A stretch of 64,000 bases of DNA from an uncultured Bacteroidota bacterium. GTDB lineage: Bacteria; Bacteroidota; Bacteroidia; Chitinophagales; Chitinophagaceae. Shown here piece by piece: positions 1-64,000 of the stretch; positions within the stretch are counted from its first letter, which is position 1, and every line of letters starts with the position of its first letter. A model generated the notes under the pieces. It ran no database searches and was not told the DNA's origin. It worked only from the letters and a program-made list of their open reading frames with translations. The position numbers and the translations under genes are program-made. The stretch is from positions 1-64,000 of the forward strand of contig CAIJXU010000093.1 of assembly GCA_903824725.1 (NCBI GenBank), written 5' to 3'.

Positions 1-2
1 AA

Positions 3-869
3 ACACCAGTGAACGATTGTCATGAAATGATTCAAGATGCCAAAGGCAGAATTTTTTTATTGACCAATGAAACAAAAAATAATATTATTATATATAATAA
101 AAGTGGAAAATCTACTGGTTCTTGGGGAAGTGAATTTCCTGGAGCACATGGACTCACTGTTCAACACAATGGAAAAGAAGATTTTTTATTCATAACAGAT
201 ACCAATAGACATCAGGTATATAAAACTACGATTGACGGAAAAATTTTACTTACCATTGATCCTCCTGCCGACTTACCTGCTTATCAAAAGAAAGAAGCAT
301 TTGTTCCAACTGAAACAACAGTATTACCTAATGGTGATTTTTATATTGCAGATGGATATGGTGCACAACATATTTTACACTACGATGAAAATGGAAAATT
401 AAAAAATGCATTTGGTGGAAGAGGAACGGCAGATGAAAATTTAGATAATGCGCATGGTATTACTGTTGATACAAGAACAGGTACGACCACATTGATTGTC
501 ACAGATCGTAATAAAAATTGCTTCAAGCGTTTTTCATTAGATGGGAAATTAATGGAGATTATCCATTTGCCTGGTGCAGGTGTTTGTAGACCAGTGATTA
601 AAGGAGATTATTTATATGCTGCTGTTTTACGCTCTCCTATGTCAGTTGAAAAAAGTGGATTTGTAACCATATTAAATAAAGAAAATAAAGTCGTGTCCAA
701 TATTGGGGGTACGGAGCCTGTTTATGAAAACAATGTTTTAAAGCCAATGGCTCAGGCCGAGAAAATATTTGAACACCCGCACGATGTTTGCGTGGATGAT
801 GAAGGAAATATTTATGTTGCACAATGGGCTTCAGGAAAAGTATATCCTTATAAATTAACCCGTGCTTAA
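3..869 (+). CDS. NHL-repeat / six-bladed beta-propeller protein, 5'-truncated by the window edge
   Basis: Frame is open to the left edge (..TPVNDCHEM). Repeated NHL-like blades (AHGLTVQHNG, NAHGITVDTRTG, HPHDVCVDDEGNIYVAQW). Confidence 0.8.
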   Translation, partial: TPVNDCHEMIQDAKGRIFLLTNETKNNIIIYNKSGKSTGSWGSEFPGAHGLTVQHNGKEDFLFITDTNRHQVYKTTIDGKILLTIDPPADLPAYQKKEAFVPTETTVLPNGDFYIADGYGAQHILHYDENGKLKNAFGGRGTADENLDNAHGITVDTRTGTTTLIVTDRNKNCFKRFSLDGKLMEIIHLPGAGVCRPVIKGDYLYAAVLRSPMSVEKSGFVTILNKENKVVSNIGGTEPVYENNVLKPMAQAEKIFEHPHDVCVDDEGNIYVAQWASGKVYPYKLTRA

Positions 870-915
870 AATTAACTTGAAAATAAATTGTTGAATTAAT
901 TTTTGATTGTTGTCT

Positions 916-3255
916 ATGAAAAAATACATGAGTTTTGGGGCTATTGTTTTAGTTGTTATTGGACTAATATATGGCATCACTTATCTTGCCAATGGGAAAA
1001 AAGGCAATCGTTCCAAAGCAGTTTCTTATAACAGAGACATTCGTCCCATATTATCAGATAAATGTTTTGCTTGTCATGGTCCTGATGTAAACAAAGTAAA
1101 AGCAGGTTTAAGATTGGATATTCCTTCAAGGGCTTTTGCTGAACTAGAAAAAAACAAAGGACATTACGCTATTGTACCTGGTTTTCCTGAAAAGAGTGAA
1201 CTCATCACCAGAATTGAATCTATAGATCCTAAAATAATGATGCCGCTTCCAGAAAGCCACCTTACTAGATTATCAAAGGATGAAATTGCATTATTTAAAA
1301 GATGGATTCAGGAAGGAGCAAAATATGAAAAGCATTGGGCTTTTGTAGCGCCTAAAAAAGCACCTTTGCCAGAAGTGGATCATACCAAATGGGTTCGCAA
1401 TGAAATAGATAATTTCATTTTGGAAAAAATGGAAGACAAAGGATTTAGTCCAAATGATGAGGCTTCACGTGATGCATTAATAAAAAGAGCTTACGCCGAT
1501 GTGACTGGATTACCTCCTAGTTATGAAGCATTAAATGAATGGAGAAAATCGACCGATGAAAATTGGTATACAAAATTGCTTGATCAATTATTACAAAAGC
1601 CAGCTTACGGTGAAAAGATGGGAATTTTGTGGTTAGACTTAGCAAGGTATTCCGATTCTTATGGTTTTCAGGATGATAATATTCGCTCCCAATGGCCTTG
1701 GAGAGATTGGGTGATTAATTCATTTAATAAGAATATGCCTTACAATGAATTTTTAACCAATCAAATTGCAGGCGACTTAATGCCTAATGCAACAAAAGCA
1801 AATATTTTAGCAACTGCCTTTTTTAGAAATCATAAATACACCGAAGAAGGTGGTATCATTGAAGAAGAATATCGCGTATCCTACAATATCGACAAAACGA
1901 GAACTTATGGTAAAGCGATTCTTGGTGTAACCATTGAGTGCGCTCAATGCCATGATCATAAATACGATCCATTTTCAAATAAAGATTATTATCAACTTTA
2001 CGCGTTTTTTAATGAGAGTAAGGAAAAGGGATTTGAAGGAGATGTAGGACAATCTACGATGGCAAAAAATCCTAAATTATTTATTAGCAAAGAAGAGCGA
2101 AATAATTTATTGACTTTTGTGAATGGAGTAGATACAGGTATGATCGAAGTATCGGTGATGGGAGATTGGAAACAAGGGGACACAGTGAAACCAAGACCTA
2201 CTTATATTTTAAGCCGTGGAAGCTATGATGCACCTACTAATATTCTAGTAAAGCCTACCGCATTGGAATCCATTATGCCTTATGATACTTTAAAATATCC
2301 AGCAAATCGTTTGGGCTTAGCGCAATGGACCACCAATAAAAAAAATCCATTAACAGCACGTGTGTTTGTCAACTTTATTTGGCAGGATATTTTTGGAAAA
2401 GGTCTAGTTAAAACATCAGGCGACTTTGGTTTACAAGGTGAGCTGCCTTCACACCCAGAATTATTAGATTGGTTGGCTGTTGATTTTATGGAGCACCAAT
2501 GGGATATAAAATATTTAGTCAAAAAAATATTAAGTAGTAATACCTACAAACAATCTAATATTATTAGCACAAAGCAACACGAACAAGATCCTGATAATTT
2601 ATATTACTCAAGATCGCCTCGCATTCGTTTTAAAGCAGAAATAGTACGTGATTTAATTTTAAGTACAAGTGGTTTATTAAATACCACCATTGGTGGACCA
2701 AGTGTAAAACCCTATCAACCTAAGGGTGTATGGGAAACTTCAACATCAGGTCGTGGTGTGTTAGCAACCTATAAACAAGATCATGGTAAAGATATTTATC
2801 GAAGAGGCTTATATACATTTATTAAATTGACTGCCCCACCACCGAGTATGATGATTTTTGATGCAAGTAATCGAGATCAATGTGAAGCAAAAAGATCAAG
2901 CACCAATACCCCATTACAAGCATTGACTATGCTCAATGATCCAACTATTTTAGAAGCTTCAAGGGTATTAGCCGAAAATCTTTCATTGAATAAAAAATCA
3001 TTAGAGGAAAAAGTAGCACAAGCATTTGAAACAATTGTCATTCGAAAGCCTTCCAAATTTGAGCGTCAAAAATTAATAGACTACTGTGAAAAGCAAGTTG
3101 CTTTTTTTAATACAAACCCATCTGTTGTTAAAGCAACTTTGGCTGTAGGTGAATTTGAACATCCAAAACAAAACTATAATTCATCTGAAGCAGCGGCTTT
3201 AATGAAGACTATATTAATCATGTATAATTTAGAAGAAACCATAACAAAATCATAA
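916..3255 (+). CDS. PSCyt1/DUF1549/DUF1553 cytochrome c domain protein (cassette A)
   Basis: N-terminal CFACHGPD haem motif, central CAQCHDHKYDPF motif, and DUF1553-like C-terminus (NPLTARVFVNFIWQDIFGKGLVKTSGDFG, SSTNTPLQALTMLNDP). ATG at 916 preferred over TTG at 907. Confidence 0.9.
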   Translation: MKKYMSFGAIVLVVIGLIYGITYLANGKKGNRSKAVSYNRDIRPILSDKCFACHGPDVNKVKAGLRLDIPSRAFAELEKNKGHYAIVPGFPEKSELITRIESIDPKIMMPLPESHLTRLSKDEIALFKRWIQEGAKYEKHWAFVAPKKAPLPEVDHTKWVRNEIDNFILEKMEDKGFSPNDEASRDALIKRAYADVTGLPPSYEALNEWRKSTDENWYTKLLDQLLQKPAYGEKMGILWLDLARYSDSYGFQDDNIRSQWPWRDWVINSFNKNMPYNEFLTNQIAGDLMPNATKANILATAFFRNHKYTEEGGIIEEEYRVSYNIDKTRTYGKAILGVTIECAQCHDHKYDPFSNKDYYQLYAFFNESKEKGFEGDVGQSTMAKNPKLFISKEERNNLLTFVNGVDTGMIEVSVMGDWKQGDTVKPRPTYILSRGSYDAPTNILVKPTALESIMPYDTLKYPANRLGLAQWTTNKKNPLTARVFVNFIWQDIFGKGLVKTSGDFGLQGELPSHPELLDWLAVDFMEHQWDIKYLVKKILSSNTYKQSNIISTKQHEQDPDNLYYSRSPRIRFKAEIVRDLILSTSGLLNTTIGGPSVKPYQPKGVWETSTSGRGVLATYKQDHGKDIYRRGLYTFIKLTAPPPSMMIFDASNRDQCEAKRSSTNTPLQALTMLNDPTILEASRVLAENLSLNKKSLEEKVAQAFETIVIRKPSKFERQKLIDYCEKQVAFFNTNPSVVKATLAVGEFEHPKQNYNSSEAAALMKTILIMYNLEETITKS

Positions 3256-3261
3256 ATATTT

Positions 3262-4707
3262 ATGAACGAATTTTTAGAACATGGCTTGAACCAAAACAGG
3301 CGTAAATTTTTATCTAAACTAAGTTTAGGTATCGGTGGCCTTGCCTTGGGTTCCTTAGTGGCCCCTGGATTATTTAATGCGGCAAACGAGGACGATCTTT
3401 TTGCAAATGTGTTACCTCATTTTGCCCCTAAGGCAAAACGTATTATCTATTTGTTTCAAAACGGAGCCCCTTCGCAATTGGACTTATTTGATTACAAACC
3501 ATTATTGCAAAAAATGCACGGGTCTGAATTGCCTGCAAGTATCCGTATGGGTCAACGCTTAACAGGCATGACAGCCAATCAAGCAAAATTTCCATTAGCA
3601 GGAACGAAGTTTAATTTTTCTCAACATGGAAGCAGTGGTGCTTGGTTTAGTGAAACACTTCCGCACTTGGCGACCATGGCCGATGATATGTGTATTGTAA
3701 AAACAATTTATACCGAAGCCATTAACCACGATCCGGCACTTACCTTTTTTCAAACAGGTTCGCAAGTTGGTAATAGACCAAGTATGGGTTCTTGGATAAG
3801 TTATGGCCTAGGAAGTGAAAATAAAAACCTGCCTGCATTTTGTGTTTTGTTAAGTAAAGGAAAAGGAAATGGACAAGGGGTATATTCAAAATTATGGAAC
3901 AATGGCTTTTTAGATTCTATTCATCAAGGGGTACAATTTAGTAGTGGAGAAGAGCCTGTGAAATATTTAACAGATCCGGAATTTATCAAACGTGGCGATA
4001 AGCGAGCGATATTAGATGAAATCGCCGCTTTAAACCAAGAGTCATATAAAGAAATTGGCGATCCGGAAATTGTGACCAAAATTCAGCAATATGAATTATC
4101 CTATCGCATGCAAATGGCCGTTCCAGAAATTACTTCATTACAAAATGAGCCCGAGTCCATTGTTAAAATGTATGGACCAGAGTGTTTGGTGCCTGGCACT
4201 TATGCAGCGAATTGCTTATTGGCAAGGAAGTTATCCGAAAACGGAGTACGATTTGTGCAATTATACCATCAAGGTTGGGATACACACGGAAATTTACCTT
4301 CAGAATTAGAAGGACAATGTAAAGATGTGGATCAATCCTCTGCGGCATTAATTAAAGATTTAAAACAAAGAGGTTTGTTAGATGAAACCTTAGTGATCTG
4401 GGGCGGTGAATTTGGAAGAACCAATTATTGTCAAGGTGCATTAACAAAAGACAACTACGGAAGAGATCATCATCCAAAATGCTTTACCATTTGGATGGCG
4501 GGCGGTGGTGTAAAACCAGGTGTACATGGGGAAACAGATGATTTTGGTTATAATATTAATTCATTACCTGTGCATGTGCATGACTTTCATGCAACCATCA
4601 TGCATTTAATGGGTGTTCGTCATGAGGAATTTACTTACAAGCATTTAGGAAGGAGATATCGTTTAACCGATGTATCTGGAAATGTGATAAATGATTTAAT
4701 TAGTTAA
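3262..4707 (+). CDS. DUF1501 family protein with Tat signal (cassette A)
   Basis: Twin-arginine N-terminus NRRKFLSKLSLGIGG. DUF1501 motifs GAPSQLDLFDYKP, WGGEFGRT, GRDHHPKCFTIWMAGGGVKPG. Confidence 0.9.
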   Translation: MNEFLEHGLNQNRRKFLSKLSLGIGGLALGSLVAPGLFNAANEDDLFANVLPHFAPKAKRIIYLFQNGAPSQLDLFDYKPLLQKMHGSELPASIRMGQRLTGMTANQAKFPLAGTKFNFSQHGSSGAWFSETLPHLATMADDMCIVKTIYTEAINHDPALTFFQTGSQVGNRPSMGSWISYGLGSENKNLPAFCVLLSKGKGNGQGVYSKLWNNGFLDSIHQGVQFSSGEEPVKYLTDPEFIKRGDKRAILDEIAALNQESYKEIGDPEIVTKIQQYELSYRMQMAVPEITSLQNEPESIVKMYGPECLVPGTYAANCLLARKLSENGVRFVQLYHQGWDTHGNLPSELEGQCKDVDQSSAALIKDLKQRGLLDETLVIWGGEFGRTNYCQGALTKDNYGRDHHPKCFTIWMAGGGVKPGVHGETDDFGYNINSLPVHVHDFHATIMHLMGVRHEEFTYKHLGRRYRLTDVSGNVINDLIS

Positions 4708-4709
4708 TA

Positions 4710-6869
4710 ATGAGGTTAAATAAATTGAGTGCTTATGCACTTAACGCACTGTGGCTATTAAATCCATTTTTATTATTGATTGCCCTATTTAATGAAAAAT
4801 TAAAATTAGGCATCTACCTAGAGTGGTTGGGTAAAATGCACCCGTTGTTTTTACATTTTCCTATCGTCTTAGGGACCCTCATAGGTATTTATTATTTAGT
4901 AGATAAAAAAAATAGTGTCGATGAAAAAAACGTACATGCCATTTTGGTGGGTAACGCTTTTTTATCAAGTATGGTAGCCATCCTCGGTATTTTTTTATCT
5001 AAACAAGATAGTTATGATGAGCAAATGATTTTTTTACACCAATGGGGCGGTGTTGCCATCGCATTTATTAGTTGGGCATTGATTTATTTACAAAAAAGTC
5101 AAATATTTAAAAGTAAATACAACTATAGAGTCCAATTTTCAATAGTGTATCTATTAGTGATTATTATTTTTACACATAAAGGAGCGCAACTTACCCATGG
5201 GGCTAATGTCATCAACTTCCCTCAAAAAGAAGTGGCTAATGAATTACAAGCAGTGAAAGCGGTCACCGATTCAAATGCTACATTATATGTAAAAGCAGTG
5301 GCGCCTATTTTACAACAAAAATGTGTGGGCTGTCATGGCGCTGATAAAGTGAAAGGGGAATTATTATTAAACACACCTGCTAATATTCTTAAGGGTGGAA
5401 AGGATGGCAATATACTTTCTTTTGATAAGGATAAGGAATCAATGCTGTTTGAGCGTATTCATTTAGATATTACGCATAAGAAGCACATGCCTCCAGAAGG
5501 AAAAACGCAATTGACTACCGAGGAGGTAGCTATATTAAGTAGATGGATTAAAGCAGGTGGTGATTTTAAAGTTAAAATGAGGGAACTAGCCAAAACAGAC
5601 AGCTTATTTTTATTGGCAAATAAGTATACGCCGGTTGATAACACTAAAGTGATTGGCAAAACTGGATTACCAGATTTAAAAGAATATAATTCAAGTTATT
5701 GCACAGTTAATTATTTATTCAATGGCAGTGATGCCATTGAAGTTAATTTTTTTCAACGTAATTTTTATAGTCAAGCGGTGTTGAAAAAATTAGAAAATGT
5801 AAAAGATCAAATTATTAGACTGAATATGCAAAGCATGCCATTGACATCAGAAGATATCAATATCATAAGTCAATTTAATAATGTAGAAAATATAAACTTA
5901 AATTATACTTCACTTGATATAAAGGCAATCGAACCATTAAAGCAATTAAAAAAATTAAAATATTTATCCATTTGTGGTATCAAATTTAGCGAAGCTGAAT
6001 TAAATGCATTTTTAAAAGGCGCAACTTTCTCTAAAATAAATGTATGGTCAAATGTGAATAATCAAGCACAATTAGAAAAATTAGCTGCCCAGTATCCTAA
6101 AATTAAATTTACAATTGGAGATAATTTAGAAAATGAATTATTTAAAATTAATGTGCCCACCATTGATCAAGATTCTTCGATCATTACTCGTTTTTTAGAT
6201 GTTAAAATAAAACATTTATTAAACGGAGTCACCATACGCTATACGACAGATGGTACTGATCCGGATAGCACCAATAGCCCTATCTATAAAAACACTTTAC
6301 GATTAACTAGAAACACTAATTTAAAAGTAAAAGTATTCAAGCCAGGTTGGCTAAGTAGCGATATTGTTCAGCGTAATTTTTATAAGTCCGAGATTCATCC
6401 TGATTCTATTTACCTAGTATCCTCTCCGGACAAAAAATACCTTGGTGATGGTGCTAAAACATTGGTGGACCTTGAATTAGGCGGATCTAATTTCACTAAT
6501 AAAAAATGGTTAGGTTATAAGGACACAACTATGAAATTTGTAGTCGATTTTAAACAACCACAACTATTACATCAAGCATTTTTAAATAGTTTAATAGATG
6601 TAGGCGGTTATGTATTCCCCATTGTTTCTATCGCAGTAGAAGGAAGTGATGATGGTGTAAAATATAAAAAAATAAGTGAAACTAAATTTCCTACCATTAC
6701 TCAAAAAGATGTGATGAGGGATATCAAAACATTTACTTATGTATTTCCTAATAATACCATCTATAAGCATTATCGATTTACAGTTCTGAATTTAAAAAAA
6801 TTACCTGTATGGCATCCTGGAAAAGGAACGCCTGCCTGGATTTTTATTGATGAACTATTTTTAAATTAA
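4710..6869 (+). CDS. DUF2231-like membrane / c-type cytochrome / LRR-like protein with C-terminal chitobiase-type beta-sandwich (cassette A)
   Basis: MHPLFLHFPIV transmembrane start, CVGCHGADKVKGELLL haem motif, LRR-like region, then VTIRYTTDGTDPDSTNSPIYKNTLRL typical of chitobiase C-terminal domains. Confidence 0.8.
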   Translation: MRLNKLSAYALNALWLLNPFLLLIALFNEKLKLGIYLEWLGKMHPLFLHFPIVLGTLIGIYYLVDKKNSVDEKNVHAILVGNAFLSSMVAILGIFLSKQDSYDEQMIFLHQWGGVAIAFISWALIYLQKSQIFKSKYNYRVQFSIVYLLVIIIFTHKGAQLTHGANVINFPQKEVANELQAVKAVTDSNATLYVKAVAPILQQKCVGCHGADKVKGELLLNTPANILKGGKDGNILSFDKDKESMLFERIHLDITHKKHMPPEGKTQLTTEEVAILSRWIKAGGDFKVKMRELAKTDSLFLLANKYTPVDNTKVIGKTGLPDLKEYNSSYCTVNYLFNGSDAIEVNFFQRNFYSQAVLKKLENVKDQIIRLNMQSMPLTSEDINIISQFNNVENINLNYTSLDIKAIEPLKQLKKLKYLSICGIKFSEAELNAFLKGATFSKINVWSNVNNQAQLEKLAAQYPKIKFTIGDNLENELFKINVPTIDQDSSIITRFLDVKIKHLLNGVTIRYTTDGTDPDSTNSPIYKNTLRLTRNTNLKVKVFKPGWLSSDIVQRNFYKSEIHPDSIYLVSSPDKKYLGDGAKTLVDLELGGSNFTNKKWLGYKDTTMKFVVDFKQPQLLHQAFLNSLIDVGGYVFPIVSIAVEGSDDGVKYKKISETKFPTITQKDVMRDIKTFTYVFPNNTIYKHYRFTVLNLKKLPVWHPGKGTPAWIFIDELFLN

Positions 6870-6884
6870 AGATCATCTAATTAT

Positions 6885-6919
6885 AAAAAAAGCGTCCCGA
6901 AGATCGGGACGCTTTTTTT
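6885..6919. terminator. Bidirectional Rho-independent terminator between convergent genes
   Basis: Perfect 10-bp stem AGCGTCCCGA-aga-TCGGGACGCT flanked by A-tract and T-tract. Confidence 0.9.
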
Positions 6920-9086
6920 ATTCAATCACAAACCAGTTATAAGTGTCTGGCGGAATGGTAAAAGTAAAATTGACAGTATAATCTCGATTTAAACTGTATT
7001 GAGTAACAACACCTTTGGAATCGGTAATTTTTGCTTTATTAGAAAGACCTGTATAATACAATGGAAGTTGAATGGTTTTAGTCATGACCTCATGCGTTGG
7101 ATTAAACAACATCATGAATCCTTTTTGTGAGGTTGCAGGATTCACATGCATCCAACCATCCCAATCGCGACCATCAGCTCGACGCAATTGAATCATATCA
7201 GCGTTTAATATATTTCTATATTTTTTATACCATTGTATAGTTTTGGATACTAATGCTTTTGTAGTTTCAGTATCATACAGTCGAGGGCCTCTATAACAAG
7301 CTTGCACTCCAGCCCCGTAGTATTGCATCATGAGTTGCTCATAATCATTTAGATGTTCGCTGAGTGGTTCTAGCACAGCATCTTCGGTACCTCCTTGGTA
7401 TTTTGTCAATGGAACAAAGCCCCAGGACATGGAAGGAATTTTTTCCAAAGTGCCATCGTGAATATTTTGACGATTCAATAATTTTTGTTGTTCTCTAGAC
7501 AAAGAAAAATTGACCTCTCGATATCCTAATGCAATTTTATTAGTGCCGTCTAAAAAATACCAATCTGGTGCGTTAATGTATACACCACTTTCATTTAACC
7601 AGTGGTATAGTTCTTTTTGTATTTCCATTTGTCTCCATTGAGAATCATCATACCCCTTATGCCCAGGATGTGTTGTTGAAGCACAAACATCTCCTGGGTA
7701 AGGACCATCATTCTCCCAAATATCAAAACCAGTGGTTTTAAAAAAGTATTTTATTTTATCTCGATAAGCTAATCCCCATTTACTTCCAAAGCAAGGAGCG
7801 TTACCAAAAAATGCACCACCTGGCTTACCTGTTTTAATATCTACTACATCATCTTCGTCACTTATACGTCGACTACTAAATAAAGAGTACCCGCCTAACA
7901 AAATATGATGTTGGTGTGCATAGTCTGTTAATCCTTTCCATCTTTTAATATTAGAAGCTGAACTGTCTTCCATTTCTAAATGACTGCCAAAGCTTAAAAT
8001 CACAGCTTCATATCCCGTTGCAACACATTGATCAATCGCATTTTTAACTTCCTGATCATTCCTACTCACTAAATGCATAAAAATAGGATTTTGCGTAGTC
8101 CAAGGAGCAATAGTGCGGTACATCTTTTTTAACATGAGTCCGCGTCTTTGCCTATCATAACTGTCCATTAATAATTCATTTGTGCGAACGGATTTAAAAT
8201 TTTCATTGGGCGCTAAATCAATACCAGGAGCCTTTTCCGGGTATATCTCTAATAAACAAGGCGTTTCATAATTATAATTTACTTGAGATGTATAAGCGAG
8301 ATCGGTTTTCCAATGAGTGGTTTGATCACTAATATCATAGCGCATGGCATTGTTAAAAGCATAATTTGTTTCAACATAAATACCATGTTGTTTTTTCATT
8401 TCCTCTGGCTTTCCTACTACGGCACTTTCCTCTTCAACCAGGCCAAGTACTTCATTCACCACTCTATTTATTTTGATGGATTTATTGGATGCATTATCAA
8501 TAGATATCCATTTCGTAATTAAAGGAATGCCATCATATAATTCATAATGCACTTTAATAATAATATTTTGAAGTGCGGCAAGAGGAGATACGAATTCAAA
8601 AACAATACTTGCGCCAGTAGGTTGTTGACCATTAGTGAGCCAGGTAGTGGGCTTCCAATGTATATAGGGTTCGATAGTAGAAATGGTATGGCGCGCATAT
8701 ACAAAATCAGAATCGTTTTTTTGAAGCCCTTTGATACTTGCTAATTTTAAGTAAGCTTTTTCTCTTTGTCCAGATAAGCCACCCACTTTGTAACTCACTT
8801 GATCTAAAATTACTTTGGCTTCTGGTTCAATACTACGAATAAGTTGTTGTCCATTACTTAAATTAGTAAAATCAAAACAAGCCACATTGGGTGAAATAAT
8901 AAAAACTCTTTTTACAAGCCCATTATTCATTACAATATTTTGACCCTCCGCAGTAATTTTTGCTTTTTGGGTGATGGGGCTTACCAACCAATCAGCAATG
9001 GGTGACTTGCCGACCGCTACCTTAGTTGATTGTGCTTGCGTATAAGTAGATAATAGAATTAAAAAATATACAATTGTTTTTTTCAT
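6918..9086 (-). CDS. Exported glycoside hydrolase, alpha-galactosidase-like (GH36/GH27-related fold suspected)
   Basis: Signal peptide MKKTIVYFLILLSTYTQAQS. TIM-barrel-like motifs (GYEAVILSFGSHLEMED, FDIWENDGPYPGDVC) and C-terminal beta-domain. Confidence 0.6.
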   Translation of the reverse strand: MKKTIVYFLILLSTYTQAQSTKVAVGKSPIADWLVSPITQKAKITAEGQNIVMNNGLVKRVFIISPNVACFDFTNLSNGQQLIRSIEPEAKVILDQVSYKVGGLSGQREKAYLKLASIKGLQKNDSDFVYARHTISTIEPYIHWKPTTWLTNGQQPTGASIVFEFVSPLAALQNIIIKVHYELYDGIPLITKWISIDNASNKSIKINRVVNEVLGLVEEESAVVGKPEEMKKQHGIYVETNYAFNNAMRYDISDQTTHWKTDLAYTSQVNYNYETPCLLEIYPEKAPGIDLAPNENFKSVRTNELLMDSYDRQRRGLMLKKMYRTIAPWTTQNPIFMHLVSRNDQEVKNAIDQCVATGYEAVILSFGSHLEMEDSSASNIKRWKGLTDYAHQHHILLGGYSLFSSRRISDEDDVVDIKTGKPGGAFFGNAPCFGSKWGLAYRDKIKYFFKTTGFDIWENDGPYPGDVCASTTHPGHKGYDDSQWRQMEIQKELYHWLNESGVYINAPDWYFLDGTNKIALGYREVNFSLSREQQKLLNRQNIHDGTLEKIPSMSWGFVPLTKYQGGTEDAVLEPLSEHLNDYEQLMMQYYGAGVQACYRGPRLYDTETTKALVSKTIQWYKKYRNILNADMIQLRRADGRDWDGWMHVNPATSQKGFMMLFNPTHEVMTKTIQLPLYYTGLSNKAKITDSKGVVTQYSLNRDYTVNFTFTIPPDTYNWFVIE

Positions 9087-9171
9087 ATGAGATAATTGAA
9101 AGTAAATTGGTTTGATTGAATAATGTTAAATATAGGAACGAATTAATGGAGTTAAATAATAAATGAGGGCA

Positions 9172-10005
9172 TTATTTTATAAAATGTAAATAGCCCCAGC
9201 GATTAGGAATATGCATGTCTATCATACCTATTGGCGACCAAACCCAATTGAATTCGGGAATGGGATTACCATTGGCCTGCTTTTTTTTAGTATAACCGAT
9301 ACCCTGTTTTTCCATGGTCCACTCTACTCTCGAAAAATTAATGCGCCAAGGTGCATTGGTTTGGGGTAAATAATTTCTACCTGGCTTTTTTAAACATGCA
9401 TAAGGAATGGCCATTTCTACATACCAACCTTTATCCTTATCTCGATTATCATTCAGCGTACCTATATAAGTGACTGCTTTTTTCATTCCAACGCTGTTCC
9501 AATTCATATCCATGGGACCTCCATGACGATAGGACTTAAACATAAATAAATCCATGACAGTTCCAAGTGTATTGATTTCAATTTCGAAATACTGATTCTC
9601 GTCATTGTTTGGATCAATGAACACTTCAAAATCATGGTCTCTAAAAATAATATCATCCGGATTTGTAAGGGTAGCCCATAAATCAGGTTCTTTTAAATAG
9701 GCGCCAATATATAAATATTCGCTATCCCATAGCATTTTAACTTTGGTATCAAAAAAGGGCTTGGGCTTTTTATCACCTTCAATATCTACAAACAAATCGG
9801 TCCATTGGGCAAGCTTCCAAGCAGGATCAGAGAGCTTTCCATCAATTTGAATGAACTTTGATGTATATTTTACATTGTATGATTTGATTAATGAGGTATC
9901 CTCTTCTATCGAATTATTTAAACTCAAATTTGCCTTGAGACTCGAAGGCATCAGAAAAAAAAAGGTGAAGAACAGGTAGGGAAAAAATAAAAGTTGCTTA
10001 CACAT
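9172..10005 (-). CDS. Exported carbohydrate-binding family 9-like domain protein
   Basis: IDGKLSDPAWKLAQWTDLF, KVKMLWDSEYLYIGAYLKEPDLWA, DHDFEVFIDPNNDENQYFEIEINTLGTVMDLF: CBM9-like pattern. N-terminal signal peptide. Confidence 0.8.
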   Translation of the reverse strand: MCKQLLFFPYLFFTFFFLMPSSLKANLSLNNSIEEDTSLIKSYNVKYTSKFIQIDGKLSDPAWKLAQWTDLFVDIEGDKKPKPFFDTKVKMLWDSEYLYIGAYLKEPDLWATLTNPDDIIFRDHDFEVFIDPNNDENQYFEIEINTLGTVMDLFMFKSYRHGGPMDMNWNSVGMKKAVTYIGTLNDNRDKDKGWYVEMAIPYACLKKPGRNYLPQTNAPWRINFSRVEWTMEKQGIGYTKKKQANGNPIPEFNWVWSPIGMIDMHIPNRWGYLHFIK

Positions 10006-10089
10006 AGTGTCGTTTGAGTAGGTATATAAATATACATAAAAGTTAATGAATTGAATTACCCATTTCTAAAATAATGCATAACTTTACAT

Positions 10090-11193
10090 ATGAATTATCA
10101 ATTTAAATTCACTCAAAGTGCCGCAGGCATTTTTCTACTTTTAACAGCGCTTATATCTTGTAGTAAAAAAGTAGAATCTACCTACCCCAATGTTGAAAAA
10201 ATTACTTACTCAGTTTATGCATCTGGTATAGTGAAAAGCTATAATCAATATCAGGTATATTCTAGAGCCAATGGGATTATTAATGAAATTTTAGTTGAAG
10301 ATGGGGCTCTTGTTAAAAAAGGGCAAGCTCTTATTAAATTGTCTGATGCTTCACAAAAATTGAGTTATGAAAATGCGCAGTTATTAGCCAAGTTTTCTGG
10401 AATTAATTCCAATAAGGAAAAATTACAACAAGCGCAAACGGAAATGGAAGTAGCTAAATTAAAAATGGAAAATGAACTTTCATTACTAGATCGTCAAAAA
10501 AAATTATGGGCACAGGATATTGGTACAAAAAACGAAATAGATCAAAGAGAGCTTTCCTATAAAAATGCTGCTAGTAATTACAATGCGAGCAAATTACGAA
10601 TCAATGATTTACAAAAGCAAATTGATTTTCAATCAGAGCAAACACAAAGGTCTGCCAATATATCTTCCACTTCATTGAATGATTATATCATCAAAAGCGA
10701 AATGAATGGCAAACTATATAGTTTATCAAAAGAAAAAGGGGAAATGGTCAACACATTATCACCCATTGCAATTATTGGTGATGCCACTCAGTTTTTTGTT
10801 GAATTACAAGTAGATGAATATGATATTTCAAAACTACAAATTGGACAAAAGGTTTTATTAACTATGGATAGCTACAAGGGTCAAGTATTTGAAGCTTCTA
10901 TAAGTAAAATGTATTCCATGATGAATGATAAATCAAAATCATTTAAAGTGGATGCTGTATTTACAAAGCAACCACAAAATTTGTATCCTAACTTAACTGC
11001 CGAAGCTAATATTATTATTGCAGTCAAAGATAAAGCCATCACCATACCTCGAAATTATCTATTGAACAATGAATTTGTTTTATTGGCCAATCAAGAAAAA
11101 AGAAAAGTGAGCATTGGTTTAAAGGATTATGAAAAAGTAGAAATACTTTCAGGCCTTACCACGAAAGATCAGCTTTTTAAACCTGTGCAATGA
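10090..11193 (+). CDS. Periplasmic adaptor subunit of an efflux ABC transporter (HlyD/MacA-like lipoprotein)
   Basis: Lipobox LISC, barrel-sandwich motif (VYSRANGIINEILVEDGALVKKGQALIKL), coiled coil. Overlaps the downstream permease by 4 nt. Confidence 0.85.
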   Translation: MNYQFKFTQSAAGIFLLLTALISCSKKVESTYPNVEKITYSVYASGIVKSYNQYQVYSRANGIINEILVEDGALVKKGQALIKLSDASQKLSYENAQLLAKFSGINSNKEKLQQAQTEMEVAKLKMENELSLLDRQKKLWAQDIGTKNEIDQRELSYKNAASNYNASKLRINDLQKQIDFQSEQTQRSANISSTSLNDYIIKSEMNGKLYSLSKEKGEMVNTLSPIAIIGDATQFFVELQVDEYDISKLQIGQKVLLTMDSYKGQVFEASISKMYSMMNDKSKSFKVDAVFTKQPQNLYPNLTAEANIIIAVKDKAITIPRNYLLNNEFVLLANQEKRKVSIGLKDYEKVEILSGLTTKDQLFKPVQ

Positions 11194-12449
11194 ACAAAAA
11201 ACTTTTAATTGATATTGCAAGGTCATTATTATTAGCAAGATGGAAGCAAACCTTAGTCGCTGCCATAGGCGTTACTTTTAGTATAACCATGTTTATTACC
11301 TTATTAAGTTTTATGAGTGGGCTTAATGATTTACTTGATGGACTTATCTTAAACAGAACCCCGCATATAAAATTGTTTAATGATATTAAACCTAATTTAA
11401 ATCAACCCATTAAAATAGCAGCCGATTATCAATCAGGGCATCATTTTATTGAGTCTATAAAATCAGATGCCAATAGGCAAGCCATTTATAATAGTGCTGC
11501 CATCATGGAAGCACTAAAAAAAGATAAGCGCGTTTTAGGCTTTTCTCCCAAATTAACAGCCCAGGTATTTTTTAATGATGGCAATATTGATATAACTGGC
11601 TCCATGAGTGGTATCAACCCTGTTGAAGAAAGTAAATTATTTCATTTTGATGAATATGTAACTTCTGGCAACTCGGCCGACTTAACCAAAGTAAGCAATA
11701 GTATTATATTAGGAAAAGGATTAGCTGGGAAATTACTAGTGCAAATTGGTGATGTGGTTCAAGTCACTACTTCAAAAGGGGAAAGATTTCAATTAAAAGT
11801 AGTGGGGATTTTTCAATCAGGCATTAAAGATTTTGATGATGTTCAAAGTTATGCATCAGTCAATACCGTTCAAAAAATACTATCTCAACCCAGCAATTAT
11901 ATTACTGCCATTCAAATCAAATTATTTGATATTAAATTAGCTCCTGCAGTGGCTAAAGAATATGAACAAGTATATCAAATTGATGCCGAAGATGTACAAA
12001 CCGCGAATTCGCAATTTGAAACTGGCAGCTCCATTCGAACATTAATTTCTTATTCAGTGGGTATCACCTTATTAATTGTTGCAGGATTTGGTATTTATAA
12101 TATTTTAAACATGATGATTTTTGAAAAGATGGATTCGATTGCTATTTTAAAAGCAACTGGATTTTCAGGAAGGGATGTTAAAAATATTTTTATTTATATT
12201 GCTGTTAGCATTGGGATTTTTGGTGGATTGGTAGGGCTACTGCTTGGATTTGGATTATCGGCCACTATTGATCAAATCCCATTTAATACGCCGTCTTTAC
12301 CTACTATTAAAACTTATCCTATCAATTATAATCCTAAGTTTTATATGATTGGAATTGTATTTTCATTCATCACCACCTATTTCGCAGGTTGGTTCCCAGC
12401 GCGAAAAGCAAGTAAAATTGATCCTGTCGTCATAATAAGAGGAAAGTAA
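11190..12449 (+). CDS. ABC transporter permease, FtsX/MacB/LolC-like
   Basis: N-terminal TM, large periplasmic domain, C-terminal FtsX domain (IYNILNMMIFEKMDSIAILKATGFSGRDVKNIF, FPARKASKIDPVVIIRGK). Confidence 0.85.
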   Translation: MNKKLLIDIARSLLLARWKQTLVAAIGVTFSITMFITLLSFMSGLNDLLDGLILNRTPHIKLFNDIKPNLNQPIKIAADYQSGHHFIESIKSDANRQAIYNSAAIMEALKKDKRVLGFSPKLTAQVFFNDGNIDITGSMSGINPVEESKLFHFDEYVTSGNSADLTKVSNSIILGKGLAGKLLVQIGDVVQVTTSKGERFQLKVVGIFQSGIKDFDDVQSYASVNTVQKILSQPSNYITAIQIKLFDIKLAPAVAKEYEQVYQIDAEDVQTANSQFETGSSIRTLISYSVGITLLIVAGFGIYNILNMMIFEKMDSIAILKATGFSGRDVKNIFIYIAVSIGIFGGLVGLLLGFGLSATIDQIPFNTPSLPTIKTYPINYNPKFYMIGIVFSFITTYFAGWFPARKASKIDPVVIIRGK

Positions 12450-12450
12450 T

Positions 12451-13125
12451 ATGAGTAATACCATTTTAGAAGCCAAGCATATCAACAAATACTTTCACGA
12501 TCCTATTCGCGTTCAAGTACTATCAGATATTAATTTTTCCATCAACAAGGGAGAATTTGTTTCCTTAACTGGGAAATCAGGTTGCGGAAAATCAACCTTA
12601 TTATATTTGCTTTCTACTATGGATACTGATTATGATGGGCAAATATTAATTGATCAAGAGGAAATGCCTAAAAAAGAAGAAGCTTACTTAGCGAAAATTA
12701 GAAATGAAAAAATTGGTTTTGTTTTTCAATTTCATTACTTACTGAATGAATTTAATGTGCTTAAGAATGTAATGTTGCCGGGATTAAAATTAAATAAATA
12801 TTCAAATGAAGAAGTGGAGCACCGCGCCATGGAAAAGTTAAGAATATTAGGCATTGAACAATTAGCTTTAAAAAAAGCCAATCATATTTCGGGAGGTGAA
12901 AAACAAAGAGTGGCCATTGCGCGTGCATTAATCAATGATCCACATATTATTATGGGAGATGAGCCTACAGGAAATCTAGATAAAAAAAATAGTGATATGG
13001 TGTTTGATATTTTTAGTCGCTTGTCTGATGAGTTACAACAAACATTATTAATTGTAACACACGATCCTAGTTTTGCCGAACGCACACATCGCACTATTCA
13101 TATGGAAGATGGGCGCATACTTTAA
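12451..13125 (+). CDS. ABC transporter ATP-binding protein, LolD/MacB-like
   Basis: Walker A GKSGCGKST, signature ISGGEKQRVAIARAL, Walker B HIIMGDEPTGNLD. Confidence 0.93.
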   Translation: MSNTILEAKHINKYFHDPIRVQVLSDINFSINKGEFVSLTGKSGCGKSTLLYLLSTMDTDYDGQILIDQEEMPKKEEAYLAKIRNEKIGFVFQFHYLLNEFNVLKNVMLPGLKLNKYSNEEVEHRAMEKLRILGIEQLALKKANHISGGEKQRVAIARALINDPHIIMGDEPTGNLDKKNSDMVFDIFSRLSDELQQTLLIVTHDPSFAERTHRTIHMEDGRIL

Positions 13126-13171
13126 CAACCATTACCATAGTATTTGTCAGGGAGTATCGTTTAATGTTTAT

Positions 13172-13209
13172 AAAAAGCCCCGTCTCGATTGCTCAAGACA
13201 GGGCTTTTA
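13172..13209. terminator. Rho-independent terminator between convergent genes
   Basis: AAAAGCCCCGTCT...AGACAGGGCTTTT stem with one mismatch, then T-rich tract. Confidence 0.8.
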
Positions 13210-13243
13210 TTTTAAATAGTATTATTTTTTAATACCCTCCTTT

Positions 13244-14050
13244 CTATTTGCTTTTCATTGAAATAGGAATAGAAGGACTTTGGATCCACTTAATAAAGTT
13301 AGATACAATCGTATATAAGAAATGATAGATGGCAAGGTTAACATACAACACTGCTAAACCAACTAATACATTTATAAATGCACCCGCTACAATTATTAAA
13401 TCATTTGCATTCCATAACATATCTCCTGTAAAGCTTTGTGTACCAGCCATAGAGAAGCTACCGAATGAATGTAAAACCGCTGTTAGGTAATCTAATTTTA
13501 AAGCACCAAATAAATTAGTCAATCCTTCCATTGGTAAAGTAGCTAAACCACTAATTGCACCTAAAGAAGTTGTTGTTGTTACATTGTATAAATTAGTATC
13601 AAATACAAAAGATAAAGTAAGGCAAGTAGCACCTATAAATGCACCTACTGCTACTACTTCTCCAAGTATTTTGATATTGGTTGTAACAAAGTCTTTAAAG
13701 ATAAAAGTTACAATGCCATGGTGAGAGCCACCCAAGCTTTCTCCTCTTGATCTGATAATGTGTGCAATGGGGAAAGCCGAATAAATCAATAATAATGTTG
13801 TTAAAACACTACCTGCTTTACCTAAGCCAGTGCTTGTTGCATCTGTAAAGTAAGCCATAGCCCCTCTGATAATGGCTACTTCCATAGTAATTAGAACTAC
13901 TAAAGATAAAATTTGGTAAATGGTCGCAGTGTAGCTTCTTACTCCGTTTTGAGTATCAAAATTGTCCACTGCAGAATTTAACTGCGCATTTAGAACCTTT
14001 TGATTCACCATTTGGGGGAAATCAAGAATTTGCTGATAGATTTTTTTCAT
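13244..14050 (-). CDS. Multi-pass membrane protein of unknown function
   Basis: 268-aa ORF with several hydrophobic segments, flanked by a convergent terminator. No recognised family. Confidence 0.75.
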   Translation of the reverse strand: MKKIYQQILDFPQMVNQKVLNAQLNSAVDNFDTQNGVRSYTATIYQILSLVVLITMEVAIIRGAMAYFTDATSTGLGKAGSVLTTLLLIYSAFPIAHIIRSRGESLGGSHHGIVTFIFKDFVTTNIKILGEVVAVGAFIGATCLTLSFVFDTNLYNVTTTTSLGAISGLATLPMEGLTNLFGALKLDYLTAVLHSFGSFSMAGTQSFTGDMLWNANDLIIVAGAFINVLVGLAVLYVNLAIYHFLYTIVSNFIKWIQSPSIPISMKSK

Positions 14051-14339
14051 TTTGGTTTGGTTTGGTTAGAAAAAAGCAATTTTCGTATTTAAAATTTACA
14101 GATATTATCTAGGTTTATATGATAATGAAATGTTAAGCTATTTTGCCAAAAAACTTTAAAAAGGTTAAACAGCTTGTAATCAAATCCTTAGCACCCTAAT
14201 TAAAAAGAGGCTACTTTAATTTTATGTTTTTATTAACACAGCATAAGGCCAAAAGCATTGATTAGTAAGGATTTCGTACATTAGAGGTCTTGCATATAAA
14301 TAAAAATAACTTATCTTAAATACTGAAAATAGCGAACCC

Positions 14340-17096
14340 ATGCTTGTAAACAGATTTCCTAAAAGGTACCTTGTATTATCACTCTTTGTCATTAGTGCTT
14401 TTTGCGTTTCTGTCTATTTTATAAATGACAAAAAGGTTGATTTTAACACCGAGGTCAAACCATTATTAAACAAAAAATGTATTACCTGTCACGGAGGTGT
14501 AAAAAGGCAAAGTGGTTTTAGTTTGTTATTTAGACAGGATGCGCTCGCAATTAATAAATCGGGAAAAGCAGCCATCTTACCTGGCGATGCAGAAAATAGT
14601 GAAATGATTAGGCGTCTTACACTAAAGGACCCGGAGGAGCGCATGCCTTATAAACATCCTCCATTAAATAATGATGAAATTGCATTATTAAAAAATTGGA
14701 TTAATCAAGGGGCGCAATGGGGAAATCATTGGGCCTATGTTCCAGTAGAAGAAACCCCCATCCCCAAAGTGGGTGCTGGTCCCTTTGGATGGTTTGGTCA
14801 ACCTAGTTGGATAAAAAATAATATAGACCCTTTTATTTATCAAAAAATAAAACAAGAAGGATTGTCACCTTCCCCTATTGCTGACAAACCTACTTTATTA
14901 AGAAGAGTAAGCTTTGATATTATTGGAATGCCTGCATCTGATATTATTGCAAAAAAATATTTATCCAATAACAATGAAGATGCTTATGAAATTTTAGTCA
15001 ACGATTTATTGGCCAGCCAACAGTATGGGGAAAAATGGACAAGCATGTGGATGGATATTGCGCGATATGCTGATACCAAAGGATTTGAGAAGGATGATTC
15101 TCGAACCATTTGGAGATATCGTGATTGGTTAATTGATGCATTTAATCAGGATAAACCTTATAATGAATTTTTAACAGAGCAGTTAGCAGGTGATTTATTA
15201 CCTAATCCATCGGATGCACAATATATCGCTACTGCCTTTCATCGAAATACTTTAACCAATGATGAAGGTGGAACAGATAATGAAGAATTTAGAACGGCTG
15301 CTGTTATAGATCGCGTTAATACAACATGGGTCACCTTAATGGGAACCACTTTTGCTTGTGTGCAATGTCATAGTCATCCATATGATCCTTTTAAGCATGA
15401 GGAGTATTATAAATTCATGGCCTTATTTAATAATACAAGTGATGAAGATACTTATGCAGAATATCCATTTTTAAAAGAATTCCACAACAAGGATAGTGTA
15501 AGATTAAATCAATTGCAAACCTGGCTTCATCAAAACGCACCTAGTAGAGAAAAAGAAATCATTCGATTTATCAAAACGGGTCAACCTGCCTTTAATTCAT
15601 TAGCTGCTGATCAAATTGTCAATGGCACATTGGAAGGCACCATTTGGTTGTTGCTAAGAAACAATGGTACTGCGCGCTTAAAAAATATTGACTATACAGG
15701 AAGTAGCTTATTATATTATAAATACAGGAGTTGGAAAGCAGGTGGTAAATTGCAAATTCATTTAGATTCTGCCAATGGGCCACTTTTAAAAAATATAAAC
15801 GTAGAAAACACAAAAGGCAATTGGAAAATTACCACCATTGACCTACCTACCTCCAATGGCAAGCATCATTGGTATTTTACTTATAATAATCGTCAAATTA
15901 CCAACCCCGAAGAAAGTGGCATTGTATTTGATTGGTTACATTTTGACAATCCATTTCCTAAAAACGGTTCAGCTGATAATACATTGGCTGCTCAAAATTT
16001 TGATTCACTTATAATTGCGACCAATTATACGGGTACCCCCATTATGATTGACAATCCCGCCACCATGTCTCGTACGACGAATGTATTTGAAAGAGGCAAC
16101 TGGATGGTAAAAGGAAAAGCAGTCGTACCAGATGTTCCAGCCTCACTAGGAGGCCTGCCTGCTAATGCGCCAAAAAACAGATTAGGCATGGCCATGTGGT
16201 TAACAGATAAAAAAAATCCGCTCACTGCTAGAACAATGGTGAATCGTATTTGGGAACAACTATTTGGACAAGGCATTACAGAAACTTTAGAAGATTTTGG
16301 AACACAAGGCATTCCTCCCACTCATGAAGCATTATTAAATTATTTAGCATGGCAATTAATGAATACGCATCATTGGAGTATTAAAAAAATGATCAAAGAA
16401 ATAGTGATGAGTGCCACCTATCAACAAGATTCTAAATTTAATAATGAAGCAGCAAGTAAGGACCCTTATAATAAATTATATGCAAGAGGCCCAAGGGTAA
16501 GATTATCTGCCGAGCAAGTAAGAGATCAAGCATTAAGGGTGAGTGGGTTATTAAGTAATAAAATGTTTGGTCCAAGTGTGATGCCTTATCAACCTGAAGG
16601 AATATGGAAATCACCTTATAATGGAGCTACTTGGAATATTAGTACAGAAGGTAATCAATATAGACGCGCATTATATACTTTTTGGAAAAGATCTGCACCC
16701 TATCCGTCCATGATCAGTTTTGATGGCACAAGCAGGGAAGTTTGTTCGGCGCGACGCATAAGAACCAACACCCCATTGCAAGCATTGAATGCATTAAACG
16801 ATTCGGTATACATTGAAGCAGCGCAACACTTTGCAAAACGCGTTCAGTCCTTAGTACCTCAAAATGCAAGTAAACAAATTAGCAAAGCCTATGAATTGGC
16901 TTTTAATAAAAACATCACCGAAGCGCAACAAAAGGTATTTGAAAAATTGTATCATATCTCCTTTGTAAAATACAGTCAAGATTCATTAAAATCGCAACAA
17001 ATCACAGGTAATAAAAATGCGGATCCAGGTTCAGCAGCCTTGATAATGGTTGCAACAGCATTATTAAACACAGATGAATTTTTGACAAAAAATTAA
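14340..17096 (+). CDS. PSCyt1/DUF1549/DUF1553 cytochrome c domain protein with internal CBM6-like insert (cassette B)
   Basis: CITCHGGVKRQSG and CVQCHSHPYDPF motifs. DUF1553 C-terminus (NPLTARTMVNRIWEQLFGQGITETLEDFGTQG). Insert around 15590-15960 resembles a beta-sandwich carbohydrate-binding module. Confidence 0.9.
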   Translation: MLVNRFPKRYLVLSLFVISAFCVSVYFINDKKVDFNTEVKPLLNKKCITCHGGVKRQSGFSLLFRQDALAINKSGKAAILPGDAENSEMIRRLTLKDPEERMPYKHPPLNNDEIALLKNWINQGAQWGNHWAYVPVEETPIPKVGAGPFGWFGQPSWIKNNIDPFIYQKIKQEGLSPSPIADKPTLLRRVSFDIIGMPASDIIAKKYLSNNNEDAYEILVNDLLASQQYGEKWTSMWMDIARYADTKGFEKDDSRTIWRYRDWLIDAFNQDKPYNEFLTEQLAGDLLPNPSDAQYIATAFHRNTLTNDEGGTDNEEFRTAAVIDRVNTTWVTLMGTTFACVQCHSHPYDPFKHEEYYKFMALFNNTSDEDTYAEYPFLKEFHNKDSVRLNQLQTWLHQNAPSREKEIIRFIKTGQPAFNSLAADQIVNGTLEGTIWLLLRNNGTARLKNIDYTGSSLLYYKYRSWKAGGKLQIHLDSANGPLLKNINVENTKGNWKITTIDLPTSNGKHHWYFTYNNRQITNPEESGIVFDWLHFDNPFPKNGSADNTLAAQNFDSLIIATNYTGTPIMIDNPATMSRTTNVFERGNWMVKGKAVVPDVPASLGGLPANAPKNRLGMAMWLTDKKNPLTARTMVNRIWEQLFGQGITETLEDFGTQGIPPTHEALLNYLAWQLMNTHHWSIKKMIKEIVMSATYQQDSKFNNEAASKDPYNKLYARGPRVRLSAEQVRDQALRVSGLLSNKMFGPSVMPYQPEGIWKSPYNGATWNISTEGNQYRRALYTFWKRSAPYPSMISFDGTSREVCSARRIRTNTPLQALNALNDSVYIEAAQHFAKRVQSLVPQNASKQISKAYELAFNKNITEAQQKVFEKLYHISFVKYSQDSLKSQQITGNKNADPGSAALIMVATALLNTDEFLTKN

Positions 17097-17101
17097 TTGA
17101 A

Positions 17102-18604
17102 ATGAGTAAACAGAATAATAAAAAAATAATACAGGAAGCCAACCTAGAAACATCACATCAAATCACTAGAAAATATTTTTTTAAAGAATGTTTTTCTGGA
17201 ATAGGTGCTATGGCACTAGGTTCGATGGTAGGTGGTTGTGATTGGCTAGGCAGTAAGGATAGTTTTGGAAATTTTACCAATACCAATCCATTAATGGCAC
17301 ATGCCCCTCATTTTATTGGCAAAGCCAAATCGGTTATTTATTTACACATGGCGGGCGCCCCTTCTCAACTTGAATTATTTGACTATAAACCTGAATTATT
17401 AAAATTAGATGGGCAGGATTGTCCTCAAAGTTTATTGGATGGAAAAAAATTCGCTTTCATAAGAGGCGTTCCTAAAATGTTAGGCCCACAAGCTGTCTTT
17501 AAACAAAGAGGCCAAAGTGGGGCTTGGATTTCTGATAACCTTCCTCATCTATCAACCGTAGCAGATGAAATAAGTTTTTTAAAAGCAGTACAAACCGATC
17601 AATTCAACCATGGTCCTGCGCAATTATTAATGCATACCGGTTCGCCAAGATTAGGCAGACCTAGTATTGGCGCTTGGGTTACTTATGGACTTGGAACTGA
17701 GAACAGCAATCTGCCAGGTTTTGTGGTACTTACTTCGGGAGGAAATAATCCGGACGCTGGAAAAAGTGTTTGGGGAAATGGTTTTTTACCATCAGTATAC
17801 CAAGGTGTTCAATGTCGTAGTGAAGGAGATCCTGTTTTATTTTTAAAAGATCCAGCGGGTATTGATCGTGATTTACGAAAAGCATCTATTGATGCCATCA
17901 ATGAAGCGAATCAATTAACTTATAATGAATTTAAGGATCCTGAAATTGTTGCAAGAATGGCGCAATATGAAATGGCATTTAAAATGCAAATTTCAGTTCC
18001 TGATGTCATGAATATTAATGATGAGCCTGCTTATATTCATGAAATGTATGGTACTCATCCAGGAAAAGCAAGTTTCGCCAATAATGTTTTGTTGGCTCGA
18101 AAATTAGTTGAAAAAGGAGTTCGATTTGTACAATTATTCGATTGGGGTTGGGATAGTCACGGAACAGATGTAAGTAACGCAGTAGATATAGGACTTGTAA
18201 ATAAATGCCGTACCATTGATAAACCAATTACTGCTTTATTACTTGATTTAAAACAAAGAGGTTTGTTGGATGAAACCTTAGTCGTATGGGGCGGTGAATT
18301 TGGTCGCACACCAATGCAAGAAAATAGAGATGGAAAAACATTACCATTCAAAGGGCGCGATCATCATACTGAAGCATTTACCACATGGATGGCAGGAGGT
18401 GGAATTAAACAAGGAAGTAGCTTTGGCGAAACGGATGAGATTGGATATAGTGCTATTAGTGGTAAGGTAACTGCTTATGATATGCAAGCCACTATTTTAA
18501 ATCAGTTGGGATTTGATCATGAAAAATTAGTTTACCCATTCCAAGGAAGATCTTTTAGATTAACTGATGTGCACGGAAGAGTCATTAATGAAATTGTAGC
18601 ATAA
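17102..18604 (+). CDS. DUF1501 family protein, putative lipoprotein (cassette B)
   Basis: AGAPSQLELFDYKP, WGGEFGRTPMQENRDG, GRDHHTEAFTTWMAGGGIKQG. N-terminus TRKYFFKECFSGIGAMALGSMVGGC. Confidence 0.9.
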   Translation: MSKQNNKKIIQEANLETSHQITRKYFFKECFSGIGAMALGSMVGGCDWLGSKDSFGNFTNTNPLMAHAPHFIGKAKSVIYLHMAGAPSQLELFDYKPELLKLDGQDCPQSLLDGKKFAFIRGVPKMLGPQAVFKQRGQSGAWISDNLPHLSTVADEISFLKAVQTDQFNHGPAQLLMHTGSPRLGRPSIGAWVTYGLGTENSNLPGFVVLTSGGNNPDAGKSVWGNGFLPSVYQGVQCRSEGDPVLFLKDPAGIDRDLRKASIDAINEANQLTYNEFKDPEIVARMAQYEMAFKMQISVPDVMNINDEPAYIHEMYGTHPGKASFANNVLLARKLVEKGVRFVQLFDWGWDSHGTDVSNAVDIGLVNKCRTIDKPITALLLDLKQRGLLDETLVVWGGEFGRTPMQENRDGKTLPFKGRDHHTEAFTTWMAGGGIKQGSSFGETDEIGYSAISGKVTAYDMQATILNQLGFDHEKLVYPFQGRSFRLTDVHGRVINEIVA

Positions 18605-18618
18605 TAAATTAAAACAAC

Positions 18619-20022
18619 TTGGAAAGTATTATCAAATTAATAGGTCACTTTCATCCTTTATGGGTGCATTTTCCCATTGGTATATTATTATTTGCTATTT
18701 TGATACATGGATTATCAAGTTGGGAAAAATATAAAAAATTAGAAGCTGCCTTACCCTTCACTTATTTAATAGGTGGGCTAAGTGCTGTATTTTCTTGCAT
18801 AACAGGTTACGCCTTATCTAATAACGGCGATTATGATGCCAATTTAATTTTTAAACATCAATGGTTGGCTATTAGTGTTGCTGTCATTTCAATTTTAGGA
18901 TATGTATTCATTAAAATACATAAAGCCGTTTATTTAAAATGGACCGCGTTTGTTTTGCTTATATTAATTTTTTTAACTGGACATTATGGAGGCACTTTAA
19001 CCCACGGCGAAGGTTATTTAACCAAGGGCGTTTTTGTTGAGGACAAACAAGTCATAAAAAATAAACCCCTCATTCCAAATGTGCAAGAAGCCGTTTTATT
19101 TAATGATATCATTCAACCCATATTAGAAGAAAAATGTTATGGCTGTCATTCCAGTATCAAAAAAAAGGGGAAATTAAGATTAGATGCGCAAGAATGGATT
19201 TTAAAAGGGGGTGAAGATGGATTGGTGTTACACGCAGGCGATCCACTGAAAAGTCCATTGTATAAAAATATTTTATTAGACCCTGTGGATGAAAAGCACA
19301 TGCCTCCAAAAGGTAAGCCACAAGTGACGGAACAAGAAAGAAGGTTATTAGAATGGTGGATTAGTAGTGGGGCTTCCTTTAATAAAAAAGTAAAAGAGTT
19401 GTCACCGCCAAGCAATATGCAAAGTGTATTATTAGCAGTACAAAATAACAATGGTCCTAAAATTCAAATACAAGCGATACCTTCTGCTGAAATTGGACCT
19501 GCTGATCAAAAAGTCATTAATGGATTAAAAAAAATGGGTGTGACCATTGTGAATGTTGCATTAAACAGTAATTATATAAGCGCCAACTTTATTACGGTAC
19601 CCCATGCTAATGACACGATTAGTGATTTAATAAAAAAAATCAATGATAATGTAGTTTGGATAAAAATGCCAGGTATGATTTTTAATGACCCCTTAGTAAA
19701 TGTATTAGCAGATTGCAAGTCATTAACAAAATTAAGTATCGAAAACACAAACATCAGTGACAAGCAATTAGCTATTTTAAATGATTTACATGAATTACAA
19801 TATTTAAATATCGTCAATACAAAAATTTCTCTTAACGGATTAATGCAGCTCAATAATTTGAAAAAATTAAACCAGTTATATGTAGGTCAAACTAATATTA
19901 AGGAAACGGATTTAGCACGTATTAAAACAGTATTCCCTAATGCAACTGTGAATTTTGGAAATTATAATGTCGAAAAGCTCATCACTGATACTCAAATTTT
20001 AAAAGTGCCGCAAAAAAAGTAA
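18619..20022 (+). CDS. DUF2231 membrane / c-type cytochrome / LRR-like protein (cassette B), TTG start
   Basis: LIGHFHPLWVHFPIGILLF, CYGCHSSIKKKGKLRLD haem motif, HMPPKGKPQVTEQERRLLEWWI, C-terminal LRR-like repeats. Confidence 0.88.
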   Translation: MESIIKLIGHFHPLWVHFPIGILLFAILIHGLSSWEKYKKLEAALPFTYLIGGLSAVFSCITGYALSNNGDYDANLIFKHQWLAISVAVISILGYVFIKIHKAVYLKWTAFVLLILIFLTGHYGGTLTHGEGYLTKGVFVEDKQVIKNKPLIPNVQEAVLFNDIIQPILEEKCYGCHSSIKKKGKLRLDAQEWILKGGEDGLVLHAGDPLKSPLYKNILLDPVDEKHMPPKGKPQVTEQERRLLEWWISSGASFNKKVKELSPPSNMQSVLLAVQNNNGPKIQIQAIPSAEIGPADQKVINGLKKMGVTIVNVALNSNYISANFITVPHANDTISDLIKKINDNVVWIKMPGMIFNDPLVNVLADCKSLTKLSIENTNISDKQLAILNDLHELQYLNIVNTKISLNGLMQLNNLKKLNQLYVGQTNIKETDLARIKTVFPNATVNFGNYNVEKLITDTQILKVPQKK

Positions 20023-20023
20023 T

Positions 20024-20980
20024 ATGAAAAAATCAACACGCATCCTTCTTTATACGAGTTCAATCATCTTACTCTTATTTGTTGTATTATTTTCCTTATT
20101 TGCACAAAGAAACATCCCTGTTGAAAAATTGAAAGCAAAGTATGCAACAGGTAATTCAAAATTCCTGCCCTTCATGGGCATGCAAGTACACTATCGTGAC
20201 GAAGGCAACCCAAAAGATCCTTCACCCTTAGTTTTAATACATGGCACATCGGCATCTTTAAACACTTGGGATAGTGTCGTGCATATCATTTTAGCTCGCC
20301 CCAATAATCATAAACGAATTATAAGATTCGACTTACCTGCCTTTGGATTAACTGGACCCAATCCCGAAAATAATTACGCAGCTCCTTACTATGTTCATTT
20401 TGTAGATTCCTTTTTAACGCAACTCAAAGTAAATAAATGTATCATAGCAGGAAATTCATTAGGTGGTGGAATTGCTTGGGAGTATGCGGTGGCATATCCA
20501 AACAAAGTGACAAAACTTATTTTAATTGACGCAGGCGGATATCCTAAAAAAAACGAAAAGGGAAGTCTTGGCTTTGCTATTGCGAGTATGCCAGTTATTA
20601 ATAAATTGCTTTTATTTATTACGCCAAAATCTTTAGTGAAAAAAAGCTTGGAATCGGTTTTTTATGATCCTTCCTTTGTAACGGAAGCGACCATCACTAG
20701 ATACCATGACTTATTATTAAGTGCTGGCAATCGAAGTGCCGCTTTATCCTTATTTAAAAATAGAGCCCCTCTTCATTCAGGCGATATTAAGACAATCAAC
20801 CAGCCTAGTCTAATTATATGGGGTGAACAAGATCAATTGATCTCGGTAGACAACGCCTATCTATTCAAACAAGACATAAAAAATAGTCAATTGTTTATTT
20901 TACCTAATGTCGGGCATATCCCTATGGAGGAATCCTACCTAAAAGTGGCGAATGCCATTCAGGCTTTTATTAATCACTAA
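20024..20980 (+). CDS. Alpha/beta-fold hydrolase
   Basis: VLIHGTSASLNTWD oxyanion motif, GNSLGG nucleophile elbow, IIWGEQDQLI acid motif, NVGHIPMEE catalytic His. Confidence 0.88.
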   Translation: MKKSTRILLYTSSIILLLFVVLFSLFAQRNIPVEKLKAKYATGNSKFLPFMGMQVHYRDEGNPKDPSPLVLIHGTSASLNTWDSVVHIILARPNNHKRIIRFDLPAFGLTGPNPENNYAAPYYVHFVDSFLTQLKVNKCIIAGNSLGGGIAWEYAVAYPNKVTKLILIDAGGYPKKNEKGSLGFAIASMPVINKLLLFITPKSLVKKSLESVFYDPSFVTEATITRYHDLLLSAGNRSAALSLFKNRAPLHSGDIKTINQPSLIIWGEQDQLISVDNAYLFKQDIKNSQLFILPNVGHIPMEESYLKVANAIQAFINH

Positions 20981-20985
20981 AAGAG

Positions 20986-21016
20986 TTTGATTTTGACCAA
21001 AGACTTGTTAAATTTA
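20986..21016 (+). promoter_or_regulatory. Candidate Bacteroidota promoter for the rhamnose operon
   Basis: TTTG (20986-20989), 19-nt spacer, TAAATTTA (21009-21016); consensus TTTG-N19-21-TAnnTTTG with one mismatch. Confidence 0.45.
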
Positions 21017-21037
21017 CTTGAATTTAAATAAGTAGGC

Positions 21038-22093
21038 ATGCAAGTATTATTGGGCGTTATTTTTCATTTTATTGGAGGATTTGCTTCTGGTAGTTTTTAT
21101 ATGCCCTATAAAAAAGTAAAACAATGGAATTGGGAAAGTTACTGGATTATTGGAGGTTTATTTTCATGGCTTATCGTTCCCCCTCTTGCCGCTTATTTAA
21201 CCATACCTGGATTTGTAGAAATTATCAAAGCCACTCCTATTGATACCATAAAATACACATTATTCTTTGGCGTATTATGGGGATTTGGCGGATTAACTTA
21301 TGGGCTTGGTGTAAGGTATTTAGGAATGTCATTGGGTAATTCAGTGGTCTTAGGTTTTTGTTCTGCTTTTGGCGCCTTAGTCCCTTCTATCTATTATAAT
21401 TTTAATCCCACACAAGGAAAAACAACATTCAACGAATTAATAGGGACCACCTGGGGTCGTATTGTTTTAGTAGGCGTTTTGATATGCTTGTTGGGGATTT
21501 ATCTTTCTGGAAAAGCCGGGATGATGAAAGAAAAAGAAATGACGGAAATAGAAAAACAAAAATCCGTTGCAGAATTTAATTTAGTAAAAGGATTAGTCGT
21601 TGCTATTTTTTCAGGGATCATGAGTGCTTGTTTTAATTTTGGTATTGAAGCAGGAAAGCCAATGGCAGAAGCTGCTGTAGCGCATGGCTTGAATCCACTT
21701 TTTCAAAATAATGTGATCTATGTTATTTTATTATGGGGTGGCCTAGCTACTAATTTTATTTGGTGCTTTATATTAAATACAAAAAATAAATCCTTTGGCA
21801 ATTACACTAATAAAGAAACGCCTTTGTTAAAAAATTATTTATTGTCGGCACTAGCAGGTACTACTTGGTTTTTACAATTCTTTTTTTATGGCATGGGCGA
21901 AAGTAAATTAGGAAATGGAGCAAGTAGTTGGATTTTGCATATGGCTTTTATTATATTAGTAGCCAATATGTGGGGCATAGTATTAAAGGAATGGAAAGGC
22001 GTAAGTAAAAAAACAAAAGCAACCATCACATTGGGTATTGCCACCATCATATTATCTGTGTTGGTAGTGGGTTATGGCAATTCATTAAAATAA
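21038..22093 (+). CDS. rhaT: L-rhamnose/proton symporter RhaT
   Basis: HFIGGFASGSFYMPYKKVKQWNWESYWIIGGLFSWLIVPPLAA and about ten TM segments. First gene of a rhamnose operon. Confidence 0.93.
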   Translation: MQVLLGVIFHFIGGFASGSFYMPYKKVKQWNWESYWIIGGLFSWLIVPPLAAYLTIPGFVEIIKATPIDTIKYTLFFGVLWGFGGLTYGLGVRYLGMSLGNSVVLGFCSAFGALVPSIYYNFNPTQGKTTFNELIGTTWGRIVLVGVLICLLGIYLSGKAGMMKEKEMTEIEKQKSVAEFNLVKGLVVAIFSGIMSACFNFGIEAGKPMAEAAVAHGLNPLFQNNVIYVILLWGGLATNFIWCFILNTKNKSFGNYTNKETPLLKNYLLSALAGTTWFLQFFFYGMGESKLGNGASSWILHMAFIILVANMWGIVLKEWKGVSKKTKATITLGIATIILSVLVVGYGNSLK

Positions 22094-22126
22094 AAAATAA
22101 ATCAAACAATAGAAAAATCATTCATC

Positions 22127-24244
22127 ATGTCAGGAAACAAAACATTTAAGTTCGTAAGTTATTTATGGGAAGAAGCAAAAGCAAAAGCCTTAGCAGGTGA
22201 CGAAGTTGCATTATTGGTATACCGATCCAATTTATTAGGAGCCGATTTAAGATTAACCAATTATGGTGGTGGAAATACTTCTTGTAAAGTGGCTAGTATG
22301 GATCCACTTACTCAAAAACAAGTAGAAGTGATGTGGGTGAAGGGAAGTGGTGGCGACCTGGGAACAATGAAAAAAGAAGGCCTTGCTGCACTTTATTTGG
22401 ACCGCTTGCATGACTTGCAAAATATATACAAGGGACTTGCCTTTGAAGATGAAATTGTTGCTTTATACAACCATTGCATATTTGACTTTGACTCTAAAGC
22501 ACCTTCTATTGATACTGCATTACATGGATTACTTCCTTTCAAACATATTGACCACTTACATCCTGATGCCGCCATTGCAATTGCTGCAGCAAAGGATGGT
22601 GAAAAAATTACAAAGGAATTATTTAAAGGAACCATTGGATGGGTTCCTTGGCAAAGACCAGGCTTTGATTTAGGACTACAATTAAAAAAATGCCTCGAAG
22701 ACAATCCTGGTATTAGAGGTATCATGTTAGGTTCGCATGGTTTATTTACTTGGGGCGACACTGCATATGAAAGTTATATAAATACGTTGGAGGTCATCGA
22801 AATTTGTGCGCAATACCTTGAAGATAGTTACATCAAAAAAGGTGCCGCATTCAAAGGACAAAAAATAAATGCCTTGCCAAAGGAAGAAAGAATGACACAA
22901 GCGGCAGCATTGGCCCCCATTTTAAGAGGCTTTTGCTCGTCTGAAACAAAAATGATTGGACACTTCACCGACGATGATCGTGTTTTAGAATTTATTAATT
23001 CAACTGATTTAGATCGATTAGCGCCCATGGGTACAAGTTGTCCTGATCATTTTTTAAGAACTAAAATTGCACCACTTGTTTTAAATATCCCTGCGGATAT
23101 TGACATGAAAAACAGTGCCGACATAAAGCAAAAAATAGAACCTCTATTTATTGCTTACCGAAAAATGTATTCGGATTATTATCAACAATGTAAAAGAGAC
23201 AATAGCCCTGCGCTACGAGATGCAAACCCAGTGGTCATATTGTTTCCAGGAGTGGGCATGTTTACTTTTGCAAAAGACAAACAAACAGCAAGGGTTTCCT
23301 CTGAATTTTATACCAATGCAATTAATGTAATGAAAGGGGCTGAAGCCATTTCAAGTTATACTTCACTTCCTTTACAAGAGGCTTTCAATATTGAATATTG
23401 GTTATTAGAGGAAGCAAAATTACAAAGAATGCCAAAAGCAAAATCCTTAAAAGGAAAAATTGCATTGGTGACTGGAAGTGGCGGTGGTATTGGAAAAGCA
23501 ATCGCTCATAAATTTGCAAGCGAAGGTGCTTGTGTTATTTTATCTGATAATAATTTAGAAAGATTGCAATTAGCAAAGGATGAATTTATTGCTGCTTATG
23601 GAAAAGATGTCGTTGCTGCTGATATACTTGATGTAACTGATGTAGCTAGTATTAAAAAAACAATGCAAACAGCCTCTTTACAATTTGGTGGATTAGATAT
23701 CATTGTAAATAATGCAGGTTTATCTATTTCAAAAACAATGGAAGATCATACTGAACAAGATTGGGACTTACTATATGATGTATTGGTGAAAGGTCAATTT
23801 TTAGTAACACAAAGTGCTATTGATATGATGCGCAAGCAGGCCGTGGGGGGAGATATATTAAATATAGTAAGTAAAAATGCATTGGTGAGTGGCCCTAATA
23901 ATGCAGGATATGGCTCGGCCAAAGCAGCACAACTTCATTTAAGTAGATTGAATGCAGCCGAACTAGGTAAGGATAAAATTAGAGTGAATGTGGTGAATCC
24001 AGATGCGGTCATTGCCGGAAGTAATATATGGAGTAGTGGATGGGCCGAGGGTCGTGCAAAAGCATATGGTATTAGTATTGAAGCCTTACCTGAATATTAT
24101 GCAAGTAGGACTTTATTAAATGAAATCATTTTACCAACAGATATTGCAAATGCTTGTTTTGCTTATGTGGGTGGCTTGTTAAATAAAACAACAGGAAATG
24201 TAATCAATGTAGATGGTGGTATCGCCAATTCATTTGTTAGATAA
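22127..24244 (+). CDS. Bifunctional rhamnulose-1-phosphate aldolase / short-chain dehydrogenase (RhaEW-like)
   Basis: Class II aldolase N-terminus (NYGGGNTSCKV, MLGSHGLFTWGDT) fused to an SDR domain (ALVTGSGGGIGKAIA, YGSAKAA). Confidence 0.93.
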   Translation: MSGNKTFKFVSYLWEEAKAKALAGDEVALLVYRSNLLGADLRLTNYGGGNTSCKVASMDPLTQKQVEVMWVKGSGGDLGTMKKEGLAALYLDRLHDLQNIYKGLAFEDEIVALYNHCIFDFDSKAPSIDTALHGLLPFKHIDHLHPDAAIAIAAAKDGEKITKELFKGTIGWVPWQRPGFDLGLQLKKCLEDNPGIRGIMLGSHGLFTWGDTAYESYINTLEVIEICAQYLEDSYIKKGAAFKGQKINALPKEERMTQAAALAPILRGFCSSETKMIGHFTDDDRVLEFINSTDLDRLAPMGTSCPDHFLRTKIAPLVLNIPADIDMKNSADIKQKIEPLFIAYRKMYSDYYQQCKRDNSPALRDANPVVILFPGVGMFTFAKDKQTARVSSEFYTNAINVMKGAEAISSYTSLPLQEAFNIEYWLLEEAKLQRMPKAKSLKGKIALVTGSGGGIGKAIAHKFASEGACVILSDNNLERLQLAKDEFIAAYGKDVVAADILDVTDVASIKKTMQTASLQFGGLDIIVNNAGLSISKTMEDHTEQDWDLLYDVLVKGQFLVTQSAIDMMRKQAVGGDILNIVSKNALVSGPNNAGYGSAKAAQLHLSRLNAAELGKDKIRVNVVNPDAVIAGSNIWSSGWAEGRAKAYGISIEALPEYYASRTLLNEIILPTDIANACFAYVGGLLNKTTGNVINVDGGIANSFVR

Positions 24245-24254
24245 ATAATGCTTT

Positions 24255-24569
24255 ATGCAACAGTTGGCATTTGAAATGAAATTAATGAAAGGCTATGAAG
24301 CGGAGTACCAAAAAAGGCATACTGCTATTTGGCCCGAATTAACTGCATTACTAAAGTCCCATGGCGTGAGTGAATATTATATTTACTTAAATGAGCAAAG
24401 TTTAAGTTTATTTGGAATCATGAAAGTGGAGGACCCTATTCAATTGGATGCATTACCTCATCACCCCATTATGAAAAAGTGGTGGGCGTATATGAAAGAC
24501 ATTATGGAAACCAATTCAGATTATTCTCCCTTATCTATTTCCTTAAAGAATGTTTTTTACATGCCTTAA
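24255..24569 (+). CDS. rhaM: L-rhamnose mutarotase
   Basis: 104 aa: MQQLAFEMKLMKGYEAEYQKRHTAIWPELTALLKSHGVSEYYIYL. Inside the rhamnose operon. Confidence 0.92.
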   Translation: MQQLAFEMKLMKGYEAEYQKRHTAIWPELTALLKSHGVSEYYIYLNEQSLSLFGIMKVEDPIQLDALPHHPIMKKWWAYMKDIMETNSDYSPLSISLKNVFYMP

Positions 24570-24580
24570 TCAATTAATTT

Positions 24581-25852
24581 ATGAGAATTAACAAAGCAAC
24601 TATTGACCAACATAATGAGGCCCATTTAAAAACGCATCAGCAAAAGTTGGCTTATATAAGTGGGCAGTTAAGTGAGGTGGAGGCGGTTATTCAAAAATTA
24701 ATGGATTTTAATGTAGCCATTCCTAGTTGGGCATTAGGTACAGGAGGTACTAGGTTTGCAAGATTTTCAGGAGCAGGCGAACCCGCCACCTTACAAGATA
24801 AAATGGAAGATGTAGGTTTATTACATGCACTTAATAAATCAAGTGGTGCCATATCACTTCATATTCCTTGGGACATCCCAGATGATTACAAATCAATACA
24901 AAAATTAGCAGCAGATTTAGATTTAAAATTTGATGCTGTGAATTCAAATACTTTTCAGGATCAAAAGGGCCAATTACAAAGTTATAAATTTGGATCCCTT
25001 CAGCATACGAATAAAGCAGTACGACAACAAGCGATTCAACATAATATAGAAGTGATACAACACGGAACTGCATTAGGGTCAAAGGCACTCACCGTATGGT
25101 TAAGTGATGGGAGTTGTTTTCCAGGTCAACTTAATTTTAGAAAAGCTTTTCAAAATACACTCGAAGGTTTACAGGAAATTTATGCTGCCTTACCGTCGGA
25201 TTGGAAAATATTTATTGAATATAAAGCCTTTGAGCCTAATTTTTATTCTACGACTGTAGGAGATTGGGGTCAATCTTTATTATATGCAAATAAGTTGGGC
25301 CCTCAAGCATTCACCTTAGTGGATCTTGGTCATCATTTACCTAATGCCAATATTGAACAAATTGTGGCTTTATTATTAATGGAAAAAAAATTAGCAGGAT
25401 TCCATTTTAATGATAGTAAATATGGCGATGACGATTTAACAGTAGGAAGTATAAAGCCATACCAGTTATTTTTAATTTTTAATGAATTAGTAGAGGGCAT
25501 GGATGCGAGGGGAATGAATCATGCAAAGGATTTAGGATGGATGATTGATGCAAGTCATAATGTAAAAGACCCCTTAGAGGATTTAATACAATCCGTTGAA
25601 GCCATTATGATTTCCTATGCACAAGCATTATTAGTGGATCGAAATAAATTAAATGAGGCCCAAGAAAATAATGATGTGGTTGCTGCACAAGAAATTTTAC
25701 AAAATAGGTTTAGAACCGATATCAGGGCCTTAGTAGCGGAAGCCAGACTAAGAAGCAATGGTGCTTTAGATCCGCTTTCATTTTACAGAACACAACAAAT
25801 CAGAAGTCAATTAATCAAACAAAGAGGTAATACCATCGCAACAGGATTATAA
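24581..25852 (+). CDS. rhaI: L-rhamnose isomerase (RhaI type)
   Basis: PSWALGTGGTRFARFSGAGEPATLQDKMEDVGLLHALNKSSGAISLHIPWD, AGFHFNDSKYGDDDLTVGSI. Operon context. Confidence 0.9.
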   Translation: MRINKATIDQHNEAHLKTHQQKLAYISGQLSEVEAVIQKLMDFNVAIPSWALGTGGTRFARFSGAGEPATLQDKMEDVGLLHALNKSSGAISLHIPWDIPDDYKSIQKLAADLDLKFDAVNSNTFQDQKGQLQSYKFGSLQHTNKAVRQQAIQHNIEVIQHGTALGSKALTVWLSDGSCFPGQLNFRKAFQNTLEGLQEIYAALPSDWKIFIEYKAFEPNFYSTTVGDWGQSLLYANKLGPQAFTLVDLGHHLPNANIEQIVALLLMEKKLAGFHFNDSKYGDDDLTVGSIKPYQLFLIFNELVEGMDARGMNHAKDLGWMIDASHNVKDPLEDLIQSVEAIMISYAQALLVDRNKLNEAQENNDVVAAQEILQNRFRTDIRALVAEARLRSNGALDPLSFYRTQQIRSQLIKQRGNTIATGL

Positions 25853-27171
25853 TGAATGCAACTCCCGTCATACTTATATTTGATATTGGAAAAACCAATA
25901 AAAAATTATTGCTCTTTAATGAATCCTATGATTTGGTATATGAATCTATTGAACAGTTTGCCGAAATAAAGGATGAAGACGGATTTGAGGGTGAGGATAT
26001 TATCATGTTAAAGCAGTGGATGTATAAGTCATTTCAGGAAATTATGGACAATGCCTCCTTTGAAATTAAAGCCATTAATTTTTCTGGTTATGGTGCCAGT
26101 TTTGTTTTTTTAGATCATGAAGACAATGAAATCACGCCATTGTATAATTACCTCAAACCTTTAGATAAGGAAATTAGTGATTCTTTTTATACTCAATATG
26201 GTGGCGAAATGCATATGGCAAAGGAGACTGCCTCGCCTATTTTAGGAAATTTAAATTCAGGGATGCAGTTGTACCGAATAAAAAAGCAAGTTCCTGCTAA
26301 ATTTGATTCCATTAATACAGCTTTACACTTACCTCAATACTTAAGTTTTTTATTTACCAAACAATGCTATTCGGATATTACAAGTATTGGTTGTCATACC
26401 CATTTATGGAATTTTAATAAAATGGAATACCATGACTGGGTTGCAAAGGAAGGGATATCAGATAAACTAGCACCCATTAAAAAAAGTGATGATGTAGTAG
26501 ATATTTCTTTTCCATTATATCATACCCAACTTAAAGTGGGCATCGGATTACACGATAGTTCGGCAGCATTGGTGCCCTATATTCATTCTTTTCAGGAGCC
26601 CTATATTTTAATTTCAACTGGTACATGGAGTATTAGCTTAAACCCCTTTAATCAAAGTACTCTTACCGAACAAGAATTGCAACAAGATTGTTTATGTTAT
26701 ATTTCCTACACTGGCCAACCCATTAAGGCTTCCCGCTTATTTGCTGGCAATCAACATGAGCAAGAAATAAAAAAATTAGCGCAGCAATTTAATACGGCAT
26801 TAGATTATTATAAAACCGTTGACTTTAATATTGCTATTTATAAAAACATTATAGAGTCTGGTGACCTTGCTTCTATCGAAACTTATGAAGAAGCGTATCA
26901 TCTTATGATACATCATATTATTCAACAACAAGTGATTAGCTCCAATTTGGTATTGCAAAATGCAGATGTCCGTCAAATATTTGTAGATGGTGGGTTTAGT
27001 AATAACCCCGTTTTTATGCATTATTTAGCTGCCGCTTATCCTGATAAAAAAGTTTTTGCAGCAACCCTTTCACAAGCTTCAAGTTTAGGAGCGGCCATGG
27101 CTATTCATGCCCATTGGAATTCAAAAAGCATTCCACAACAACTGATTCAATTAAAACAATATTTGTTTTAA
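25852..27171 (+). CDS. FGGY-family carbohydrate kinase, probable rhamnulokinase
   Basis: N-terminal DIGKTNKKLLLF phosphate loop; C-terminal IFVDGGFSNNPVFMHYLAAAYPDKKVFAATLSQASSLGAAMAIH. 1-nt overlap with rhaI. Confidence 0.88.
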   Translation: MNATPVILIFDIGKTNKKLLLFNESYDLVYESIEQFAEIKDEDGFEGEDIIMLKQWMYKSFQEIMDNASFEIKAINFSGYGASFVFLDHEDNEITPLYNYLKPLDKEISDSFYTQYGGEMHMAKETASPILGNLNSGMQLYRIKKQVPAKFDSINTALHLPQYLSFLFTKQCYSDITSIGCHTHLWNFNKMEYHDWVAKEGISDKLAPIKKSDDVVDISFPLYHTQLKVGIGLHDSSAALVPYIHSFQEPYILISTGTWSISLNPFNQSTLTEQELQQDCLCYISYTGQPIKASRLFAGNQHEQEIKKLAQQFNTALDYYKTVDFNIAIYKNIIESGDLASIETYEEAYHLMIHHIIQQQVISSNLVLQNADVRQIFVDGGFSNNPVFMHYLAAAYPDKKVFAATLSQASSLGAAMAIHAHWNSKSIPQQLIQLKQYLF

Positions 27172-27183
27172 ATTATAGAAATT

Positions 27184-27225
27184 AAAAAAGCCCCGTTCCA
27201 ATACATTGGAACGGTGCTTTTTTTT
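27184..27225. terminator. Rho-independent terminator between convergent genes
   Basis: GCCCCGTTCCAAT-ac-ATTGGAACGGTGC stem (one mismatch) with A- and T-tracts. Confidence 0.9.
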
Positions 27226-27242
27226 ATAAATTCAATGATGCT

Positions 27243-28451
27243 TTATGCGTGTTGTTTCTTTTTTCCAAAGAAATACAAAGCAGTAAATGCAACAATAAGT
27301 ATCGCTGGGAAAAGCAACATATTAGATAAAGTAGATTGGCCTGCAGCTAAATCTGCTGCATCGCCTATTAATCCTTTACCTTCTGCAATCACCTTATTAT
27401 CTTTAATCCATCCACCAATGATGGGTTGGAACATAGAAGAGGAGAACATTCCAATACCACCCAAGATTGAAAGACCAAGGGCTCCAGTTTGAGGTAAATT
27501 TTCTGCAATATAACCAAGCATATTAGGCCAGAAATAACAAATACCTAATGCATAAAATACAGCTGCAACATATAACATAGAGCCTTGCATGGTACTCATC
27601 ATATAAAGTCCTATTACACCAAAAACAGCAGAACCTAACAATACGCCTACTGTATTTAATTGCTTAATCAATGGACCAGCAAAGTAGCGACCTACCGCCA
27701 TCAATCCTGTTACCAATGCTAAAATTAACATAGGACTTGCACCCGCTTTTGCTAAAATAGGTCCTACCCATTGTTGTGGACCAAATTCTGAAATAGCAGT
27801 AAGTGCCATACAAGCGGCCATGAATAAATATAATGGATTCAACATGGCTTTGAAATTAGCCACCACTGAATTTTCTGCAATTCTTGGCTTAGGAAAACTT
27901 TGGCCATAAAATAAAACTGCATAAATAATAGTTGGAATTAAAATGATCCAAATTTGTGCTTGCCAATGTAAGTTTGCATCTGTCATGAACTTAGAAACTA
28001 ATGCGCCTATTACAATTCCACCTGGGAACCACATATGAAAACGATTAATTTTTTTGTTAAAGTCCAATCCTGAATAAGAATCAGCAATCATAGGATTACA
28101 TGCTGCTTCGGTACATCCATTGCCTAGCCCAATTAATAAAGTAGAAATTAATAAGGTGCTGTAGCCTGTTGCATAAATGGTTAATAAAATACCCACTGTA
28201 TGCGCGACTAAGGCAATTTGCATAATGAATTTAGGTCCCATAGAAGTATAAAAAATACCCCCTAAAATCATTGAAATCGGAAATCCAAGAAACCACATTG
28301 AATTGATGGTTCCAAGTTGGACAGTGTCTAAATTCATTTCTGTTCCCAACTGTGTTAGTATCCCTGCTCGTATACTGAACGAAAAAGCCGTCGTGATAAG
28401 TGCAAAGCAACTAGCCATGAATAGGCGATTTGCATTAATTGGTTGACTCAT
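27243..28451 (-). CDS. MFS sugar transporter (FucP/NHS-like)
   Basis: About 12 TM segments. LTQLGTEMNLDTVQLGTINSMWFLGFPISMILGG and FHMWFPGGIVIGALVSKF are typical of Bacteroidota MFS sugar permeases. Confidence 0.85.
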   Translation of the reverse strand: MSQPINANRLFMASCFALITTAFSFSIRAGILTQLGTEMNLDTVQLGTINSMWFLGFPISMILGGIFYTSMGPKFIMQIALVAHTVGILLTIYATGYSTLLISTLLIGLGNGCTEAACNPMIADSYSGLDFNKKINRFHMWFPGGIVIGALVSKFMTDANLHWQAQIWIILIPTIIYAVLFYGQSFPKPRIAENSVVANFKAMLNPLYLFMAACMALTAISEFGPQQWVGPILAKAGASPMLILALVTGLMAVGRYFAGPLIKQLNTVGVLLGSAVFGVIGLYMMSTMQGSMLYVAAVFYALGICYFWPNMLGYIAENLPQTGALGLSILGGIGMFSSSMFQPIIGGWIKDNKVIAEGKGLIGDAADLAAGQSTLSNMLLFPAILIVAFTALYFFGKKKQHA

Positions 28452-28549
28452 AAGTAATTGGTTTTAGTGATTTGGTTTTAAGTACTTTGAAGCTAAATAA
28501 TCTTAGTCTTTTTTCCAAAATAACCAAGCTATATTTTTACCATCTTATT

Positions 28550-28567
28550 CATAATATTAATATTATG
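28550..28567. promoter_or_regulatory. 18-bp perfect palindrome upstream of the MFS gene
   Basis: CATAATATTAATATTATG equals its own reverse complement; about 100 bp upstream of the MFS start. Confidence 0.4.
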
Positions 28568-28639
28568 CAGAAATTTATAGAACCAATTCGAGCGCATTTA
28601 CATTAAGTATTTCTCAACCGAGTATGACGACATTCTAAA

Positions 28640-29347
28640 CTAAGCGGCTTCGATAAGTTTAGCAATAGTAAAAGCAGCGCCTGCAGCTACTGCTCCAATC
28701 ATCATTACTTTTAATCCCCCCAACCAAGGATTAATACCAGTGATTTTGCTTTTAAAGAACCCAAATATATATAAGCAAATCAGGGTGATGATCGCAGATA
28801 CTTTTAATCCATCAATTGCATTTTCTACAAAAAAATACGGCACTAATGGCACCATTCCGCCAACAATATAGCTGGTTCCAATATTAAAAGCACTTTTTTT
28901 AGCTCTTTTGGGGTCAGGTTTTTGTAAACCCAACTCATGTTTCATCATAAATTCAACCCAACGATCATCATCTTTAATAATTTCCATGGTCGCCTCCTCG
29001 GCGGTAGCTGGACTTAAGCCCCATTCTATAAAAACGCGTCGAACTTCGTCTATTTCAACCTCTCTTTTATGTTCTAACTCCCAATATTCTTTTTTTAACT
29101 CGCTATTATAATGATCTTGCTCGGTTTTGCCTGCCAAATAACCTCCTAGTCCCATTGCAATACTCCCTGCTGCAATTTCTGCAATACCCGCTATCCAAAT
29201 TAAACTCACATTGCCTTGTACAGCTCCACTTAAGCCAGCCGCTAATGCAAAGGGGACAGTAAGCCCATCACTCATTCCTATGACAATATCTGTTAATAAA
29301 TCGCTGCTTTGTAAATGTTCTTCAAGGTGTAAATGAGTGGGTTCCAT
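28640..29347 (-). CDS. VIT1/CCC1 family divalent metal transporter
   Basis: DIVIGMSDGLTVPFALAAGLSGAVQG and MGLGGYLAGKTEQDHYNSELKKE. Start reassigned to MEPTHLHLEEH (29347) from the ORF-track start at 29470. Confidence 0.9.
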   Translation of the reverse strand: MEPTHLHLEEHLQSSDLLTDIVIGMSDGLTVPFALAAGLSGAVQGNVSLIWIAGIAEIAAGSIAMGLGGYLAGKTEQDHYNSELKKEYWELEHKREVEIDEVRRVFIEWGLSPATAEEATMEIIKDDDRWVEFMMKHELGLQKPDPKRAKKSAFNIGTSYIVGGMVPLVPYFFVENAIDGLKVSAIITLICLYIFGFFKSKITGINPWLGGLKVMMIGAVAAGAAFTIAKLIEAA

Positions 29348-29409
29348 GATAATTATTTTAATACGATAGGGATCTACCAAATTTAAGCAAAAAATGATAA
29401 ATTTAGAGA

Positions 29410-29423
29410 GGCAAATATTTGCC
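29410..29423. promoter_or_regulatory. 14-bp perfect palindrome in the divergent promoter region
   Basis: GGCAAATATTTGCC between the VIT1/CCC1 gene and the DUF1080 gene. Confidence 0.4.
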
Positions 29424-29498
29424 GTTATTAACCAATATAGGCAATTGATGAGCGAATAACCCGCTCTCATTGTTTTAAAAATTTCTTAAAACTATTTC

Positions 29499-30191
29499 AT
29501 GAAAAAATTACAAGTGATTTTAATGTTCTTATGCATCTTTGGCGCCAATGCTATTATGGCACAAACTAATTCAGTATCAGTTCCAAACACAACAGGGAAA
29601 GGATGGAAAAATTTATTCGGAAATAATTTATCTAATGCTATTTATGATAAAGCTATTTGGAAAGATTCAAGCGGTGTGATTACTGCAAGTAAAGATGATG
29701 CTATTTGGAGCTTTGAAGAATATGACGATTTTGTTTTGGATTTAGATTTTCAAAATGCTGATGGAACCAATAGTGGCGTGATTGTTCATGCTACAGATAT
29801 TGTAGAATGGATTCCTCATTCAGTTGAAATTCAAATTGCAGATGATTATTCAAAACAATGGAGTAAGGCAGATCCTAGTTGGCAGTGTGCGGCTATTTTT
29901 GGACATAAGCCTGCTACTAATAAATCACTAAAACCAGCAGGCGAGTGGAATCACTATACCATTACTTGTAAAGGAAAAATGATTTCAATTGTCTTAAATG
30001 GCACATTGGTAAACGAATGTAATATGAACGATTACACTTCAGCTAAAAAAAATCCAGATGGTACCAATATTCCATCTTGGTTAAGCAACCCAATGGCAAC
30101 GCTTGAACTACGCGGCCACATTGGCTTACAAGGAAAACATGCAGGCGCTCCTATTTATTTTAAAAATGTAAAAGTTTTAAGACTACATTAA
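29499..30191 (+). CDS. DUF1080 (3-keto-disaccharide hydrolase family) protein, exported
   Basis: Signal peptide; WKNLFGNNLSNAIYD, EYDDFVLDLDFQNADGTNSGVIVHA, GEWNHYTITCKGKMISIVLNGTLVNECN. Confidence 0.85.
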   Translation: MKKLQVILMFLCIFGANAIMAQTNSVSVPNTTGKGWKNLFGNNLSNAIYDKAIWKDSSGVITASKDDAIWSFEEYDDFVLDLDFQNADGTNSGVIVHATDIVEWIPHSVEIQIADDYSKQWSKADPSWQCAAIFGHKPATNKSLKPAGEWNHYTITCKGKMISIVLNGTLVNECNMNDYTSAKKNPDGTNIPSWLSNPMATLELRGHIGLQGKHAGAPIYFKNVKVLRLH

Positions 30192-30241
30192 TCCATTAGA
30201 AATAAAATATTTGTCGTACCCAATATCAAAATAAGTTTAAA

Positions 30242-31507
30242 ATGAAAATTGAAAAAAATTCAAGGCGAAAATTTATCCAAAATACCGCAACCATCATTGC
30301 AGGGATTTCGATTATTCCTAGACATGTTTTAGGAAGAGGCTTTATTGCTCCAAGTGACCAACTCACCAAAGGTATCATTGGATTAGGTGGAATGGGTCGC
30401 GGACATATTGGGTATGCAGGTACGCGTGTTGTTGCCATTTGTGATGTTGATAAAAATCATTTATTGAGTGCCGAAAAATTAGTGGGTGGTGGTGTAAAAA
30501 CCTTTCACAATCACCATGATTTAATTGCACTTCCCGAAGTTGATATTGTTCATATTGCTACCCCACCTCACTGGCATGGAATGATGGCCGTGGATGCGGC
30601 TAAGGGAGGAAAAGATATTTGGTGTGAAAAACCAATGACTCGAACAATTGGTGAAGGAAAAAGAGTAGTGGAAGCGGTTAAAGAATATAAGCGCATGTTC
30701 CGATTAAATACTTGGTTCCGCTTTGAAGAAAATTTTTACGGAATGAATACCACTGTTAAACCAATAAAAAAATTAGTAGAATCTGGTTTATTAGGTTGGC
30801 CTTTAACGGTAACGGTAAGTAAAACCACAGGATTTGATTGGAAATTTTATTGGATAGGAAAAACAAAATTAGAAGAACAGCCTATACCTGAGGAATTAGA
30901 CTACGACAGATGGTTAGGCCCAGCGCCTTACAAGCCATATAATGCACATAGAGTGCATGGCACTTTTAGAGGCTATTGGGATTATGATGGAGGGGGACTA
31001 GGCGATATGGGACAACACTATCTTGATCCCATTCAATATTTTTTAGGTAAGGATGAAACAAGTCCAATTAAAGTAGAAGTAGATGCGGAACAACAACATC
31101 CAGATGCTTGTGGTACCTTCCGAAAAATCACTTACACTTATGCAGATGGTTGTAAAATAATTTTAGATGGCGAAGCCACTGATCCGAATGCAGCTTATAT
31201 AGAAGGTCCTAAAGGAAAATTATTTGCTGGGTTTAAATCAGATATTCCGAATTTAAAGGAAAAAATTGCAATGATGCCTGATCCGGCACCACAGGTAACT
31301 AATTTTTTAGATTCTGTAAAATACCGAACGCCATTTGCTTTAAATGAATCCAATGGATTCAGATCATGTACATTGATCAATATAGGAAAAGCAGCTTTAC
31401 AGCTTGGTAGAACATTGCATTTTGATCCAGACACTCAGGAATTCATCAATGACACCGAAGCTAATTTTTTAATCAACCCTCCTATGCGTGGGCCTTGGAC
31501 TTTTTAA
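30242..31507 (+). CDS. Gfo/Idh/MocA family oxidoreductase with Tat signal
   Basis: NSRRKFIQNTATIIAGISII Tat-like signal, GIIGLGGMGRGHIGYAGTRVVAICDVD Rossmann motif, DIWCEKPMTRTIGEGK. Confidence 0.93.
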   Translation: MKIEKNSRRKFIQNTATIIAGISIIPRHVLGRGFIAPSDQLTKGIIGLGGMGRGHIGYAGTRVVAICDVDKNHLLSAEKLVGGGVKTFHNHHDLIALPEVDIVHIATPPHWHGMMAVDAAKGGKDIWCEKPMTRTIGEGKRVVEAVKEYKRMFRLNTWFRFEENFYGMNTTVKPIKKLVESGLLGWPLTVTVSKTTGFDWKFYWIGKTKLEEQPIPEELDYDRWLGPAPYKPYNAHRVHGTFRGYWDYDGGGLGDMGQHYLDPIQYFLGKDETSPIKVEVDAEQQHPDACGTFRKITYTYADGCKIILDGEATDPNAAYIEGPKGKLFAGFKSDIPNLKEKIAMMPDPAPQVTNFLDSVKYRTPFALNESNGFRSCTLINIGKAALQLGRTLHFDPDTQEFINDTEANFLINPPMRGPWTF

Positions 31508-31541
31508 TGATCACTTATTTCAAAATGTAGTAACTATAATT

Positions 31542-33542
31542 ATGAAAAAATATTTTTGCCTAATTGCTTTAAGTCTTTGTATTAGTTTTAGTACACAAGC
31601 ACAAAATGGAAATAATAAAGTAAATGAAACCTTGCAAGTATTCCCATATAAACATGCAAATGAAATTATCGATGCACTAACTAATATGGGGACTTGGAAA
31701 ACAGCAGAATGGAAAGTTTTATTTAAAATGCTAGAGGACGATTCTTTAAAATTAAAAGCCACCTACGCTTTAAATGCTTATGTTAATAGTGCTTCATTAG
31801 TAGAAGCTCAAAAAATTAAAACCATTAAGCTCCTTAAGAAGCAGTTAAAAAAAGCAACTACAAATTATGCAACTACCTTTATACATACCGAAATTGGATT
31901 ATTAAGTTCGGCAAGTCAAGTAAAAAGCAGTTTAGAAAATTTGCCGGCAATTACAAAAGCAGACACTAAAACAGTAACTGCTGAAAAAAATACAACACAA
32001 CAACTTCTACAACTCCAAGATCAAATGCAAGTAGTTTTAGTAAGTGGAAATGAAATACAAAAAAAGAATATTTTATTTCAAGCTTCTAAAATACCTAGTC
32101 TAGGCGCTTTCATTTTTGTAGGACAATTTTTAGAGGATGCGGCTGTACAAAAGGACGCTGCTGTTATTGTAAGCAGATTGGCTATGGCCAACCCGTCCAT
32201 AAAAGGTCCCATTGTAAGACAAGCGCTTGAAAAAGCATTACCAATAATAAAAGGGGAAGATAGTGCTGTATTGGTTTCGATGCTAACTGCACACTTAAAA
32301 AAAATGCCTTATGATTATGGATTTATTTCTCTTTTCAATGGTAAAGATTTAACAGGATGGAAAGGATTGGTTGGTAATCCAATTGCTCGTTCAAAAATGA
32401 GTGCTGCAGAATTACAAACAGCACAATCAAAAGCAAACGAAACTATTAAAAATGATTGGGTCATTAAAGATGGTTTATTAATTTTTACTGGACATGGTGA
32501 TAATTTATGTACTGAAAAAATGTATGGTGATATAGAGATGTTTGTAGACTGGAAAATTACTGAAAAGGGAGATGCCGGTATTTATTTAAGAGGTACCCCG
32601 CAGGTACAAATTTGGGATACAAGCCGTCGCGAAGTGGGCGCCCAAGTGGGTTCAGGTGGTTTGTATAATAATCAAAAAAATGTAAGTAAACCATTGGTGG
32701 TGGCAGATAATAAAATTGGAGAGTGGAATACTTTTCATATCATCATGAACGGTGATAAAGTGACTGTCTATTTAAATGGAATTTTAGTGACAGATAATAT
32801 TGGGCTTGAAAATTATTGGGACCGTAAACTTCCACTTTTCACCAAGGATCAAATTGAATTACAAGCCCATGGTACTTATGTTGCCTATCGTAATATTTAT
32901 GTAAGAGAATTGCCCAATGAAGCAAGCACTACAACCGTATTAACTGAGACTGAGAAAAAAGAAGGATTTACAAGCTTATTTGATGGAACACAAATGAACG
33001 ATTGGGTTGGAAACAAATCGGGCTACTTATTAAAAGATGGCGTGATTGAAGTAAACCCTGAAGCCAAGGGAGGCGGTAATTTATATACTAAGGAAGAATA
33101 CAGTGATTTTATTTACCGATTTGAATTTCAATTGACACCCGGTGCCAATAACGGTATTGGTATTCATGCACCCTTAGAAGGAGATGCAGCTTATGTGGGT
33201 ATGGAAATACAAGTGTTAGATAATGAGGCGGACATATATAAAAATTTAAAACCTTATCAATACCATGGTTCAGTATATGGTATTGTGCCAGCTAAAAGAG
33301 GTTTTTTAAAACCATTAGGCGAATGGAATGAGGAGGAGATAATGATGCAAGGATCTAAAATTAAAGTAACACTGAATGGAACTGTGATTACTGAAGCAGA
33401 TTTAAAAGAGGCTACTAAAAATGGTACCATGGACCACAATGAACACCCAGGTTTAAAAAATACCACAGGTCATATTGGATTTTTAGGACACGGCGATGTC
33501 CTTCGATTTAAAAATATGCGCATCAAAAAACTGAGTAAGTAA
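31542..33542 (+). CDS. Exported protein with two DUF1080 domains
   Basis: Two DUF1080 starts (FISLFNGKDLTGWKGL, FTSLFDGTQMNDWVGN) and two GEWN(T/E) motifs. Start moved to MKKYFCLIALSLC at 31542. Confidence 0.88.
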   Translation: MKKYFCLIALSLCISFSTQAQNGNNKVNETLQVFPYKHANEIIDALTNMGTWKTAEWKVLFKMLEDDSLKLKATYALNAYVNSASLVEAQKIKTIKLLKKQLKKATTNYATTFIHTEIGLLSSASQVKSSLENLPAITKADTKTVTAEKNTTQQLLQLQDQMQVVLVSGNEIQKKNILFQASKIPSLGAFIFVGQFLEDAAVQKDAAVIVSRLAMANPSIKGPIVRQALEKALPIIKGEDSAVLVSMLTAHLKKMPYDYGFISLFNGKDLTGWKGLVGNPIARSKMSAAELQTAQSKANETIKNDWVIKDGLLIFTGHGDNLCTEKMYGDIEMFVDWKITEKGDAGIYLRGTPQVQIWDTSRREVGAQVGSGGLYNNQKNVSKPLVVADNKIGEWNTFHIIMNGDKVTVYLNGILVTDNIGLENYWDRKLPLFTKDQIELQAHGTYVAYRNIYVRELPNEASTTTVLTETEKKEGFTSLFDGTQMNDWVGNKSGYLLKDGVIEVNPEAKGGGNLYTKEEYSDFIYRFEFQLTPGANNGIGIHAPLEGDAAYVGMEIQVLDNEADIYKNLKPYQYHGSVYGIVPAKRGFLKPLGEWNEEEIMMQGSKIKVTLNGTVITEADLKEATKNGTMDHNEHPGLKNTTGHIGFLGHGDVLRFKNMRIKKLSK

Positions 33543-33554
33543 AACGATAACTGA

Positions 33555-34649
33555 TTGAATAATTTTTTTGAAAATACGATCAAAAAAAATGAGCCCGAAA
33601 AACCTTCTCGCAAAAAGCCCATTTTCCCTATTAACCAAAGCTTACGCAGTTATTTAGTTCGTTATGGTCGGGAAGTAAAACTTCCAGTAAGTTATAGTGA
33701 TTTACAACGCTACACTTATTCAGTCCCTTTAAAAAATAAGCAAGGGAAAGACACTTCTTGGGAAAAGTTATCCTTTGATATGAAGGAATGGGAGCACTTA
33801 AGAGAAAGCCTGGTTCGAATTTATGCCATTCTCAAAACCGAAGGAGACATTAGTTATATTGATCATTTAGATGTTTCTAGAATTGATTTTTGTTATTTTG
33901 GTAATAGTCAACCATTTAGAATTAGGATTATAAATAAGTTAAATGACAACTACGATCATTATTATATAAAACAAGCAGATGCTAGCAGGGTATATGGTTT
34001 AGAGCTTGAGCATTTGTTATCCCCCAACCGAATTACCTATTTCACACATAATGAAACCTTAATTGAAGAGCATATCCCAGGCATTCCAGGTGATATTTTC
34101 ATTACAGATCATTTACAAGATCCAAACACCAATGTGATTAGATTGGCAAAAGAATTTGTAAAGTTTAACGAGCGTTGTTTTGTACAATTACTAGGTGATA
34201 TGCGCTCCTATAATTATGTAGTGAATATTATTCCTGATATTGAGGATTTTCAATACCGAATCAGAGCCATCGATTTTGATCAACAATCCTATGAAGGTAG
34301 AAAAAGTTTATACCTGCCTCAATTTTATAAAGAAAATAAAGATTTCGTCGATTTGGTGATTAAAAACTTAGATGCAAAATCAATCGCACAATACCAAGTC
34401 GAAGAAAGGACTATGATGACTTTTAGATTGGTTCTTGCAAAATACCAAGTGAAAGAGTTGTTTGATATCATGAGTAAGGATAAGATTTCTCAACCGGAAA
34501 AAATTGAACAATTAAAAAAAGAATTAACAGCGCATTTCAAGGAAGCCTCCACTTACGATAAAGCCAAAACAATGGGAGAAGTCTTAAAACGACACTTAAA
34601 ACAAACACTACAAAAGAATTTATTACTTGTTCCTAAATCCAAACATTAG
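33555..34649 (+). CDS. Conserved hypothetical protein, possible divergent protein-kinase-like fold; TTG start
   Basis: YYIKQAD, YGLELEHLL, LIEEHIPGIPGDIFI, LGDMRSYNYVVN and IRAIDFDQQS occur in the order of kinase VAIK, alphaC-Glu, hinge, catalytic loop and DFG motifs. Confidence 0.7.
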   Translation: MNNFFENTIKKNEPEKPSRKKPIFPINQSLRSYLVRYGREVKLPVSYSDLQRYTYSVPLKNKQGKDTSWEKLSFDMKEWEHLRESLVRIYAILKTEGDISYIDHLDVSRIDFCYFGNSQPFRIRIINKLNDNYDHYYIKQADASRVYGLELEHLLSPNRITYFTHNETLIEEHIPGIPGDIFITDHLQDPNTNVIRLAKEFVKFNERCFVQLLGDMRSYNYVVNIIPDIEDFQYRIRAIDFDQQSYEGRKSLYLPQFYKENKDFVDLVIKNLDAKSIAQYQVEERTMMTFRLVLAKYQVKELFDIMSKDKISQPEKIEQLKKELTAHFKEASTYDKAKTMGEVLKRHLKQTLQKNLLLVPKSKH

Positions 34650-34757
34650 GTGATATGATACTTAACAAAGCAGGGAAAGCCATTTTGATAAAAAAGAGTT
34701 AGAATCATCTAAGAACTTTAAGTGAAATACATTAAATTACAAATAAATACGAGTGTT

Positions 34758-35303
34758 ATGAAAAATATATTATTACTCTTCTTGCTTATTGGTGGACTTC
34801 AAGTTAGTGCTCAAACAACTCAATTACAGGCAGTCGCTATCGCAAAACCCAAAGCGGATGTGGATATGAAAACATTCAACTTATATAATCCATATGAGAA
34901 TGTGGATTCGGCAATAAAAGTTGCACAAAAATTAGCTGCTAAGGAAGGCAAGCATATTTTTTTACAAATGGGCGGCAATTGGTGTATATGGTGTGCTCGA
35001 TTTAATGCCTTCACCACAAGTGATGCTAAAATTGATTCTATTATTAAAGCTAATTACATTGTGGTGCATGTTAATTATTCCAAGGAAAATAAAAATAAAA
35101 GTATTCAAGAAAAATATGAATATCCAGCTCGATTTGGATTTCCTGTTTTTGTAATATTAGATGCAAAAGGAAAAAGATTACACACTCAAAACAGCAGTTA
35201 CGTAGAAAAAGATGCTAATTATAGCAAAGAAAAAGTAATTGAATTTTTTGAGAGCTGGGCTCCTTCTGCTTTGAATCCCAAAAAATACGATTGGTTGAAC
35301 TAA
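34758..35303 (+). CDS. Thioredoxin-family protein (exported, CIWC active site)
   Basis: GKHIFLQMGGNWCIWCARFNAF; FPVFVILDAKGKRLH. Start moved to MKNILLLFLLIGG. Confidence 0.88.
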   Translation: MKNILLLFLLIGGLQVSAQTTQLQAVAIAKPKADVDMKTFNLYNPYENVDSAIKVAQKLAAKEGKHIFLQMGGNWCIWCARFNAFTTSDAKIDSIIKANYIVVHVNYSKENKNKSIQEKYEYPARFGFPVFVILDAKGKRLHTQNSSYVEKDANYSKEKVIEFFESWAPSALNPKKYDWLN

Positions 35304-35309
35304 AATAAA

Positions 35310-35360
35310 AAGGAGTAATAAAAACACTAAATTAAATATTAGTTGTTTTTATTACTCCTT
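35310..35360. terminator. Long AT-rich hairpin between convergent genes, probable terminator
   Basis: 16-bp perfect stem AAGGAGTAATAAAAAC / GTTTTTATTACTCCTT, extendable by ACTAA/TTAGT. No strong downstream T-tract. Confidence 0.6.
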
Positions 35361-35383
35361 CACTATTGAAACGCTATTTATTT

Positions 35384-36526
35384 CTATTTAAATAATTCAG
35401 CTAATTTAGTATTTAAAGCATCTCCTCTTAAATCTTTTCCTATGATGATTCCATTAGGATCGATTAAGTAATTTTGAGGAATCGCTTGGATGCCATACAT
35501 CACCGCTACTTCATTTTTCCAATATTTTAAATCCGACACTTGGGTCCAAGTTAAATTGTCCTTATGGATGGCTTCCAACCATCTGTCTTTACCTGTAGGT
35601 TGATCTAATGAAACACCCAATACTGTAAACCCTTTTGTGTTATACTTTGCAAAAGCTGCAACCACATTCGGATTTTCTTGTCTGCAAGGACCACACCAGC
35701 TAGCCCAAAAATCAATCAAGACATATTTGCCTTTAAAGGAAGCAAGTGATACGGGAACGCCAGCAGTATCGTTTTGAGTAAAATCAATTGCCGGTTTGCC
35801 AATACCTGTTTTTTTAGCAATTGCAATTTTATCGCCCATCTCTTTTCCTTTTACAGAATTACGTATAGCTAAAGGTATTTTTAAAAATAAAGGCTCAACT
35901 TCGTCTGCCTTAATACTGTACCCAGCAAAATTACTAAACGCATACATCACTATAGGAGAATTTAAATTAGCTAAAACAAATTCTTTTTGTTTTACTTTCA
36001 TTTCAGCGTCTAGCTTATCATAGTCTTCATCTAATTTTTTCATACCCGCTTGATCCTTCTTCTTATATAAATCATTATAAGCGGCACTTAGTATTTCAAT
36101 TTTATCGGTTACTGGTTTGGTAAAACTATTTAACTTTTTATACCCCAAATGTGCTTTTGAACCTATAATAGTTGCATTGGCAAAGGAGTCTACGCTATTC
36201 ACTGTAATAATAGAATTCTCTAAATAAATAGGAGTCACATCTTTTTTATAGGACATCATTCGCTTTGTCTTGATAGCGGTATCCACCTTATAAGAAGCAC
36301 GTAAGTTAGCCAATGTTGGTTCTGCTAAAGTACCCTTTAAGGTATATTTACCATTTACTACCACCGCGCTATCCTGTGTCGATGTGCCATTAAAATAATA
36401 AGATAAGTAAACTTTAGAAATAGTTTCCTTCACTTTACTTACATCACCTGTAAGAACATATTGTTTTTTTTGCGATTGTACGGTGGTAGATAATAATACC
36501 AACCCAATCAAAATAAATTTTTTCAT
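35384..36526 (-). CDS. TlpA-like thiol-disulfide oxidoreductase with N-terminal DUF4369-like domain
   Basis: LIDFWASWCGPCRQENPNVVAAF, MYGIQAIPQNYLIDPNG. N-terminal beta-rich domain and signal peptide. Confidence 0.9.
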   Translation of the reverse strand: MKKFILIGLVLLSTTVQSQKKQYVLTGDVSKVKETISKVYLSYYFNGTSTQDSAVVVNGKYTLKGTLAEPTLANLRASYKVDTAIKTKRMMSYKKDVTPIYLENSIITVNSVDSFANATIIGSKAHLGYKKLNSFTKPVTDKIEILSAAYNDLYKKKDQAGMKKLDEDYDKLDAEMKVKQKEFVLANLNSPIVMYAFSNFAGYSIKADEVEPLFLKIPLAIRNSVKGKEMGDKIAIAKKTGIGKPAIDFTQNDTAGVPVSLASFKGKYVLIDFWASWCGPCRQENPNVVAAFAKYNTKGFTVLGVSLDQPTGKDRWLEAIHKDNLTWTQVSDLKYWKNEVAVMYGIQAIPQNYLIDPNGIIIGKDLRGDALNTKLAELFK

Positions 36527-36570
36527 GCTATTTTTAATTTGTGAGATGAAGATACGAAATAGATACCTAC

Positions 36571-37251
36571 TTATTTAACCAAAAGATGAGGGGCAATCTG
36601 TTTTTGCCAAATTGCATACCCTTTTTCATTCATATGAAGGTGGTCGGCAATGAAAATGTCTTTCATCACTGTACCATCTGATTGCAACATTGGAGTATGA
36701 ATGTCAATAAATTGAGTATTAGATTGCTTTGCTAAAAAAGCCGAAATCAGCTCATTGGCTTGTACCATTTTAGCCTCCAAATGCCATCTTAAGATGCTGG
36801 GCTTTAAGGATATAAATACAATATTGGTCTTCTGACCTAATTGACTACGTATGATATTAAATAAAATCAAAAATCGCTCATATACTATTGCTGGCGTTAT
36901 GGTATTATTACTAGCGATGTCATTTTCACCACAATAAATAATTACTTGCTTGGGCTTGTATTTTAAAATGGTTTCATTCGCATATTGAATAACATCTGGT
37001 AAAGTAGAGCCACCAAAGCCTCGATTAATGATGGCATAGCCTGGAAAATATTGATTGATATCCTTCCACTTAGCAAAAGAGGAGCTGCCCACAAAAACAA
37101 TTTTTCCTTGCAAAGGAGATACCATCGAATCTGATTTTGCAAATGCAATAATTTCTTTTTCAAATGGATTTACTTGTGCCCATAAACCCATTGAAAAATG
37201 AACTAATAAAAAAACCACTAGCCCCCATTTTTTAAGGAAATTATTTTTCAT
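36571..37251 (-). CDS. SGNH/GDSL hydrolase, exported
   Basis: IVFVGSSSFAKW (block I), GFGGS (block II), YCGENDI (block III), DHLHMNEKGYAIW (block V). Confidence 0.9.
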   Translation of the reverse strand: MKNNFLKKWGLVVFLLVHFSMGLWAQVNPFEKEIIAFAKSDSMVSPLQGKIVFVGSSSFAKWKDINQYFPGYAIINRGFGGSTLPDVIQYANETILKYKPKQVIIYCGENDIASNNTITPAIVYERFLILFNIIRSQLGQKTNIVFISLKPSILRWHLEAKMVQANELISAFLAKQSNTQFIDIHTPMLQSDGTVMKDIFIADHLHMNEKGYAIWQKQIAPHLLVK

Positions 37252-39679
37252 TCGTTTTTATTGTTTCCATTTTACCGTTCATTAAAACCTGAGCAGTGGT
37301 GTTGGTGGTTGATTTTATTTTTACATTGGTCACTTGTCCTTTAATCCATGTCATATCAATTTCATAATTACCTCTTGCCTTCAAACCCTTTACTGAACCG
37401 GATTGCCAAGCTTTTGGAATAGCAGGTAATAACTCAATATAGTCGGCATTAGATTGTACTAGCATCTCTGCTACGGCTGCCGCCCCTCCGAAATTTCCAT
37501 CAATTTGAAATGGAGGATGTGCATCTAATAAATTAGGATAAGTGCCGCCCATATTGGTATAATTTTCCTTCGTTTCATCTGGTGGAACATATTTTAGTAA
37601 TTCTCGATACATTTTATAAGCATGTTCCCCGTCTTTTAATCTTGCCCATAAATTGATGCGCCAACCTTTTGACCAACCTGTCGTTTCATCTCCTTTAATT
37701 TCTAAAGTCTTTTTAGCTGCCGCTGCAATCAATGGGGTATTTTGAACAGTAACATGTGTACCAGGATATAATCCATATAAATGACTTTGATGTCTATGTT
37801 GCGGTTCCACATCTTGCCAATCATAATACCATTCTTGTAAATTACCTGCTTTACCAACTTGATAAGGATGCAAATTATTAAGCGCATTATTTATACTTGA
37901 TACAAACGCAGTATCATTTTTTAATATTTTTTGTGCAGCAATGATATCTAAAAATAATTCACGAATCATAGCAAGATCGGCAGTGCCGCCAAATAAAGTA
38001 TTACCTCTAAACCCCGTATTGGTGATAAAACTATTCTCGGGAGAGGTGGATGGAGATGTAATATATTGGCCAGCTGAATCCTTAATTAACCAAGCCAGGC
38101 AAAATTCAGCAGCACCTCGCATAAGGGGATATGCTTTTTGTTTTAAGAAAGTAGCATCTTGGGTAAATAAGTAATGTTCCCATAAATGCGCCGACGCCCA
38201 AGTGCCCCCCATGGGCCAGTTCGCCCAGCTAGGATCACCATCACCAAAATTACCTACTGGATTAGACATCGCCCATATATCAGAATTATGATGCGAAACC
38301 CATCCTGGCATATTGTAAAATGTTTTTGCAGTAATTTTTCCAGTGGTCGATAAATTATTTAAAAATTGCAAAAACGGCTGATGCATTTCAGATAAATTGG
38401 TGTTTTCGGCTAACCAATAATTTTCTTCAGCATTAATATTCATGGTATAATTACTTGACCAAGGTGGCTGCAAGTAGGAATTCCATAAGCCTTGTAAATT
38501 AGCAGGGACGGCTGTTGTACGAGAACTGCTAATTAATAAATAACGACCGTATTGAAAATATAAGGTTTCTAAATAAGGATCTGATTCCCCTTTAGCATAT
38601 CGTTTTAATCTTTCATTGGTGGGTAAATTGGAAGCTTGCGGACCGTCTAATTTTAAGGCTACTCTATTAAAATAATTTTGATAATCTTTGACATGTCTAT
38701 TTTTAATTTCATCCCATCCAATATAAATGGCTTTTGTTAATTGTGATTGCGCGATGGTATTTTGATTTAAACCTTGAGTTGCAGGGTCTTTATCAAAACC
38801 ATTAAAACTAGTTGCTATTGAAATATAAATAGTTGCTTCGCTTGCATTTGCTAAAGTTAAAGTAGAGTCGGTATTGGTAATTTTTCCCGAACTGGTTTTG
38901 ATTTGAATATTCGCTGCAAATTTTGTTCCTCGTTTTTTATCAAATAAAATTGAATTACGCTTTTTTTGAACATAACTTGGGTCTGCCTTGACAGGTGCTA
39001 CCCCATTGGCTTGTAATAAATTATTAGTAGCGGATGTCGTATGTAATAATAAAGATTCAAAGCGAATGGTAAAACCCAATGCCCCTGCTTTTTTACTTTT
39101 TAAATGAATGGCAAATATTTTATCGGGGTTAGAAACTAGGTATTCTCTTTCGATGGTATTTGAATTAGATTCGGTTTTCACTTTTGCAATGGCTTGATTC
39201 AAATCCAATTCGCGATAATAATCACTGATATATGGATCGTCATTAAAATCAAGATACAAAGTGCCTAAAGGCGCATAGGATTCGGAAAATTTACCTTGTA
39301 ATTTTTTTATGAGTTCGCCCGCTTTTTTATAATTTTTTTCGGCAAGCGCTTTACGAACTGCGGGTAAATTTTTATAAGCCTGCGGGTTCATGTTGGCATT
39401 CACTGGCTCTCCTGACCAAAGTGTTAAATCGTTTAAATAAATTTTATCGGTCGAGATACCACCAAAAACGGTAGCCCCTTGTTGTCCATTACCTAAGACC
39501 AAGGATTCTTCAAAATATTGCGCTGGCGCATCATACCAAAGCTTCAGTGGTGGCTGTATTGGCGCTTCAACAATGACTGTTTTGGGTATTGGTTTTTTGA
39601 CCGACTTAGTAACTTTTTTTTGAGCCTGCATTGGCATGGCAAAAAGAATTAGAAAAAAAATAAGTATATTTTTGGACAT
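37241..39679 (-). CDS. GH95-family alpha-L-fucosidase/galactosidase-like glycoside hydrolase
   Basis: LWYDAPAQYFEESLVLGNGQQGATVFGGISTDKIYLNDLTLWSG, NINAEENYWLAENTNL, PSTSPEN, PFQIDGNFGGAAAVAEMLVQS. Confidence 0.92.
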   Translation of the reverse strand: MSKNILIFFLILFAMPMQAQKKVTKSVKKPIPKTVIVEAPIQPPLKLWYDAPAQYFEESLVLGNGQQGATVFGGISTDKIYLNDLTLWSGEPVNANMNPQAYKNLPAVRKALAEKNYKKAGELIKKLQGKFSESYAPLGTLYLDFNDDPYISDYYRELDLNQAIAKVKTESNSNTIEREYLVSNPDKIFAIHLKSKKAGALGFTIRFESLLLHTTSATNNLLQANGVAPVKADPSYVQKKRNSILFDKKRGTKFAANIQIKTSSGKITNTDSTLTLANASEATIYISIATSFNGFDKDPATQGLNQNTIAQSQLTKAIYIGWDEIKNRHVKDYQNYFNRVALKLDGPQASNLPTNERLKRYAKGESDPYLETLYFQYGRYLLISSSRTTAVPANLQGLWNSYLQPPWSSNYTMNINAEENYWLAENTNLSEMHQPFLQFLNNLSTTGKITAKTFYNMPGWVSHHNSDIWAMSNPVGNFGDGDPSWANWPMGGTWASAHLWEHYLFTQDATFLKQKAYPLMRGAAEFCLAWLIKDSAGQYITSPSTSPENSFITNTGFRGNTLFGGTADLAMIRELFLDIIAAQKILKNDTAFVSSINNALNNLHPYQVGKAGNLQEWYYDWQDVEPQHRHQSHLYGLYPGTHVTVQNTPLIAAAAKKTLEIKGDETTGWSKGWRINLWARLKDGEHAYKMYRELLKYVPPDETKENYTNMGGTYPNLLDAHPPFQIDGNFGGAAAVAEMLVQSNADYIELLPAIPKAWQSGSVKGLKARGNYEIDMTWIKGQVTNVKIKSTTNTTAQVLMNGKMETIKTNEK

Positions 39680-39786
39680 GGGCTAAATAATAAAGGTCTT
39701 TATTTATAAGGATTTCAAGCTACAATTTAGGCAATAAAATAACATCATGAAGTGATTTACTTTTGTATTTTTGATACATCAAGCAA

Positions 39787-40920
39787 ATGACATTGAGGTA
39801 TATTCTATTATATATATTTTTATTAGGGGCACTCCCCTTATTCGCTCAAATCACCATCAAAGGAAAAGTGGTTGATAAGGAAACAAATATGCCTATTGAT
39901 AATGTCAGCGTATATATCAGCAATTCTTCTAGCGGGACAAGAACTGATGCAACTGGAAATTTTATTCTGACTACTAGGGCTACGGGGCAATTTGAATTAA
40001 TCTTATCTATCATGGGATATGATATCAAAAATGTCCCAATGAATTCCAGTGAGCCGTTGCATTTTTTAAACATCGCCATGTCTACGAAATCAAATGACTT
40101 GCCTGAAGTAGTATTGAGAACATATATAAAAAATGGATGGAAGGTTTGGGGTAAAATATTTTTAAGTCAATTTATAGGAACTACACCATTAAATACGGAT
40201 TGTAAAATTTTAAACCCAGAAGTAATTCATTTTCAATTCAAAAAAATGGATAGTGTACTTATTGCTTTTGCAAATGAAACCATATTGATACAAAATAAAA
40301 AATTGGGCTATCTCTTACACTATGACTTGAGTGAATTTCAATATGATTTTATGAACAATAGAATTATTTTTCAAGGATACCCCTTGTTTGAACCATTAAA
40401 AAATAGTGAAACCAAAAAAGTGATCAATAAAAGAGCAGAAATTTATAAAGGATCGGTTATGCACTTTATGCGCAGTTTATTTACAAATACATTGAGAGAA
40501 AATAATTTTGAAATTAGAAGAATGGTCAAGACTATTAATTTAGGCGGACAAAACATTGTAATTGATGGTGCTACTAATTACGATAACACTAAACCCGCAA
40601 AATTTGAACTAACTAGTGATAAGCTTCCTGCTGATAGTATTGCTTATGGCGAAAGTCAAAATACAGCAGGTTTGTTTTTTAAAAATTATTTACAAGTAAC
40701 TTATTTAAATAAAAAAGTGTCTTATTACTATGATAGGAATTACAATACCAGCAATCAAAATATTGTGTCAGAAATCACACTTATGAAAAAGAAGCCACTT
40801 TTTGTATATTCCAATGGCACTTATTACGAACCTACCAACTTACTATTATCAGGATATTGGAGTTGGTCCGAAAAAATTGGATACTTACTGCCCTTTGATT
40901 ACATACCACCTTCTAAGTAG
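39787..40920 (+). CDS. Carboxypeptidase-like regulatory domain protein
   Basis: ITIKGKVVDKETNMPIDNVSVYISNSSSGTRTDATGNFIL: CarboxypepD_reg-like motif at a signal-peptide-bearing N-terminus. Confidence 0.8.
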   Translation: MTLRYILLYIFLLGALPLFAQITIKGKVVDKETNMPIDNVSVYISNSSSGTRTDATGNFILTTRATGQFELILSIMGYDIKNVPMNSSEPLHFLNIAMSTKSNDLPEVVLRTYIKNGWKVWGKIFLSQFIGTTPLNTDCKILNPEVIHFQFKKMDSVLIAFANETILIQNKKLGYLLHYDLSEFQYDFMNNRIIFQGYPLFEPLKNSETKKVINKRAEIYKGSVMHFMRSLFTNTLRENNFEIRRMVKTINLGGQNIVIDGATNYDNTKPAKFELTSDKLPADSIAYGESQNTAGLFFKNYLQVTYLNKKVSYYYDRNYNTSNQNIVSEITLMKKKPLFVYSNGTYYEPTNLLLSGYWSWSEKIGYLLPFDYIPPSK

Positions 40921-40978
40921 AATAAATATTACTACATTAGTGTATAAAAAATGTCTTCTGCTTTAAAATAAACCTCTT

Positions 40979-43900
40979 ATGATAAAATTACTTTTGCGTT
41001 GTAGCTTATTATTCATTACACCATGTATAACAGCACAAACCACCGCCGATTCTCTCCAACAGGAATTAAATAAAACTTTTCAATCCGTGAAATGGAGAAG
41101 TATTGGACCCTTTCGTGGTGGACGATCCAATATTGCAGTGGGAGTCGTGGGCAGCCCGATGGTATATTATATGGGAACTACGGGTGGTGGTTTATGGAAA
41201 ACGGAAGACATGGGAATCAGTTGGAAAAATATTTCTGATGGCTTTTTTAAAACTGCTACAGTGGGGGGTATTGCAGTTGCAGAAAGCGATCCCAATGTAA
41301 TATATGTTGGAATGGGAGAACACGCCATTCGTGGCGTAATGACCCATCATGGTGATGGCATGTATAAAAGTACAGATGCAGGAAAAACTTGGAAGGCGAT
41401 CGGATTAGAAGCAACACATCATATTGCACGCATTGTAGTAGATCCTAAAAATGCAAATATTGTTTTTGTAGCTGCACAAGGTTCGTTGAGCAATAATTCA
41501 AAGGATCGTGGTATTTATAAATCTATAGATGGCGGAACCACTTGGAATAAAGTATTATATATAGATGAAAAAACAGGTTGTGCAGAATTATCAATGGATA
41601 TGAATAACCCATCTGTATTATATGCAGCTATGTGGGAACATGGTCGTTTACCTTGGAAGGTAATCAGCGGTGGCCCTGGAAGTGCTTTGTATAAATCAAC
41701 AGATGGCGGCGATACATGGAATAAAATGGTAGAGGGTTTACCAAAAGAAATGGGAAAGATGGCAATTACAGTTAGTCGTGCCAATTCCGAAAAAGTGTAT
41801 GCATTAATTGAAAGTGATTTTAGCAAGGAAGCTGGTGGAATGTATGTTTCAGAGAATGCAGGAAAAACTTGGAGCCAGGCAACGAGCGATCATCGCATCA
41901 TTGGAAGAGCTTGGTATTATATTGAAGTATTTGCCGATCCTATTATCGAAAATACATTGTATGTTATGAATGCACCAGCTTTAAAATCAACAGATGGCGG
42001 AAAAACTTGGGAAAATATATCTGCTACGCATGGTGATTATCATAATTTATGGATTAACCCTAGTAATAGTAATAACATGATTATTGCTGATGATGGAGGC
42101 GCTGCCATTACTTTTAATGGAGGTAAATCCTGGAGTAGTCAAAATAATATGCCTACTGCGCAATTTTATCGCATCAATGTAGATAATGAATTTCCATATA
42201 ATATTTATGGAGGACAACAAGATAATAGTTCAGTAAAAATTGCAAGCAGATCCTTTGGTGGCGGTATCAATGTAACCAACTGGAGTGCTTCCGCTGGAGG
42301 TGAAAGTGCTTTCTTAGCTTTTAATCCTGATGATCCAAGATATGTAGTTGGAGGAAGCTATCAAGGAACGATTGAAGTGTTGGATACAAAATCAAAAGGC
42401 AGTACCAATATCATGGCTGCTCCGATTCAATACTTAGGAATGGATGCAAAAGATGATAAGTATAGATTTAATTGGAACGCTCCCATCATCTGGAGTAAGC
42501 ATGAGCCCAATACATTTTATCATGGGGCGCAATTATTATTGAGAACAAGAGATATGGGAAAAACATGGACAGAAGCCTCTCCTGATTTAACAAGAAATGA
42601 AAAATCTAAACAAGGAAAACCAGGTGGACCTTATACCAATGAAGCAGTGGGCGCTGAAAATTATGGAACATTAAGTTACGTCATAGAGTCTCCAAATGAA
42701 AAAGGCGTCATCTATACGGGTAGCGATGATGGATTTGTTTATATCACAAAGGATGGAGGAACTACATGGAAAAATATAACCCCTCCAGGATTAGCCGAAT
42801 GTTTAATTAATGCAATTGAAGTCTCTCCTTTTGATAATGCCACTGCATATATTGCTACAACACGCTTTAAGTTTGATGATTATACGCCAGGTTTATATAA
42901 AACAACAGATTATGGTAAATCTTGGACTAAAATAAACAATGGTATAGCTAATAATGCTTTCACTAGAGTGGTAAGAGAAGATACTAAAGTAAAAGATTTA
43001 TTATTTGCAGGAACAGAAACTGGAATATACATGTCCAAAAACGGTGGTAAAAATTGGATGCCCTTTCAGTTAAATTTACCTAATACGCCTATTACTGATT
43101 TACGCATTCACCAAAATAATTTAATTGCTGCCACTTCTGGTAGATCGTTTTGGATTTTAGATGATTTAGATTTATTTAGACAATATAAAAAAGACACCAA
43201 TAATATTATATTATATCAACCTAGTCAAGCCTATTTAGCTACAGGTTATAGTGAATTAGATCAAAATAATGAGGAATTCAAGGGCGCTAAATTATTTGAT
43301 GGCGTGAATCCAGCAACAGGTGTGGTGATGTATTATCAGCTTCCTACTTTAAAGGAAAATGAGGAAGTAAAAATTGAAATAAAAGATCAAGAAGGAAATT
43401 TAGTTCGAAAATTTAGTTCGAAAAAAGAAGTAGTAAATAAAATTAGTGGAAGCGGTCGTCGAAGTGCTAAAGAGCCAACACTAACAAATAATAAGGGACT
43501 GAATCGATTTGTTTGGGACATGCGCTACCCAACTATTCCTGCAATTCCGGGCGTTTATATTGAAAGTAGTTTTAGAGGGCATAAAGCGAGTCCGGGAAAT
43601 TATGTCGTCACCATGACGGTCGGCGAAAAAGCTTCAAATACAACAGCCACTATTTTAGCCAATCCATTATATGCAATAGGAGTAAGTGATTATAAAGAGT
43701 ATGATGCTTTAATGAAACAAATGGAAGGCGAAGTGATTACAATGCATCAATTGATCAATGCATTGTATGAGAGCAGAAATCAATTAGAGTTGGTTATCAA
43801 AAATATACCTACAGAATCTAAATATGCTAATGTAAAAACAGCAGGAGAAGCATTAATAAAAAAATTAATTGCATGGGATGAAGATATGATTCAACGAAAA

Positions 43901-44143
43901 TCAACTGCATATGACGATGTTGAAAATTTTCCCAATAAATTCACTGCTAATTATTTATTTATGATCAATCAAACTGAAAGTGATATACCAAGGGTAAATC
44001 AACCTTCACTTGATTTGTTAAAGGAATACAACGAACAATGGGAAAGCCTAAAAGCAAGGGCACTTGAATTAAGGGATGGTTTGATACCAGATTTAAACAA
44101 GCAGCTCTGGGATGCAGGTATAGGTGCCGTTTGGATTAAATAA
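40979..44143 (+). CDS. VPS10/sortilin-like BNR-repeat beta-propeller protein, exported
   Basis: Many Asp-box repeats ([66 protein letters not shown]). Confidence 0.88.
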
Positions 44144-44159
44144 AGCTTGGGTTTTACTT

Positions 44160-44190
44160 TTTAATCATACGCAATAAATAAGTAAATTTG
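44160..44190 (+). promoter_or_regulatory. Candidate Bacteroidota promoter
   Basis: TTTA (44160-44163), 19-nt spacer, TAAATTTG (44183-44190), upstream of the FAD-linked oxidase at 44225. Confidence 0.45.
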
Positions 44191-44224
44191 CAGTATCATT
44201 TAGTGTCTTAAATTAATTAGGTTA

Positions 44225-47140
44225 ATGAAGGGGAAACTGCAAAAGCTATCAACAAAACTACAAGGTGATTTATATTATGATACCACGATGCGAACGCTTT
44301 ATGCGACCGACGCATCTGCGTATCGAGAAATGCCTTTAGCTGTTTCCATTCCCAAATCAAAAAAAGACATTCTTACATTAATACAGTTTGCGAATGAACA
44401 TCAAACTAATTTAATTCCTCGAACCGCTGGGACTTCTTTGGCTGGACAGGTAGTAGGGAGTGGAATTATTGTGGATGTTTCAAAACATTTTACTAAAATT
44501 ATCGAGCTCAATGTAAAGGAATCTTGGGTGCGCGTTGAGCCCGGTGTGATCCGTGATGAATTGAATTTATTTTTACACGCTCACGGATTATACTTTGGAC
44601 CCGAAACTTCTACAGCCAATCGAGCTATGATAGGAGGAATGGTAGGTAATAATTCATGTGGTTCCAATTCGGTGGTATATAAAAGTACAAGAGAGCACTT
44701 AATGGAAGTGACTGCTTTTTTAAGTGATGGAAGCGAAGTGGTTTTTAAATCCTTATCCTTAGATGACTTTCATGCAAAATGTGAATTGCCCACACTCGAG
44801 GGGTCAATATACAAAACCACAAGAAGTATGTTGAGTCAATATGACAATCAGGTTGAAATAAAAAAAGAATTTCCTAAAAAATCAGTAGAAAGGCGCAATA
44901 CAGGATACGCTATTGATGTATTGGTAGATATGGCGCCCTTTACAGCGGGTGGTGAAGATTTTAATTTTTGTTCTCTTATTGCTGGATCAGAAGGTACATT
45001 GGCCTTCATTACTGAAATAAAATTGCATCTAAATCCTTTGCCTGAAAAGGAAGTAGGTTTATTATGTGTACATTTTAATAGTATTGATGAAGCATTGCGT
45101 GCGAATTTAATTGGATTAAAATACAAGCCCTCTGCAAGTGAATTAATTGACCACTATATATTAGAATGTACCAAAGAGAATATAGAACAAAGTAAAAACA
45201 GATTTTTTGTACAAGGGGACCCTGGTGCTATATTAGTAATAGAGTTTACAAAAAAAACACGTGAAGAAATTACGCATATCACAGATCAAGTAGCTGCCGA
45301 TATGCGCGAAGCAGGATTAGGATATCACTTTCCAGTTTTATTTGGACAGGATACTAAAAAGATATGGACCTTACGCAAAGCGGGTTTGGGACTACTTGGT
45401 AATTTGCCTGGGGATGAAAAAGCAGTACCTGTAATTGAAGATACTGCAGTGGACGTCGTTGACTTACCTAATTATATAAGAGACTTTAATGCTATTCTGG
45501 TAAAGCATAATTTACATGCGGTACATTATGCGCATGCAGGATCGGGTGAAATTCATTTACGTCCTATTATTAATTTAAAAACGGTTGAAGGAAATGCATT
45601 GTTTAGAACCATTGCACAAGAAGTGGCAACCCTTGTAAAAAAATACCAAGGTTCTTTAAGTGGAGAACATGGTGATGGACGACTAAGAGGAGAATTTATA
45701 CAGCAAATGGTAGGTGATAAAAATTATGCGCTATTAAAGAATGTAAAATATACATGGGATGCAAATAATATTTTTAATCCAAATAAAATTGTAGATACGC
45801 CCCCTATGAATAGCATGTTAAGGTATGCGCCTGCTCAATTTACGCCTGCCTTTACAAGTATATTTAGATTTCATCAACAAGATATCTTACAACATGCCGA
45901 GCAGTGCAATGGTTCGGGAGATTGTCGAAAAACGCATTTATCTGGTGGCACGATGTGCCCCTCTTTTATGGCGACAAGAGACGAAAAAGACAGCACACGC
46001 GCGCGCGCCAATATTTTAAGAGAATTTTTAACACAATCGGATAAAGTAAATCGATTTGATCATAAAGAAATTTATGAGGTCATGGATTTATGTTTAAGCT
46101 GTAAAGCATGTAAATCAGAATGTCCGTCGAATGTGGATATGGCTAAGTTAAAAGCAGAATTTTTACAACAGTATTATGATGCAAATGGGGTACCCTTTCG
46201 ATCTCAATTAATAGCAAATTTTACCAAATCTGCTCAACTGGCTTCTAGGGTACCTAGTCTGTATAATTTTTTAATATCCAATTCATTTACAAGTACCCTC
46301 ATTAAAAAATTATCTGGCTTTGCTATTAAAAGATCATTACCTAAAATAGCTACCCTTACTTTAGCACATTGGTTTCATAAAAATTACAAGTCAGCGCATA
46401 GAAAAGGAAACAAAAAAGTGTATCTCTTTTGTGATGAATTCACCAATTATAACGATGCTGAAATTGGTAAAAAAGGAGTTTTATTATTGGAAAAATTAGG
46501 CTATGAAGTATTATTACCAACACAGGTAGAAAGCGGCAGAGCTTGGCTATCAAAGGGTTTATTAAGACAAGCGCAAAAAATTGCAAATAAAAATATTGAA
46601 CTTTTAGGTAAAATAGTAAGTGCTGACATACCATTGATTGGCATAGAGCCCTCCGCCATTTTAACATTTAGAGACGAGTACCCCGATTTGGCCTATGATC
46701 AAAATGTAGACATAGCTAAAGCCTTATCAAAAAATGTATTTTTAATAGATGAATTTATTGCAAATGAAATAACAAAAGGAAATATTACAAAAGCATCTTT
46801 TACGACAAAACCAAAGCTGATAAAATTACATGGTCATTGTCAGCAAAAAGCGATTGCCTCTATGGCACCCACACAAAATATATTGTCCTTCCCTGAAAAT
46901 TATAAAGTTGAACTTATCCCTTCTGGTTGTTGTGGAATGGCCGGATCCTTTGGATATGAAAAAGAGCATTATGATTTATCAATGCAAATAGGAGAATTGG
47001 TGTTACTCCCTGCGGTTCGAATGCAATTAGGTGATACCCTCATCGCGGCGCCAGGTACCAGTTGCCGTCATCAAATTAAGGATGGGGCGCAAAAAATAGC
47101 CTTACATCCAGTAGAAATATTATTTGAAGCCTTAAGCTAA
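44225..47140 (+). CDS. FAD-binding oxidase fused to 4Fe-4S/CCG domains (D-2-hydroxyacid dehydrogenase/YdiJ-like)
   Basis: RTAGTSLAGQVVGSGIIVDVSKH, GGMVGNNSCGSNSV, SGEHGDGRLRGEF, CLSCKACKSECPSNVD, HGHCQQKAIAS, PSGCCGMAGSFGYEKEHYDLS. Confidence 0.92.
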   Translation: MKGKLQKLSTKLQGDLYYDTTMRTLYATDASAYREMPLAVSIPKSKKDILTLIQFANEHQTNLIPRTAGTSLAGQVVGSGIIVDVSKHFTKIIELNVKESWVRVEPGVIRDELNLFLHAHGLYFGPETSTANRAMIGGMVGNNSCGSNSVVYKSTREHLMEVTAFLSDGSEVVFKSLSLDDFHAKCELPTLEGSIYKTTRSMLSQYDNQVEIKKEFPKKSVERRNTGYAIDVLVDMAPFTAGGEDFNFCSLIAGSEGTLAFITEIKLHLNPLPEKEVGLLCVHFNSIDEALRANLIGLKYKPSASELIDHYILECTKENIEQSKNRFFVQGDPGAILVIEFTKKTREEITHITDQVAADMREAGLGYHFPVLFGQDTKKIWTLRKAGLGLLGNLPGDEKAVPVIEDTAVDVVDLPNYIRDFNAILVKHNLHAVHYAHAGSGEIHLRPIINLKTVEGNALFRTIAQEVATLVKKYQGSLSGEHGDGRLRGEFIQQMVGDKNYALLKNVKYTWDANNIFNPNKIVDTPPMNSMLRYAPAQFTPAFTSIFRFHQQDILQHAEQCNGSGDCRKTHLSGGTMCPSFMATRDEKDSTRARANILREFLTQSDKVNRFDHKEIYEVMDLCLSCKACKSECPSNVDMAKLKAEFLQQYYDANGVPFRSQLIANFTKSAQLASRVPSLYNFLISNSFTSTLIKKLSGFAIKRSLPKIATLTLAHWFHKNYKSAHRKGNKKVYLFCDEFTNYNDAEIGKKGVLLLEKLGYEVLLPTQVESGRAWLSKGLLRQAQKIANKNIELLGKIVSADIPLIGIEPSAILTFRDEYPDLAYDQNVDIAKALSKNVFLIDEFIANEITKGNITKASFTTKPKLIKLHGHCQQKAIASMAPTQNILSFPENYKVELIPSGCCGMAGSFGYEKEHYDLSMQIGELVLLPAVRMQLGDTLIAAPGTSCRHQIKDGAQKIALHPVEILFEALS

Positions 47141-47214
47141 GTTCGATTATTAGATTTCAAATTAATGGTGCTTATAATAGATATTGTCTATTTTTAATAG
47201 GTAAAACCATCACC

Positions 47215-48795
47215 ATGAAAATGATCCTACAAAAAGCGTTGGCACTCATCTTATGTGCAATGATTCAAATGCCATTATTACAAGCGCAAAAAATAAAGCC
47301 CATCAGTGAAAAACAAATTGATTCATTAACCGAGTTGGTATTAAAAACCTTTGATGTGCCAGGTATTGCAGTGGGTGTTGTAAAAGATGGAAAATTAATT
47401 CATGCAAAGGGATATGGTATTGCAAATTTACGCACAGGAGCAAAAGTAGATGCCAATACCTTATTTGGAATTGCATCTAACTCAAAAGCTTTTACAACAG
47501 CTGCTTTAGGAATGTTAGTAGATGAAGGAAAAATAAAATGGGACGACAAGGTGATTCAATATATTCCTGACTTTCAACTATACAACCCATATGTAAGCAA
47601 TGAATTTACCATTCGTGATTTATTAACCCACCGAAGTGGTTTGGGATTAGGTGCTGGAGATTTAATGATGTGGCCTAATGGAAGTGATTTTACAAAAAAT
47701 GATATTATTCATAATCTTCGGTATTTGAAACAAGTTTCAGGTTTTAGAACCAAGTATGACTATGATAATAATTTATATATCGTAGCCGGCGAAGTGATTG
47801 CAAAAGTAGCAGGGATGTCCTGGGAAGATTTTGTTGAACAAAAAATAATGAAACCACTTGAAATGAATGCTACCGCAGCTTCTGTTTCTAGATTAAAAGA
47901 TAAAAGCAACAGTATTATACCTCATGCGCCCGTGAATGGAAAGTTAGAAGCGATTGATATTTATTGGAGTGAAACTGCGAATGCAGCAGGGGGAATCTGG
48001 AGTAATATCACCGATATAAGCAAATGGATAACAATGCAAATGAATCATGGAAAATATGGTGATCGTTTACAAAACACATTATTTAGTGAAACAGTGCACG
48101 AGGAAATGTGGACATCACAAACCATACAACCCGTATTTACATCTGCGCCTTATAATAGCCATTTTGCAGCTTATGGTCTAGGCTGGGGATTGAATGATAT
48201 CAAGGGATACAAGCAAGTATCTCATACAGGTGGCTTGGCTGGTATTGTTACGCAAGTAATGATGTTTCCTGAAATAAAATTAGGTATTATTGTTTTTACC
48301 AATCAACAAGTAGGTGCTGCTTTTAGTGCGATTAGTGCTACCATAAAAGATAGTTATATAGGTGTTACAGGTTATGATTGGGTTAAAATTTTACACGATC
48401 GTGTCATCGCAAATGAAACGAATGCAAACAAAATGAGTAATGAAGTTGCAAAAAATATTGAAGAAAAAATAAAAGCAACACTTGGTCATTATAATATGGC
48501 GCCCTTTTTAGGTGCGTATAAAGATGATTGGTTTGGTGAAATAAATATTACAACCAAAGAAGGTAAAACTTGGTTTCAATCAAAAAGATCACCTCGTCTT
48601 ATTGGAGAGGTATTTCCTTATAATAACAATACACTCATTGTAAAATGGAATGACCGAAGTTTAGATGCGGATGCTTTTTTAATTTTTAATACAGATGATG
48701 CTGGAAAGCCATTAGGATTAAAGATGAAAGCCATTTCTCCCTTAACTGATTTTAGCTTTGATTTCCAGGATTTAGATTTAAAGAAGTATAAATAG
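47215..48795 (+). CDS. Serine hydrolase, class C beta-lactamase-like with C-terminal DUF3471-like domain
   Basis: SNSKAFTTAALGML (SxxK), YDYDNNLYIVAGEV (YxN), VSHTGGLAGIVTQ (HTG). Confidence 0.92.
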   Translation: MKMILQKALALILCAMIQMPLLQAQKIKPISEKQIDSLTELVLKTFDVPGIAVGVVKDGKLIHAKGYGIANLRTGAKVDANTLFGIASNSKAFTTAALGMLVDEGKIKWDDKVIQYIPDFQLYNPYVSNEFTIRDLLTHRSGLGLGAGDLMMWPNGSDFTKNDIIHNLRYLKQVSGFRTKYDYDNNLYIVAGEVIAKVAGMSWEDFVEQKIMKPLEMNATAASVSRLKDKSNSIIPHAPVNGKLEAIDIYWSETANAAGGIWSNITDISKWITMQMNHGKYGDRLQNTLFSETVHEEMWTSQTIQPVFTSAPYNSHFAAYGLGWGLNDIKGYKQVSHTGGLAGIVTQVMMFPEIKLGIIVFTNQQVGAAFSAISATIKDSYIGVTGYDWVKILHDRVIANETNANKMSNEVAKNIEEKIKATLGHYNMAPFLGAYKDDWFGEINITTKEGKTWFQSKRSPRLIGEVFPYNNNTLIVKWNDRSLDADAFLIFNTDDAGKPLGLKMKAISPLTDFSFDFQDLDLKKYK

Positions 48796-48825
48796 TGTAA
48801 CTTACGGTCTTAAATTATAAAAATT

Positions 48826-49254
48826 ATGCAAGAACAAAATTTTAAGAACCATGCTAAAATGGTTCCCGGTTTTCATTACGTTGGCATGTTGTCTATACTT
48901 GCTTTATTAGGAGGTTCTATTAATTATTTATGTCGTGCTACTCCAGATAATAAGTATTTAGCTTCCCTATTAACTTTAACTGCATTTATTTTGGCGGTAT
49001 TATGGATTTATATACGCACGTTTCCTTTAAAAGCACAGGATCGTGCCATTCGTGCAGATGAAAATTTACGCTACTATGTATTAACAGGAAAATTATTTCC
49101 TACTGAATTAAAAATTCAACAAATCATTGCACTTCGATTTGCACCCGATTCTGAATTCGTCGCTTTAGTAGATAGAGCGATAAAAGAGAATTTAAGTAAC
49201 AAGGATATTAAATCAGCCATCCAACATTGGAAAGCAGATTTTTACAGAGTATAA
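48826..49254 (+). CDS. DUF6526-like small membrane protein
   Basis: Two TM segments, then RTFPLKAQDRAIRADENLRYYVLTGKLFPTELKIQQIIALRFA. Confidence 0.75.
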   Translation: MQEQNFKNHAKMVPGFHYVGMLSILALLGGSINYLCRATPDNKYLASLLTLTAFILAVLWIYIRTFPLKAQDRAIRADENLRYYVLTGKLFPTELKIQQIIALRFAPDSEFVALVDRAIKENLSNKDIKSAIQHWKADFYRV

Positions 49255-49272
49255 TTAGGACAATAAAATTAT

Positions 49273-49307
49273 AAATCCGGTGGCCTTCAAGTCACCGGAT
49301 TTTTTTT
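49273..49307 (+). terminator. Rho-independent terminator
   Basis: AAATCCGGTG / CACCGGATTT stem, then T-tract. Confidence 0.9.
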
Positions 49308-49334
49308 GCAATTATATGGACAAAACTCATTTCA

Positions 49335-49468
49335 CAACCCCTGGGTTAAAGTAGCTTTCATAATAAAAGGGTTGAGGCGACCCTTGAAGCTAAATTCATG
49401 ATCAAATAAGCCACTAGAAGGGTATGAATTTCATCAGAAAATCATTAAATTCAATCTTCAAATTGAAT
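49335..49468 (+). other. Candidate structured 5' leader upstream of the ThuA-PQQ-GDH fusion gene
   Basis: TAGCTT(T)C/GAAGCTA enclosing AAGGGT/ACCCTT; AAATTCAT (49392-49399)/ATGAATTT (49424-49431); ATTCAAT (49449-49455)/ATTGAAT (49462-49468); competing CAACCC/GGGTTG. Confidence 0.35.
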
Positions 49469-49506
49469 CTGAAAAACGGCATTCAATTAAATCTTTATTA
49501 AATACT

Positions 49507-52500
49507 ATGAATCCAATGAAAACAGTTTTATTCGCCTTGATGCTGGCTTTGACAATGCAAGTGAATGCGCAATCCCGCGTATTGGTCTTTTCCAAAACAG
49601 CAGCCTTCCGACACAGCTCTATTGAAGTAGCTAAATTGGCCTTGCTAAAAATAGGATCTGAAAACAATATTAAAGTAGATACGACCGAAAGTACTGCTGA
49701 ATTTACCGAAGAAGGTTTAAAAAAATACAATGCTGTTGTTTTTTTAAGTACGACAGGGGATGTATTAAATAATTATGAACAAGCTGCATTTGAAAGATAC
49801 ATTCAAGCGGGTGGTGGTTATGTTGGAATTCATGCTGCTACCGATTGCGAATATACTTGGCCATGGTATGGAAAATTATCGGGTGCTTATTTTAAAAGTC
49901 ACCCTAGCCAACAAAAAGCAAAATTAATCATCAACGATAATACACATCCTAGCACGGCACATCTTCCAGCCATTTGGGAACGCTTTGATGAATGGTATAA
50001 TTTTAAAACTGCACCAGGTAGTGAAGTTAAAGTGCTTATTAGTATTGATGAAAAATCATATGAGGGTGGTAGCAATGGTATTAGTCATCCAATGGCATGG
50101 TATCATGATTATGACGGCGGTAGGGCTTTTTATACAGAGCTTGGACATACAGACGAGTCCTATAGCGATCCATTGTATTTGAAACATCTTTTAGGAGGAA
50201 TAAAATATGCTATTGGAAATAATGTTAAACTCAATTATTCAAAAGTAAAATCAAATTTAGTTCCTGAAGAAGATCGTTTTACAAAAAATATATTAGCAGG
50301 TGGCATGTTCGATGAGCCTACAGAAATGGCGATACTACCTAATTTAGATATACTAATTGTACAACGCAAAGGAGAAGTGATGTTTTACAATCACATCAAT
50401 AAAAAAGTAACACAAGTAGCAAAGCTGGATGTGTATCATAAATCAAATGCAAAGGGAGTCAATGCAGAGGAAGGATTAATTGGTGTTACTGCCGATCCAA
50501 ATTATTCAAAAAATAATTTTGTTTATTTATTTTATGCAACCAAGGACACCGCAGCCAATAGATTATCTCGTTTTGTATTGAAAAATGGGAAATTTGATAA
50601 GTCCTCAGAAAAAAAGATCATTGATGTAGGCACTACAAGAGATATTTGTTGTCACACAGCAGGTTCTCTTTCATTTGCACCCGATGGAACTTTATTTATT
50701 TCAACAGGTGATAATACTACTCCGTTTGATCAACCTAATTCAAAATATGTGTTGCAAGGATATGGACCTATTGATAATCGTGAAGGATTTGAACAATATG
50801 ATGGCCGTAGAGGATCAAGTAATACCAATGATTTACGCGGAAAAGTTTTAAGGATAAAAGTAAATCCAGACGCCACTTATACCATTCCAGAAGGAAATCT
50901 TTTTAAACCTGGTACTCCTAAAACAAGGCCCGAAATTTATGCAATGGGTACAAGAAATCCTTATCGTATTTCGATAGATAGAAAAAATGGATTTTTATAT
51001 TGGGGCGATGTCGGACCTGATGCTGGCGATGATAAAATGAGTGAGAAAGGTCCACGCGGTTATGATGAATTAAATCAAGCGCGCAAAGCAGGTTATTTTG
51101 GATACCCCTTATTTATAGGAGGCAATTATCCATATCGACAATTTGATTATGCAACAGGTGCGATAGGAGATTTCTTTGATCCTAAAAAACCAATGAACCT
51201 ATCTAAAAATAATACAGGATTAGTTGAGTTACCTCCTGTAAGTCCAGCGTTCATATGGTATCCCTATGCTAATTCTCCAGAATTTCCAGAAGTAGGTTCG
51301 GGAGGAAGAAACGCAATGGCAGGGCCCATCTATTATCCTGAATTTTATCCTAAGGAAACAAGATATCCAGCGTATTTTAATGGAAAATTATTATTTTATG
51401 AATGGATTAGAGGTTGGTTAAAATTGGTTTCAATGGACGAGGCTGGAAATTATCAGCAAATGGAACCTTTTATGCCTAACACTAAATTTAATAGTGAAAT
51501 AGATATTGAAGTAGGTCCTGATGGAAGATATTATGTGCTTGAATATGGATCTGGTTGGTTTTCAAAAAATCCAGATGCTGCACTTTCTCGAATTGATTAT
51601 AATGGTGGTAATAGAGCACCTAAGGCAAGCATTCATGTCAATAAATTAAATGGTTCTATTCCATTTACCATTCAAGCAGATGCAATCGGATCTACTGATG
51701 CGGATGGTGATGCACTTACTTATATTTGGAGTTTTGGTAATCAAATCAAAAAAACAAAAACGAATGCAACTCCATTCACTTTTAATAAAGCAGGTGAATA
51801 TGCAGTGTCTGTTGCTGTCCAAGATGCAAAAGGCGCTATCACGAAAAGTGAGGTCATTAAAATTTATGCAGGTAATGAATCGCCAGCAGTTGAAATAAAA
51901 TTAACTGGGAATGATCATTTTTATTATCCTGGTGCGCCCATTCCATATATGGTAAATATTAAGGACAAGGAAGATGGTTCCACTGAAAAAGGAGGAATTG
52001 ATAATAAATCAATTTATGTAAAAGTAGATTACTTAAGTGGGCCCGATAAAGCACAAGTAGTGGGACACCAAGTGATGACAGCTTTAATGGAAGGCAAAAA
52101 TTTAGTAGCCACTTTAGATTGTAAATCATGTCATAAGGAAGCGGAGAAATCTATTGGACCTTCCTTTGCTATGATTTCTGATAAATATAAGAATGACTTA
52201 AAAAATAAAACATACCTATCTAATAAAATAATAAAAGGCGGTAGTGGTGTTTGGGGCGCAGTTGCGATGGCCGCACACCCTAATCTCAAGCAAGATGAAT
52301 TAGACTTAATTATTGATTGGATTTTAAGTGTCAATAAAAAGAAAGAAGCAAGCTTGCCTTCTAAAGGAAATATTATCGCATCTGCCGAAGATATGGGTCC
52401 AGGAAATTTGATGCAAATTACAGCAAGCTATACCGACAAGGGAGGCATTGGTATTAAACCACTTAGTGCATCTAATAGTATCACATTACGCAGTTCCTTA

Positions 52501-52899
52501 ATAAATATGTCAAGTAACAATAAGGCTACTAAGGTGAATGTAAATAATTGGAAAGAATATCGTGCCGCTTTTTTAAATGGAGAAGAGGGATGGTTAGAAT
52601 TTTCTAATTTCAATTTGGATGATATTAAATCGATTGAATTGTCATATGGTATTCCTGAAACCTTAGACAAAGGATATATCATTACACTTTATCAGGATGA
52701 GCCAAATGAGAATAAGTCTAATAAAATTGCTGAGCTGAAATTAGCTAATGCACAAAGCTCCACATTAAGTAAAGCTGTGTTGAATTTACAAAATGTAAAA
52801 CAAGGGCAGCATAAATTATTTTTGAAAATACAAAGAGTGGATAAATTAGAAAAAAACCGCTTAGCAGTTATTTCAATGAGATTGATTCAAAAAAAATAA
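49507..52899 (+). CDS. Multidomain exported protein: ThuA-like, PQQ-dependent sugar dehydrogenase, PKD, cytochrome c, C-terminal CBM-like domain
   Basis: ThuA (VLVFSKTAAFRHSSIE, GGGYVGIHAATDCEYTWPWYGKLSGAYF), GDH propeller (AILPNLDILIVQRKGEVMFY, GLIGVTADPNYSKNNFVYLFYA), PKD (GSTDADGDALTYIWSFG), CKSCHK haem site. Confidence 0.92.
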   Translation: MNPMKTVLFALMLALTMQVNAQSRVLVFSKTAAFRHSSIEVAKLALLKIGSENNIKVDTTESTAEFTEEGLKKYNAVVFLSTTGDVLNNYEQAAFERYIQAGGGYVGIHAATDCEYTWPWYGKLSGAYFKSHPSQQKAKLIINDNTHPSTAHLPAIWERFDEWYNFKTAPGSEVKVLISIDEKSYEGGSNGISHPMAWYHDYDGGRAFYTELGHTDESYSDPLYLKHLLGGIKYAIGNNVKLNYSKVKSNLVPEEDRFTKNILAGGMFDEPTEMAILPNLDILIVQRKGEVMFYNHINKKVTQVAKLDVYHKSNAKGVNAEEGLIGVTADPNYSKNNFVYLFYATKDTAANRLSRFVLKNGKFDKSSEKKIIDVGTTRDICCHTAGSLSFAPDGTLFISTGDNTTPFDQPNSKYVLQGYGPIDNREGFEQYDGRRGSSNTNDLRGKVLRIKVNPDATYTIPEGNLFKPGTPKTRPEIYAMGTRNPYRISIDRKNGFLYWGDVGPDAGDDKMSEKGPRGYDELNQARKAGYFGYPLFIGGNYPYRQFDYATGAIGDFFDPKKPMNLSKNNTGLVELPPVSPAFIWYPYANSPEFPEVGSGGRNAMAGPIYYPEFYPKETRYPAYFNGKLLFYEWIRGWLKLVSMDEAGNYQQMEPFMPNTKFNSEIDIEVGPDGRYYVLEYGSGWFSKNPDAALSRIDYNGGNRAPKASIHVNKLNGSIPFTIQADAIGSTDADGDALTYIWSFGNQIKKTKTNATPFTFNKAGEYAVSVAVQDAKGAITKSEVIKIYAGNESPAVEIKLTGNDHFYYPGAPIPYMVNIKDKEDGSTEKGGIDNKSIYVKVDYLSGPDKAQVVGHQVMTALMEGKNLVATLDCKSCHKEAEKSIGPSFAMISDKYKNDLKNKTYLSNKIIKGGSGVWGAVAMAAHPNLKQDELDLIIDWILSVNKKKEASLPSKGNIIASAEDMGPGNLMQITASYTDKGGIGIKPLSASNSITLRSSLINMSSNNKATKVNVNNWKEYRAAFLNGEEGWLEFSNFNLDDIKSIELSYGIPETLDKGYIITLYQDEPNENKSNKIAELKLANAQSSTLSKAVLNLQNVKQGQHKLFLKIQRVDKLEKNRLAVISMRLIQKK

Positions 52900-52902
52900 A
52901 TT

Positions 52903-54348
52903 ATGAAAAATATTACGAGTCTATTAATTTTATTATGCATCAGTATTGGGGTTCAATCCCAAAAAAAATCTACCACACCTAATATTATCTTAATCTATAT
53001 GGATGATATGGGCTATGGCGATTTATCCTGTTATGGTGCATTAGATATTAATACACCTAATATTGATCGTTTGGCAAGCGAAGGAATTCGCTTCACTAAT
53101 TTTATGTCAAGTCAAGCCGTATGCAGTGCCTCCAGGGCCTCGATCATGACGGGCTGTTATGCCAACAGGGTTGGAATAAGTGGCGCTTTGTCTCCGGGTA
53201 GTAAGGTAGGATTGGCATCAGACGAAATGACGATTGCTGAATTATTGAAACAAAAAAATTACGCTACCGCCATTTATGGTAAATGGCATTTGGGAGACGC
53301 CAAACAATTTTTACCCCTACAACAAGGTTTTGATGAATACATTGGCATCCCCTATTCCAATGATATGTGGCCAGTAAATTACGATGGCAAGCCAGCAGAT
53401 ACCAGTAGTTATAAATCAAAATGGCCGCCCTTATTTGTAATGAAGAATAATGAAAAGTGGATACCTATTAACACATTGGAGGATCAATCTACTTTAACAG
53501 AACACTACACGATTGCCGCTGAAAGTTTTATTAAAAAAAATAAAAACAAACCTTTCTTCTTATACCTACCTCATTCAATGCCACATGTACCTATTAATGC
53601 ATCTCCTGCTTTTAGAGGTAAAAGTAAGCAAGGTTTATATGGTGATGTAATTCAAGAAATTGATGCATCGGTGGGTCGCATTTTAAAAACTGTAAAGGAA
53701 GCGGGGCTTGAACAAAATACAATTATAATATTTTCAAGCGACAATGGCCCATGGCTAAATTTTGGAAATCATGCAGGTTCCACTGGTGGATTAAGAGAAG
53801 GCAAGGGAACTTCCTTTGAAGGAGGGCAACGCGTTCCTGGCATCATTAGATGGAAGGGAATAATACAGCCCAATGTAATTAGTAATCAATTAGCTTCAAC
53901 TATTGATATTTTACCCACCATTGCGGCGATTACCCATACTGCATTACCCAATAAAAAAATAGATGGGGTAAGTATATTACCCATTTTACAAGGAGATAAA
54001 AATGCAAGCCCTCGAAAAACATTTTTATATTATTATCGTCGTAATTCATTAGAGGCAGTGCGTATTGATAATTGGAAATTGGTATTAGAACATCCATCTC
54101 GATCTTATTTACATCAATTACCAGGTATGAATGGATTACCAGGCCCAACACCCGAAGATGTTCGCATGCCTATGGCATTATATGATTTAAGAAGAGATCC
54201 AGGTGAAAATTATGATGTAAAGGAATTGCATCCGGAAATCATGAAGAAATTACAGGCATTAGCGGAGGAAGCTCGTGCCGATTTAGGAGATGATTTACAA
54301 AAAAGAATAGGAGCGAATAACCGTCCTGTAGGTAAAATAAATCTTTAA
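52903..54348 (+). CDS. Sulfatase (arylsulfatase family), exported
   Basis: NIILIYMDDMGYGDLSCYGA, FGly motif CSASRASIMTG, YGKWHLG, IIFSSDNGPW. Confidence 0.95.
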   Translation: MKNITSLLILLCISIGVQSQKKSTTPNIILIYMDDMGYGDLSCYGALDINTPNIDRLASEGIRFTNFMSSQAVCSASRASIMTGCYANRVGISGALSPGSKVGLASDEMTIAELLKQKNYATAIYGKWHLGDAKQFLPLQQGFDEYIGIPYSNDMWPVNYDGKPADTSSYKSKWPPLFVMKNNEKWIPINTLEDQSTLTEHYTIAAESFIKKNKNKPFFLYLPHSMPHVPINASPAFRGKSKQGLYGDVIQEIDASVGRILKTVKEAGLEQNTIIIFSSDNGPWLNFGNHAGSTGGLREGKGTSFEGGQRVPGIIRWKGIIQPNVISNQLASTIDILPTIAAITHTALPNKKIDGVSILPILQGDKNASPRKTFLYYYRRNSLEAVRIDNWKLVLEHPSRSYLHQLPGMNGLPGPTPEDVRMPMALYDLRRDPGENYDVKELHPEIMKKLQALAEEARADLGDDLQKRIGANNRPVGKINL

Positions 54349-54375
54349 ATAAAACAGCCCTTTGTATTACCTTTG
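54344..54375 (+). promoter_or_regulatory. Candidate Bacteroidota promoter
   Basis: TTTA (54344-54347), 20-nt spacer, TACCTTTG (54368-54375), just before the small ORF at 54394. Confidence 0.5.
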
Positions 54376-54393
54376 CGGTATATAAAAAAAATT

Positions 54394-54627
54394 ATGAGCG
54401 AAAATTTAATTATCAGTATTTGGATACTCTCCGCAATTTATTGTTTGTACAAATTATACCAAAGATCAAAAGCATCTTCATTAGATGGGGTTACAGGATA
54501 CACACCTGGTTTGGAATTGATCATGGTGATTATTCTAGGCCCTTTATTAGCAATCATTGACATGTCACTTACTTGGATTCGTATCTATAAGGAAGCCGAA
54601 GAAGCTCGTAGAAGAAGCAATAAGTAA
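54394..54627 (+). CDS. Small membrane protein of unknown function
   Basis: 77 aa, two hydrophobic segments, own candidate promoter and terminator. Start moved from TTG 54373 to ATG 54394. Confidence 0.7.
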   Translation: MSENLIISIWILSAIYCLYKLYQRSKASSLDGVTGYTPGLELIMVIILGPLLAIIDMSLTWIRIYKEAEEARRRSNK

Positions 54628-54642
54628 TAAATTAGAAATTAT

Positions 54643-54682
54643 AAAAAAGGGGTAAGTCTGATTAAGATTTACCCCTTTTTTT
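54643..54682. terminator. Rho-independent terminator between convergent genes
   Basis: AAAAAAGGGGTAA / TTACCCCTTTTTT hairpin. Confidence 0.88.
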
Positions 54683-54690
54683 AGGTCAAT

Positions 54691-55875
54691 TTATTTAAAT
54701 GATTTTTCCCAATTGACTACAGTGAATACAATTTTAGAATAATTGTCTTTTTCATATAATATACCAATATTGTTTTTTTTCAGTAAAACAATATCTGAAT
54801 ATGCCGAATTATTCGCCATTTCCTTTTCCTCCTTCGATGCATCCACTAAAATATTTTTAGCCCAGGTTTTACCTTCATCAAAACTTATTCGTAGTGTTAA
54901 ATTATTTCTATTTTTAGTATCTGCTGCATTAACGAAAGCAAGTACTTGTTTTTTATCTTTTACTCCAATATTTAAAATGCTTCCTTCACAAACTGGATCT
55001 GGAAGTTGGGTATCAAAATAAGTGGTATCCCAGTTGGCGCCCCCATTATGACTGATGGCAGTCAATCTAGATTTTATTTCACCGTTTTGATTTCTAGCAT
55101 TCATTAGCAATCCATTATTAGAAAGCTCGGCAGCAGTAGATTCATTGCTTCCTGGAATATTCACCGACTCACTTAATTTAAAACTACGACCATGATCATC
55201 GGTATAAAATCCATGTGCAGCATAGTCATTAAAGTGATTTTTGGGTTCGCCCACAGAATGATTGGCCGAAATATAAATTCGTCCTTTATATAATCCCGAA
55301 GTGATTTGTAATGCATGACCAGGTGTGTTTGCATAAGATCTCCAATCTTCATCAAAATGATATAAGGGATTAAATTTAATTTGATTAGGACGATGTGTTT
55401 GGGTCGTAATATTTACTCCTTTACTCCATGTTATTCCATTATCTATAGAAGTTATATACCAAACTTCCCTTACCCCTAATCCTTTTCGAACTTCACTTTC
55501 GAAATTATTACCAGTATTATAAAATAAATATATTTTACCTTTTGGAAATGCAGGATCAGTCAAATCAACCACCGGCGCAGGATTTCCGGCTTGTAGAGAA
55601 TCATAATTCGCCACAATATAAATGGGCGACCATGTATTGCCATTGTCGCTACTTCGTTTCATGACGATATCTATATTTCCAAAATCACTTGATGAATTTA
55701 CGCGGCCTTCACAAAAAGCCAACAAATCATTATTGGGTGCTTTTATGATAGCGGGTATACGATAGCTTTTAAAACCATCGTTTCCAGATACAAAAACGGG
55801 CACTTTTTTATCCTGCCCAAAAAGGAGATTGGATAAAAACAGAAGCGAAATTAGAAGAAGGTTTATTTTTTTCAT
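54691..55875 (-). CDS. Exo-alpha-sialidase / BNR-repeat family protein
   Basis: YRIPAIIKAPNNDLLAFCEGR (FRIP-like) and Asp boxes SSDNGNTWSP, SIDNGITWSK, SHNGGANWDT, SFDEGKTWAK. Confidence 0.9.
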   Translation of the reverse strand: MKKINLLLISLLFLSNLLFGQDKKVPVFVSGNDGFKSYRIPAIIKAPNNDLLAFCEGRVNSSSDFGNIDIVMKRSSDNGNTWSPIYIVANYDSLQAGNPAPVVDLTDPAFPKGKIYLFYNTGNNFESEVRKGLGVREVWYITSIDNGITWSKGVNITTQTHRPNQIKFNPLYHFDEDWRSYANTPGHALQITSGLYKGRIYISANHSVGEPKNHFNDYAAHGFYTDDHGRSFKLSESVNIPGSNESTAAELSNNGLLMNARNQNGEIKSRLTAISHNGGANWDTTYFDTQLPDPVCEGSILNIGVKDKKQVLAFVNAADTKNRNNLTLRISFDEGKTWAKNILVDASKEEKEMANNSAYSDIVLLKKNNIGILYEKDNYSKIVFTVVNWEKSFK

Positions 55876-56211
55876 TTTTGATCTAGTTCAAAATTGGGAA
55901 CTTATTTAACAGTATAAAAAAGCCTATTAGTGTGGGCTATTTAAAATTAAATAAAATTTCATTATGATTGCGCTTTTGAGTGTTCATATTGGAAATGGGC
56001 AAATAACTTATTGAATATCATATTCGATAAAAATTAACTACCCTAATTAGGTGCAAAGAAAGAAATGACATTCATCATGTTTTTTTGTTTCTAGATTAAA
56101 CTCTAATGATTTTTTATTTTGCTTTTAAAATAAAAGAGGAGAACTACAACCATTAGAACTTAATTGTTTAAATTTGCTAGTTGAAAATCAATTTATATAA
56201 ATTAATATTTT

Positions 56212-56664
56212 ATGAGAAAAACTAAATTTAGATCTATATGTGCCATTGCTACGGCAGTTGATATTGTGGGTGATAAATGGTCATTATTAATTATAAGAAA
56301 TATGCTTTTCCATAAAAAACATACTTACGGAGAGTTATTAGATATTCCTGAAAAAATTGCGACTCGCGTATTAGCAGATCGATTAAAATCATTAGCAGCA
56401 GATGGTTTAATAGAAAAACGAAATCACGCAACTAACAAAAAAGTTTTTTTATACACCCTTACTGATAAGGGAATAAGCACTATTAATATCATTGTTGATT
56501 TAATGAAATTTTCAATTGAGTTTTATCCTAAACATATTAAGATACCGAGTTCAGATAAAAATAGAGTCTCCTACCAGTTTTTACATGCCGGCTCCGAAGA
56601 TGAATTTATAAAAAATTCAAAAAAGGAGTACGCTAAATTTAAAAAAGAATTATTAGCAGCTTAA
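56212..56664 (+). CDS. HxlR-family winged-helix transcriptional regulator
   Basis: VDIVGDKWSLLIIRNMLFHKKHTYGELLDIPEKIATRVLADRLKSLAADGLIEKR. Confidence 0.92.
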   Translation: MRKTKFRSICAIATAVDIVGDKWSLLIIRNMLFHKKHTYGELLDIPEKIATRVLADRLKSLAADGLIEKRNHATNKKVFLYTLTDKGISTINIIVDLMKFSIEFYPKHIKIPSSDKNRVSYQFLHAGSEDEFIKNSKKEYAKFKKELLAA

Positions 56665-57791
56665 TGTTTTATAGGTGCTCTTTTTTCTAATGGTAACATC
56701 GGCGGGAATGGGTTATGTGGCTCAGTTTGATACCAATAAGCGACCGATGCAATATCATCATTTAATAAGCGATATTTTCCCTTATCATTCCATCCCAATG
56801 ATTGTATGGTCACTTTTAATTTTGAATTAAAGGTAATAGGATCTTGAATATGCCAACGATATAAGCTCCAGTAGTTAGGAAGGCTATCACTGTCTTTAAA
56901 AGGCAGTGTAGTTCCAGCGTAAGCAGTAGTATAAGACTGCGGAAATCCATAACTTCCTAAAAAATAATCTTCGGTACCAGTCCCGCAAATCGTAGGATAT
57001 TGTGTGTCTTCATCTTTATAAAATTTTACTTCGCCTTCGCCAAACCAACCCCTAGAAGTGAGTTGCGTCCATGCTAAAAAAGTACCCACATAGCGACCCT
57101 TTCCTTTTACATTGTCTAATATAACATAAGGATTTTGAACACTTGAGTTGGCTCTTCTCCATTGTGCATGAAAGTAACTTATATTTTTAGGTAAAGGTTT
57201 TAATGCATATGTAATTTGATACGCAAGCAGATGTAAATCATTTTTACTGTCATTGGTAAAAGTTATTTTAGCATGATGTTTAAAAGGCATTGACCAAAAA
57301 GAATTGAGCGCATTTTCAGGGTTATTAATAATCACCTGCGAATTCACCCTTGCAAATTTTTCATGCCCCACTGCAAAAAAATCGGGTGCAGGTACTTCAA
57401 CCGAAGGTTCTGTTTCATTATCCCAATAGATTCTAATAACATTGGCACGACTTAAGCCTTCGACCATCCAAATATGTTGAATGACGCCCGACCCTTCTAC
57501 ATCCATAAGTGTAACTGTTTCACCAGTATTGACACGTAAAAAAGGTTTCACCTTCCATCCTTGACCCAAACTATCGGCGGCCCTTGCTGAAGCAGCTGGA
57601 AAAGGTTCTAAGGGATCTGGGATTGCCATACCACCTACTCCTCTTTCACCTGTTCTATTTTCTGCCGAGATGGATCTTGTTTCGGATTCATCTAAATAAG
57701 GCAAGCCGGCCACTCCTGTTTGATTAGAGAATTGAAGTTGATTACATCCAATAATAATAAAAACAAGTAAGGTTAATAAAAATGGTTTCAT
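56661..57791 (-). CDS. DUF2961 (GH172-like) lipoprotein
   Basis: Lipobox IIGC; VTLMDVEGSGVIQHIWM, IRIYWDNETEPSVEVPAPDFFAVGH, GTGTEDYFLGSYGFP. Confidence 0.9.
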   Translation of the reverse strand: MKPFLLTLLVFIIIGCNQLQFSNQTGVAGLPYLDESETRSISAENRTGERGVGGMAIPDPLEPFPAASARAADSLGQGWKVKPFLRVNTGETVTLMDVEGSGVIQHIWMVEGLSRANVIRIYWDNETEPSVEVPAPDFFAVGHEKFARVNSQVIINNPENALNSFWSMPFKHHAKITFTNDSKNDLHLLAYQITYALKPLPKNISYFHAQWRRANSSVQNPYVILDNVKGKGRYVGTFLAWTQLTSRGWFGEGEVKFYKDEDTQYPTICGTGTEDYFLGSYGFPQSYTTAYAGTTLPFKDSDSLPNYWSLYRWHIQDPITFNSKLKVTIQSLGWNDKGKYRLLNDDIASVAYWYQTEPHNPFPPMLPLEKRAPIKH

Positions 57792-57954
57792 AGGATCGGT
57801 TTAGGTGTGAATATTGATACTTCAATTTACTAAATAATACTTAAACAACGAAGCGCTATTACTCAAAATGGTTTTGCCTATTAAATTTTGATGCTTTCTA
57901 ATTAATGGTTAATTTGCTGTAAGCTTGTTTGCTATTATTTTGATTCATTTTCAT

Positions 57955-59358
57955 ATGCTTGAATTCATCGGTCACTTACATCCTGTTCTTGTGCATTTGC
58001 CTATTGGTATTTTGTTTATAGGTGTATTCATGATGCTATACGAACATTACAGCGGGACCGATTTAAAGACGCCTATTTCTTTGGCTTTTATATTAGGTAG
58101 CATCGGTGCTGTTGTTGCATGTATTGCAGGATGGTTATTGTCTAATTCCGGGGAATATGATGCCGCGTTAATCCTTAAACACCAATGGACAGGCATCGCA
58201 ACTTCCTTGACTGGAGGGCTTATGTATTTTATTAAGCAAAACAAAAAATTAGGAGCAATTGTACTTGTCATTTTATTAATACTTACAGGACATTTTGGCG
58301 CCACCCTCACACACGGTGAAAATTATTTGTGGGGATCTGATAAAAAAGAGACATTGATTGAACAAGACAGTTTAAATAAAGAAACAAAAAAAATAACCCA
58401 AATTATTACCAATGGGAAAGACTCGATTAAAATAGTAAAGCATAATAAATACCAAGATGACATTATGCCCATCTTGAAATTGAGATGTTATAATTGTCAC
58501 TCTGCATTAAAACAAAAAAACTTATTGCGATTAGATAGTGAAGCTTTTATAAAAAAAGGTGGGAAAACAGGAATGATATTAATGGCGGGGAATATTTTAA
58601 AAAGTCCACTTTATGCTCATTTGATATTACCGTTGGAAGATGAAAAACATATGCCGCCAAAAGGGAAACATCAATTAAGTGAAAATGAAATAGCCATCAT
58701 ACAAGAATGGATAAAAACAGGAGCGTCTTTTGAGGATCAAATAGATACGCTATCTATAAAAGAGACCCCCATTAAACTAGCGCCTACTAAAATAATTGTA
58801 ATCAAAAAAGTGGATACTATTGTTCCTGTTATTACAAATAAGATATCGGACCCGCAGCCGGACAATACAGCAGCCATAAGTGTTGCAACGATTGCATCTT
58901 TTAAACAACAAAATATTATTTTATCAAATTTATCGGAAACGGCACCCTTTGTAATGGCCAATTTTGTCAATGTAGTTCCATTTGATAATGCAGCTTTATT
59001 GGAATTGCAAAAAATAGAAAAGCAACTCGTCATATTAAAATTAACCAACCTGCCCATTAAAGATAATGATGTTAAAATGTTGGTGAATTTGAAAAAAATG
59101 AGAAGATTGAATTTAGAAAACACTGCGATTACAAATGAATGCATTGTGTATTTAAAGCAATTACCTGAATTAGAACAACTTAACTTGTATGGAACTAATA
59201 TTTCGGATGAGGGATTAAAACAATTGGCTTCTTTTAAAAAATTATCGGTACTTTATTTATGGAAAACAAAGGTAACGGCGACTGGAGTTGAGCAATTTAA
59301 AAAAGAAAGGCCCGATGTTAAAGTTGAAATAGGAAATTTTAAATTTCAAAAAAAATGA
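57955..59358 (+). CDS. DUF2231 membrane / c-type cytochrome / LRR-like protein (cassette C)
   Basis: FIGHLHPVLVHLPIGILF, CYNCHSALKQKNLLRLDSE, HMPPKGKHQLSENEIAIIQEWI, LRRs (LRRLNLENTAIT-like, LEQLNLYGTNISDEGLKQL). ATG 57955 preferred over TTG 57925. Confidence 0.88.
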   Translation: MLEFIGHLHPVLVHLPIGILFIGVFMMLYEHYSGTDLKTPISLAFILGSIGAVVACIAGWLLSNSGEYDAALILKHQWTGIATSLTGGLMYFIKQNKKLGAIVLVILLILTGHFGATLTHGENYLWGSDKKETLIEQDSLNKETKKITQIITNGKDSIKIVKHNKYQDDIMPILKLRCYNCHSALKQKNLLRLDSEAFIKKGGKTGMILMAGNILKSPLYAHLILPLEDEKHMPPKGKHQLSENEIAIIQEWIKTGASFEDQIDTLSIKETPIKLAPTKIIVIKKVDTIVPVITNKISDPQPDNTAAISVATIASFKQQNIILSNLSETAPFVMANFVNVVPFDNAALLELQKIEKQLVILKLTNLPIKDNDVKMLVNLKKMRRLNLENTAITNECIVYLKQLPELEQLNLYGTNISDEGLKQLASFKKLSVLYLWKTKVTATGVEQFKKERPDVKVEIGNFKFQKK

Positions 59359-62300
59359 AAAAGTATTATTTATTAATAGGAATGGTGGGATTGTTTTTTG
59401 CATTCACTACTATGCCCAAACTTCCTGAAGATATAAATAAAGAGTATCTAAAATTGCCTTCGTTGATTGATTATAATGAACATGTAAAACCTATTTTATC
59501 AGATAAATGTTTTTCTTGTCATGGGCCCGATAAGGCAAAACAAAAAGCAGGACTCAGATTAGATATAGCAGAATCGGCCTATGCCCCCTTACCAGAAAGT
59601 CCAGGTAAAGTGGCTATATACCCTGGTAATATTAATAAAAGTGAATTATACTTTCGTATCATTTCAAAGGATTCATCTTATTTAATGCCAGACCCTAAGT
59701 CACATTTAAGTTTAAGTGCAAGGGAAAAAGCAATGCTAATTAAGTGGATTGAAATGGGTGCCGTATATAAACCTCATTGGGCATTTGTAGCTCCACAAAA
59801 AAAGGCTATCCCCGAAATTTTTAATTATCAGGTGAATAACCCCATTGATCAATTTGTCATAAGTCGATTACAGCAGGAGGGATTACAACCTAGCCCCACC
59901 GCATCAAGAGAGATTTTATTAAGGCGTGTTTCCTTGGATTTAACAGGTCTCCCACCCACGATTCAAGAAATAGACAACTTTTTAAATGATAAAAGTCCCA
60001 ATGCATATGAAAAACAAGTGGACCGATTATTAAACTCACCTCATTATGGTGAAAAAATGGCGACGCAGTGGTTGGACTTAGCTCGTTTTGCAGACTCTTA
60101 TGGCTATACCGTGGATCGAACAAGAGATATGTCACTGTATAGAGATTGGGTGATAAAAGCTTTTAATGAAAACCTGTCTTACAAAGACTTTATACAATAT
60201 CAATTAGCGGGCGATTTAATGCCGTCTCCAACCAAGGACATGATCATTGCAACGGCATTTAACAGAAACCATCCTCAAAATATGGAAGGTGGTATTATAG
60301 AGCAAGAGTTTCAAACAGAATATGTCATGGATCGAACCAATACATTTGGTGAAGCTTTTTTATCCATTTCGGTTGGATGTGCTAGATGCCATGATCATAA
60401 GTATGATCCAGTATCACAGGAAAATTATTATCAACTTTATAGTTTCTTTAATAATGTTTTGGAGTCAGGTCAAATATCCTGGAACGACGATATGCCCACA
60501 CCTACATTAATGCTTCCTACCCAAGAGGAAGAAAAAACAATACAATACATTAAAACCTTAATCAAAGAAAAGGAATCACAATTACAGTCCGCATATACCC
60601 ATTCGGCAAGTAACTTTAATGATTGGATACAACAAGAAAAATATAAATCCATTCCTAGTAAAGGAATCCCTAATGATCATTTACAAGGCTATTATACATT
60701 TGAGGATTCTTTAAAAAACGAAATCAATAAAAGTAAAGCAGCCATATTAAGACGCGATTGGGATAATAAAATGGAGCAGCTCGTTTTTGAAAAAAATAAC
60801 AATGGACAAGCCTTGGTTTTAAATGGAGATACTTATTTAGATTTAAAAGAAGTGGGCGTGTTTCGCAATTCAGACCCCTTCACTATTGGACTTTGGTTAT
60901 ACATTCCTAAGGAAATGAAAGAGGGCGTACTGTTTCACAAAAGCAATGCGGAGCGATTATATAATTATAAGGGATATAATGTATACTTAAAAAATAATAA
61001 ATTAGAAATGACGATGGCGCATACGGCGCCTTCTAATGCCATTACAAAAGTAGCATTAACCGATGTTCCGCGAAATCAATGGATACATCTTGCCATGACA
61101 TATGACGGATCGTCTACTGCCAAAGGCTTTCAACTTTTGATCGATGGAAATCAACTCCAAATGGAAACGGTGATAGATCAACTATATAAAGACATTATAT
61201 TTTTCTCCAAGGATGAACCCGCATTACAAATTGGTGGTTGGTATAGAGGCTTTGGTTTTAAAGGCGGCAAGATCGATGACATTACAGTATACAATAGACT
61301 ACTCACTCCCTTTGAAATAAAAATATTAGCAAATAAAGCAAGCTGGAATTTGATTACACAAAAAGCAAAAAATCAGTTAAGTGCTGAAGAAATTGAAATT
61401 TTAAAAGATTATTATGCTTCGATAATAGATCCTAAAATAATATCAGCAAAAGAAGCTTTACAATTACAACGAAAAATATTTTCAGATTCAACAGAGCATA
61501 TCAAAGAATTAATGGTCATGCAAGAAATGGCGAAACCTAAAAAAACTTTTTTATTAAATAGAGGTCAGTATGACGCGCCTCGTAAGGAAGTGTTCCCCAA
61601 TACACCTGAAAAAATACTTCCCTTCTCTGGTCAATATCCCAAAAATAGATATGGATTAGCACAATGGCTTACGGACCCTCGTCATCCTTTAACAGCAAGA
61701 GTAGTGGTGAATCATTTATGGCAAAATTTTTTCGGAACCGGTTTGGTTAAAACTGCAGAGGATTTTGGAAATCAAGGTGAAATGCCTAGTCACTTAGATT
61801 TATTAGATTGGTTGGCTATTGACATGAGGGAAAGCGGATGGGATATAAAAAAATTGAATAAACGCATCGTCATGTCTGCTACCTATCAACAAGATTCCAA
61901 AGCAAGCGCCGCCTTAAAAGAAAAAGACCCTGAAAATAGATTATTAGCAAGAGGCCCCGCTAATAGATTGACATCGGAAATGATTCGTGACAATGCTTTA
62001 ATGGCAAGCGGCTTGTTAAATAAAAAACTAGGGGGTAAAAGCATCTATCCCTATCAACCCGAAGGCCTTTGGGAAATTAATAATACCAATTATGTTCAAG
62101 ACAGTACCGATGCTATTTATAGAAGAAGCCTTTACATCGTTTTAAAAAGAACCGTGCCCAATCCAACCCTGGCTAATTTTGATGGTCCATCAAGGGCCTC
62201 CTGTGTGGTACGCAGACAATCTACCAATACGCCTTTACAAGCATTGGTCACTTTAAATGATCCCACTTTTATTGAAGCAGCAAAAGTAATGGGCGAAACA

Positions 62301-62570
62301 ATGACGCAGCAATCTAATACAACTAGCGCCATCACAACAGCCTATCGACAACTCACCGGTATCACACCAACAATAAAAGAAATTGCTTTGTTAACCAACT
62401 TGCAACAAATTGAATACAATAAATTCAAAGTCAACCCCAATAAAACAAAGGGATGGTTGAATACTGGATTGTATAAAATTAATAAATCATTAGACCCTTG
62501 TTGGGTGGCAGCAAACACTGTAGTGGCTAGTACCATTTTGAATTCGGATGCAACCATTACTAAAAGATAA
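59355..62570 (+). CDS. PSCyt1/DUF1549/DUF1553 cytochrome c domain protein with internal LamG-like insert (cassette C)
   Basis: CFSCHGPDKAKQKAGLRLD, CARCHDHKYDPVS, HPLTARVVVNHLWQNFFGTGLVKTAEDFGNQG. LamG-like insert around 60660-61330 (LKEVGVFRNSDPFTIGLWLYIP, QWIHLAMTYDGS, GKIDDITVYNRLLTPFEI). Confidence 0.92.
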   Translation: MKKYYLLIGMVGLFFAFTTMPKLPEDINKEYLKLPSLIDYNEHVKPILSDKCFSCHGPDKAKQKAGLRLDIAESAYAPLPESPGKVAIYPGNINKSELYFRIISKDSSYLMPDPKSHLSLSAREKAMLIKWIEMGAVYKPHWAFVAPQKKAIPEIFNYQVNNPIDQFVISRLQQEGLQPSPTASREILLRRVSLDLTGLPPTIQEIDNFLNDKSPNAYEKQVDRLLNSPHYGEKMATQWLDLARFADSYGYTVDRTRDMSLYRDWVIKAFNENLSYKDFIQYQLAGDLMPSPTKDMIIATAFNRNHPQNMEGGIIEQEFQTEYVMDRTNTFGEAFLSISVGCARCHDHKYDPVSQENYYQLYSFFNNVLESGQISWNDDMPTPTLMLPTQEEEKTIQYIKTLIKEKESQLQSAYTHSASNFNDWIQQEKYKSIPSKGIPNDHLQGYYTFEDSLKNEINKSKAAILRRDWDNKMEQLVFEKNNNGQALVLNGDTYLDLKEVGVFRNSDPFTIGLWLYIPKEMKEGVLFHKSNAERLYNYKGYNVYLKNNKLEMTMAHTAPSNAITKVALTDVPRNQWIHLAMTYDGSSTAKGFQLLIDGNQLQMETVIDQLYKDIIFFSKDEPALQIGGWYRGFGFKGGKIDDITVYNRLLTPFEIKILANKASWNLITQKAKNQLSAEEIEILKDYYASIIDPKIISAKEALQLQRKIFSDSTEHIKELMVMQEMAKPKKTFLLNRGQYDAPRKEVFPNTPEKILPFSGQYPKNRYGLAQWLTDPRHPLTARVVVNHLWQNFFGTGLVKTAEDFGNQGEMPSHLDLLDWLAIDMRESGWDIKKLNKRIVMSATYQQDSKASAALKEKDPENRLLARGPANRLTSEMIRDNALMASGLLNKKLGGKSIYPYQPEGLWEINNTNYVQDSTDAIYRRSLYIVLKRTVPNPTLANFDGPSRASCVVRRQSTNTPLQALVTLNDPTFIEAAKVMGETMTQQSNTTSAITTAYRQLTGITPTIKEIALLTNLQQIEYNKFKVNPNKTKGWLNTGLYKINKSLDPCWVAANTVVASTILNSDATITKR

Positions 62571-62574
62571 TTTT

Positions 62575-64000
62575 ATGGAAAAAGATTTTAAAATATATAC
62601 GCAAGAATTTGATGCCATTAATAAAAAATTAGAGCGCAGAAATTTTTTAAAAAGTACGGCAGGCGGTTTAGGCGCAATGGCATTAGGAACACTTTTAAGC
62701 AGCAGCATTTCAACTAAATCATTTGAACAACAAATTTTAGAATCCTTACCCACCATCGCACCTAAAGCAAAACGAGTTGTTTATTTATTTATGAGTGGGG
62801 GGCCTTCACAATTTGAAACATTTGATTATAAACCAGGCCTAGCTAAGATGCAAGGACAGGGGCTACCTGAATCGGTTCGAAACGGACAAAGATTAACAGG
62901 GATGAGTGCAAGTCAAGCGCTGTTGCCCATTGCGCCTTCTTTTTCTGAATTTAAACAATATGGAAAATCCAATACATGGGTAAGTGATTTGCTTCCTTAC
63001 ACCGCCCAAGTAGTGGATGAGTTATGTATCATCAAATCCATGTTTACTGAACAAATTAATCATGACCCTGCACTTACTTTTTTTCAAACTGGACATCAAC
63101 TCCCTGGTCGACCATCCATTGGTTCATGGCTTAGTTATGGACTAGGATCTGAAAATAAAAATTTACCAGCATTCATTGTATTGGTTTCAAAAAACGCATC
63201 AAGGGATCAGCCCTTGTATGCAAGATTATGGGGAAATGGATTTTTGCCATCCCAACATCAAGGGGTACAATTTAGAGCGGGAAATGACCCTGTTTTATTT
63301 TTAAATAATCCAGAAGGGTATGATGGAAAAGACAGAAAAGAAATGTTACAATATTTATCTGAATTAAATAATTTACAAAATGATGTATGGGGTGATCCAG
63401 AAGTGGATGCGCGTATGTCACAATATGAACTTGCCTTTAGAATGCAAACCTCTGTGCCCGATGTGATGGATACCTCTACCGAATCGGATGAAATTTTTGA
63501 ATTGTATGGACCAGACAGTAGAGAAAAGGGCACTTTTGCTGCTAATTGTATTTTAGCTCGAAAATTATTAGAAAAAGATGTACGATTTGTACAGCTGTAC
63601 CACCAAGGATGGGATCATCATGGATCCTTGCCACAAGGTATGAAGCAACAATGCAAGCAAACCGATCAAGCTTCAGCGGCTTTAATAATGGATTTAAAAA
63701 GAAGAGGCATGTTAGATGACACACTCGTAATATGGGGTGGTGAGTTTGGCAGAACCGTTTATTCTCAAGGAAAATTAGAAAAAGAAAATTACGGAAGAGA
63801 CCATCATCCGCGTTGTTTTACGATGTGGATGGCAGGTGCGGGGGTGAAGCCTGGAATCACTTACGGACAAACGGATGATTTTAGCTATAATATTATTAAA
63901 AATCCTGTTCATGTGCATGATTTTCAAGCAACACTTTTACATATCATGGGGCTTAATCACGAACAACTCGTTTATAAATATCAAGGAAGGCGATTCAGAT
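62575..64000 (+). CDS. DUF1501 family protein with Tat signal (cassette C), truncated at the window edge
   Basis: Own translation from ATG 62575: MEKDFKIYTQEFDAINKKLERRNFLKSTAGGLGAMALGTLL...FMSGGPSQFETFDYKPGLAKMQGQGLPESVRNGQRLTGM...; WGGEFGRT and GRDHHPRCF follow. Open to 64000; absent from the ORF track. Confidence 0.93.
   Translation, partial: MEKDFKIYTQEFDAINKKLERRNFLKSTAGGLGAMALGTLLSSSISTKSFEQQILESLPTIAPKAKRVVYLFMSGGPSQFETFDYKPGLAKMQGQGLPESVRNGQRLTGMSASQALLPIAPSFSEFKQYGKSNTWVSDLLPYTAQVVDELCIIKSMFTEQINHDPALTFFQTGHQLPGRPSIGSWLSYGLGSENKNLPAFIVLVSKNASRDQPLYARLWGNGFLPSQHQGVQFRAGNDPVLFLNNPEGYDGKDRKEMLQYLSELNNLQNDVWGDPEVDARMSQYELAFRMQTSVPDVMDTSTESDEIFELYGPDSREKGTFAANCILARKLLEKDVRFVQLYHQGWDHHGSLPQGMKQQCKQTDQASAALIMDLKRRGMLDDTLVIWGGEFGRTVYSQGKLEKENYGRDHHPRCFTMWMAGAGVKPGITYGQTDDFSYNIIKNPVHVHDFQATLLHIMGLNHEQLVYKYQGRRFR

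Follow-up and report, generated by a model that had tools for sequence, protein, structure and literature searches.

How might a member of Chitinophagaceae cleave glycosidic bonds outside the cytoplasm by oxidation and elimination, and what would then take up the electrons of an exported nicotinamide-dependent dehydrogenase? The question is raised by a run of three genes encoding a small DUF1080 protein, a Gfo/Idh/MocA oxidoreductase (Gfo) and a protein with two DUF1080 domains behind a HEAT-type N-terminal part (HEAT-DUF1080). The run lies in the window, by which is meant the whole analysed stretch of 64,000 nucleotides (contig CAIJXU010000093.1) from a 2.2 Mb assembly whose near relatives are freshwater Chitinophagaceae. 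The analysis favours, at a probability of roughly 0.6, the reading that Gfo and HEAT-DUF1080 form a conserved extracytoplasmic module which cleaves glycosidic bonds without hydrolase chemistry in a redox-neutral cycle. Most likely the pair is exported and breaks bonds between two sugars, or between a sugar and a plant compound.

Genes and domain architecture

The coordinates of the three genes and of the two DUF1080 domains of the longer protein (D1 and D2) are given in Table 1. All three open reading frames are intact and lie on the same strand, and each of the three PF06439 domains scores above the curated cut-off of 26.8 bits (109, 147 and 148 bits). Both the signal peptide of HEAT-DUF1080 and its orthologs start at the ATG at 31542, which is therefore most likely where the gene begins, in place of the GTG at 31488 of the mechanical open reading frame.

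Table 1. Genes and domains of the DUF1080/Gfo locus (window positions)
Feature	Position	Strand	Description
Small DUF1080 gene (accessory)	29499..30191	+	230 aa; one PF06439 domain, 109 bits (Pfam); predicted to be secreted
Gfo/Idh/MocA oxidoreductase gene (core)	30242..31507	+	421 aa; PF01408 70 bits and PF19051 477 bits
HEAT-DUF1080 gene (core)	31542..33542	+	HEAT-like N-terminal part, then D1 and D2; two PF06439, 282 bits
Domain D1 (PF06439) of HEAT-DUF1080	32319..32906	+	Hydration histidine kept; the family Glu is replaced by Gln
Domain D2 (PF06439) of HEAT-DUF1080	32964..33527	+	Glu and His both kept; present almost everywhere

The export signals that had been assigned to all three co-directional genes were found again. 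Ordinary signal peptides of the Sec type (...MAQ and ...QAQ) head the small DUF1080 protein and HEAT-DUF1080, and the N-terminus of Gfo carries the twin-arginine motif SRRKFIQ with a hydrophobic stretch after it. A motif of the SRRxF type is present in 79/79 Gfo orthologs and TatC is encoded in the genome; Gfo is predicted to be exported by the Tat system.

The predicted model of HEAT-DUF1080 (pLDDT 84.8) is all-helical over residues 1-254. The HEAT-type part measures about 240 aa in the window protein and about 700 aa in most relatives, where it matches HEAT repeats; it had gone unmentioned in the original prediction. The model of Gfo is of moderate confidence (pLDDT 74). Scans for sigma-70 promoters and terminators gave no excess over shuffled sequences.

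Conservation of the pair

A Gfo profile built from 14 members was used to fetch the best 80 genome loci, of which 79 were usable. The HEAT-DUF1080 gene follows the Gfo gene on the same strand in 77 of these 79 loci, a rate to be taken as an upper estimate because a list of the best 80 matches favours close relatives. The two genes are at most 185 bases apart and at the other extreme show a mechanical overlap of 20 bases, and every other neighbour family near the Gfo gene occurs in at most 16 of 79 loci. In a phylum-wide sample the Gfo ortholog was found in 9 of 198 genomes, and the pair was present in all six loci fetched from it, which belong to further families, two of these families being in other classes. 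The hosts of the pair include Chitinophaga, Flavihumibacter, Dyadobacter, Runella, Larkinella, Siphonobacter, Pedobacter, Mucilaginibacter and many MAGs. The window's own genome was searched one protein family after another, and a Gfo gene adjoins 3 of its approximately 8 DUF1080 loci against about 0.13 expected, by a rough Poisson estimate with about 1,900 genes assumed.

Four divergent Gfo orthologs of the family sample depart from this arrangement: three are without a HEAT-DUF1080 neighbour (L056, L057, L059) and one adjoins a HEAT-only protein that has no DUF1080 domain (L060). In L053/L054 the two genes lie on separate contigs. The small DUF1080 gene stands upstream of the pair only in the three nearest relatives (L067, L068, L069), and a three-gene operon was rejected on this ground. 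The conserved unit is Gfo with HEAT-DUF1080 and the small gene is a local addition; the three genes had been proposed as one route, of which the pair stands and the small gene does not.

The architecture of HEAT-DUF1080 varies between lineages. A HEAT part as short as that of the window protein is shared by the 36 loci of a single clade (support 0.95); in most loci outside this clade it has about 720 residues. D1 has been lost in at least four lineages (L086/L087, L102, L103 and L108). Among intact loci D2 is missing only from L145, where a separate DUF1080 gene lies directly upstream of the module; the locus L073 is cut by a contig end. From this near-universal retention, with the one absence accompanied by a separate DUF1080 gene, D2 looks to be the indispensable domain. 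A protein of 2807 aa in L131 that appeared as a fusion was dismissed, as it contains a run of N and no fusion partner.

Active site of the dehydrogenase

Gfo has the PF01408 Rossmann NAD domain, the lysine of the EKP motif and the Asp-x3-His motif by which membership of Gfo/Idh/MocA is judged, and Lys130, Asp255 and His259 are invariant in 40 aligned orthologs. Its best Foldseek matches are 8tdf/8tdh, the glucoside 3-dehydrogenase AL3, one of them with trehalose bound; AL3 ranks first by profile search also, and a stretch WLGPAPYkPYN...FRGYWDY..G.LGDM..H is common to the Gfo orthologs and AL3. The structure of the glucose-fructose oxidoreductase of Zymomonas (1h6d) is among the fold matches as well. 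Gfo is predicted to be a glycoside 3-dehydrogenase which may also re-reduce the 3-keto product. Gfo enzymes also oxidise at carbons other than C3, and the C3 specificity is not assured because the protein scores 141 bits against the BT2158-type equivalog model NF058561, in a match that spans about 60% of it, far below the cut-off of 750 bits; the orthologs of Gfo score 158-162 bits.

Three relatives, judged by their gene neighbours, link the module to the known BT2158 pathway. In Pedobacter (L135), Mucilaginibacter (L145) and G019 (L058) two more Gfo genes lie beside the module, one of which is BT2158-like and of the Tat type. This BT2158-like gene scores 456-471 bits with NF058561 in L058 and L135 and is split into two open reading frames in L145. 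BT2158 is described as a periplasmic glycoside 3-dehydrogenase required for growth on trehalose, leucrose and palatinose (PMC11300592).

Active sites of the DUF1080 domains

The Foldseek matches of HEAT-DUF1080 are 4jqt (best; BT3469), 8v31, 8tda, 8rr2 and 9fbe, and those with a named function are the 3-keto-2-hydroxy-glucal hydratases AL2/BT2157 and the eliminase/hydratase 8rr2/9fbe. The small DUF1080 protein matches 3imm (E 5e-66) and 3s5q (E 3e-59). Matches to clostridial neurotoxin, laminin and galectin were dismissed as generic lectin sandwiches with low TM-scores. HEAT-DUF1080 is predicted, from these folds and its conserved residues, to be a 3-keto-glycoside eliminase/hydratase.

From 8rr2 to 9fbe, which holds 2-hydroxy-3-keto-glucal, the motif changes from QDHGDD to QDNGDD, and the H275N variant of the Bacteroides thetaiotaomicron lyase is reported to be hydration-deficient (PMC13273386). 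On these two grounds the histidine of QDHGD is almost certainly H275. This hydration histidine is invariant in D1 (74/74) and D2 (77/77) and is kept in the small DUF1080 protein. Every D2 carries the PEYQ-strand glutamate (77/77), and the small protein has it too, but in D1 it is always Gln (74/74); D1 is otherwise strongly conserved and is therefore not decaying. The loop NHPDAKLG..NR of BT2157, AL2 and BT3469 is absent from D1, D2 and the small DUF1080 protein, which suggests a substrate or aglycone site different from theirs. Neither protein of the pair belongs to the BT2158 or BT2157 equivalog groups; with 141 of 750 bits on one side and the loop absent on the other, they are called BT2158/BT2157-like in action only.

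Proposed cycle and alternative explanations

In the proposed cycle Gfo would fold in the cytoplasm with NAD bound, leave by the Tat system and oxidise the glycoside at C3. A DUF1080 domain, most likely D2 with its Glu and His, would beta-eliminate the aglycone or second sugar to give a 2-hydroxy-3-keto-glycal, to which D2 or D1 would add water to form a 3-keto sugar. The same Gfo, now with NADH, would reduce this to the ordinary sugar and the NAD would be used again; the HEAT part would probably hold the dehydrogenase or a larger substrate. That the exported Gfo both oxidises and re-reduces is its most likely function by analogy with published routes (PMC13273386, PMC10628242). In the former the last step restores the ordinary sugar by reduction of the freed 3-keto sugar, which is why a bound NAD could cycle; the worry about an electron sink for the exported enzyme is thereby largely removed, and with a redox-neutral cycle of oxidation and re-reduction the puzzle falls away. 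Against the reading, no dedicated sugar isomerase or transporter linked to the module was found. A more elaborate form is rather doubtful as a whole: a HEAT solenoid with a separate eliminase (D2) and hydratase (D1 with Glu replaced by Gln), docking an NAD-cycling Gfo, would pass the reactive 3-keto-glycal on without release and act as a self-contained, PUL-independent unit on glycosides refractory to ordinary glycosidases.

The DUF1080 domains are lectin-like sandwiches which resemble GH16, and D1 is without the family Glu, so the tandem could be a plain carbohydrate-binding or glucanase-like unit, with Gfo independently oxidising or epimerising a free sugar and the pairing due to shared regulation. 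In Thermogutta, a DUF1080 protein has been reported to be an endo-xanthanase/glucanase (PMC10881899). This explanation is unlikely, however: the eliminase/hydratase histidine is invariant in 151/151 domains, the pairing with the Gfo gene is strict across classes and, among structures with a named function, the closest ones are eliminase/hydratases rather than glucanases. A different route for the electrons, on which the original prediction had speculated, would lead from the exported Gfo through planctomycete-type cytochrome cassettes to the respiratory chain, with release of 3-keto sugars. Three PSCyt cassettes do lie within the window, and LacABC-type lactose 3-dehydrogenases work with DUF1080 proteins elsewhere (PMC9007349). 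Yet CxxCH is absent from both proteins and all their orthologs, just 4 of the 80 related loci have an open reading frame with CxxCHG[PT] no farther than 10 kb away, and published pathways end with reduction of the 3-keto sugar (PMC13273386); the coupling was rejected on the neighbour counts and the missing CxxCH, and is highly improbable.

The module may instead be directed at the cell's own envelope sugars or a narrow signal molecule and not at nutrient glycosides, with the HEAT part as a docking platform. This would suit the large HEAT part retained in most lineages and the finding that no glycosidase or uptake system is a constant neighbour across 79 loci; but varied glycosidases (GH67/GH43, GH30, GH127 and GH95-type) are nearby in several loci and direct evidence for an envelope substrate is lacking, which makes this option improbable. 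Oxidation, elimination and hydration of glycosides by the exported pair remains the preferred reading, and this class of chemistry, proposed for the locus from the outset, is well supported by the AL3 and eliminase/hydratase folds and the hydration histidine. No substrate is named, because the neighbouring glycosidases vary between loci; a rhamnose operon and a GH95 gene near the window module were set aside as substrate clues, not being general among relatives.

Significance

Cleavage of glycosides by oxidation, elimination and hydration is a recently recognised alternative to hydrolysis, mostly in gut bacteria. If the preferred reading is true, the route is also used by Bacteroidota of fresh water and soil, as a compact unit of two genes kept over class-level distances, and its tandem, scaffolded eliminase/hydratase would be new among characterised ones in the open literature searched. 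This class of chemistry is not new; the tandem on a scaffold, and the conservation of that architecture independently of PULs, seem not to have been described before, and no description of the module was found in the accessible portions of the open literature on DUF1080 and related terms. With two defined proteins and a known catalytic histidine, a direct test is possible.

Comparison with known systems

In Caulobacter the DUF1080 protein CCNA_01705 is genetically tied to a 3-dehydrogenase (PMC9007349). Like the proposed cycle, this lactose route begins with periplasmic oxidation at the 3-position, after which a DUF1080 protein acts, but its LacABC dehydrogenase is membrane-bound and three-component whereas the module here has a soluble Gfo; by Pfam, no LacABC-type dehydrogenase genes lie beside the module within the window. 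The OGE-HYD-Gfo glucoside route of Agrobacterium (PMC10628242) likewise goes through a 3-keto glycoside, beta-elimination, hydration and reduction by a Gfo enzyme, but with a Mn-dependent eliminase and a hydratase annotated as a sugar phosphate isomerase and not as DUF1080.

The operon BT2156-BT2160 holds a sugar isomerase/epimerase, a DUF1080 gene and two Gfo genes together. Such a set was not found beside the window module, which has one Gfo gene and no isomerase-family gene; L135, L058 and L145 resemble it in part. With AL3/BT2158 the window Gfo shares the Tat-type export, the closest fold, the EKP lysine, Asp-x3-His and the WLGPAPY..FRGYWD stretch, but it belongs to a separate subfamily with a full-length match to PF19051.

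The PF06439 fold of BT2157/AL2 (3osd, 8tda, 8rr2, 9fbe, 8v31) is shared together with the Glu (in D2), Gln, Asp, Tyr, Trp-Asn and the hydration His, whereas the window protein fuses two domains behind the HEAT part, is without the NHPDAKLG..NR loop and has Gln for Glu in D1. BT3469 (4jqt), whose function is not assigned, also has DUF1080 domains in tandem in one protein, but its solved chain has no HEAT part and its C-terminal domain has the BT2157 loop that D2 lacks. The glucose-fructose oxidoreductase of Zymomonas is a Tat-exported Gfo enzyme whose tightly bound nicotinamide cycles between two substrates, as would be the case here; it differs in acting at sugar C1, in using NADP and in having no DUF1080 partner.

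Genomic context of the module

The distribution of the features around the Gfo and HEAT-DUF1080 module and in the fetched loci is presented in the table.

Location of features in the window and in other loci
Feature	Source	Position	Strand relative to module
Planctomycete-type cytochrome cassette, PSCyt1/PSCyt2/PSD1	Window	907-6869	
Planctomycete-type cytochrome cassette, PSCyt1/PSCyt2/PSD1	Window	14340-20022	
L-rhamnose catabolism cluster	Window	21038-27171	
364-aa protein gene	Window	33555-34649	
GH95-type glycosidase and adjoining SGNH esterase	Window	36571-39679	Opposite
ThuA - glucose/sorbosone dehydrogenase - PKD - cytochrome c fusion, then sulfatase	Window	49507-54348	
Planctomycete-type cytochrome cassette, PSCyt1/PSCyt2/PSD1	Window	57925-62570	
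HEAT-only protein gene, adjoining Gfo ortholog	L060	8156-9607	
Gfo + DUF1080 cluster	L061	4961-9909	
Gfo + DUF1080 cluster	L062	507-8408	

The rhamnose cluster encodes RhaT, an aldolase-SDR fusion, a 104-aa mutarotase-like protein, an isomerase-like TIM barrel and an FGGY kinase; an MFS transporter gene comes after it on the opposite strand. The glycosidase and esterase genes lie about 3-4 kb from the module. The 364-aa protein had no match in Pfam or NCBIfam; a + strand ORF of equal length follows the module in two of the nearest relatives (L068 and L069).

The genome that the window comes from carries two further Gfo + DUF1080 clusters. One of them includes a GH2-type enzyme; the other holds ThuA, a PVC-type haem protein and two genes of the isomerase fold. 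The Gfo protein of each cluster scored below the BT2158 cut-off. The HEAT-only protein of L060 looks as if it were a scaffold kept after loss of the DUF1080 domains.

In L051, a homolog of the ThuA-PKD-cytochrome c fusion (43% identity) lies immediately 5′ of the Gfo gene. DUF1501 is found in two of the three PSCyt cassettes, one large protein of which has a CBM6-like insert and another a LamG-like domain; the host of these three planctomycete-type cassettes is a Bacteroidota genome.
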